Shown: positions 1-32,080 of the stretch, one piece after another
Layout of the letters: each line of letters opens with the position of its first letter
Numbering within the stretch: position 1 is the first letter of the stretch
Origin: a virus
DNA: 32,080 nt
IMG/VR virus record: IMGVR_UViG_3300015199_000013
Location: 1 to 32,080 of that record
Reading direction: 5' to 3' (one strand)
The notes under the pieces: model-generated
Told to the model about the DNA's origin: nothing
The model's database searches: none
The model's input: the letters and a program-made list of their open reading frames with translations, nothing else
Made by a program: the position numbers and the translations under genes

Positions 1-48
1 CCCCCCCCCCCGCTGGTAGTCAAGATCGGCGCCCCACGCGCCGAACCA

Positions 49-83
49 TGGTCGGGCCGCCGGGCGATTCGGCGGCCCGACCA
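49..83. repeat. Perfect 14-bp inverted repeat (strong hairpin)
   Basis: Positions 49-62 and 70-83 are exact reverse complements separated by 7 bases, giving a very stable G+C-rich stem. No T run follows on either strand, so it is not a standard intrinsic terminator. It lies close to the poly-C start of the window, so a sequencing or assembly effect cannot be excluded. Confidence 0.6.
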
Positions 84-159
84 CCTACACATTCGCCGCC
101 GCACCGGCCGATTCCGCGGGGAATCAAGGAACCGGCGCGCTCAGCGAGAATCCAGAGCC

Positions 160-438
160 GTGGCCGAGGTAGAGATCACGCTCACGCGCGACGAGGCAAC
201 GATCCAGCTCGGCGAGAGCTACAAGGATGCGATCTCCGGCTTCGCCGGCGTCGCTATGTCCCGGCACGAGTACCTGTACGGCTGCACGCGCATCACGCTG
301 CAGACGCTCTCGGACGCCGGGAGTGTGCTCAGCGAGACGTTCGACGCGCCGGCACTCGTCGCTGTCGACGGGACGAAGTTCGAGTCGGCCCGCACGGGCG
401 GCCCGCGGCCGATCCCGACGCCGCGCTCAACCGGCTGA
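160..438 (+). CDS. Small conserved phage protein, function unknown
   Basis: A 92-residue protein with a GTG start. The core (residues 17-70) reads as a small beta-rich domain: GESYKDAISGFAGVAMSR, then a YLYGCTRITLQ strand, then a variable loop and a closing FDAPALVAV strand. From memory this layout (tolerance of a variable loop between a CxRIxLQ strand and a FDExxLxxV strand) recurs in many unnamed small phage proteins, where it is annotated only as hypothetical. No catalytic residues are apparent. It is followed after 7 bases by another plus-strand gene, and both converge on the leftward late operon. An overlapping upstream frame (about 20-172) also looks partly coding and may be the tail of a damaged gene. 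The C-terminal 20 residues are low in complexity. Function unknown. Confidence 0.7.
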   Translation: MAEVEITLTRDEATIQLGESYKDAISGFAGVAMSRHEYLYGCTRITLQTLSDAGSVLSETFDAPALVAVDGTKFESARTGGPRPIPTPRSTG

Positions 439-445
439 CGCAGGC

Positions 446-694
446 GTGGCCCGCACGATCCATGTTCATCGGCCGGTGAACGTCCTCTTCGCGCCGATCG
501 AGCACCTGGTCGGAGTCGCGCAGATTCAGGCGGTCATGCCGGCCGACGACGGAGGCGGTCGGCCAGTCGAGATCCCGTTGAACGGTCTCGCGTTCACCGA
601 CGCTGACGGCGAGACGCACGTCTTCGTGATGGCCGACGAAGAGCGGCAGTTCACCATCCGCCAGATGACCGGCGGCATCGTGCTACCCAGCTAG
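446..694 (+). CDS. Hypothetical protein
   Basis: An 82-residue protein starting at GTG 446, seven bases after the preceding gene and in the same direction. From about residue 11 it is a plausible beta-rich protein (VNVLFAPIEHLVGVAQIQ, then GETHVFVMADEERQFTIRQ). No recognised domain. An upstream extension of this frame to 227 lies fully inside the previous gene and is arginine/serine-rich shadow sequence, so the short start is preferred. Its stop TAG (692-694) overlaps the stop of the convergent minus-strand gene: the four bases CTAG serve as terminator codon on both strands. Confidence 0.6.
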   Translation: MARTIHVHRPVNVLFAPIEHLVGVAQIQAVMPADDGGGRPVEIPLNGLAFTDADGETHVFVMADEERQFTIRQMTGGIVLPS

Positions 695-930
695 ACCGAG
701 CGCCATACGCCACGCTCGAGGTAGCCGTGCCAGCCGCCGGCGTTGTCGTGGATCGATGGCGCCACCGTGATTGTGCGGTCGGCGTGCTCGGTGACGTTCC
801 AGCGGTCGTCGAGGCGGCATGGGCCGACGCCAGACGGCAAGCACACCATCCAGCGCGATCGCCGCTTCATGTAGTCGCCGGCGGACAGGTTCCACGGCTT
901 TGTGTTGCCGCGCCGCCGGCGGCCGATCAC
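691..930 (-). CDS. Small protein resembling DUF6527
   Basis: A 79-residue protein starting at GTG 930, which overlaps the stop of the upstream gene as GTGA. The second half (RWMVCLPSGVGPCRLDDRW, then TITVAPSIHDNAGGWHGYL, then ERGVWR) resembles DUF6527-type phage proteins, in which a conserved W, a 'PSI' strand and a terminal GxVxW segment recur. The cysteines typical of that family are reduced here to two. It is the last gene of the long leftward operon, next to the lysis genes, so it is probably an accessory late protein. Its function is not known, and the family assignment is from memory of the motif only. Confidence 0.6.
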   Translation of the reverse strand: MIGRRRRGNTKPWNLSAGDYMKRRSRWMVCLPSGVGPCRLDDRWNVTEHADRTITVAPSIHDNAGGWHGYLERGVWRSV

Positions 931-1388
931 AGCCGCTGCCCGAGCCGCGCGGCGTAGTGGTGGTCGTACTTGAGCCAGCGGGCGTAGCCGCGCGACATGA
1001 ACTGCACGTCGACGGGCAGGCCCGTCATGTCGCGCGCGAGCGCGCAGAACGCGAGCTCGAGCGCCGCTCGACGCCGTCCGAGCGGCCAGACGTTCGCGGA
1101 GTTCTCGTCGTGGAGCGCGGCGGACCGGCGATGCTGCGGCTGGGGCGCTGCCTTCGCGATCCGTTCGGCGGTGATCTGGTCGGCGCAGTAGCGCCGGTAT
1201 AGGCGGCCGGTGAGGACGATCCGCACGTCGACGTCGCGCCACTCCTTCGAGACGGCTGCGGTGCCGACGAGGTAGACGTACGCGCCCGGGAACGCCTGCT
1301 CGACGAGCTCGGCGAACATGTGCAGCTGCTTGTACGCCGGCTGCCCGACTCCGGTCACGGGCCGCTGTCCCTTCTCGAGCTGCGTCAT
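927..1388 (-). CDS. Nucleotidyltransferase-like phage protein
   Basis: A 153-residue protein starting at ATG 1388 (ATGA overlap with the upstream gene). Residues 38-60 read LVGTAAVSKEWRDVDVRI, matching the G[S/T]-x-DxD pattern of minimal nucleotidyltransferases, where the two aspartates bind metal. Further on, CALARDMTGLPVDVQFMSR resembles a block that recurs in actinophage proteins commonly labelled nucleotidyltransferase. The substrate is unknown. It lies in the distal part of the late operon after the holin, outside any DNA-metabolism cluster. The protein is small for an active enzyme, so a non-catalytic or toxin-antitoxin-like MNT role is possible. Confidence 0.7.
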   Translation of the reverse strand: MTQLEKGQRPVTGVGQPAYKQLHMFAELVEQAFPGAYVYLVGTAAVSKEWRDVDVRIVLTGRLYRRYCADQITAERIAKAAPQPQHRRSAALHDENSANVWPLGRRRAALELAFCALARDMTGLPVDVQFMSRGYARWLKYDHHYAARLGQRL

Positions 1389-1690
1389 AGGAGGATCCGC
1401 GCGGCGAGTGCGGGTTCGCAGCGTGCGGCGAGGTCGGCGGCTTGGTGGAGGTCGACGTGGGTGGCCGCGGCGAGCTGCTCGGCGTCTGTGACGGGGTAGC
1501 CGGCCTCGAGGAGTACTCGCAGCCGCCACATCTCGACCTTCATCGTTTCGCTGCCTGCTGTGGCGGCGTCGATGTCGGCCCAGGTGTCGGAGACGGGGTC
1601 GGTGCAGGGGCGGAGCGGGCCGCCGCAGCGGATGCACTCGCTCCGGCCCGGCGGGTAGTTCACGCCGCAGAGAGAGCACCACTGCGACAT
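1385..1690 (-). CDS. Zinc-ribbon protein
   Basis: A 101-residue protein from ATG 1690. The N-terminus holds a treble-clef/zinc-ribbon pair (CSLCG at residues 5-9 and CIRCGG at 19-24), so one bound zinc is likely. The remainder (MKVEMWRLRVLLEAGYPVTDAEQLAAATHVDLHQAADLAARC) is helical and resembles a small winged or HTH-like helical bundle. It starts four bases after the holin stop and overlaps the nucleotidyltransferase-like gene by 4 bp. A nucleic-acid or protein adaptor role would fit, but nothing specific can be assigned. Confidence 0.7.
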   Translation of the reverse strand: MSQWCSLCGVNYPPGRSECIRCGGPLRPCTDPVSDTWADIDAATAGSETMKVEMWRLRVLLEAGYPVTDAEQLAAATHVDLHQAADLAARCEPALAARILL

Positions 1691-1694
1691 CGGC

Positions 1695-1910
1695 TCAGGC
1701 GGGGGTTGCTGGTGCTGGCGGGTTGGTCTGCGGGTAGCCGGCTGGGGCGAGCCAGCCGCCGAGGGCGGTGAGGATGACGACGAGCGCGGCGTCGGCGACG
1801 TCGGGGACGGGGATCCCTGCGAGGTTGAGGATCCAGACGATGAGAACGGCGATCGCGCCGGCGATGGTGCCGCCGGCGACTTTGGGGTGGATGTCGAGAG
1901 CGCCGTTCAT
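1695..1910 (-). CDS. Holin
   Basis: A 71-residue protein with one long, possibly two, membrane segments (IAGAIAVLIVWILNLAGI at about residues 16-33 and ALVVILTALGGWLAP at about 43-57) joined by a short turn with PVPDV, and a proline/alanine-rich tail. The N-terminal 'HPKVAGGTIAGAI' opening is characteristic of actinophage r1t-like holins. It follows the endolysin gene with an ATGA overlap, the usual lysis-cassette arrangement. Holins oligomerise in the cytoplasmic membrane and time lysis. High confidence in class; topology is inferred from hydrophobicity only. Confidence 0.85.
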   Translation of the reverse strand: MNGALDIHPKVAGGTIAGAIAVLIVWILNLAGIPVPDVADAALVVILTALGGWLAPAGYPQTNPPAPATPA

Positions 1911-2920
1911 TGGACGTGGCACCGGATGACGAGGTGCGTGTGGTGGTGGAGCTTCTTCCACGTCTTCTTCGTGACGGGCTTGACGACGACGACGTGGTGG
2001 CCGTGCGTCTTGGTGAGGTGGCAGATCGAGAGCGGCTTCACCGTGTGGTGCTTCGGCGGCGGCTTGGCGGCGTGGGCGTACAGCTTCGTCAGGTGGATGA
2101 GGAGTCCGATCGGGTAGTGGTCGCCGGGGTCGTGGTGGCCGCCGCCGCAGAGTCCGAGGTCGGAGTGGTAGACGATGCCGGGCCGGATGATCGTGCAGCC
2201 GGACACTTTGCCGCGGCGGATCGGGATGCCGTAGGTCGTGGCCCAGTGCGCGAAGATCCGCGCGGTCGCTTCGACTTGGAGGAGCGGCCATGTGGTCTGG
2301 GAGGCGTGACCGACTTGTTCGACGCCGATGGCCCACTGGTTGAAGTAGGCGACGTGCCACGCCTTCAGCGTGGCGGGGTCGACCATCTGGAGGACGTTGC
2401 CTTGGGCGTCGTCGACGTAGTTCGCGGATGCTTGCGCGTTGGGGTTCGAGAACCACGCCCGGATCGCTTCAAGGTCCTGGATGCCGGGCGCGTTCGGCGA
2501 TTCGGTGTCGTGCGCGACGAGCAGCTCGTAGTGGCTGCCGGGGACGCGGCTGGAGAAGTTCGTGGTGAGCGGCTGCACGAGCATCGTCGGCTCGGGCGTC
2601 GCTTGCACGTTCGGGTGCAGCTGGTGCGCCGCCCTCGCGGCTGAGGCCTTCAGCTGCGCGACCTGGGTCGGCGTGAGCTGAACTTCGCGCGTGATGTGGC
2701 CGCCCTTCTCGGGCTGCTTCACGGTGAGGGTGTCGTAGATCCGGACGCCGACGTGGTTGAGCTTGACGCCGAAGATCGTCTTGTACGCGGCGGCGCCTGC
2801 GAACACGCCGAGCGCGAAGAGGACGGAGACGGCGATCGCCGCGGCTGCGGCGTGCGCGACGATGAGGTGCTTCCAGTAGCGGCGCAGCAGAAGCTGCCCC
2901 TTCTTGAGGCTGGTGACCAT
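1907..2920 (-). CDS. Endolysin, N-acetylmuramoyl-L-alanine amidase with membrane anchor
   Basis: A 337-residue protein, ATG 2920 with AGGAG 8 bases upstream. Residues about 19-46 form a hydrophobic helix preceded by basic residues, an uncleaved signal-anchor pattern. The Amidase_2-type domain spans about 125-270: a first zinc ligand in LLVAHDTESP, the internal IGVEQVGH strand, the IFAHWATTYGIPI helix, and the HHDPGDHYP block near the C-terminal edge, which matches the HxDPGxxFP signature. This family cleaves the amide bond between muramic acid and the stem peptide. The last 60 residues form an unusual basic, histidine-rich tail with 12 His and 2 Cys, unlike common wall-binding domains. The stop overlaps the holin start. 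Confidence 0.88.
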   Translation of the reverse strand: MVTSLKKGQLLLRRYWKHLIVAHAAAAAIAVSVLFALGVFAGAAAYKTIFGVKLNHVGVRIYDTLTVKQPEKGGHITREVQLTPTQVAQLKASAARAAHQLHPNVQATPEPTMLVQPLTTNFSSRVPGSHYELLVAHDTESPNAPGIQDLEAIRAWFSNPNAQASANYVDDAQGNVLQMVDPATLKAWHVAYFNQWAIGVEQVGHASQTTWPLLQVEATARIFAHWATTYGIPIRRGKVSGCTIIRPGIVYHSDLGLCGGGHHDPGDHYPIGLLIHLTKLYAHAAKPPPKHHTVKPLSICHLTKTHGHHVVVVKPVTKKTWKKLHHHTHLVIRCHVQ

Positions 2921-2935
2921 GCTTTGCTCCTGTGG

Positions 2936-3421
2936 CTAGGTGGTGGCCGGGTGGCCGGGGAACCGGGGGTTCTGGTCGTTGAGTGCGGAGTGGATGCGGC
3001 TGACGGCGCGACTGATGTTCGGCGGGTCGCGTTCGAGGTCGCCGAGGATCGTGGCGAGCAACGCGCGTTGGCCGTGCGCGTACATCTGGAGCGTCTCGAA
3101 CGCCTGCTCGCGGGTCAGGTCGATCGTCCGCTGGAGAGCGGCGATCGTGGCGAGCTGCTCGTCGCGTTCTCGGTCGTAGCGCTCCTTGAGTTCGGAGAGC
3201 TCGCGTCGCATCTCGCTGATCGCTTCGCCGCGTACCTGGACGAGATCGATCGCCTCCTCGCGGGCCATGTCGCGCCGTTCCTCTCTCCGGTCCTTGTTCT
3301 CGGCCCTTTCTTGGCGGCCCTGGTAGCGGGTGTTGATGAAGAACGCAGCCACCGCGAGCGCGATCCCGAGGAAGCCGCTGAGCGCGCCGGCGTACCAGCC
3401 GATCGATCCGACGAGGAACAT
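2936..3421 (-). CDS. Membrane-anchored coiled-coil protein, possible lysis accessory (spanin- or holin-like)
   Basis: A 161-residue protein with one N-terminal membrane helix (about residues 4-29), a very basic/acidic juxtamembrane stretch (RQERAENKDRREERRD) and a long predicted coiled coil to about residue 120. A short C-terminal part ends in a proline-rich tail. It sits directly upstream of the endolysin and holin genes and overlaps the upstream gene by one base (TGATG). The anchor-plus-coiled-coil layout is that of an i-spanin, but the charged region is more likely cytoplasmic if the N-terminus faces out. A second holin-type or membrane-scaffold role is equally possible. No family was recognised. 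Confidence 0.65.
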   Translation of the reverse strand: MFLVGSIGWYAGALSGFLGIALAVAAFFINTRYQGRQERAENKDRREERRDMAREEAIDLVQVRGEAISEMRRELSELKERYDRERDEQLATIAALQRTIDLTREQAFETLQMYAHGQRALLATILGDLERDPPNISRAVSRIHSALNDQNPRFPGHPATT

Positions 3422-3870
3422 CAGTCGGGGATCTCGAGCGCGTCGAGTTCCTTGTGCGTTTTCGCGGCCGCGGCGGCCGCGGCGAGCACTCGCAGGTACG
3501 CGCGGTGCGTCGTGATCTTGTTCGGGACGGTCGTGCCGGTCTCGATCGCCGCGAGTACGTCGTCGGCGGTCTTGGCGAGCGCAGCGCGGGCGGCTGCTTG
3601 CACGGCGGTCTTCTTGTGCTCGAACCCTTCGGCGTGGATCGCGTGGTAGTTGTCGATGTCGTCGCCGGCGAGCGTGACGGTGACCGGTTCGCGCGTCGGC
3701 TGCTTGTGGAGCAGCTCCTCGAGCTTGTCGCAGTGCGCGCGGACGGCGGCGACGTCACCTGCTTTCATCGCCTTGTCGATGTCGTCGAGGATCTGCCGCT
3801 GCTCGTCCACGAAGACGTGGTCGCTGCAGTCGAGGACGACCGCGGGGGCGGGGGTGTGCTTCTCCAACAT
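3421..3870 (-). CDS. Hypothetical protein between minor tail and lysis genes
   Basis: A 149-residue protein starting at ATG 3870 with a good AAGGAG Shine-Dalgarno 6 bases upstream. The N-terminal third is acidic with a conserved-looking VVLDCSDHVFVDEQRQILDDID segment. The middle holds alternating strands (PVTVTLAGDDIDNYHAIHAEG) and the C-terminal part is alanine-rich and helical (AAAKTHKELDALEIPD). No signal peptide or membrane helix. Its place after the minor tail genes suggests a tail-tip or late accessory protein. No domain was recognised. Confidence 0.65.
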   Translation of the reverse strand: MLEKHTPAPAVVLDCSDHVFVDEQRQILDDIDKAMKAGDVAAVRAHCDKLEELLHKQPTREPVTVTLAGDDIDNYHAIHAEGFEHKKTAVQAAARAALAKTADDVLAAIETGTTVPNKITTHRAYLRVLAAAAAAAKTHKELDALEIPD

Positions 3871-3880
3871 GGGTGGCTCC

Positions 3881-4474
3881 TTATGCCGGGAGGCCGTAGA
3901 GGGTGGCGCGGCTACCGGCTTTGAGGTTGCCGCTCGAGGACTGCAGAAGGATCTGCGTGACAGCGTTCGTGCTGCGCCACACGCCGCCGAGGTGCGTCGA
4001 GTAGATGATGCTGTTGCTCAGCTTCGCGCTCGCGATCGCGACCGTCGCTTTGTGGTTCGTGGTCTGCGTGTAGTACGGGATGAGGGTGTACGACGCAGCG
4101 AAGAGGTTCGCGACCGCGCCGCCCGGCACAACCCATCCGGCCCGCAGCGACGCCTGTCCGAACGCGCCTGCGCCCGAGATGGTCGATTCGTACCAGTCGT
4201 AGTTGGCGGCGGTGTCGGCGTTGAACTGCGCCTGGAGGCCGTCGGGGGTTGTGGTGCCGGCGCCGCTGTCGCGCGCATAGGTGACGATGACCAGGTGCGC
4301 GAACGTCTGCGGGATCGACGCGAACGTGATGCTCGCGCTGTCGACGCCGAGGATGTTGTCCTGAAGCTGGCGGTAGACGCCGAGGTTGAGGTTGGTCATG
4401 ATCGCCGACTCCCACAGCGACGGCGGGAAGCTCTGGTTGGCGACGACGTCAGGGACGGTCGTGAAGTTGCCCAT
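3881..4474 (-). CDS. Minor tail / receptor-binding-type structural protein
   Basis: A 197-residue protein, ATG 4474 with AAGGAG upstream. The sequence is rich in S, T, A, N and G with short beta strands and contains the kind of jelly-roll text seen in tail-tip proteins (ASITFASIPQTFAHLVIV, then DTAANYDWYE, then ISGAGAFGQASLRAGWVVPG). This matches a widespread class of minor tail proteins in which 'ITFxxIPxTFxHLxLxxxxR' opens a carbohydrate-binding-like sandwich. It follows the tail hub gene after 38 bases. It most likely sits at the tail tip and helps contact the host surface. Confidence 0.7.
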   Translation of the reverse strand: MGNFTTVPDVVANQSFPPSLWESAIMTNLNLGVYRQLQDNILGVDSASITFASIPQTFAHLVIVTYARDSGAGTTTPDGLQAQFNADTAANYDWYESTISGAGAFGQASLRAGWVVPGGAVANLFAASYTLIPYYTQTTNHKATVAIASAKLSNSIIYSTHLGGVWRSTNAVTQILLQSSSGNLKAGSRATLYGLPA

Positions 4475-4512
4475 GCGGGGCTCCTTAGATGCTTGTCATG
4501 GTCAGGGGTGGC

Positions 4513-5745
4513 TCAGCCGAAGCCGCGGCTGGAGTCGGTCACGAAAGCCGGCAGCGTGGTGCTGAACAGCAGCGTCTGCGTGGCCGGCACGTCCGTGGTG
4601 GTGAGGGTCGTGTCGAGCTTCTGGCCGCCGGCGTGGAGGGCCTGGTCGATCCGGTTGACGAAGCAGTCTTTGCCGTTCACGGTGACGCGCTGCGAGACGT
4701 CGACGCCGAGCTGTCCCGCGATGGTGGTGGCGTCGGCGTTGTCGACGGTCGCGACCTGTGGCGGGTGTGCGTCCTTCGCCCTGGCGACGAGCAGCTGCGC
4801 GAGGTCCATCGCGCGGGCGTCGTCGGGGATGTAGCCGCTGGTGATGCTGGCGATGTCGCTGGTGCCGTATTTCTGGATGCTCGCGGCGTCGGTCGCGATC
4901 TGCGGGAGGCCGCCGGCGGTGACGAGGGCGCGGTTGCCGATCAGATCCATGCTCCGCCTCGAGCGCAGCCCGACGAGGCCGGTCTCGAAGTCGTAGCTCG
5001 GCGTCAGCTTCGTGTCGCGGGCGTAGCGGCCCTCGAAATGGAACGCGCCGTTCCCGTCGACCCAGAACGTGCTGCGTTCGGCGTCGAGGATCCCCGCGAG
5101 CAGCTGCAGCGCGGTCTGCGACCCGTCCGCGGCGTTGAAGTTCATGCGCGTGATCGCCGGGACCGGGTCGACGATCACGTAGGCCGCGTCGTTGAACCCG
5201 ATCGCCTGCAGCACGAGCTGCACCGCGCCGCTCGAGCTGACGGTCTGCGGCGTGATGACCGGCCGGATACGGTCGAGCCACGTCGCGGTGATGTCCTGGC
5301 TCGTGATCGAACAGGTGAACGTGTCGGGGTCGTAGTCGACCTCACTCACGAACCCGTAGTGGCAGCCGATCGTCGTCGCCCAACTGTCGAGGCTCGAGAC
5401 GAGCCGTACGGGCCGCATGACGTCCTGGTAGCCGTACAGCGGCGACGTCGGGTCGTTCGGGTCGTACAGGTTCGGCGTCGCCGCGTTGAGGAGCTGGAAC
5501 GACATCTGGCCCGCCTCGATCTGCGCGTTCATGAGAGCGTCACTGCCACGCGACCAGCCGACGGTCGAACCTTCCGCGACGTCGTCGGTGAGGTCGTTGT
5601 ACGCGCCGGTGAAGAACTCAGTCCACTGCGACGCAAACACGTCGGTTGAGCCGAAGAACGGGTCGGTCAGCGAGAAGTGCAGCTTCCCGGCGATCGCGCC
5701 CTGCCAGCCGCCCTGCAACTTCCAATCTGCGATCCCGCCAGCCAT
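4513..5745 (-). CDS. Minor tail protein, tail hub / baseplate component
   Basis: A 410-residue protein whose ATG (5745) follows the tape measure stop directly. The N-terminal 100 residues (LQGGWQGAIAG, FTGAYNDLTDDV, ATPNLYDPNDPTSPLYG, VMRPVRLVSS) match the actinophage tail-hub type, in which a region defining geometry against reference axes is followed by a long beta-rich body. The C-terminal part has QRVTVNGKDCFVNRIDQALH, a motif typical of the end of these minor tail proteins. The position immediately after the tape measure is where Dit/Tal-type proteins are encoded. No peptidase or lysozyme motif is visible. Confidence 0.78.
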   Translation of the reverse strand: MAGGIADWKLQGGWQGAIAGKLHFSLTDPFFGSTDVFASQWTEFFTGAYNDLTDDVAEGSTVGWSRGSDALMNAQIEAGQMSFQLLNAATPNLYDPNDPTSPLYGYQDVMRPVRLVSSLDSWATTIGCHYGFVSEVDYDPDTFTCSITSQDITATWLDRIRPVITPQTVSSSGAVQLVLQAIGFNDAAYVIVDPVPAITRMNFNAADGSQTALQLLAGILDAERSTFWVDGNGAFHFEGRYARDTKLTPSYDFETGLVGLRSRRSMDLIGNRALVTAGGLPQIATDAASIQKYGTSDIASITSGYIPDDARAMDLAQLLVARAKDAHPPQVATVDNADATTIAGQLGVDVSQRVTVNGKDCFVNRIDQALHAGGQKLDTTLTTTDVPATQTLLFSTTLPAFVTDSSRGFG

Positions 5746-8700
5746 CTAGCTCAGCTTCACCCGGACGACCTGGTCGCTCCGCGGCACAAGCGCCGACGCG
5801 AGCTTCCGCCCGTCCAGCTCGATGACGACGTGTATCGGCCTCTTCCCTGCCGCACCGATGCTGTCGCCCGTGTGGACCGAATGCGTCGCGTGCGGATGCT
5901 TGGGGTGGTGATGGTGGACGTGGACACGCTTCGGCCCCGTCCCGGGGAGGTGGACGGTGTTGCCGGGCAGCCCGTAATGCTCGAGGACCTTGGCGAGCCC
6001 GCCGATGACGGCCGCGCCCTTCGCGAGGTTCTCCGTGAACTTGACCAGCGCCGCGTTCAGCGCCTTCTCACGCTGGGCGCGCTCGGCCTCGTACTTCTTG
6101 ACCGCCTTCGCGTAATCCGCGTCAGCCTTGGCGCGCTCCGCCGTCGCCTTCGTCGCGAGCTCGTCCTCGGTGATCTGGCGTTGCGCGGCGTCGACGGCCT
6201 GCTGGTCGGTGGCGAGCGTCGCCGCGTTGGCGCCGGCCGCTTGATCGGCGACGAGCTGGGCTTGTGCCTGCGTCAACGCGTCCTGGAGCGACTTCTGCTG
6301 GTCCGCCTGCTGCATCGCCTGCAACGCCGCTTCCGCCGGCGTCAGACGCCGGTTACCGTGCGCGTCGTTGCCCTGGAAGAACTGCGGCGCGATCACGTTC
6401 TGGATGTGCGCCTGCGTCGCCTTGTTGAACGCCGAGTCGGCCTTCGACTCGATCTTCGACAGCTCAGAGCGAGCCCACGACGCAACCGCCGAGCTGACCG
6501 CCTTCTGCACGCGCGCGATCTCCCCGTCAACCGAGCGGAGCTCAGCCTGGATCGCCGCGCGCTGCTTCCCGGTCGAGTGCTTCAGCTTCTCCTCGAGCTG
6601 CCTGCGCGCCTCCTCGAGATCGCCGAGCTCCGTCTTCAACCACCGCACCGCCACAAGGCCGTGCGCGGTCGTCGCGTGGTTCGCTGCGTTCGCGATCAGA
6701 TTCCGCAGCCCCTCCGAAATGAGATTCGACCCCGTGATCGCCGCCGGGACCTTCGGCTTCGACGGCGTCGACGTCGACGACCCGCCGCTGCCACCGGCCG
6801 ACGGAGTCGGCGGCCCATACGGCGAGTCGGGTCTGCCCTTCACGATCGTCATGCGGAACACGCCCCTCACGGGGTAGATGCCGATTCCCTGGACGCCGGA
6901 TCCGTCGTGCGAGTTCTCGTACGCCATCACCCGCGCGCCGCTCCCTGATCCGGACACGACGATCCCGGCGTGACCCGGCTGCGGCTCTCTCGTCAGGTTG
7001 TCCCAGTAGACGAGGTCGCCGGGCTTCGCGCCGTCGACGCCGACGTCGGTGGCGGACCAGTTCCCGCCGGCGCCACGCTGCAACGCCGCGAACTGCGACG
7101 CCGCGGACCCGTACGAGAACCCCTTGACCCCGGCCCGCAGCAGCGACTGATAGATGAACCCGGAGCAGTCGAGCGCCGACCCGAATTTCACCTGGCCGCT
7201 CGTGTGGCCGCCGCCCAACTGATAGGTCCCGCCGCCCGTCCCGCCGTACTTCTTGCCAGCCTGAACGATCCTGTGCCCTTCAGCGGCCCCGCCGCCGCCG
7301 CCGCTTCCCTTGCCGTGCGCGGAAATCCCAGCCGCCTGGTACAGCTGCGCGACCGAGATGTGCAAATCGTGCGCCGCCTGAGCCGCGCTGATCGGCTCCG
7401 TAGAGCCGTCGTTGAACCCGACGAAGAACGCCTTCTTACGGTCGTCGTAGAAGATGTCAATCGGCCGCGAGCTTCCTTTCCCCGGCCCCCCGGACAGCCC
7501 GCTACTCGCGGCGTTACCGAGGACGTGGTGGTGCGGGTTCCCATCGGTAATCCCGGTTTCGAGACCGCCGTTCGGCATCTTGTCGGTGTAGGCGTGGATG
7601 ACGAGATCGATGCCTACGGCCGCGAGCGCCCCTTCGGGCCCGCCGAACGTAAACCCGACAAGACCCGCACCGAAGAGTGACTCGAGGAACCCCTTGGCGC
7701 CCTTATCGCCGGTCGACTTGATTATCATGTCGAGGCCGAGCGTGAGCGCCCCCATTTTTGCGAGGCCTTTCAGGTTGCCGAGGAGCTTCCCGGAGAGCCC
7801 TGACGCGCCGGAGAGGCCGGCCCCGGACGTGGCGCCGGCGGCCGCTTCGGAGCCGATGAGCTTCTGGATGGGGCTGATCCAGCCGGAGACGGCGGAGGCG
7901 AACTTGAGGCCGATGATCGCCTCGAGGACGGTCTTCCAGCCGCCGAGCATGTGAACGATCGGATCGACCGCGTCGAGAAACTGCTTGCCGGCGTCGTAGG
8001 CGTCATGCAGGCCCGTCGAGAGGTCATGGATTGCGGTCTTGACGTCGTCGGTGATGCGCTTCTGGTTGCTGCTCTTCGACAGCCAGTCGTCGACGAGGGT
8101 CAGGTACTTCGTGACGGTCGGGAGGAGGTCTTTCCCGATGGTGACTTCGATTTTGTTGAGCTCGGACTGAAACTCCTTGAGCTTCCCCTCCGGCGTGTGG
8201 GCGAACGCGTCGGCCTGGCCTTTGATCCGCTGCGTCAGTTCGTCGTAGAGCACCTTGCCCTTCTCCTGCGAGATGGTGAGGCCGTCGTGGGCGGCTTTCT
8301 CCTCCCAGACCTTCTTCGCGAGATCGGGGAGCGCGAGGCCGTACTGTTTCGCGGCGCGCGTGTTGCCTTCCTGAAGCAGGATGAGACCCTTCGTCGCGGT
8401 TCCGAGGTCCTGCTTGCTGGTGCGGGCGAGGTTCTCGGCGACGACGAGCTCGCCGAGCGAGTGCTTGGTGGCGCCGAACGCGGTGATGAGCTTCGCCTCA
8501 GCCTGGCGTGTCTCGTCGTCGGTGAAGCCCCTCTTCCGCCCGAGCTCTTCGTACCGTTGGAGGATCGGGAGGAGATCGCCGAGGTCGGCGTGCGCGTTCT
8601 TGATCGCCTGGTTGCGCTGCCCGATCGACGTCTGCGCGGCAAGGACGGCGTCGAGGGACTTCTTCAGCCCGACGAAGCCGAGGTAGCCGGCGCCGAAGAA

Positions 8701-9078
8701 CAGGGCCTGCTTCGCGAACGCGAACATGCCCGACGACGCCTTCGACCAGGCAGCCCCTGACTCCTCAGCCGACCGGATGTTCTTGGCGGCGTAGCCCTGG
8801 TTGAGCCGGGCGAGCTGCCCGTTTGCCTCGGCGGCTTTGCGGGCGGCGATGATCTGCTCGTCGGAGCCCTTCACCGCGGCGTCCGCGGCCTGCTGGTAGG
8901 CGACGGCGAGCTTCTTGAGGTCTTCCCGCGACCGCACGCCGGCCTTGACCTGCGCGTCGGCGGCCAGTGTGGCGTCGCCGCCGAACTGCGCGAGCAGCTT
9001 CCCTGCGCGGCCGAGGGCCGCCTCGAGCTGGTACGCGTCGCCGAGGATCCGGACTTCGATGTTCCGGCCGGGCGCCAT
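5746..9078 (-). CDS. Tail tape measure protein with internal NlpC/P60 peptidase domain
   Basis: A 1110-residue protein, the longest in the window, overlapping the upstream gene by one base (TGATG). The N-terminal ~400 residues are helical and coiled-coil rich with a hydrophobic segment near 117-140, and a second hydrophobic region lies at about 440-495. Residues about 600-745 form an NlpC/P60 domain: Cys638 in SALDCSGF and His703 in PGHAGIVV are the expected catalytic pair, with the third polar position in the following YENSHDG strand. The C-terminal ~300 residues are again coiled coil, ending in a histidine-rich then beta segment. It sets tail length, and the peptidase probably opens peptidoglycan during entry. 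Confidence 0.93.
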   Translation of the reverse strand: MAPGRNIEVRILGDAYQLEAALGRAGKLLAQFGGDATLAADAQVKAGVRSREDLKKLAVAYQQAADAAVKGSDEQIIAARKAAEANGQLARLNQGYAAKNIRSAEESGAAWSKASSGMFAFAKQALFFGAGYLGFVGLKKSLDAVLAAQTSIGQRNQAIKNAHADLGDLLPILQRYEELGRKRGFTDDETRQAEAKLITAFGATKHSLGELVVAENLARTSKQDLGTATKGLILLQEGNTRAAKQYGLALPDLAKKVWEEKAAHDGLTISQEKGKVLYDELTQRIKGQADAFAHTPEGKLKEFQSELNKIEVTIGKDLLPTVTKYLTLVDDWLSKSSNQKRITDDVKTAIHDLSTGLHDAYDAGKQFLDAVDPIVHMLGGWKTVLEAIIGLKFASAVSGWISPIQKLIGSEAAAGATSGAGLSGASGLSGKLLGNLKGLAKMGALTLGLDMIIKSTGDKGAKGFLESLFGAGLVGFTFGGPEGALAAVGIDLVIHAYTDKMPNGGLETGITDGNPHHHVLGNAASSGLSGGPGKGSSRPIDIFYDDRKKAFFVGFNDGSTEPISAAQAAHDLHISVAQLYQAAGISAHGKGSGGGGGAAEGHRIVQAGKKYGGTGGGTYQLGGGHTSGQVKFGSALDCSGFIYQSLLRAGVKGFSYGSAASQFAALQRGAGGNWSATDVGVDGAKPGDLVYWDNLTREPQPGHAGIVVSGSGSGARVMAYENSHDGSGVQGIGIYPVRGVFRMTIVKGRPDSPYGPPTPSAGGSGGSSTSTPSKPKVPAAITGSNLISEGLRNLIANAANHATTAHGLVAVRWLKTELGDLEEARRQLEEKLKHSTGKQRAAIQAELRSVDGEIARVQKAVSSAVASWARSELSKIESKADSAFNKATQAHIQNVIAPQFFQGNDAHGNRRLTPAEAALQAMQQADQQKSLQDALTQAQAQLVADQAAGANAATLATDQQAVDAAQRQITEDELATKATAERAKADADYAKAVKKYEAERAQREKALNAALVKFTENLAKGAAVIGGLAKVLEHYGLPGNTVHLPGTGPKRVHVHHHHPKHPHATHSVHTGDSIGAAGKRPIHVVIELDGRKLASALVPRSDQVVRVKLS

Positions 9079-9631
9079 CAGCTTCCGCCCCCCGAGACAG
9101 CCGCGATCTGGACGGTGGTCTGCGCGACGAGCGAGTCATGCTCCCACGGCGTCAGCTGTCGCATCTGCCACGCCTGGATGTGGAAGTAGTGGGCCATTGC
9201 GGGGTGCCAGTCGTCGCGCGGGTTGCGCGCGTACAGCCGGTCGATCTCGTCTGCGGTTAGACCGCGCCCTTTGGCTTTCGCGGCCGCCGACTCGTCGCGG
9301 GCGCCGCGGCGTCGGCGGCGGCCGCTGGGGGGCTCTGCTCGCCCTCCGCGGGTTCGTCGGCGACCGGGGTGCCGATGAAGTCGACGATGAGGTCGTCGAG
9401 GGTTTCCTGTCCGAGCGTTTCCGGGTCGAAGTCGACTTCGGCGCGGAGGAGAGACACGACCGCGAACCCGAGCGCCGTCTTGGAGTCGACGCCCATGAGC
9501 TGGCTTATCGCCATCTGGCCGACGCTGACCCCGGTGACACGTTCCGCGAACGCGGCCTCGTCGTACGTCCATGTGCCCATCTCCGCGAGCGGCACGACGG
9601 TGCCCTTGTACGTGACGGTCATCTTCCTCAC
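9078..9631 (-). CDS. Tail assembly chaperone, frameshifted long form (GT-like)
   Basis: The second frame (stop at 9078) encodes AAKAKGRGLTADEIDRLYARNP and about 45 further residues, with the helical WHPAMAHYFHIQAWQMRQLTPWEH block seen in the downstream half of siphophage chaperone pairs. It has no convincing start of its own. It lies in the -1 frame relative to the upstream chaperone gene, which contains two in-frame slippery heptamers before its stop at 9257. Translation starting at GTG 9631 and slipping -1 would produce a fusion of about 184 residues. In lambda and many siphophages G and GT together load tail tube subunits on the tape measure, and the placement just before the tape measure gene agrees. 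Confidence 0.8.
9257..9631 (-). CDS. Tail assembly chaperone, short form (G-like)
   Basis: A 124-residue protein. I chose GTG 9631 (VRKMTVTYKG) because GAGGAG lies 6 bases upstream; the ORF extends further to 9709 but that part crosses a strong hairpin and is arginine-rich. The body (TWTYDEAAFAERVTGVSVGQMAISQLMG, then LVSLLRAEVDF-type helices and LDDLIVDFIG) is the usual alpha-helical chaperone domain, followed by an Ala/Pro/Arg-rich linker. It sits between the tail tube and tape measure genes. Most ribosomes should end here at TAA 9257-9259, with a minority slipping into the downstream frame. Confidence 0.82.
   Translation of the reverse strand: MRKMTVTYKGTVVPLAEMGTWTYDEAAFAERVTGVSVGQMAISQLMGVDSKTALGFAVVSLLRAEVDFDPETLGQETLDDLIVDFIGTPVADEPAEGEQSPPAAAADAAAPATSRRPRKPKGAV
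9266..9332 (-). promoter_or_regulatory. Programmed -1 frameshift region with two candidate slippery heptamers
   Basis: In the zero frame of the G-like gene two sequences fit X XXY YYZ: C CCC CCA (9332 down to 9326) and A AAG GGC (9272 down to 9266), the latter seven codons-bases before the TAA stop. A -1 slip at either places ribosomes into the same downstream frame. The stop-proximal heptamer is the better match to position in other phages, while the C-run is a perfect homopolymer slip. Which is used cannot be told from sequence. Confidence 0.65.
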
Positions 9632-9651
9632 GGGTGACTCCTCTGTCGGTT

Positions 9652-9705
9652 GATTCCGCCGGAATCGGCGGGAAGCGCGCGGAGGGAGGTCGCGCTTCCC
9701 GCCGA
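9652..9705 (-). repeat. Strong hairpin pair between tail tube and chaperone genes
   Basis: Positions 9665-9679 and 9691-9705 are exact 15-bp reverse complements with an 11-base loop. Immediately downstream on the minus strand 9652-9666 forms a second near-perfect palindrome (7-bp arms, one central base). There is no long U tract. The element could be a partial terminator or mRNA stabiliser that separates abundant tail tube message from the chaperone and tape measure message. Confidence 0.6.
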
Positions 9706-9757
9706 CCATGCGGCGGCGCCCGCCGGAGCGGGCAAGGTGACGTGCAGCCGCACCGGG

Positions 9758-10708
9758 TTAGATCGCGGCGTCGGTGGTGGTGTAGACGGCCGTGATCGGC
9801 TCGGCCGCGCCGTTGTCGAGGACGGTGAACGGCGTCGGCGCGTCGAGGATCCCCGACTTCGCGGTGACGGGCTTCGGCCCCTCGAGCCGGCACGCCGGCA
9901 TCGTGACGGCGAGCGACCCGGTCGTCCCTGTCCAGGTGAACACAATCGGGAGGATCGTGTTCGCCGTGAAGAGCCCATAGGTGGTCCAGTCTTCGAACTC
10001 GCCCTCGAGGCTGCCGGTGACGGGGCTGGGGCCCTGCCAGAGCGGCTCCTTCTTCAGCGTCGACGACCGCGTGAAGTAGCGGGAGAGGTTGAGGTTGCGG
10101 TCGATCTTGAAGCTCGCGCTTCTCGGGTTGAACGCGGCCCCGTTGACGGTGATCGCGAGCTGCCCGTCGTGGAGCAGTTCCTGCGCGGCCGGGTACGACG
10201 CGGTGGCGAGGGTCTGGTTCGTGACGTCCTGGTTCGCGTCGACGCCGAGCTGCAGCTGCGCGTACTGGTCGAGCGCCTGCGAGATGGTGCCGTCGGTGAT
10301 CTTGCAGCCGTAGAAGTCGTGCGGCTGCACGACGATCGGGACGACGGAGCCGGGCTTGCCGATCTGCGTCGTCAGCGACAGACCGACGCCGTCTCCGAGC
10401 GTGAACGTGTGAACGTACGGGCCGACGCCGGTGATGACGGGTGCCTTTCCGAACAGGTGCTTGAGGATCATGCTGAACCCGTTGAGGCCGAGATCGAGGG
10501 TGATCGGGCCGTTCGCGCCCTTGTTCACGGCGGACTGGTTCGCGGAGCGCTGCACCTTGTAGCCCTTGCGGAGGCCGGCGCTGGCGCGGAAGTTCTCCTG
10601 GCGGCTGATGCCTTCGGAGACGAACTCGAGGAACCGGGTCGGAGCGACCCTGGTCCCATACACGGTCTCCTCGGCGAAGCCCGCTTGATTATCCTGAATG
10701 GTTGCCAT
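9758..10708 (-). CDS. Major tail protein (tail tube subunit)
   Basis: A 316-residue protein, ATG 10708 overlapping the previous stop by one base (TAATG) with GGAG 10 bases upstream. The N-terminus (QAGFAEETVYGTRVAPTRF then LEFVSEGI) is the classic opening of the tail tube family in actinophages, where 'GxxxExTYGTxxxPxxxxE' is conserved. The rest is beta-rich with GFSMILKHLFG, FYGCKITDGTISQ and a C-terminal Ig-like portion (PVTAKSGILDAPTPFTVLDNG). It polymerises as hexameric rings around the tape measure. Expression should be high, and a strong hairpin follows. Confidence 0.9.
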   Translation of the reverse strand: MATIQDNQAGFAEETVYGTRVAPTRFLEFVSEGISRQENFRASAGLRKGYKVQRSANQSAVNKGANGPITLDLGLNGFSMILKHLFGKAPVITGVGPYVHTFTLGDGVGLSLTTQIGKPGSVVPIVVQPHDFYGCKITDGTISQALDQYAQLQLGVDANQDVTNQTLATASYPAAQELLHDGQLAITVNGAAFNPRSASFKIDRNLNLSRYFTRSSTLKKEPLWQGPSPVTGSLEGEFEDWTTYGLFTANTILPIVFTWTGTTGSLAVTMPACRLEGPKPVTAKSGILDAPTPFTVLDNGAAEPITAVYTTTDAAI

Positions 10709-10965
10709 TAGTCGTCAGCTCCGTCCGCCGCGGCGGGGTCGTCGGTCTTCTTCTGGGCGGCCGCGGTCTGTTTCGGCGTCGCCTTGATCCACTGCGGCTG
10801 GTGCGTGGGGTCGTCGTCTGTGCTGTCTTGGCCCTGTTCGAGCAGGCCTTGTGCGATGTCGTCGGGGAAGTCGACGGGGGCGCCGTTGCGTTCGGCGATG
10901 TAGTCGCCGTAGAGGTCGGTGGGAACATCGACGGCCTCGTGCGGCCCGATATAGATCAGTTGCAT
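10708..10965 (-). CDS. Small acidic protein next to the tail tube gene
   Basis: An 85-residue protein, ATG 10965 with GGGAG about 7 bases upstream. The first ~45 residues (MQLIYIGPHEAVDVP then GAPVDFPDDIAQGLLEQ) resemble the short conserved N-terminal piece found in small proteins beside tail genes in actinophages. The rest is a low-complexity acidic, glutamine/lysine tail. It may assist connector or tail assembly, but no function is established from sequence. Confidence 0.75.
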   Translation of the reverse strand: MQLIYIGPHEAVDVPTDLYGDYIAERNGAPVDFPDDIAQGLLEQGQDSTDDDPTHQPQWIKATPKQTAAAQKKTDDPAAADGADD

Positions 10966-11022
10966 GGTTCGGCTCCCTTTCTCGAGGAAGTCGGTCGTTG
11001 GTGGGACATGGGGAAGAAGGGG

Positions 11023-11553
11023 TTAGGCGAGTTCGAGGCCGCAGTCGGCGGCGAGGAGCTCGAGGGCGTGCTGGACGGCCGGGACGAGGCGGGATTCGCC
11101 TTGGACGGCTGCCGGCCAGAGGAACGCGCGCGGCCCGACGTGGCCTTCGCCGATCCCGTGCTGCGCGATGAGGCGCGTCCCGATGGTGGAGCGGTTACGG
11201 ATCCGGACGCCGGACGACCACTGGTTTCCGCGGGTCACGGATCCGCCGTACTCGTAGATGGCGGGGTAGTTGAACCCGCCGGGGTAGGCAGGGCTCGAGC
11301 GTTGGGCGGTGTCGGTGATGTAGGCGTAGCTCGACCGCCAGCCGGCCTGGATCCGGTCGATGAGTTCGCCGGAGTCGTACAGGCCTTTCTCGCGTGCGAT
11401 GTAGACCGCGAACGAGGCCGCCTGCTTCGCGACGTCGACGAGCCGCTCGCGCAGCTTCGTCTTGATGCCGGACTGGAACTGGTCGAGGCCGGCCATGACC
11501 GCGGCGAGGCCCTCGACGGCGATCTCGCCGGTGATCGGTGCGTTGTCGGTCAT
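11023..11553 (-). CDS. HK97 gp10-like head-tail / tail completion protein
   Basis: A 176-residue protein starting at ATG 11553 with a one-base overlap (TGATG) to the tail terminator gene. The helical start (VEGLAAVMAGLDQFQSGI then KTKLRERLVDVAKQAA) and the YDSGELIDRIQAGW, PAIYEYGGSVTRG and RAFLWPAAV segments are typical of the HK97 gp10 family, which completes the head-tail joint. The gene order connector, gp10-like, terminator, tail tube is preserved here with gp10 and terminator swapped, as transcription reads connector, terminator, then this gene. Confidence 0.8.
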   Translation of the reverse strand: MTDNAPITGEIAVEGLAAVMAGLDQFQSGIKTKLRERLVDVAKQAASFAVYIAREKGLYDSGELIDRIQAGWRSSYAYITDTAQRSSPAYPGGFNYPAIYEYGGSVTRGNQWSSGVRIRNRSTIGTRLIAQHGIGEGHVGPRAFLWPAAVQGESRLVPAVQHALELLAADCGLELA

Positions 11554-11990
11554 CAGATCCGCTGCTCGGCGTGAACGGTGACGGTGAGGAGCGCGCCGCG
11601 CGCTTCGTTGCCGGCGAGCTCGACCAGGTCGACGGGCCCTTCGATCTGCGCGACGCGGACGGTGCCGGTCACGGTCGGGTCGGTGCGGAGCTGCGCCTCG
11701 AGCTCGCCCATCAGCGTGAAGGCGCGTTCGGTCGCGGTCTTCTGGTCGGCCGGCTGGACGCCGGACACTTCGGTCTTGATGAGGACGGTGAGCGAGAAGT
11801 CCTCTTCGCGGCTGCGGCGGCCCATCTGCGCGAGCTGCTGGCTGCCGCTCACGTCGGCGAGCCAGATGTACTCCGGCTCGGGGAGCGGGCCGGGGTAGCC
11901 GTAGCTGACCTGGACGCCGGTCAGGCCGGCGCGCGCCTGCAGCTGCGTCAGCAGGGCCGCCTTGAACGCCGGGATCGTGGAGGTCGACAA
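11553..11990 (-). CDS. Tail terminator protein
   Basis: A 145-residue protein. I place the start at TTG 11990 because GGAG lies 9 bases upstream and the codon follows the upstream TAA by two bases; an in-frame GTG at 12005 lacks a Shine-Dalgarno and would add five residues. The sequence (IPAFKAALLTQLQARAGLTGVQVSYGYPGP, split here by glycines, then EYIWLADV and RREEDFSLTVLI-like strands) is the alpha/beta fold of siphophage terminators that cap the tail tube and join it to the head. The end (LVELAGNEARGALLTVTVHAEQRI) is typical. Confidence 0.8.
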   Translation of the reverse strand: MSTSTIPAFKAALLTQLQARAGLTGVQVSYGYPGPLPEPEYIWLADVSGSQQLAQMGRRSREEDFSLTVLIKTEVSGVQPADQKTATERAFTLMGELEAQLRTDPTVTGTVRVAQIEGPVDLVELAGNEARGALLTVTVHAEQRI

Positions 11991-11992
11991 AG

Positions 11993-12646
11993 TTAGGCGC
12001 TCCACCGCGCGTAACGCTTGATGCGGTTGAGGGCGACGCGGGGGATGTCCCACGTCGCGGGCAGGGACGGCTGCACGCCGGGGTCGCCGCCGTGGAGGCC
12101 GCCGAGGTCGTTTCCGGGGTTTTGGCGGAGCCAGCTGCGGACCATGAGCACGACGACGCCGCGGACGTCGTTGTCGACGGTGTCGGTCGTCCACAGGCCC
12201 CAGTTGCCGGTGACGCGCAGCTGCGCGTACCCGAACCGGATCTCGAAGTTGCTGGTGAGGACGAGGTAGCGGCTGAGCCGGATCCGCTGGTAGCTGCCCT
12301 GCGCCGCAACGAACGGCTCGAGCGAGTAGTCCACGTTCGCGGCTAGCGCGATCGGGCTGGTCTGCTCCGGGTGAAGAGCGACGCTCGTTGCCGAGCGGAG
12401 ATCCCAGGGCGCGAGGTCGACGACAACTGAGCCGTCGACCTGGCGCGCCTGAGGATTGACCTGTACGACCCTGCTTACGCCGTCCGTGTGCGGTGCGAGC
12501 TCGCGCTCGAGCCGTCCCATGAGGGCAACGCTCGCGTCCGTTATCAGCGCTTGGATGATCGCGTCGCGCGAGCCGGTGCCCATCGTCGCCTCCGTGGAGG
12601 CTTTGACGTCGGCGAGCGTGCAGAGGTCGCGAGGGTCAGCAGCCAT
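11993..12646 (-). CDS. Head-tail connector protein (adaptor)
   Basis: A 217-residue protein from ATG 12646 with a TAATG one-base overlap. The N-terminus (MAADPRDLCTLADVKASTE then DAIIQALITDASVALMGRLERE) is the helical opening of gp6/gp15-type adaptors, which begin 'LCTLADVKxxL...D..I..LI..AS..I...'. The middle contains beta strands and a second helical pair at VRGVVVLMVRSWLRQNPG. It binds beneath the portal and forms the exit ring. The C-terminal RIKRYARW is a common ending. Confidence 0.82.
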   Translation of the reverse strand: MAADPRDLCTLADVKASTEATMGTGSRDAIIQALITDASVALMGRLERELAPHTDGVSRVVQVNPQARQVDGSVVVDLAPWDLRSATSVALHPEQTSPIALAANVDYSLEPFVAAQGSYQRIRLSRYLVLTSNFEIRFGYAQLRVTGNWGLWTTDTVDNDVRGVVVLMVRSWLRQNPGNDLGGLHGGDPGVQPSLPATWDIPRVALNRIKRYARWSA

Positions 12647-13020
12647 TAGGTCTGCATGGCTCCTTCGCGGAGGATCGTGCAGCCGTAGACGCCGCCGGTC
12701 GTGGCGCCGGCGACGGTGACGACCGCGCGGAGATACCGCCTGCGGCCCTTGTAACCGACGAACTGGTTGGTCGCGGACACGAGCGCCACGAAGGCGCCTT
12801 CGAGGTCGCCGGCGACGACGTCAGTCCACGTCGCGTTGTCGTCGCATTCCTGCAACTTCGGCGTGTGTGTGCCGTCGGTGATGACGCCGACGCTGACCAG
12901 GCAGATCGCGCCGTTGTAGCCGGCCAGATCCGTCGAGGCGCCGTTCGCGGTCGCGGTGCGCGCCTGCGGGGCAAGCGACGCGGCCTGGGCCGCCTTCTTC
13001 TTCGGGTTTCCACCACTCAT
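12646..13020 (-). CDS. Conserved capsid-region protein, possible head decoration
   Basis: A 124-residue protein starting at ATG 13020, where AGGAGAG lies 8 bases upstream; the longer ATG at 13077 has no such signal. After a lysine/alanine start come beta strands with DLAGYNGAICLVSVG, ITDGTHTPKLQECDDN, TWTDVVAGDLEGAF and KGRRRYLRAVVTVAG. This text recurs beside capsid genes in many phages as a conserved protein usually left unnamed, with features of an externally exposed beta-sandwich. A role as a capsid decoration or stabilising protein is a reasonable inference from location. Confidence 0.75.
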   Translation of the reverse strand: MSGGNPKKKAAQAASLAPQARTATANGASTDLAGYNGAICLVSVGVITDGTHTPKLQECDDNATWTDVVAGDLEGAFVALVSATNQFVGYKGRRRYLRAVVTVAGATTGGVYGCTILREGAMQT

Positions 13021-13114
13021 GTGGTTCTCTCCTGCCGGCCTACGAGGCCGCGTGGACGCGTCAGTGCGCTCTTCCACGGCGGCCGCGGCCGCCGGCTGTT
13101 CTTCGTGGGTGTGT

Positions 13115-13154
13115 CGGGAGAAGCCGTCCGCTCGTCGCGGTTCGGCTTCTCCCG
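13115..13154 (-). repeat. 12-bp perfect inverted repeat downstream of the small gene after capsid
   Basis: Positions 13115-13126 and 13143-13154 are exact reverse complements with a 16-base loop, in the 145-base gap between two leftward genes. The same gap holds an 18-bp palindrome at 13077-13094. No U tract follows on the minus strand, so it is not a canonical intrinsic terminator. It may attenuate transcription or protect 3' ends of capsid messages. Confidence 0.55.
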
Positions 13155-13165
13155 GTCTGGCTTGC

Positions 13166-13519
13166 TCACGCCTGGACGAGCTCCAGCAGCGCGGCCTTCT
13201 TCTCGGCGTTCGTGGTGACGTCGTCGGGGAACTCGAACCCGAGATCCGCGGCGATCGCGTCGAAGTCGGCGGCCTTCTTCGCCTTGCCGATCTTCTCTTC
13301 GACCGACAGCGGACCGTCGACGTCGTCGTCGCCGTCGACGTAGGCGTTGACAGCCGCGATCTCGGCGTTGACCTGCTTGATGCGGTTCTCGTACCGCTGA
13401 ACGCCGATCTCGTCTCCGGTCGTCTTGCAGGTCTCGATCTTCGCCTTGTAGCCGGCCTTCTCGTCCGCGAGCGCGGCGAGGTAGGTGGCGACCTGATCGG
13501 TGTTTCCGTAGTTGCTCAT
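13166..13519 (-). CDS. Helical protein downstream of the major capsid gene
   Basis: A 117-residue protein, ATG 13519, with an AGAGAGA-type purine run upstream. It is largely helical and charged (YLAALADEKAGYKAKIETCK, then YENRIKQVNAEIAAVNAYVD), followed by an acidic linker and a lysine/alanine helix. In actinophages a small helical protein often lies just downstream of the capsid gene and is of unknown function. It is bracketed by strong hairpins on both sides (13115-13154 and 13550-13580), which suggests separate dosage control. No domain was recognised. Confidence 0.75.
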   Translation of the reverse strand: MSNYGNTDQVATYLAALADEKAGYKAKIETCKTTGDEIGVQRYENRIKQVNAEIAAVNAYVDGDDDVDGPLSVEEKIGKAKKAADFDAIAADLGFEFPDDVTTNAEKKAALLELVQA

Positions 13520-13549
13520 GTTCTCGGGGTCTCTCTTTCTCGATCCCTA

Positions 13550-13580
13550 CGCGGGCGCCCCGGCTTGCGAGGCGCCCGCG
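13550..13580 (-). repeat. 10-bp stem-loop just after the major capsid gene
   Basis: Positions 13550-13559 and 13571-13580 are exact reverse complements with an 11-base loop, 14 bases beyond the capsid stop codon at 13594. Downstream on the minus strand the sequence is purine-rich rather than a U run. It could be a partial terminator or an mRNA end protector giving more capsid message than downstream message. Confidence 0.55.
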
Positions 13581-13593
13581 GTCACGGGAGTGG

Positions 13594-15111
13594 TTAGAAG
13601 CTCGGCGTCACCAGGCCCGTGCCACCGATGGTGCAGGTGGACGCCGGGAAGCGGCCGAAGGTCGCGGCGACGTACGCGTAGACCTGGAACCGGATACCGA
13701 GGCTGCCGGAGAGGATCTCCTTCAGCACGCGGACGTTCTGGTCTCCTTCGAACAGGAGGTGGTCGTTCATGACGGTCGCGACCATGATGTCCTGGTTCGT
13801 GCCGCCGCCGAGGTTCGTCGGGATGTTGAGGTCGAGGAACCACGGCACCGCGAGGATGTTCGTGGCCGGCCCGTCCTGGTTGACGTTTCCGTCTTGGATC
13901 CCGAGCGCGTTGTTCGGCCCGTTCGACGCCGGCACGAAGAACGGCCGGTTGTTCGCGTCGAGCTGAGATGCGGCCCACAGCCACCGCTGGCTGTGCGACC
14001 AGAACGCGTCCGGCATCTTCTTACGCGCGTTCGAGACGGTGTTGAGTGCTCCGGCCCACTTCGGCCAGATCTCCGGGATCGTCGGCGTCGCGTCGGTGTA
14101 GGTCACGGCACCGATCGAGCCGGTGTTGAGGATCCCGAGCAGCTGCCCGGCCGCTCCGGAGCCGTTCCACAGCTGCGTGTCGAGCTGCAGCGCGTAGTCG
14201 GCGAGGAGGTCGGCGAACATGATCTCGTCGAACGCGATCGGCGACTGGTCGAGCAGCTGCATCGAGCTGTCGATCTGGCCGGCGATCGTGCGCACGGGCG
14301 CCGATACCGTCGCCGTCGTCGGATCCTGTGCGGCGACGTTCTGGTTGTCACCCGTCTGGACGCCCGTCAGACCTCCGAGCGTGATGCGGGGGACATTGAT
14401 GTTGTCCGTGCCGGGCGGGAGCGGGATGTTGCGGAGTCGGTCCGCGAACGGCCGCCCTGCGCGCGCGTACGCGGCATATTCGTCGAGAAGCCAGATCGGC
14501 GGAACGAATTCGCCGCCGCTGCCGTCGACGCGGTTGATGGCGCGACGCTCTACGCCGCGCTTCTCGGCGAGGTTGATGCCCGAGCGCTGAAGTGCGCGAG
14601 CGACGTCAGGCGACGTGCGCTCGAGCTCCTCGACGAGGTTCTCAAGCTCGCGGTTGAAGCTGCGCTCGCGTACGTCGCGGCGTTCCTTCAGCTCGATGTC
14701 GGACTCGCGGCGGTGCGCCTCGAGCCGGGAGCGTGCGCCTGCGAGATCCTGGCCCTTGCCGAACTCGTGCCGGGCGAGGTCGAGCAGGAACGACCGCTTG
14801 CCGTCCGGGCCGCCGTGCCGCTCGTACGTGAGGGGCTCGCGGGTGACCTGGATCGGTGCTGGAGCGACGTCCTCGTTGCGGGCGCGGAAGATCCGCTCCT
14901 CCTGCTTGAGAACGTCCTTCGCCTCAGCGACGCGCACGTCGGCCTCGTCGAAAGCGCGCTCGAGCTCGGCGAGCTGCTCGTCGGTCGTGTCGGCCTTCTC
15001 GCGGGCCTCGGCGAATGCCGTGGCAGCGGTCTTGCGCTGCTCGCGTGCCTCGTCGTGCGCGGCGCGGGCAGCCTTCAACTTCGGAGTCTCCTCCGTCAGC
15101 ATGATGCTCAT
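13594..15111 (-). CDS. Major capsid protein, HK97 fold
   Basis: A 505-residue protein, ATG 15111 with AGGAG 9 bases upstream. Residues 1-80 form a charged coiled coil (KLKAARAAHDEAREQRKTAA, then LAELERAFDEADVRVAEA), the delta/scaffolding domain normally removed by the prohead protease, and a second charged helical stretch runs to about 185. The capsid body follows: GGEFVPPIWLLDEYAAYARAG, FADRLRNIPLPPGTDNINVPR, QVDxSxQLLDQSP-like QIDSSMQLLDQSP, and the C-terminal LFEGDQNVRVLKEILSGS then RFQVYAYVAATFGRFP. These are hallmark HK97 capsid motifs. It forms the icosahedral shell. Confidence 0.95.
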   Translation of the reverse strand: MSIMLTEETPKLKAARAAHDEAREQRKTAATAFAEAREKADTTDEQLAELERAFDEADVRVAEAKDVLKQEERIFRARNEDVAPAPIQVTREPLTYERHGGPDGKRSFLLDLARHEFGKGQDLAGARSRLEAHRRESDIELKERRDVRERSFNRELENLVEELERTSPDVARALQRSGINLAEKRGVERRAINRVDGSGGEFVPPIWLLDEYAAYARAGRPFADRLRNIPLPPGTDNINVPRITLGGLTGVQTGDNQNVAAQDPTTATVSAPVRTIAGQIDSSMQLLDQSPIAFDEIMFADLLADYALQLDTQLWNGSGAAGQLLGILNTGSIGAVTYTDATPTIPEIWPKWAGALNTVSNARKKMPDAFWSHSQRWLWAASQLDANNRPFFVPASNGPNNALGIQDGNVNQDGPATNILAVPWFLDLNIPTNLGGGTNQDIMVATVMNDHLLFEGDQNVRVLKEILSGSLGIRFQVYAYVAATFGRFPASTCTIGGTGLVTPSF

Positions 15112-15138
15112 TGCGTTGGTTCTCCTCTGACCGTGTGG

Positions 15139-16071
15139 TCAGTCGTCGTCGTTGGCGATGCGTATCCGCATCGCGGTGGCGGTACGAGCCCGCTGGTCGT
15201 CCGCTACGGGCTCCGGAGGCGTCTCCGCGGCCGGAACGTCCTCGGCCGGTTCGGGGGGCGTCTCGTCGCCTGCGGTCGGTGCGGGTGGTTCGATGCCCGG
15301 CTCGTCGCCGCGACGCTCGAGGAGGCCCGCCAGGTTAACCCCGGCGCGACCGAGCACTCCCGTGAGGGAACGCATCGCCAGCTCAGCCGACGTCTGCGGG
15401 TACGCGCCCTGCGCGCAGACCGCGGTGTCGTAGAGCTGGCCGATCTCAAGAATGGTGCGAAGCTCGTCCTCGAAGTCGTTCTCGTCGACGGTCGAGTCGT
15501 ACTGAGCACGCGCGATCGTGAACGCGAAGCTCATCTGGTCGACGATGCCGCGGTTCATCTTCGCGGCGAGCGACACGACGTCGGGGTCGGCCGGGTCGAG
15601 ACGCGCGAACACGCGCAACCCCTCGTCGTCGGAGCTGAGCTCGAGGCCGCCGACGCCGTCGACGTTCGTGCGCGCGATCGCGCGGGTCATGTCGTGGCCG
15701 ATGTTCAGGTGAACGTCCGGGCTGGTGGCGAGGACGGTGTCGAACGCGCCGGGCGCGATGACCTCGCGGAGCCGCCACCACGAGCCGTCGTACAGGATCG
15801 TTTCCTGGTCGTAGACGGCGGCGTACCCGGTGAGGGTGAAGCTGCCGTCGCCGGTGCCGGACGCGTCACGGAACTCGACGTCGCGGAACCGGACGAGTGC
15901 GTGGCGGGCTTCCACGACGCCGGCGGCGTCGAGGAGGGCGCTGTTCGTGGTCGCGTCGCCGCGTGCGAGCGCGGTCGTTTCGACGATCGCGTTGGGCGCG
16001 AGGCCGAGGCTGCGGATTTGCGCCTGCATGCGGCGGCGCTCCGCGAGGACTGCGGAGTCGAGGTTGCTCAA
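15139..16071 (-). CDS. Prohead (capsid maturation) protease, family S78
   Basis: A 310-residue protein starting at TTG 16071 with AGGAG 9 bases upstream. The domain begins near residue 60 with TLTGYAAVYDQ and WWRLREVIAPGAF. His126 in LNIGHD and Ser181 in VDQMSFAF are the expected catalytic histidine and serine of the HK97 protease, with the acidic residue probably in the FARLDPADPD segment. It cleaves the capsid delta domain during maturation. The C-terminal 80 residues are rich in proline and acidic residues, and the first 55 residues are helical. It sits between portal and capsid genes, as in HK97. Confidence 0.92.
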   Translation of the reverse strand: MSNLDSAVLAERRRMQAQIRSLGLAPNAIVETTALARGDATTNSALLDAAGVVEARHALVRFRDVEFRDASGTGDGSFTLTGYAAVYDQETILYDGSWWRLREVIAPGAFDTVLATSPDVHLNIGHDMTRAIARTNVDGVGGLELSSDDEGLRVFARLDPADPDVVSLAAKMNRGIVDQMSFAFTIARAQYDSTVDENDFEDELRTILEIGQLYDTAVCAQGAYPQTSAELAMRSLTGVLGRAGVNLAGLLERRGDEPGIEPPAPTAGDETPPEPAEDVPAAETPPEPVADDQRARTATAMRIRIANDDD

Positions 16072-16083
16072 GGTCGTGTTCTC

Positions 16084-17334
16084 CTAGCCGCTGTCGGCTG
16101 GGTCGCTGTTGTCGCCGGCGCCAGGGTTCGGGGCGCCGCCGACCGGGGTGATGAGGAGCTTGTCCGCGTCGGGGTCGCTGCTGCGAGGTAGGTTGACCAT
16201 CGCGCGGCCTTCGTTCGCGGTCATGACGCCGACCTGCTTGAGGCTGTGGATCATGGACGCGATCGTCGTGATGTCTCCCCGGCGGAGCTCGTCGACGTCG
16301 AAGCGGGCGTAGCGGCGAGCGCCGCGGCCAGTCGTCGGGAACAGGTCGGGGTCTGCGCTGACCGCGCGCTCGATCCGTCGCATGCGGTGGAGGAGGCTGA
16401 AGCGGAGGAAGATGTCGGCCCACAGCTCTGCGCTCTTCGGCGGCTGCGGCCGGCCGATAGCGGCATGGACGAGCTCGGCCGGGAAGATCCGCCACATGCG
16501 CGCGACGTCGAGCGCGACGAGGTTGGAAAGCTCGACCGCCTGCGAGTCCTGGAGGGTCGGCGCGAGCTGCGTGACGCTCTTGACGTCGCCCCAGATCAGG
16601 CCGGGCTTGCCGGGCTGGCCGGAGTGGCGCGCCATCCACGAGTTGAGCAGCTCCTCCCGCTGGATGCCGGTCGGAAATGCGCCGCTGGCGTCGAGGACGA
16701 TGCCGGGGCTGCCGTCGTTGTCGAAGTAGCGGCCGCGGTACTCCTCGAGCTTGTTCGCGTTGTCGAGCGGGGTGCGGTGCAGCTCGAGCTTCGACAGGCC
16801 GGTGGCGGCGCCAGGCATCGGCGACCAGCCCTTGATGAAGATCACCTGGTCGGTGACGTCCGTGACCTGGCCGTCGACTCTCGCTTTAATCACGCGCGGC
16901 GCGTTCGTCTTCGGCCGGTCGACCATGAACAGGCGCGGATCCATCGGCACCATCTCCAGCACCTGCCGGCTGCCGCGCGACGTGCGGTCGACGTTCTTCC
17001 ACACGAACGCGCCCTGCTCGAGCTCGATCGACGTGCTGACGTCGCACCAGAGATCGAAGCTCGTGTCGCCTTCGGCGGGGTCCTGCAAGATCGCGGCCTG
17101 CGGCGCGTTCAACACGAGCTCCCGCTCCGAGGCGTCGCCCTGGTAGACGCGCATGACGGGGATCCCGAGCGACTCGGAGACGAGCTGGACAGCGCACGCG
17201 ACCGCTGCGACGCCGAGCTGCTGCGCGCGCAGCGCGGTCCCGGACAGCGACATCTTCGAGCCGGGCGGCGGGATCAGCGCCGAAGCCTCGAACAGGCGAA
17301 GCTCGCGGTCGCCCTGGCGGCTGGAGAGGATCAC
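16084..17334 (-). CDS. Portal protein (HK97 type)
   Basis: A 416-residue protein starting at GTG 17334, overlapping the upstream stop as GTGA. Family features include VAAVACAVQLVSESLGIPVMR, the EQGAFVWKNVDR strand, VIFIKGWSPM with LSKLELHR, and the C-terminal helical PAELVHAAIG then ELWADIFLRFSLLHRMRRIERAVSADPDLFP, followed by the D-rich clip. The portal forms the dodecameric DNA entry ring. It ends in an acidic proline/glycine tail. The placement between terminase and prohead protease is canonical. Confidence 0.93.
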   Translation of the reverse strand: MILSSRQGDRELRLFEASALIPPPGSKMSLSGTALRAQQLGVAAVACAVQLVSESLGIPVMRVYQGDASERELVLNAPQAAILQDPAEGDTSFDLWCDVSTSIELEQGAFVWKNVDRTSRGSRQVLEMVPMDPRLFMVDRPKTNAPRVIKARVDGQVTDVTDQVIFIKGWSPMPGAATGLSKLELHRTPLDNANKLEEYRGRYFDNDGSPGIVLDASGAFPTGIQREELLNSWMARHSGQPGKPGLIWGDVKSVTQLAPTLQDSQAVELSNLVALDVARMWRIFPAELVHAAIGRPQPPKSAELWADIFLRFSLLHRMRRIERAVSADPDLFPTTGRGARRYARFDVDELRRGDITTIASMIHSLKQVGVMTANEGRAMVNLPRSSDPDADKLLITPVGGAPNPGAGDNSDPADSG

Positions 17335-17609
17335 AGCTGCGCGTCCTCGACGAGGATCTCACGGAAGAACACGCTCGCGACCGGGACCTCGTAGACCGTG
17401 CCGCGCGGCGTGTCCTCGACGCTCTGAGTCGAGTCGACGACACGCGGCCGCTCGAGGACGTAGTGCGGACCGGCGAGCGTGTCCACGACCCCCGTGAGGA
17501 GCCCCTCGAACGTCATGTCGATCTTGCCGCCCGGCCCGATCGCCTGCAGCCGAACGAATCTCGCCGGCGGCGGTGGCGGTGGCGGAGTCTTCTTCGTGAA
17601 CCAACCCAT
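17331..17609 (-). CDS. Small hypothetical protein between terminase and portal
   Basis: A 92-residue protein starting at ATG 17609 (one-base overlap with the terminase stop) and ending on a GTGA overlap with portal. It opens MGWFTKK followed by a run of seven prolines, then a compact beta-rich domain (ARFVRLQAIGPGGKIDMTF, then VDTLAGPHYVLERPRVV). No recognised domain. The polyproline stretch would slow ribosomes without EF-P and could affect the expression of the coupled portal gene, but this is inference. Confidence 0.7.
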   Translation of the reverse strand: MGWFTKKTPPPPPPPARFVRLQAIGPGGKIDMTFEGLLTGVVDTLAGPHYVLERPRVVDSTQSVEDTPRGTVYEVPVASVFFREILVEDAQL

Positions 17610-19423
17610 CAGCCTGCGCCTCCCTGGAACGTTTCGGTGGAGTTTTTGCCCGTTTCCGGGGCGTCGACTGCGACTGCGAAGCCGCCCGCGAACCCGTCGG
17701 TACGGGCGTTCAGGGCGCGCCAGGCGGCCATCACGGACGCGGTTGCGGCGTCGATGGGGAAGTCGCGGCCGGGCTTGTCGATCTTGTCGAACTCCTTCGT
17801 GCCGACCATCGACGTGACACCGACGCAGTTGCCGAGATGGCGGGCGAGTACTTCGTCGCCGTCGTGCGCCCACGTGGCCTCGTCGACACCCTTGCGGAAG
17901 GCGCGGACAGCGTCCTTCATATCGTTCGAGTTCGGGTGCATCGGCGCGATCGTGAAGCCGGCCCGGGCGAGGTGGTTGGCCTCGGTCACGAAGTACTGGT
18001 CGTCGAACACGATCTCGCGGATGCGGTAGTCGCGGGCGAGGTCGTGGATGTACGGCTCGACGAGTTCCTCGTTGCGGAGGATCGTGTCGCGCACGTGAAC
18101 ATGCGCCGGCTTCGCCGGGTTCGTGGACCAGACCTTCGCTTTCAGATGGATCCGGCCGTTCGGGCCGCGCCAGCCGTAGACGACGGCGGTGCAGTCGCCG
18201 CTGTAGGCCGCGTCGATGCCGACGAAGATCTCCGCGCCTAGCGGAGCCTGAGCCAGGTCGGTTAGACCGGCCCAGGCCCCGCGAGGCAGCCAGGGGCGCA
18301 GGCCGCGCGTCGGCTGGTTCATGTGCAGCCGACGCCAGGCGCCCTCGTCGGCGCCGGGCCTGTGCAGAAGAGCGATGATCGCTTTCGGGTCGAGCGTCGA
18401 GAGCGGGTTGCAAGCGCGGACGAGCGCGGGGTTCTCGATGTCGCGGTCGTCGTCCTCGGGCAGCCCGTACCAGTGCATGAGCGTGCCGGAGTCCTCGTCT
18501 TCGAGGATCGCGAGGCACCCGTCGCGGGAGACGCGCAGCTTCGGGTGGTTCATCGCGGCCTGGTGGAACTCGGCCAGCATCGTCCCGTAGTCGAAGTACG
18601 CCTGCGAGATCGCGACCATCCACGACTCCGGGTGCCGCTTCTGCAAGGCCTCGCTGATCGCGTTGAATCCCTCGCGCTGGTGGGGGTGCTTGAACTGCCA
18701 CCACTCGTCGACGATGCCGGCGCTCGGGTTGATGCCGTGCGCGTTGAAGCCCTCCGACGACAGCAGCGAGTACTCGCCGTCGGTGTCGGGGCACCGGATC
18801 ATCTCGGCGCTCTTCTTCAGGAACCGGCCGAGGTCGCCGTCCTTCATCGACTTGTCGATGAACTTGTGCGCGAAGCCGGCCTGCGACTTCGCGCCGGCGA
18901 TCCCGAACACCTCCGGCACGTCATCGATCGGCGGATCCATGAGCGCGTTCACGCCGAGCACCGCCGCGATCGGCGTCTTGCCGTTCCCCTTAGGGATCCC
19001 GTACAGCCCGAACGTGTAGACGCGGCCGCCAGACGGATGCCGCCGCCAGAACGGACGGATGAAATCCTCCTGGAAACCCTCAAGCCTGAACGGCTTCCCG
19101 GCGCGCGCGCCGGCGTAGTGGCGAAAGAACCGCGGGAAGAAGTTGACGACCCGGTCAGCGCTCCGCGGCGGACCCAGCGTCTGCAGCAGCTCAGGGAGAC
19201 TCTTCCTGGTCCGCGCCTGCTTGTGATGGAGCTCCGGGATCGCATTGGCGAAATCGCGGGCGAAGCGACGACGCGCGAGGTCTTGGCTGGCGTCCTTGTA
19301 AGCCTGCTGAATGACGGAGAGCGTCTTCCAAGGGACGAGCGGGCCGTCGAGCATCTGCCGATGCCGCTCAACGCGAAAGGTGCCGTCACGGATGAGCTCG
19401 CGAAGATCTTTCTGCCTAGACAC
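17609..19423 (-). CDS. terL: Terminase large subunit
   Basis: A 604-residue protein. I start at GTG 19423, two bases after the upstream stop; further upstream extension is serine/arginine-rich shadow. ATPase: Walker A at residues 142-150 (GIPKGNGKT), Walker B at 237-240 (IVDE) with the following WWQFKHP. Nuclease: Asp404 in VGIDAAYSGD, acidic pair 474-475 in IVFDDQYF, and Asp558 in DFPIDAATA fit the RNaseH-like metal ligands. It packages DNA through the portal. This is the Terminase_1-like family of siphophages. No gap or frameshift is seen. Confidence 0.95.
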   Translation of the reverse strand: MSRQKDLRELIRDGTFRVERHRQMLDGPLVPWKTLSVIQQAYKDASQDLARRRFARDFANAIPELHHKQARTRKSLPELLQTLGPPRSADRVVNFFPRFFRHYAGARAGKPFRLEGFQEDFIRPFWRRHPSGGRVYTFGLYGIPKGNGKTPIAAVLGVNALMDPPIDDVPEVFGIAGAKSQAGFAHKFIDKSMKDGDLGRFLKKSAEMIRCPDTDGEYSLLSSEGFNAHGINPSAGIVDEWWQFKHPHQREGFNAISEALQKRHPESWMVAISQAYFDYGTMLAEFHQAAMNHPKLRVSRDGCLAILEDEDSGTLMHWYGLPEDDDRDIENPALVRACNPLSTLDPKAIIALLHRPGADEGAWRRLHMNQPTRGLRPWLPRGAWAGLTDLAQAPLGAEIFVGIDAAYSGDCTAVVYGWRGPNGRIHLKAKVWSTNPAKPAHVHVRDTILRNEELVEPYIHDLARDYRIREIVFDDQYFVTEANHLARAGFTIAPMHPNSNDMKDAVRAFRKGVDEATWAHDGDEVLARHLGNCVGVTSMVGTKEFDKIDKPGRDFPIDAATASVMAAWRALNARTDGFAGGFAVAVDAPETGKNSTETFQGGAG

Positions 19424-19424
19424 A

Positions 19425-19613
19425 TCAGCTGCCGCTCTTGCGCTTCGCGTCGCGCCACGTCGTGATGTCGGCCGGGTCGACCCGCCGCGCCGCGCGCAGC
19501 TTCTTCCGCCTGGCCAGCTTCTTCCGCTGCAACCGCCGCTGCTCCGCCGCGAGCCGCTCGCTGGCACACGAATCCCACTTCTTGCGCCGCAGATCGTGAC
19601 GCTGGCCGGCCAT
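19425..19613 (-). CDS. Small basic protein upstream of terminase
   Basis: A 62-residue protein, ATG 19613 with GGAG 10 bases upstream and a stop (TGA 19425-19427) that lies next to the terminase GTG. Highly basic (KKW, RLQRKKLARRKKLRAARR) and largely helical. It could be a packaging accessory, DNA-binding peptide or a partial relic, but no family was recognised. The convergent plus-strand gene begins 33 bases upstream. Confidence 0.55.
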   Translation of the reverse strand: MAGQRHDLRRKKWDSCASERLAAEQRRLQRKKLARRKKLRAARRVDPADITTWRDAKRKSGS

Positions 19614-19645
19614 CAGCTAGCCGCTCCGACTGCGACGATTCGCGC

Positions 19646-20122
19646 ATGGGGATCGTGAAGCTGAGCTGCCATGACTGCGGTGCGGAACTGCTCTGGCAGC
19701 GGCAGCGAGGTCGTCGGCCGAAGTACTGCGACAGCTGCAAAGCCGAACGCCGTCGGGAGCTTCGCCGTCTTCGTGTTCGTAGCCGCGTCACGCTCCAGGA
19801 TCGTCCCTGCATCGACTGTGGCGCCACGGTCGTCCGCGTGGGGGCAAGAGGGCAGGTCCGGAAACGCTGCCGCGCCTGCCGCCAGGCGCTCATCATCCGT
19901 CTTGGACGTCGTACCGCCCACTGGGGGCGTGTGCGTGCCGAGGTCTTGAGGCGAGCGAATGGACTCTGTGAACGCCGCGATGTCGGCTGCATGATCGTGG
20001 CGACAGGCGTTCATCTCGACCGGCCGGATGGGGACCATCGAAGGGCCGTGCCTGAGCAGTGCGTCGCGATCTGTGGCCGCTGCCATGCGCGTCTTCATGC
20101 GCTAGAGCGCTCCGTTGCCTGA
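19646..20122 (+). CDS. Zinc-ribbon HNH endonuclease-like protein, opposite strand
   Basis: A 158-residue protein on the plus strand inside an otherwise leftward module. Two zinc pairs precede the nuclease region: CHDC (res 8-11) with CDSC (28-31), then CIDC (55-58) with CRAC (73-76). The HNH-like core at about 90-155 has RAEVLRRANGLCERRDVGC, VHLDRPDGDHRRA and CVAICGRCHARLH, with the H-D-H and C-x2-C-H arrangement of HNH enzymes. It resembles the minus-strand HNH gene next door. Codons end in T and A more often than in neighbours, suggesting separate acquisition. No clear ribosome binding site. Its 3' end overlaps that gene by 28 bp. Confidence 0.75.
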   Translation: MGIVKLSCHDCGAELLWQRQRGRRPKYCDSCKAERRRELRRLRVRSRVTLQDRPCIDCGATVVRVGARGQVRKRCRACRQALIIRLGRRTAHWGRVRAEVLRRANGLCERRDVGCMIVATGVHLDRPDGDHRRAVPEQCVAICGRCHARLHALERSVA

Positions 20123-20541
20123 GCTGACGCACTGGCGATTTTCCCCAGTGCGCGCGCTCCCCTAGGCGCGGGGCGCGCGGAGGTTCTCGCTGTATGACCC
20201 ACCCCCCCTTGGGGTCGGCTGCGTCGGCCGTCGACGACGCCGTGGCAGTGAGCGCACGCGCTCGTGAGATCGTCGACGGCCGCGATGTCGTGGTTGCCCT
20301 CGAGTTCAGGGCGGAGGTGGACGCTCGTCGCGAGACCCGTGCAGCCCGCGTCAACGCGGAGCATGCACTGATGGTCGTCGCGCTCGAGCGTAAACTTGCG
20401 AAGGGACTGCCAGAGCCACGTCGTGCGGCCGTGCGCGCGACGCTTCTTCTGCCGGCGGCGGCTGTCAGCCTGGAGAGAGTCGCAGTTGTGCGGCTCGCCT
20501 GGCATGACGATGGTCCTGCACTTGCAGATCCGTCCGATCAC
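20095..20541 (-). CDS. HNH endonuclease
   Basis: A 148-residue protein from GTG 20541, overlapping the upstream stop as GTGA. HNH core: LRKFTLERDDHQCMLR, then GC, SVHLRPELEGNHDIAAVDDL, and CAHCHGVVDGRR. The CxxC pairs and central histidine (in VHLRPE) and the final C-x2-C-H are as expected. HNH nucleases next to terminase genes are required for packaging-site cleavage in several phages, so this one probably acts in DNA packaging. The C-terminal 40 residues are low-complexity Ala/Arg. It shares a long alignable stretch with the plus-strand gene at 19646-20122. Confidence 0.88.
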   Translation of the reverse strand: MIGRICKCRTIVMPGEPHNCDSLQADSRRRQKKRRAHGRTTWLWQSLRKFTLERDDHQCMLRVDAGCTGLATSVHLRPELEGNHDIAAVDDLTSACAHCHGVVDGRRSRPQGGVGHTARTSARPAPRGARALGKIASASAQATERSSA

Positions 20542-21029
20542 GCCGACACCCCGACCGCTGCAGCGGTGGTCTCGTGCTTGGCGAGGTCGGCGGCGTCGAC
20601 GCCGTCGAGGCGCTGCTCGAGCAGCTCGAGCAGCGTGTTCGCCTCGCCGCGGCTGAGATCGTTGGCGCTTTCGATCTGCCGACGGAACCGTTGCGATGCC
20701 TCGACGAGGATCTGCCGCTTCGTGGTGCGGCGATCAACGCCGTTCGCGATGTCAAGCTCGCTGCACTTCGCATGGAACGCGCGCCGCTGACCGTCCGTCC
20801 ACGGCAGCGCGGACGGGTCAGGCGCCTGGCCGAGGAGGCCTTGCTCGTGTGCGCGATGCACGGCGGCGGTCATGTTCGTGGCGTCGCCGAGCTTGTCCAG
20901 GATCGCGCGGCGGAGCTGCTTCACCGTGCCGGCGGGAATGCCGACCCTCACTGCGGTCGCGTCGACCGTTTCGCCGCGTGCGGCGCCGGCGAGCGTGTCG
21001 AGCTCGATCGGCGAGAGGGTGATAGGCAA
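20538..21029 (-). CDS. LuxR-type HTH protein in small-terminase position
   Basis: A 163-residue protein starting at TTG 21029; an in-frame TAG lies just upstream, so this is the only early start, although no Shine-Dalgarno is visible. Residues 5-65 match the GerE/LuxR HTH: LSPIELDTLAGAARGETV, then VGIPAGTVKQLRRAILDKLG and the AHEQGLL end. Residues 75-150 (WTDGQRRAFHAKCSELDIA, then DLSRGEANTLLELLEQRL) resemble the GemA/Mu gp16 style of helical domain. It is the gene upstream of HNH and large terminase, the usual site of the small subunit, and DNA binding fits. A transcription regulator is the alternative. Confidence 0.6.
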   Translation of the reverse strand: MPITLSPIELDTLAGAARGETVDATAVRVGIPAGTVKQLRRAILDKLGDATNMTAAVHRAHEQGLLGQAPDPSALPWTDGQRRAFHAKCSELDIANGVDRRTTKRQILVEASQRFRRQIESANDLSRGEANTLLELLEQRLDGVDAADLAKHETTAAAVGVSA

Positions 21030-21048
21030 GGGCGTCTAGGTAGGGATT

Positions 21049-21084
21049 GCCGGCGAGGCGAGGTGCGGCGCTCGCCTCGCCGGC
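21049..21084. repeat. 14-bp perfect inverted repeat upstream of the packaging genes
   Basis: Positions 21049-21062 and 21071-21084 are exact reverse complements with an 8-base loop, 20 bases upstream of the LuxR-type HTH start. No U tract follows. The 150-base gap 21030-21177 holds no convincing gene, is G+C-rich and lies where cos sites are often found, just before the small terminase gene. It could be an operator, part of a packaging site, or a leader hairpin. Confidence 0.55.
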
Positions 21085-21177
21085 CTGCGCGCGCACGACA
21101 CAGCACCCGGGGAAAGACGGGATTGCCGCTCAGAGCGGCTCGCGGTCAGCGCGCGCTCGCAGCTAGCCGGAGTCGAG

Positions 21178-21277
21178 GCGGCCGCGAAAGTCTGGGAGTG
21201 GTCTGATCTCAAGAACACGAAAGCCCGCACGATGGCGGGCTTGAGGTCGGTCCTGTGGCGTTGCGGGAGGGAGGGTA
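21178..21277 (-). repeat. ~100-bp direct repeat, copy A (downstream edge of fibre cassette)
   Basis: This segment aligns with 25332-25430 with about nine mismatches and one single-base gap. Read on the minus strand it contains a conserved tract ending in GGAGGGAGGGTA complement, the terminator, and a NotI-like GCGGCCGC edge. Same orientation as copy B. Confidence 0.85.
21206..21242 (-). terminator. Rho-independent terminator of the fibre cassette
   Basis: On the minus strand an 8-bp stem (21235-21242 with 21221-21228) with a 6-base loop is followed by TCGTGTTCTT, a moderately T-rich tail. It lies 47 bases past the fibre gene stop (21289). It is within direct repeat copy A. Confidence 0.75.
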
Positions 21278-21288
21278 CCAAACGGGGT

Positions 21289-22230
21289 CTAGCTCACCGT
21301 GCAAAGGCCGCGCGCGACCGTGGCCTTCGACCCGTCCGTGAGGGTTCCGATCGCGGTGAACTCGGCCGGGGTTGCGAGCGCGCTGGTCTGTGCGGCGGTG
21401 AGGTCGAACGAGACGCTGCCGGCGCCGGGTGTGCCGTTGACGGTCAGGCCGGTGCCGATCTTCAGCTGGACGCTGGCGAGCGTCGGCCCTGACCACGGGA
21501 ACGTGATCGCGCGGCCGTCGGCGGCCTTGTAGTCGTCGCCGGCGATCAGGTCGAGCTTCCCTGCCACCGCGGTCGGCGACACAAGCGTCAGAGAGCCGGT
21601 GCCGAGGAGGTCGGTCTTCGCCTTGATCGCGACGACGTCGGTGAGGATGGTGGCGACGTCGGCGTTGTCGGGGCCGACGTAGGCGCTGCTGGCGAGCCGC
21701 GAACTGATCGCCGCGTCGAGGAACTGGAGGAGCTTCCCGACGCTGTTCGCTGTGTTGTGGCTCGTCACGACCTCGTCGAGGAGGTCGGACGGGAGGCGCG
21801 CCATCAGCGTGACGACGTCGGCGAGGATGGTGACGATGTCCGCGTTGTCCGGGGCCGTATAGCCGGCAGTGGCGAGCCGCGTCGAGACCGCGACGTCGAG
21901 CTGGTCGAGTTTCGCGGCGCGCGCGGTCGTGTATTGGGCTCCGTCGACTTCGGCTACCCCGATCACGTCGGTGCTGTAGGCGTACGCGGTTCCGCTGTAA
22001 AGCCAGGCAGCCTCAACTACGTCGCCGTCCGCGTACGTGTTGGCGGGGATCTTGACCTCGTACCCGTACGCGATGTCCGGGTTCTGCGTGACCGCCGGCG
22101 TCGAGCCGCTGTTGTAGGTCGTGGCCGCGCCGCCGTTGACGCGCACCTTGCAGGTGACGTTCGCGAGGACGGTCAAGTCGCTGCGGAGCTGCGCGGCGAG
22201 CGCGAGCGCGTGGTCGCGTGGGTGGGTCAC
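21289..22230 (-). CDS. Tail fibre-like protein with repeated trimerisation segments
   Basis: A 313-residue protein starting at GTG 22230 (GTGA overlap). The N-terminal ~115 residues are beta-rich. Residues 120-220 contain two copies of a unit: VSTRLATAGYTAPDNADIVT and ISSRLASSAYVGPDNADVAT, each followed by a LxDVVxxxAK-type helix, a common fibre repeat that forms trimeric coiled coils. A C-terminal beta domain with TGLTVNGTPGAGSVSFDLTAAQ follows. It starts MTHPRDHAL, and the upstream small gene starts MTDPRDHCW, an unexplained shared leader. It ends just before the terminator. Probably a distal side-fibre or accessory fibre. Confidence 0.75.
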   Translation of the reverse strand: MTHPRDHALALAAQLRSDLTVLANVTCKVRVNGGAATTYNSGSTPAVTQNPDIAYGYEVKIPANTYADGDVVEAAWLYSGTAYAYSTDVIGVAEVDGAQYTTARAAKLDQLDVAVSTRLATAGYTAPDNADIVTILADVVTLMARLPSDLLDEVVTSHNTANSVGKLLQFLDAAISSRLASSAYVGPDNADVATILTDVVAIKAKTDLLGTGSLTLVSPTAVAGKLDLIAGDDYKAADGRAITFPWSGPTLASVQLKIGTGLTVNGTPGAGSVSFDLTAAQTSALATPAEFTAIGTLTDGSKATVARGLCTVS

Positions 22231-22385
22231 GCTGGCTCCTCTTCGTAGGCACAGTCCTCGCAGGCACATGCGGGAACGTGGTCGAGTTGGTGCTTGTCGC
22301 ACCGCGGCTCGTCGGTTCCGCTGACGTGGAGTGTGGTTGTCGCGGCTTCGCCGCAGACCCAGCAATGGTCGCGGGGGTCGGTCAT
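22227..22385 (-). CDS. Cysteine-rich mini-protein (zinc-binding-like)
   Basis: A 52-residue protein starting at ATG 22385 (ATGA overlap with the spike stop) and ending GTGA into the fibre gene. It has a CWVCGE pair, then RCDKHQ, then ACACEDC: six cysteines plus histidines, fitting one or two zinc sites. It is translationally coupled between two structural genes. It may be a folding or assembly chaperone for the spike or an independent regulator; this is inferred only from position. Its first seven residues match the next gene's start. Confidence 0.7.
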   Translation of the reverse strand: MTDPRDHCWVCGEAATTTLHVSGTDEPRCDKHQLDHVPACACEDCAYEEEPA

Positions 22386-24487
22386 GTCCAGGCCACCCAA
22401 GGCGGTGACCCCGCCGCCGACGGGACATAGGTGGTGTTGACGGTCAGGTCCGCGCCAGCCGCGCTGAGCTGGAAGTTCAACCAGGGTGCGCCTGACAGCC
22501 TCGTCCCTGACGTCTGACCACCCGTCCGAAGATACGTCGGCTGCGTCGTCCCGTAGGAACCTTCCATCCAGACGCCGATGTAGTAGATCGCGTCGGCGGC
22601 GGTCGGGCCGAGCGGTGCGGTCAAAGCGACCGCGGTCGGCGTGTTCGCCACCCACGACTTCATCGCTGTCCCGACGTCGGCGGTGACGGCGACGCACTTG
22701 AACGTGCTGTCGAGAACGCCGAGCCGTATCGCCGTCGGGTTAGCTCCGACCGGAATGACCGACATCGCCATGATGACGTTCGTGATCGTCGTCCCTTTCG
22801 GCACGAATACGCGGGTCCACTGAGCCTTATCCGCCCCGAGCGCCGCCACGCTATTCAGAAGTACGGGATCGCAGGCCCAGCCGCCGTACCCGCTCAAACC
22901 GGGAGCGAGAAGGTCGGCGGGTGACATGCCCGCAGCGAAGCTGAGCTGCCCGGCGGCGTTAACGGCAAGCGTCGAGCCGTCAGGCGGGCGCGATCCCTTG
23001 TTGACTTCCCAGGTGTCCGTCCCGATCTTGACTAGCCGCGCCACCTGGTACCGGGCCAGCGTCAGCGACGCACCCGGCGGGTTGTTGATCGTCACGCCCG
23101 CGCCGGGTGCGACTGTCACGAGGCCCGCCCCGAGGCCGGTTATCCGGATCTCCGCACCGATGGGGAACGCGACCGAGGAGTTCGGCGGGATCGTCGCGGT
23201 AACCGCGGCACCATTGTTGAGGCTGACGACTTGCCAGGCGTCCGTCAGGACGAACGAGTAGGCCGTGCCCGTCTGCGCGTTGACCGTGGCGCCGTAGGAG
23301 TAACGGGCCCCCGACTGATACACGATGTCGAGTTGCGCGCCCGTCCCTATGCTCGGGGCCGGTGGCGCGTCCTCGTCGGAGTAGCCGTAGATCGAGTTGT
23401 TGCGGCTCGGGGACGTATCCGACTCCGTGCCCTCGGCGACGATGCCTGCCGAGGCGTGGAGGAAGAAGAACGAGTTCGCTCGTGCGCAGTGACCGTTATG
23501 GCCCGCCTTCAGCACGAGACTCTTGCCTGTCCCTCCCGCTGCCACGCCGAGAGCGATGTCGTAGAAGGCGTTGTCGTCCGCATCTTGGATGACGAGCGCG
23601 TTGCCGTTCTTGGCGGTGATGTGCATGTTGGTGAAGGTGCAGAAGGCCACGTCGAGTCCGCCATCTACGGCTGCCAGGGTGACCTTCTCCCCTCCGACGG
23701 TCGCGGCGTGGTTCCCGCAGCCCGTCAGCGAGGTCGCGGTCACGCCGGTATACGTGAAGGCGACACCGGCGAGGTAGGCGGTGCCGCTTGCCGGGAACCT
23801 CGCGGTCGACCCGACATTCACGGTCGCGCTGTTCAGCGCGTTGACGCCGGTCGCGTTCGTCGTCGCGAGGCCGTCGAGGTAAAGGCCGTCGCCGCCTGCC
23901 TCGGGAAGGAGGTAGACGCCGTCGAACTCGCACTGGTAGACGTAGTTGAGCCCGGTGTACGTCTGGTCGGTGACCGCGTCCAGGTACAGGGACTTCACGC
24001 TGGTCCGCTCGATGAAGACGTTCCGCGTGATGCACTGCGAACATCCGGCCATGCGGAGGCCATAACCAGCCCCGGTCGCGGGGGTGTTCGACCTGCCATC
24101 GAGCGTCATGTTCTCCAGCTGTACGCCCGTCAGCGCGAGAGATGCGCCGGTCGCGGGACTCATGTCGAGCATCGTCCCGCCCACGGCGCCGTACCAAAGA
24201 AGTCGAGTGCCGCGCGTTGGCGTGAGGCCCTGGAACAAGTAGGACTCCATCCCGCCGCCCCGCCAGGGAGTCGTCGGCTTCACGGTCGTCGTGATCTTGT
24301 ATGGCGCTGCGGGGAAGTAGACGGATGCGCCGACGGCCGAAGCAGCAGCGTCGGCAGCCACAATCGCAGCGGTGTCGTCGGTGACGCCATCGCCGACAGC
24401 CCCGTACGCCATCACGTTAAAGGCGAGGTCGCTGTACGGGTCGAGCAAGTCCCGCAGGCGAGACGGGATGAAGCGCGCGATCCCCAT
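22382..24487 (-). CDS. Tail spike / depolymerase with pectate-lyase-like beta-helix
   Basis: A 701-residue protein, ATG 24487. Residues 1-20 are an amphipathic start (FIPSRLRDLLDPYSDLAF). From about 22 comes the Pectate_lyase_3 opening NVMAYGAVGDGVTDDTAAI with ASVYFPAAPYKI, leading into a long parallel beta-helix with GLRMAGCSQCITRN-type rungs to about residue 400. The middle holds a receptor-type beta domain, and the final ~150 residues (SPADLLAPGLSGYGG, WTRVFVPKGTTITNVIMAM, AIYYIGVWMEG) a jelly-roll module. Such proteins bind or cleave surface glycans. The catalytic acids cannot be named from sequence. Confidence 0.85.
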   Translation of the reverse strand: MGIARFIPSRLRDLLDPYSDLAFNVMAYGAVGDGVTDDTAAIVAADAAASAVGASVYFPAAPYKITTTVKPTTPWRGGGMESYLFQGLTPTRGTRLLWYGAVGGTMLDMSPATGASLALTGVQLENMTLDGRSNTPATGAGYGLRMAGCSQCITRNVFIERTSVKSLYLDAVTDQTYTGLNYVYQCEFDGVYLLPEAGGDGLYLDGLATTNATGVNALNSATVNVGSTARFPASGTAYLAGVAFTYTGVTATSLTGCGNHAATVGGEKVTLAAVDGGLDVAFCTFTNMHITAKNGNALVIQDADDNAFYDIALGVAAGGTGKSLVLKAGHNGHCARANSFFFLHASAGIVAEGTESDTSPSRNNSIYGYSDEDAPPAPSIGTGAQLDIVYQSGARYSYGATVNAQTGTAYSFVLTDAWQVVSLNNGAAVTATIPPNSSVAFPIGAEIRITGLGAGLVTVAPGAGVTINNPPGASLTLARYQVARLVKIGTDTWEVNKGSRPPDGSTLAVNAAGQLSFAAGMSPADLLAPGLSGYGGWACDPVLLNSVAALGADKAQWTRVFVPKGTTITNVIMAMSVIPVGANPTAIRLGVLDSTFKCVAVTADVGTAMKSWVANTPTAVALTAPLGPTAADAIYYIGVWMEGSYGTTQPTYLRTGGQTSGTRLSGAPWLNFQLSAAGADLTVNTTYVPSAAGSPPWVAWT

Positions 24488-24491
24488 CGGG

Positions 24492-25319
24492 TTAGGTCAA
24501 GAGTCCCAGCACTGGACATAAAGTGCCGCCGACCGCCGTCAAAGTGAGCGGCGCCGCGAGCGGAAACGCGGCCGCCTGAATCCCCTGTTCGAGGTTCGGC
24601 ATCGCCGACCCCATCAAGGACACGATTTGCCCGGCGTAGTTGGTCATCGCGATCGTGGCGGCGGTGCCTCCCACCGTGCCGTACGCGAACGCGACGTAAT
24701 AGATCGTTCCCGCAGTGAGCGCGATCCCGCTAGTGAGAGTCACGGTCTGCACTCCGGCCGCAGCGTTCAGCTTCCCCGCCGTAGACCCCGACGAACGCAG
24801 CAGCGTCGTCCCGTCCGAGCTGAAGATGCCCACGTCGCAGTTGTCGTTGGTCGTCGCAGCGACAGTCGTCCCGAACGCGATCTTGGTGATAGTGATGCTG
24901 ACGGGGCAGCGGAACCGGATCGCGTAGGCGCGGCTGGCGGTTCCGACCGTGGCGGCCGCGGCGGGAACGAAGTCCGGCACCCGGATCCCTGTCGCGAACC
25001 CGTGCTGGTCAAGCACCACCGGGAGAGCCTGATCCCCGGTGTTCGTTCCCGTCGACGTCCCCGACCCGGCCGGGTAGCGCGCGTCGAATAAGATCGTCAG
25101 CGCGGCTTTGACGTTCGCCCACGTCAACCTCTTCAACCCGAACGCCGCAGTGGAGTCGACCAGCGGGAACTCGTCCGCGTCGACCGGCGGCGTCTTCGAC
25201 GCTGCTGCGTGAGTGGCGACCTGGACCGCGCCGCCGATCGGCGCGTACCGCAAGTCGAGCTGCGCGAGCGTCAGGACGACGGAGCCGACGTCGTTCTTGG
25301 TGCCGGCGCGCGTAATCAT
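24492..25319 (-). CDS. Tail fibre protein
   Basis: A 275-residue protein, ATG 25319 with GGAGGG 6 bases upstream, just after direct repeat copy B. The N-terminal part carries FPLVDSTAAFGLKRLTWANV then LFDARYPAGS and GTSTGTNTGDQ, a stock tail-fibre segment that precedes a variable receptor domain. The C-terminal ~150 residues (IRFRCPVSITITKIAFGTTV, then IYYVAFAYGTVGG) form a beta-sandwich of the same style as the C-terminal module of the downstream spike. It is the first gene in the fibre cassette and likely anchors or decorates the tail tip. Confidence 0.8.
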   Translation of the reverse strand: MITRAGTKNDVGSVVLTLAQLDLRYAPIGGAVQVATHAAASKTPPVDADEFPLVDSTAAFGLKRLTWANVKAALTILFDARYPAGSGTSTGTNTGDQALPVVLDQHGFATGIRVPDFVPAAAATVGTASRAYAIRFRCPVSITITKIAFGTTVAATTNDNCDVGIFSSDGTTLLRSSGSTAGKLNAAAGVQTVTLTSGIALTAGTIYYVAFAYGTVGGTAATIAMTNYAGQIVSLMGSAMPNLEQGIQAAAFPLAAPLTLTAVGGTLCPVLGLLT

Positions 25320-25331
25320 CAGACGCCCTCC

Positions 25332-25430
25332 GCGGCCGCGAACGTCTGGGCGATATCTGGTCTCAAGAACACGAAAGCCCGCACAAAGGCGGGCTCGAGG
25401 CGGTCCTGTGGCGTTGCGGGAGGGAGGGTA
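25332..25430 (-). repeat. ~100-bp direct repeat, copy B (upstream edge of fibre cassette)
   Basis: This segment aligns with 21178-21277 in the same orientation, about 90% identical by hand alignment. It starts next to the fibre gene Shine-Dalgarno region and ends 12 bases before the upstream gene's stop, so the whole 4.0 kb fibre cassette lies between the copies. Confidence 0.85.
25362..25395 (-). terminator. Rho-independent terminator upstream of the fibre cassette
   Basis: On the minus strand a 7-bp stem (25389-25395 with 25376-25382), loop of 6, then TTCGTGTTCTT. The loop differs from copy A while the stem is kept. It follows the small-gene operon (25443-27852), so that operon and the fibre genes are probably separate transcription units, with a fibre promoter that I could not locate. 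Confidence 0.72.
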
Positions 25431-25442
25431 GCGTCAGCCGTC

Positions 25443-25748
25443 CTAATCCGCAAATCCCTGCTCGCGCCGCTCGCGTCTCTCCTCGTCGCGCATCACCTTC
25501 CGGAGCGGGTCACTGCCCGCGATCGCGCCGCCGACACCACGACCGATCGCCGGGATCCCGCGCAGCCCTTTCGTGTCTCCGCTCGCGGTCCCGGAGCCGG
25601 GCGTGTCGATCTCGCGTTCGACCTCGCGGAGCTTCGCGCGCTCCTCCGCTTCGCGCAACTCGGCGCGTTGCAGCCACGCGCCGAGTACTCCCTTGAGGCG
25701 GGGGTCGTCGCTGTAGACGAGACGCACTTCGTCATCGGCGTCGCTCAC
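25443..25748 (-). CDS. Small charged helical protein
   Basis: A 101-residue protein from GTG 25748 (GTGA overlap). Acidic start, then a strongly charged helix (AELREAEERAKLREVEREID), a glycine/serine linker and a basic end (LRKVMRDEERRERREQGF). The middle GIPAIGRGVGGAIAG is a mildly hydrophobic segment. No domain recognised. It is the last gene before terminator B. Confidence 0.65.
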   Translation of the reverse strand: MSDADDEVRLVYSDDPRLKGVLGAWLQRAELREAEERAKLREVEREIDTPGSGTASGDTKGLRGIPAIGRGVGGAIAGSDPLRKVMRDEERRERREQGFAD

Positions 25749-25954
25749 GCATCGTCCTGCATGAACTGCATCAGCCGGTCACGGTCGGCCGGCTCGACCA
25801 GGAACCCGCACCGCCGGCACGTCGGCCACGTCCTCCCGAGTCCCTTGACGTCGACGGGGACGTGCTCGCCGCACTCCCACGGGAGCCGGTCGCCCTCGAA
25901 CATCCGCAACGTCAGAGCCTGCGCCCGCACCTGTTCTTGGCCCATCGCCGTCAT
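25745..25954 (-). CDS. Small zinc-binding-like protein
   Basis: A 69-residue protein from ATG 25954 (ATGA overlap). It contains GDRLPWECGEHVPVDVKGLG then WPTCRRCGF: CxxC plus an upstream Cys/His pair fit a zinc ribbon. Part of the coupled chain of mini-genes; no function known. Confidence 0.62.
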   Translation of the reverse strand: MTAMGQEQVRAQALTLRMFEGDRLPWECGEHVPVDVKGLGRTWPTCRRCGFLVEPADRDRLMQFMQDDA

Positions 25955-26211
25955 CCGGCCGGGACGTCCTTCACGTCCTCCGGTGTGAACACGACGCCGA
26001 GCGACACCGGCGGGATCGGCTCGCTGAAGATCTTGAGACACACCGTGCCGCCGCGACCGAGCTGCTCGAGCTCTTCTGGCGTCGGCTTCCAATACGACGC
26101 GACGACGTTGAGGCCGAGCGACGACGGCTCGCGCCGGCACGGCAGATCGCCGATGCCCTCGTGCGGGCCGCGATACGTGAAGTTGCACCAGCTGTTCTGG
26201 ACAGGATCCAT
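25951..26211 (-). CDS. Small hypothetical protein
   Basis: An 86-residue protein from ATG 26211, preceded by AAAGGGAG about 11 bases upstream. Sequence includes WCNFTYRGPHEGIGDLPCRR and a beta-rich C-terminal half (CLKIFSEPIPPVSLGVVFT). No membrane helix or known domain. Ends ATGA into the next gene. Confidence 0.62.
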   Translation of the reverse strand: MDPVQNSWCNFTYRGPHEGIGDLPCRREPSSLGLNVVASYWKPTPEELEQLGRGGTVCLKIFSEPIPPVSLGVVFTPEDVKDVPAG

Positions 26212-26217
26212 TTAGAG

Positions 26218-26253
26218 TCACACTCCCTTTCGGTTGTAGACGGACAGGCTCAT
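26218..26253 (-). CDS. Possible 11-residue leader or coupling ORF
   Basis: ATG 26253 overlaps the upstream stop as ATGA and reads 11 codons to TGA 26218-26220. The Shine-Dalgarno of the next gene lies inside it. It may only couple translation across the gap; small size makes coding status uncertain. Confidence 0.3.
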   Translation of the reverse strand: MSLSVYNRKGV

Positions 26254-26582
26254 CCGGCGCGCCGGCGCTTCGTCCGGACGGGGCCGCAGTGGAGACAGGC
26301 GAGGTGGCCGCGCCGGTTCGCGCTCTTCGGGACGAGCACGACCGGGCCGCCACACATCACCGGCTGCAAGATCGGCCGCCGACGCCGGGCCCAGTCGACG
26401 AGGCCGCGCCAGCCGCGACGGCGGCGCTGCCGGATCTCGACAAGCCGGGGGCAACGCGACCCGGTCAGCTGCGGCCGGTAGGTGCCCGGATACTTCGTCG
26501 CGCGGGCCGGCCACGGCACGTCGCCCATGCCGCGCATCTGGTTGAGAAACTTCCGCTGCCGCTTCGAGTGCTTCAGGTTCAT
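26250..26582 (-). CDS. Basic protein with possible CxxC
   Basis: A 110-residue protein from ATG 26582 with GAGGA 5 bases upstream and an ATGA overlap. It is very basic (NLKHSKRQRKFLNQMRG, RLVEIRQRRRRGWRGLV, RRRRP) with CGGPVVLVPKSANRRGHLACLHCG, a plausible zinc site. A nucleic-acid-binding role would suit the charge, but no family was recognised. A competing frame (26218-26514) is arginine/proline-rich shadow. Confidence 0.6.
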   Translation of the reverse strand: MNLKHSKRQRKFLNQMRGMGDVPWPARATKYPGTYRPQLTGSRCPRLVEIRQRRRRGWRGLVDWARRRRPILQPVMCGGPVVLVPKSANRRGHLACLHCGPVRTKRRRAG

Positions 26583-26803
26583 TGGATTCCTCTCATCGCC
26601 GCGACCTCGAGCTGGATCCGCTTCGAGGCGAGGCGTAGGTGGTGGCGGACGGTGCTTTCGTCGATGCCGAGATGAAGGCCGATCCGGCGGTTGCCGACGC
26701 CTTGCGCCTTGAGGCGCAGCACGTCGATCTGGCGCTCGCTGCAGACGCGCTCGATCACCTCACGCAACTCAGGCGCGATGCCTTCCCAGCTCGCGTGGCT
26801 CAC
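26579..26803 (-). CDS. HTH regulator (LuxR/sigma region 4-like)
   Basis: A 74-residue protein from GTG 26803 (GTGA overlap). Residues 20-62 read VCSERQIDVLRLKAQGVGNR then RIGLHLGIDESTVRHHLRLA, the tri-helical HTH of LuxR and sigma-70 region 4 proteins, with a helical tail. It carries no receiver or sensor domain. It sits early in the leftward mini-gene chain, ahead of the structural operon, so it may activate late genes or regulate this chain. The longer reading frame to 27151 is not supported. Confidence 0.72.
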   Translation of the reverse strand: MSHASWEGIAPELREVIERVCSERQIDVLRLKAQGVGNRRIGLHLGIDESTVRHHLRLASKRIQLEVAAMRGIQ

Positions 26804-26988
26804 TGCGTGAGCTCGACGATCTCGCCGTCGCGCTGCCAGCGCCGCCCGCGGCCGTTGCGTCGGAGCCGGAACCAGCCGGACAGGTACGCGACCCGGTCGC
26901 GACAGGCCCCGCACAGCTCGACGCGGAGCCGAGGCAGCCGCGGATCCACCGTCGTCGCCACCGGCGTGTTGCAGATCGCGCAGCTCAG
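26800..26988 (-). CDS. Zinc-ribbon mini-protein with apparent CTG start
   Basis: A 62-residue frame, CTG 26988 to TGA 26800-26802. It has CAIC near residues 3-6 and CGAC near 26-29, a zinc ribbon, then AYLSGWFRLRRNGRGRRW and an acidic end. No ATG, GTG or TTG occurs between the preceding in-frame stop and the first CxxC. CTG overlaps the upstream TGA by four bases (CTGA), exactly like the ATGA and GTGA junctions on either side, with AGGAA 9 bases upstream. The downstream junction is GTGA. It is strongly coding by composition; the start, or a frameshift from the upstream gene, is uncertain. Confidence 0.6.
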   Translation of the reverse strand: MSCAICNTPVATTVDPRLPRLRVELCGACRDRVAYLSGWFRLRRNGRGRRWQRDGEIVELTQ

Positions 26989-27176
26989 CGGGAGTCGTTC
27001 CTGGCGCCGACGATCGCGCGGAGCGCTCCGATCGGCAGCTCAGCGAGCGAGACGCCAGACTCGAGCAGAAACGCGGCCGCGAGCTTCGGCCGGCCCGACA
27101 GCTCCGTCGCGAGGACGAAAGCACGGTCGTAGTGCGCGCTCCCGAGCGCACGCGAGATGTCGGCCATCCGGATCAC
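26985..27176 (-). CDS. Small helical protein
   Basis: A 63-residue protein from GTG 27176 (GTGA overlap). Mostly helical (MADISRALGSAHYDRAFVLA, then LAAAFLLESGVSLAELPIGA). No motif recognised. Its stop begins the CTGA overlap with the next frame. Confidence 0.62.
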   Translation of the reverse strand: MIRMADISRALGSAHYDRAFVLATELSGRPKLAAAFLLESGVSLAELPIGALRAIVGARNDSR

Positions 27177-27454
27177 GCGAACAGCAACAGGTCGTCGTCG
27201 TGCGGCGCGATGATCGCGGCCGCCTTCTGGAACAACTCCGCCGCCGCGCCCGCGACCGAGCCGCCGCCGGCGCGGACATCCCAGCCGGACGGGTGCGTCG
27301 CGATCAGCAGCACGCCGCCGCCAAACGCAGGCCGACGATGCACCGTCCAGCCGTTCAGCTCGAGAACCTCGATCAGCGCTTCACCGAAGCCAGCGCAATC
27401 GCCGAGCCGCTGGAGCGGCTCAGACGGCGATAAAGATGTAGCGGCGCGAGACAC
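27173..27454 (-). CDS. Small alpha/beta protein
   Basis: A 93-residue protein from GTG 27454 with GGAG 10 bases upstream. Reads LGDCAGFGEALIEVLELNGW then VLLIATHPSGWDV and a C-terminal helix with AAAIIAPHDDDLLLFA. Compact alpha/beta text with no recognised family. It starts the coupled mini-gene chain after a 161-base gap. Confidence 0.62.
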   Translation of the reverse strand: MSRAATSLSPSEPLQRLGDCAGFGEALIEVLELNGWTVHRRPAFGGGVLLIATHPSGWDVRAGGGSVAGAAAELFQKAAAIIAPHDDDLLLFA

Positions 27455-27615
27455 GGCATTCGAGCTCCAAATCAGATGGAGAACACGAACGCCCTCAGCC
27501 TCAAGCGACCTTGTCGGGCAACATCAGAATGCGCCCACGACCGGACGACTTCAATCCCCGGAAAGGGGGAACGAGTTATTCAAGCCACGCCAAACGGCGC
27601 CACCGGCTATTTCAG
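27455..27615. other. Intergenic gap without a gene
   Basis: About 160 bases between two leftward genes. I see no coding frame of quality. It contains a weak CCCC/GGGG stem near 27555-27570, too short to call a terminator, and presumably a leader for the gene at 27173-27454. Confidence 0.4.
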
Positions 27616-27852
27616 CTATTCCGGCGGAATCGACACAACCGGCCAACCGGGCTCGTCCGGCCATTCAACGAGCGACCGCTCAAGATCGCCCTGCGTGTAG
27701 TAGTCGAGCGTGCGACCCCACACGACCTTGCCGTGCTTCAGAAGGAACTCGAGCCGCTTGTCCCCCACCCCCGCATTCACGCGAGGCTGCCGCGCGAGAA
27801 GCTCGATGAGCATCCTCTCGGTACAACGCTCCGGCAGCACGATCGCAGGCAC
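27616..27852 (-). CDS. Small hypothetical protein, probably leaderless
   Basis: A 78-residue protein from GTG 27852. Sequence includes MLIELLARQPRVNAGVGDKR then LEFLLKHGKVVWGRTLDYYT and an acidic, proline-ended tail. No motif recognised. There is no Shine-Dalgarno, but a promoter-like TTGCAA/TAGGCT pair ends 8 bases upstream, which places transcription initiation at or next to the GTG, consistent with a leaderless message. Confidence 0.65.
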   Translation of the reverse strand: MPAIVLPERCTERMLIELLARQPRVNAGVGDKRLEFLLKHGKVVWGRTLDYYTQGDLERSLVEWPDEPGWPVVSIPPE

Positions 27853-27859
27853 ACCCTAA

Positions 27860-27889
27860 AGCCTAACCTGAGGGTTGGCCAGCTTGCAA
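27860..27889 (-). promoter_or_regulatory. Candidate leftward promoter
   Basis: On the minus strand TTGCAA (27889-27884) and TAGGCT (27865-27860) are 18 bases apart. Transcription would start near 27852, where the GTG of the next gene lies. It may drive the mini-gene operon. Confidence 0.4.
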
Positions 27890-27902
27890 ATTTTCCGGCT
27901 TG

Positions 27903-28310
27903 CTAGCCAGCAGGCACGGGGCCGACGATCTCACGTCGACAATGCGGGCACACGGTGGCGCCCCGATTGACGGGCTCTCGGCAGAGTGGGCAAACGGTCT
28001 TCGAAGTCGACGGCGCCGGCCGGACGTTCGACGTCGGAGGCGTCGGGCGGACGATCTGCTCGACGAGGGCGGAGCCGCAGTGCTGGCAGCGAGAAGCGTT
28101 CGGCTTCACGTGCTTACGGCACTCTGGACAGATGCTCGAGAACAGCACGCCAGTCTTCGTGCGCCGTCGCGTCGTGCCGTACTTCGCCTGGTAGATCGCT
28201 ACGCCGACGACCCCGACGATCACGATCACCCAGGCCGCGCTGGCCGAGACGTGAAGAATCGACGCGACGATCGCCACGAGGATGATCGTCGCGATGAGGA
28301 GTCCGATCAC
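27903..28310 (-). CDS. Membrane protein with two zinc ribbons
   Basis: A 135-residue protein from GTG 28310 with GAGG 7 bases upstream. Two hydrophobic helices (residues 2-19 and 25-40) form a hairpin, followed by a basic cytoplasmic stretch, then zinc ribbon 1 (CPEC...CQHCG, about 61-79), a Pro/Thr/Ser linker and zinc ribbon 2 (CPLC...CPHCRR, about 107-125). Such 'zinc-ribbon plus membrane' proteins are common in hosts and prophages but have no agreed role. Encoded beside the repressor, on the same strand, so it may be expressed in the lysogen. A superinfection-exclusion role is only a guess. Confidence 0.75.
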   Translation of the reverse strand: MIGLLIATIILVAIVASILHVSASAAWVIVIVGVVGVAIYQAKYGTTRRRTKTGVLFSSICPECRKHVKPNASRCQHCGSALVEQIVRPTPPTSNVRPAPSTSKTVCPLCREPVNRGATVCPHCRREIVGPVPAG

Positions 28311-28423
28311 GTCGCGACCTCGAGGTATACCCTCTTCATCCGTCGGACTCTACGAGGCTGAACGGGCCATGTCTAGATCGGCCAGTGACATTTCATCGGC
28401 CGGAGTCGTATCGTCATAGACAC

Positions 28424-28615
28424 GTGACGGGCGGCGAGCAAGAGCTCATCGAAGACCTCGCTCGCGCCGTCGGGCTCGCCGTCCGCGCGCTCACGCACGT
28501 CGAGCACGCACTTCGACAGATGACGCCGGCTCCTCAAGCAGCTCGAGCGCGGCCGCCGCTTCAGCTCGTGCCACCTCCAGATTCGCAAGCTGCTCAGCCG
28601 GAACAAGCAGGCTGA
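28424..28615 (+). CDS. Doubtful small ORF convergent with repressor
   Basis: A 63-residue frame from GTG 28424. The first 30 residues look coding (EQELIEDLARAVGLAVRALT then HVEHALRQM) and use G/C-ending codons, and this stretch has no gene on the other strand. The rest lies antisense to the repressor 3' end and is proline/alanine-rich. No ribosome binding site. An alternative is non-coding sequence downstream of the repressor. Confidence 0.3.
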   Translation: MTGGEQELIEDLARAVGLAVRALTHVEHALRQMTPAPQAARARPPLQLVPPPDSQAAQPEQAG

Positions 28616-28898
28616 GTTTCGCGTCGATCCCGGCGAGCAGATCCTCGATCGCGGCCAGCCGCTCGAGCGTCGTCTGCTCTTCCTCGTCGTCGCCGCGTAA
28701 GAACCACTCGACGGGACGTCCAAGGATCTTCGAGAGCTCACGCATCTGGCGGTACGGAATGACCTCGCCGCGCTCGTAGTTTTGGAGCGACCTCGTCGAG
28801 AACGGCGCGAGCTCGGCGAGCTGTTCCTGGGTAAGCCCAGCCTCCCGGCGGGCTAGCGCGATCCGGGCTCCGATCTCCTTGGCCTCGAACTGCGCCAT
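28491..28898 (-). CDS. XRE-family phage repressor
   Basis: A 135-residue protein from ATG 28898. HTH at about residues 10-66: IGARIALARREAGLTQEQLA, then FSTRSLQNYERGEVIPYRQM and LSKILGRPVEWFLRGD, the pattern of lambda-repressor-like proteins. The rest is an acidic coiled coil (ERLAAIEDLLAGIDAKLSLL) likely for dimerisation. There is no LexA-type peptidase domain, so induction would not follow RecA-dependent self-cleavage. No good Shine-Dalgarno is seen (TTCCTTCTC upstream), so initiation may be weak. Divergent from the Cro-like gene, it is the probable lysogeny repressor. Confidence 0.85.
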   Translation of the reverse strand: MAQFEAKEIGARIALARREAGLTQEQLAELAPFSTRSLQNYERGEVIPYRQMRELSKILGRPVEWFLRGDDEEEQTTLERLAAIEDLLAGIDAKLSLLVPAEQLANLEVARAEAAAALELLEEPASSVEVRARRA

Positions 28899-28943
28899 GA
28901 GAAGGAACCTACGGAACTCACTGCTCCGTGTCGCCGCAGTTTC

Positions 28944-28972
28944 TTGCGTTGTCGTCTGTCTGCGCATAAGTT
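28944..28972 (+). promoter_or_regulatory. Candidate rightward promoter (P-R like)
   Basis: TTGCGT (28944-28949), 17-base spacer, TAAGTT (28967-28972). Predicted start about 28979, with a 60-base leader to the Cro-like gene, whose GTG has an ideal AGGAGG. Confidence 0.55.
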
Positions 28973-28990
28973 ACGTCCGATGTGCCTGTT

Positions 28991-29019
28991 AGCTTCGTGC
29001 CTCGAAAGCTGCGTGTCAA
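28991..29019 (-). promoter_or_regulatory. Candidate leftward promoter for the repressor (P-RM/P-L like)
   Basis: A perfect TTGACA on the minus strand (29019-29014) with a weak -10 GAAGCT (28996-28991) 17 bases on. The poor -10 would suit a promoter needing activation. Confidence 0.4.
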
Positions 29020-29040
29020 CTACGTGTCGGTAGGAGGAAC

Positions 29041-29232
29041 GTGAACGAAGACCTCGGAGGACGGATTCGGCGGGTGCGCGAGCGCCGCGTCTTGACCCAG
29101 GAAGAGGCCGCGGCAGAGCTCGGTTTCCCTGTCCGCTCGCTTCAGTCGTACGAAGCCGGCCGGACGCCGAGGCAGGCGCGTCGCCGGGTTCTTCTCGCGT
29201 GGCTCCAACAGCACGAGGCGGCCGCGGCGTGA
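29041..29232 (+). CDS. Cro-like XRE regulator
   Basis: A 63-residue protein from GTG 29041 with AGGAGG 3-4 bases upstream. Pure HTH domain: GGRIRRVRERRVLTQEEAAA, then LGFPVRSLQSYEAG and RRVLLAWLQQH. Its recognition-helix text (RSLQSYEAG) closely parallels that of the divergent repressor (RSLQNYERG), so both probably bind the same operators, as CI and Cro do. First gene of the rightward operon, coupled by GTGA to the next gene. Confidence 0.82.
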   Translation: MNEDLGGRIRRVRERRVLTQEEAAAELGFPVRSLQSYEAGRTPRQARRRVLLAWLQQHEAAAA

Positions 29233-29402
29233 GCGACGAGCACGTGATCGCTCTCGCTGTTGTCGGGAGTCTCGGCGCGCTCGCGCTCGGGCTGGCGCTG
29301 GCGGGCGCGGTGCAGCATGTCGCGTGGTGGCTGGCTGATGAGGGGCGTCGGCGGCGGGCGCGGCGTCGCCACGGCTATCTGTCTACGGGGGGGGTGCGGT
29401 GA
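29229..29402 (+). CDS. Small membrane protein
   Basis: A 57-residue protein from GTG 29229 (GTGA overlap). One hydrophobic helix (VIALAVVGSLGALALGLALAG, about residues 6-26), then AVQHVAWWLADEG and a very basic tail (RRRRARRRHG). Type II or III single-pass membrane protein of unknown role in the early rightward operon. Confidence 0.65.
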   Translation: MSDEHVIALAVVGSLGALALGLALAGAVQHVAWWLADEGRRRRARRRHGYLSTGGVR

Positions 29403-29854
29403 TGGGGAAGCGCACCGATGTGGATTTCCTGCTCGAGGTGCTCCGGGACGGTCAGCAGCACGAGCTGACGGAGATCATCGGCCGGTCGATCGACGCGCGC
29501 GGGTGCGGGATGACCGTTCACAGTCGCGTGGCGGATCTGCGGAAGCGCGGCTGGAAGATCAAGAACCGCGTCGTCCATACGGAGGGCCGTCCGCTGTCGT
29601 ACTACCAGCTGTTCGGGTTGAAGGAGGCGTCGGATACCGGGCCCACACCCTCCGCCGGCGTCTCCTTGAGCCCGAGCGGCGCCGCGGTCGTTGAGGTGTC
29701 GGACGAGGAAGTGTGGGAGGGGCTGCGGATGCTCGACTTCGCGCCCCCGGTCTCGGACGCTGAAGGTTTCGCGGAGGAGGGCGCCGAGCAGCTCGGGCTG
29801 CTCGGCGGGGATCCGCACGCGGCGCCTGGGGCGTATTCGGTGGAGGCGGCCTGA
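29402..29854 (+). CDS. Winged-helix DNA-binding protein
   Basis: A 150-residue protein from ATG 29402 (TGATG overlap; GTG 29399 is the alternative). Residues 8-72 read LLEVLRDGQQHELTEIIGRS, then GMTVHSRVADLRKRGWKIKN and SYYQLFGL: the compact winged helix of the phage HTH_39 type, with a wing ending in Y. The rest is acidic and glycine/proline-rich. It lies in the early operon before the replication genes and may be a regulator or replication accessory. Confidence 0.72.
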   Translation: MGKRTDVDFLLEVLRDGQQHELTEIIGRSIDARGCGMTVHSRVADLRKRGWKIKNRVVHTEGRPLSYYQLFGLKEASDTGPTPSAGVSLSPSGAAVVEVSDEEVWEGLRMLDFAPPVSDAEGFAEEGAEQLGLLGGDPHAAPGAYSVEAA

Positions 29855-29962
29855 GTCGTGGACGGCATCGCGGCTTCGGGCCTTCGGGCGCACGTTGGCG
29901 ACTGCCGGTCGCGGCTCGTCGACGGTGACGAGCAGGCGCGTCTTGTTGAGGCGCTGCTTGAT
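29855..29962. other. Intergenic stretch between convergent genes
   Basis: 108 bases between the end of the winged-helix gene and the end of the Ku gene. A plus-strand frame from GTG 29858 gives a helical-looking start (LVEALLDLARRCRRF) but then runs antisense through all of Ku, so I do not call it. No terminator seen. Confidence 0.4.
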
Positions 29963-30814
29963 CTAGCGCGTCGTTGCCGTCGTTTTGCGCGGTCGGCGGC
30001 GGGCGGGAGCGGCTTTGACGCTGCGTTTGAGGGTGGCGGCGAGGTCGACGGTCGGCGGCCGGTCGGCGGGTTCCTGGTGCTGCTTCACGGCGGGCCGGCT
30101 GATGGGCTTTCCGGCGAGGAGCCGTTCGCGCAGCTCGAGCATGCGTGGGCGCTCGCGGCTGGCGAGATCGATGTCCGGGTTGAGCGGCCGGGTGTGCCGG
30201 TAGACGAGCTGCCGGGTCAGATCGAGGAGGTGGTCGCTGACGGTTCGTGTCTCGGCGTCGACGCCGAGGTCCGCGGCGAGCTGCCACGGGTCGTCGTGGA
30301 CGAGGTCTTCGCCGAAGTAGAGGATCGCGAGGTCGAGCAGTCCTGCGTGGCTGCCGATTGCTGCGATCTTTTCGCCGCGCCAGGTGAACCGGACGATGCC
30401 GGCGACGTCGAGCTCGGCGATCGCGCACACGAGGAGGCAGTAGGCGTCGAATCCGATCGGGCTCGACGGGACGAGGTGGTAGTGCTTCTTGACGAGGCGC
30501 GGGTCGATCGCCGCCGCCGGCGTGAAGCACTCGATCGGGATTCGACGCGTCTCGGGTTCCTTGACCGCGCTGAGGTCGTCCGCGCTGGGCGTCTGATAGC
30601 CGCCGCCCGGGGCAATCTCGAACGCGCGGATCAGCTCTTCCGGCTCGAGCAGCTTCTCGTGCAGCTGGCAATACGGCCGGAGGCTGATCGGGGTCTCACA
30701 CGCGGCGTGGAGCGTCCGCAGCTCGGTCTCGTGCTCGCGGACGGCGGTCGCGATCCCGACGGGGATGACGAGTTCGCCGAGCTCGAGTGTGCCGTTCCAC
30801 AGCGTCCTCTCCAT
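29963..30814 (-). CDS. ku: Ku family DNA end-binding protein
   Basis: A 283-residue protein, ATG 30814 with GAGG 5 bases upstream. It matches bacterial Ku along its length: RTLWNGTLELGELVIPVGI at the start (SIWNGxISFGLVxIPV in hosts), LHAACETPISLRPYCQ, EELIRAFEIAPGGGY, IPIECFTPAAAIDP, KKHYHLVPSSPIGFDAY, VGIVRFTWRGEKIAAIG and LYFGEDLV. A basic tail (RRRPRKTTATTR) ends it, as in host Ku. Ku dimers encircle DNA ends and recruit LigD for end joining. Some mycobacteriophages use a phage Ku with host LigD to close genomes with short cohesive ends. No ligase is in the window. It is on the minus strand in a rightward region, an island. Confidence 0.92.
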   Translation of the reverse strand: MERTLWNGTLELGELVIPVGIATAVREHETELRTLHAACETPISLRPYCQLHEKLLEPEELIRAFEIAPGGGYQTPSADDLSAVKEPETRRIPIECFTPAAAIDPRLVKKHYHLVPSSPIGFDAYCLLVCAIAELDVAGIVRFTWRGEKIAAIGSHAGLLDLAILYFGEDLVHDDPWQLAADLGVDAETRTVSDHLLDLTRQLVYRHTRPLNPDIDLASRERPRMLELRERLLAGKPISRPAVKQHQEPADRPPTVDLAATLKRSVKAAPARRRPRKTTATTR

Positions 30815-30840
30815 CTCAACCTCGACCTTAGCCTTAGCCG

Positions 30841-31044
30841 ATGACGGAGCAACTCGATCGCGAGCGGGTCTCGGACGTGGCCGCGGTCTGCGACCTCTTC
30901 CTGACCCTCAGCCCGCAGGTCCGGATCGCGACAGCTGTCGATGTGATCTGCGACTTCGAGGGGATCCCTTCCGACTTTGAGCGGCGCACGATCCGCCGGC
31001 TCCTCGAGCACCGCCTCGACGAAGAGATGGGGATGGCGGCGTGA
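30841..31044 (+). CDS. Small helical protein upstream of the replication initiator
   Basis: A 67-residue protein from ATG 30841, divergent from Ku with only 26 bases between. Helical (VSDVAAVCDLFLTLSPQVRI, then FERRTIRRLLEHRLDEEM). No ribosome binding site and no obvious promoter; a short CCTTAG repeat lies just upstream. It is coupled to the next gene by GTGA. May partner the initiator. Confidence 0.62.
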   Translation: MTEQLDRERVSDVAAVCDLFLTLSPQVRIATAVDVICDFEGIPSDFERRTIRRLLEHRLDEEMGMAA

Positions 31045-31916
31045 GCGTCCGTGTGATGAACGAGGTGTTCGAGCGGTCGATGTCGACGGCTGTGACGCGG
31101 CTGGTGTTGTTGGCGATCGCGGATCAGGCGAGCGACGACGGTGTGGCGTGGCTGCCGGTCGATTCGGACGAGTCGGAGAAGAAGACGATCGCGAAGAAGG
31201 CGCGCTGCTCGCGCGCGACGGCGTTCAGGGCGATCGAGTCGCTCGTCGAAGCGGGCGAGTTGCAGGTCGTGAAGGTCCGGCGTGGGAGGTCAACGATCAG
31301 CGTCTACCGGGTCGTCGTGGGGCGCATTTCGCGCGTGCCGGTGGACTACGACCGGCTGCCGTTCGACCTTCCGCACCCGTTTGGTTCACCGTCTCATTTT
31401 GAGACGGTGGCCACGGTCTCATCTGAGACGGTTCAGGGTCTCAAATCTGAGCGTTCAGGGTCTCAATCTGCGATTTCTGTCCTATCTATAGATCTTGATC
31501 CGTTAGTAGATCCATTAGAGATCCAGGGGCAGCACCCAGAAATTGGGGAAGGCGACCCCGATCCGCGCCTTCTCGCGATGAGGCTCGTCTCGAACAATCG
31601 AGGCGTCCGGGCGTGGCTTCGGAACGCGGGCCATCACTACGCCGAATCGCCGCGTGACTTCGCCTCGGAAGCACTCGAGGTGCTCGGCGCGCGCGACGGG
31701 ACGATCGTCGAGGAGTACCGGCAGTTCGCCGCGGCCGACACGCCGCGGCAGGCGTACGAGCGGTGGATCGACGAGACCACGGATCTTCCGCTCGACGAGA
31801 TCTCCGCGGTCATCAAGACGTGGGACGACCTCGACGACGTCGAGCGGCAAGAGCTCCTCGAGCGTGCCGAGCACGTCCGCGCGGCTACCGGGCCAGGGAA
31901 GCGGGCCGCGGCGTGA
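31041..31916 (+). CDS. Winged-helix replication initiator (O/DnaD-like)
   Basis: A 291-residue protein from GTG 31041 (GTGA overlap). Residues 5-95 form a winged helix (AVTRLVLLAIADQASDDGVAW, split by context, then IAKKARCSRATAFRAIESLV and LQVVKVRRGRSTISVYRV) of the HTH_36 phage replication type. Residues about 115-165 are low-complexity and coincide with the GTCTCA repeats and A+T-rich DNA. The C-terminal 110 residues are helical (MRLVSNNRGVRAWLRNAGHH, then EISAVIKTWDDLDDVERQEL). The layout of DNA-binding domain, origin-coding linker and helicase-loader-type C-terminus matches lambda O. Confidence 0.8.
   Translation: MSVRVMNEVFERSMSTAVTRLVLLAIADQASDDGVAWLPVDSDESEKKTIAKKARCSRATAFRAIESLVEAGELQVVKVRRGRSTISVYRVVVGRISRVPVDYDRLPFDLPHPFGSPSHFETVATVSSETVQGLKSERSGSQSAISVLSIDLDPLVDPLEIQGQHPEIGEGDPDPRLLAMRLVSNNRGVRAWLRNAGHHYAESPRDFASEALEVLGARDGTIVEEYRQFAAADTPRQAYERWIDETTDLPLDEISAVIKTWDDLDDVERQELLERAEHVRAATGPGKRAAA
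31389..31525. other. Candidate replication origin: GTCTCA iterons plus A+T-rich tract
   Basis: Four GTCTCA elements occur at 31392, 31417, 31439 and 31461. The first is in a 9-bp perfect inverted repeat (31389-31397/31401-31409) and the second in a 6-bp palindrome (31417-31430). The third and fourth belong to 22-base direct repeats starting GTTCAGGGTCTCAA. They are followed by about 45 A+T-rich bases (31474-31519) with repeated GATC motifs, in a genome otherwise rich in G+C. All lie inside the initiator gene. Confidence 0.7.
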
Positions 31917-32080
31917 CGTCGCTCTTCGTCGCTGACGCCGTCTTCGCGCTCGCGCTGGTCGCCGGCGCCGTCGCGTGGCGCCGCACGTCACGGCAGACGA
32001 AGCAGGCCGCGCGCCCGACGGCTCCGGTTCGGCCCTACCGGCCGGAGCCGTCGCTGGCAGGCAGCGACGCCCCGATGGTG
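31913..32080 (+). CDS. Partial gene at the right edge: membrane protein start
   Basis: GTG 31913 overlaps the initiator stop as GTGA and the frame stays open to the window end (56 codons). The visible part has one hydrophobic helix (SLFVADAVFALALVAGAVAW) then a basic, proline-rich stretch (RRTSRQTKQ). The remainder lies outside the window. Confidence 0.6.
   Translation, partial: MTSLFVADAVFALALVAGAVAWRRTSRQTKQAARPTAPVRPYRPEPSLAGSDAPMV

Follow-up and report, generated by a model that had tools for sequence, protein, structure and literature searches.

A predicted replication origin within the O-like initiator gene of a phage contig, and a candidate code linking initiator helix to iteron bases

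The initiator gene and its surroundings

The window analysed here is an entire IMG/VR virus contig (32,080 bases). It carries an O-like replication initiator gene whose start codon overlaps the stop of the ORF at 30841-31044; only 164 bp of the contig follow this gene, and neither a helicase gene nor a loader gene (P in lambda, next to O) is seen there. The gene and the domains of its product are as follows:

31041-31916, + strand: O-like replication initiator gene, GTG start, 291 aa (PHROG profiles, tblastn)
31041-31316, + strand: winged-helix DNA-binding domain, residues 1-92 (AlphaFold pLDDT mostly above 90)
31212-31253, + strand: recognition helix, residues 58-71 (AlphaFold helix; covariation with iteron class)
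Within SRATAFR, residues 57-63: putative specificity residues A59 (h3), F62 (h6) and R63 (h7) (covariation with iteron class)
31317-31562, + strand: disordered linker, residues 93-174 (pLDDT mostly below 50), whose DNA holds the predicted origin
31563-31889, + strand: C-terminal helical domain, residues 175-283 (AlphaFold only, modest confidence)

Assignment of the protein rests on its N-terminus. In profile searches residues 1-98 matched PHROG 391 (E 5e-11), 4617 (E 1e-10) and 8540 (E 7e-10), and tblastn found approximately 35% identity over the N-terminal domain and winged helix to protein O of the E. coli mEp phages. Foldseek placed the winged helix among winged-helix proteins that include the plasmid initiator and Rep-DNA entries 4pt7 and 5kbj, with weak E-values, and also among models of viral protein O. 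HTH_36 (PF13730) was matched at E 7e-4 and 19.8 bits, under the gathering threshold of 25, and RepA_N (PF06970) was absent from the Pfam matches at E values up to 1. The protein did not match TIGR01610 (phage_O_Nterm), a model that lambda O itself matches at E 5e-39, and no profile similarity between the two proteins was detected. These profile matches place it in the O-like PHROG 391/4617 group and outside lambda's own O family. Full-length protein searches found almost no relatives, because the linker and C-terminus diverge.

Elsewhere in the window, structural genes (terminase, portal, capsid) occupy 5746-19567 on the - strand. The terminase is 26-28% identical to those of phages of Streptomyces (phiC31, phiBT1, TG1) and Pontimonas, and also of gut Firmicutes; these matches lend weak support to an actinobacterial host, and on sequence grounds it is plausible to call the genome actinophage-like. 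A repressor-like XRE-type HTH gene (28491-28967, - strand) and a divergent small HTH-like frame (29042-29233, + strand) lie upstream of the initiator and are a possible lysis-lysogeny switch region. Between these and the initiator, 29963-30814 (- strand) encodes a Ku-like protein, matched by Pfam Ku (E 7e-19), by PHROG 4873 and, at 123 bits against a cut-off of 150, by NCBIfam Ku_bact; its other matches in the phage collection come nearly all from mycobacteriophages at about 24% identity.

Iterons and an A+T-rich tract in the linker DNA

Motif search of the window located GTCTCA on the + strand at 31391, 31416, 31438 and 31460, and its reverse complement, TGAGAC, at 31400 and 31424, so that six copies are packed into 75 bp of the initiator gene. 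They form four iterons, two of which are perfect, followed directly by an A+T-rich tract:

31391-31405, + strand: iteron 1, GTCTCATTTTGAGAC, an exact hyphenated palindrome, GTCTCA-TTT-TGAGAC
31416-31429, + strand: iteron 2, GTCTCATCTGAGAC, an exact palindrome with a 2-nt hyphen, GTCTCA-TC-TGAGAC
31438-31453, + strand: iteron 3, GTCTCAAATCTGAGCG, imperfect right arm TGAGCG
31460-31474, + strand: iteron 4, GTCTCAATCTGCGAT, imperfect right arm TGCGAT
31463-31522, no strand assigned: candidate unwinding element, GC content 36.7%, the contig mean being 67.9%

Iteron starts are 25, 22 and 22 bp apart, and the hyphens are 3, 2, 4 and 3 bases long, against 3 in most carriers of the motif. GTCTCA is not enriched across the contig (10 copies found, 17 expected), so the clustering is local, and no paired GTCTCA palindrome occurs in the rest of the contig. 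Shuffling yielded no exact GTCTCA palindromes in 100 trials, and in 5000 synonymous-codon permutations of the gene no 6-mer occurred more than five times in a 100-bp stretch, where the gene itself has six copies; a test for an iteron cluster right after the winged helix gave p 0.005 for the window. The four + strand copies fall in codon phases 2, 0, 1 and 2, and as all three reading frames are used, selection has acted on the DNA and not on the peptide. No other 60-mer of the 32-kb contig is as A+T-rich as the tract at 31463-31522, which lies directly 3' of the iterons; such a tract is evident in the window, and not in every GTCTCA carrier. Several AGATC/GATCC repeats at 31483-31523 are possibly 11-13-base unwinding repeats.

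The original prediction had placed four GTCTCA repeats, two of them palindromic, and a following A+T-rich tract in the linker region of a winged-helix initiator gene, and this description is borne out by the motif positions, the base composition and the AlphaFold layout of winged helix, disordered segment and C-terminal helices. It had also described two 22-base direct repeats. A repeat at a 22-bp period is indeed present; its exact match, however, is confined to a 14-nt block, GTTCAGGGTCTCAA, at 31431-31444 and 31453-31466, and ungapped 22-mers at that period are identical at only 10-16 of 22 positions.

Recognition helix and iteron sequence across relatives

Relatives were gathered by two routes, one led by the DNA motif and one blind to it. 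The first scanned viral contigs for a palindrome plus a further half-site, with no protein information used, and found the motif inside an ORF with the O-like profile at 24 of 122 loci among the matches listed, the profile having been built from eight sequences that include the window and one of those 24 (L005). Among listed loci with an O-like ORF, 24 of 25 carry the motif inside that ORF and one does not, and a control motif of the same composition fell inside an O-like ORF at 0 of 91 listed loci. In bacterial genome contigs the motif lies mostly outside initiators (inside them at 5 of 119 loci among the matches listed), and is thus not diagnostic alone. A GTCTCA carrier has between 3 and 18 half-sites, most of which start 21-25 bp from the next, a spacing like that of the annotated lambda iterons, and the hyphen is usually of 3 bases; some carriers have a gene for DnaB helicase, an AAA+ (IstB-type) ATPase or Prim-Pol downstream. 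The linker of one initiator with the helix SRATIFR (locus L029, from 5180 on) mixes GTCTCA and GTATCA iterons, and its sequence suggests tolerance at the first variable base.

The motif-blind relatives were drawn from bacterial genomes (alignment searches), named phages and 80 viral loci listed from single-protein queries, and lambda O was included as a positive control when repeats were tested. Repeats cluster more than in codon-permuted controls in 38 of the 56 with a domain score of at least 45 bits, and in 36 of these 38 (hence 36/56) a significant cluster lies right after the winged helix; the other 18 have no significant cluster by this simple 6-mer test. In most motif-blind relatives the linker repeats stand at the same place with other sequences (GTGTCA, GTGACA, GTGCA/GTGAA, TGCCA or GCCTAC). 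The suggestion that homologous genes be searched for iterons, relatives without repeats counting against an origin, has thus found clusters retained in a majority, and the accompanying idea that this genome uses an iteron sequence of its own agrees with the different iterons of most blind relatives, while GTCTCA itself recurs in O-like initiators of other phages, found by DNA motif alone.

Iteron type follows the recognition helix of the gene that carries it. With residues numbered from S57 (SRATAFR being h1-h7), the signature [SG][RK]A[TS]x[FYH]R is present in 13 of 18 non-redundant GTCTCA members among the matches listed (the window, 8 of 13 motif-led members and all 4 found through a helix-bearing relative) and in 0 of 73 motif-blind non-carriers; the GTCTCA members are mostly motif-found, and the motif-blind signature set is four sequences from a helix-bearing parent. 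Among listed GTCTCA carriers 17 of 18 lack R at h3 (non-R3) and 18 of 18 have R at h7 (R7). In the mEp-type family and other phage relatives, R3 with R7 accompanies GTGACA (9/10), and R3 without R7 accompanies GTGCA/GTGAA (16/16), with p values of 3e-6 and 2e-7.

An out-of-sample scan of viral contigs for the GTGACA dyad found it inside an O-like ORF at 69 of 120 loci among the matches listed; the non-redundant carriers among these matches, 44 of them new, have both R3 and R7 in 45 of 45 cases, and in the cross-class test 15 of 15 GTGCA/GTGAA carriers are R3 and non-R7. R3 divides 1/18 for GTCTCA from 45/45 for GTGACA (p 2e-14), and R7 divides 63/63 in these two classes from 0/15 in GTGCA/GTGAA. 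Ranked by mutual information over 70 domain columns, h3 and h6 discriminate best between GTCTCA and GTGACA, and of 78 columns h7 ranks first at telling GTGACA from GTGCA/GTGAA. When GTCTCA is set against GTGCA/GTGAA, h7 shares its rank with several other columns, an outcome to be expected should descent also distinguish these two sets. The class test within a small blind genome set (7 genes) was not significant.

Many of the iterons fit a 15-bp frame, GT-abc-N5-c'b'a'-AC, formulated on the same data that it describes, in which R7 accompanies C as the third variable base. This agreement between helix residues and iteron bases is suggestive of a recognition code spelled out separately in each gene. 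We consider it quite probable that the O-like initiators of many phages share this frame as a dyad for docking and read abc through h3, h6 and h7, such that A3 with F/Y/H6 and R7 would specify CTC (GTCTCA, the class of the window), R3 with R7 GAC, and R3 with non-R7 GCA or GAA, domain and iterons moving and switching as a unit. As each gene carries its own binding site, initiator specificity and competition between origins would, if the code is true, be predictable from sequence alone. Searches of the open-access literature yielded no description of GTCTCA iterons or of a recognition code of this kind.

The association might instead reflect shared ancestry only, with no reading of bases by the helix, and the tree contains too few well-supported independent pairs for a sign test to reach significance. 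We regard this as unlikely: carriers are diverse, the median identity being 29% among GTCTCA members and likewise among GTGACA members; the R3 association survives clustering at 45% identity (13/14 non-R3 vs 27/27 R3, p 8e-10); a partial Mantel test controlling for the rest of the domain gave p 0.001; and in the pairs L450/L438 and L440/L441, which are 83-84% identical outside the helix, residue 7 and the iteron differ together.

The origin reading and its known parallels

The segment 31389-31525 is best read as the replication origin of the window phage, predicted to be embedded in the reading frame that encodes its initiator, with a probability of roughly 0.9. What is seen directly comprises the repeats and their spacing, the A+T tract, the predicted domain layout, recurrence in relatives and the tracking of iteron bases by helix residues; from these a mechanism can be proposed in which the winged helix at the N-terminus, which probably dimerises, would bind the four GTCTCA-type iterons, and the bound array would melt the A+T-rich tract on its 3' side. 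The C-terminal domain would then contact the replicative helicase or its loader and recruit it, as judged from lambda and relatives. A disordered linker is tolerant and so able to carry such a DNA signal.

Palindromic sites for a winged helix would also suit a regulator, and with an XRE gene nearby they could be operators at which the initiator or the XRE repressor (28491-28967) controls transcription and not the start of replication. This is very unlikely, as the sites lie inside the gene and not at a promoter, no promoter match was found at 30700-32080, the rest of the contig lacks a paired GTCTCA palindrome, and the iteron type goes with the recognition helix encoded beside it; autoregulation may nevertheless accompany origin function. 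Still less credible is an action as RNA, through hairpins in the initiator mRNA that serve as terminator or translational control: folding of the segment is more stable than that of shuffled versions (z -3.7), but such a score is expected of any inverted repeat, neither a T run nor a terminator match occurs at the segment, no Rfam family matches, and RNA offers no explanation for the spacing of about 22 bp or for covariation with DNA-binding helix residues 3, 6 and 7. A linker peptide repeated through protein-level selection would fit the position in the linker, and can be dismissed since the three frames encode different peptides and close protein relatives carry different DNA repeats.

Origins embedded in initiator genes are textbook knowledge for lambda and for RepA_N plasmids, and the window locus alone is a further example of this arrangement. 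In lambda, dimers of O on four iterons form the O-some (PMC3985674; PMC7466680). As in the window, its hyphenated-dyad iterons (starts 20, 24 and 23 bp apart in the annotation of NC_001416, against 25, 22 and 22) and A+T-rich side tract lie in the initiator gene between the regions for N-terminal DNA-binding and C-terminal domains; the lambda iteron is ATCCCTCAAAACGAGGGA (PMC7466680), against GTCTCA-N3-TGAGAC here. The predicted lambda-like arrangement with its own iterons stands as to embedded iterons, A+T tract and approximate 22-bp spacing, and does not extend to membership of the lambda O family. An embedded window origin working in the manner of the lambda ori is supported, and the PHROG O-like group and lambda O may have either a distant common ancestor or converged on embedded origins. 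An apparent resemblance between the lambda iteron core (CTCAAAACGAG) and GTCTCAAAATGAGAC was set aside, lambda O having no detectable sequence relation.

Outside phages, the closest structural and organisational parallel is with the RepA_N plasmid initiators of pSK41 and with pPR9, which share a winged-helix N-terminus, an origin within the linker of the rep gene and a helical C-terminus, and differ in being plasmids with other iterons; the window protein matches HTH_36 only below threshold. The origin of the pSK41 initiator lies in a dispensable central linker, and pPR9 is an HTH (pfam13730) chimera in which N-terminal domain and origin were swapped together for a phage-like version that replicates autonomously (PMC5703833).

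The wider result is the weightier one, in that each gene holds both a key (the recognition helix) and a lock (the iterons), so that public sequence amounts to a large paired data set for the winged-helix recognition code. Direct tests thereby become possible of origin specificity, of the incompatibility among phages, satellites and plasmids, and of how new origin specificities evolve; origins in uncultured phages can be sought by locating the winged helix and then reading the linker.

Arthrobacter phage KellEzio gp40 and Mesorhizobium phage vB_MseS-P1 gp27 belong to the same N-terminal family and have linker repeats by inspection, which differ from those of the window (CGTCA and GGTGAC, respectively). 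The O-like initiators of E. coli mEp021, mEp044 and mEp554 (PHROG 391/4617), with about 35% winged-helix identity to the window, also carry linker repeats, and differ in their iterons, which are GTGTCA in mEp554 and GTGGCA-type in mEp021. These last two initiators are nearly identical, and a wholesale replacement of GTGTCA-type by GTGGCA-type iterons is accompanied by few differences in the recognition helix (ISKS to INKS, ECE to QCE), such that mEp554 and mEp021 appear from their sequences to be a natural specificity-switch pair.
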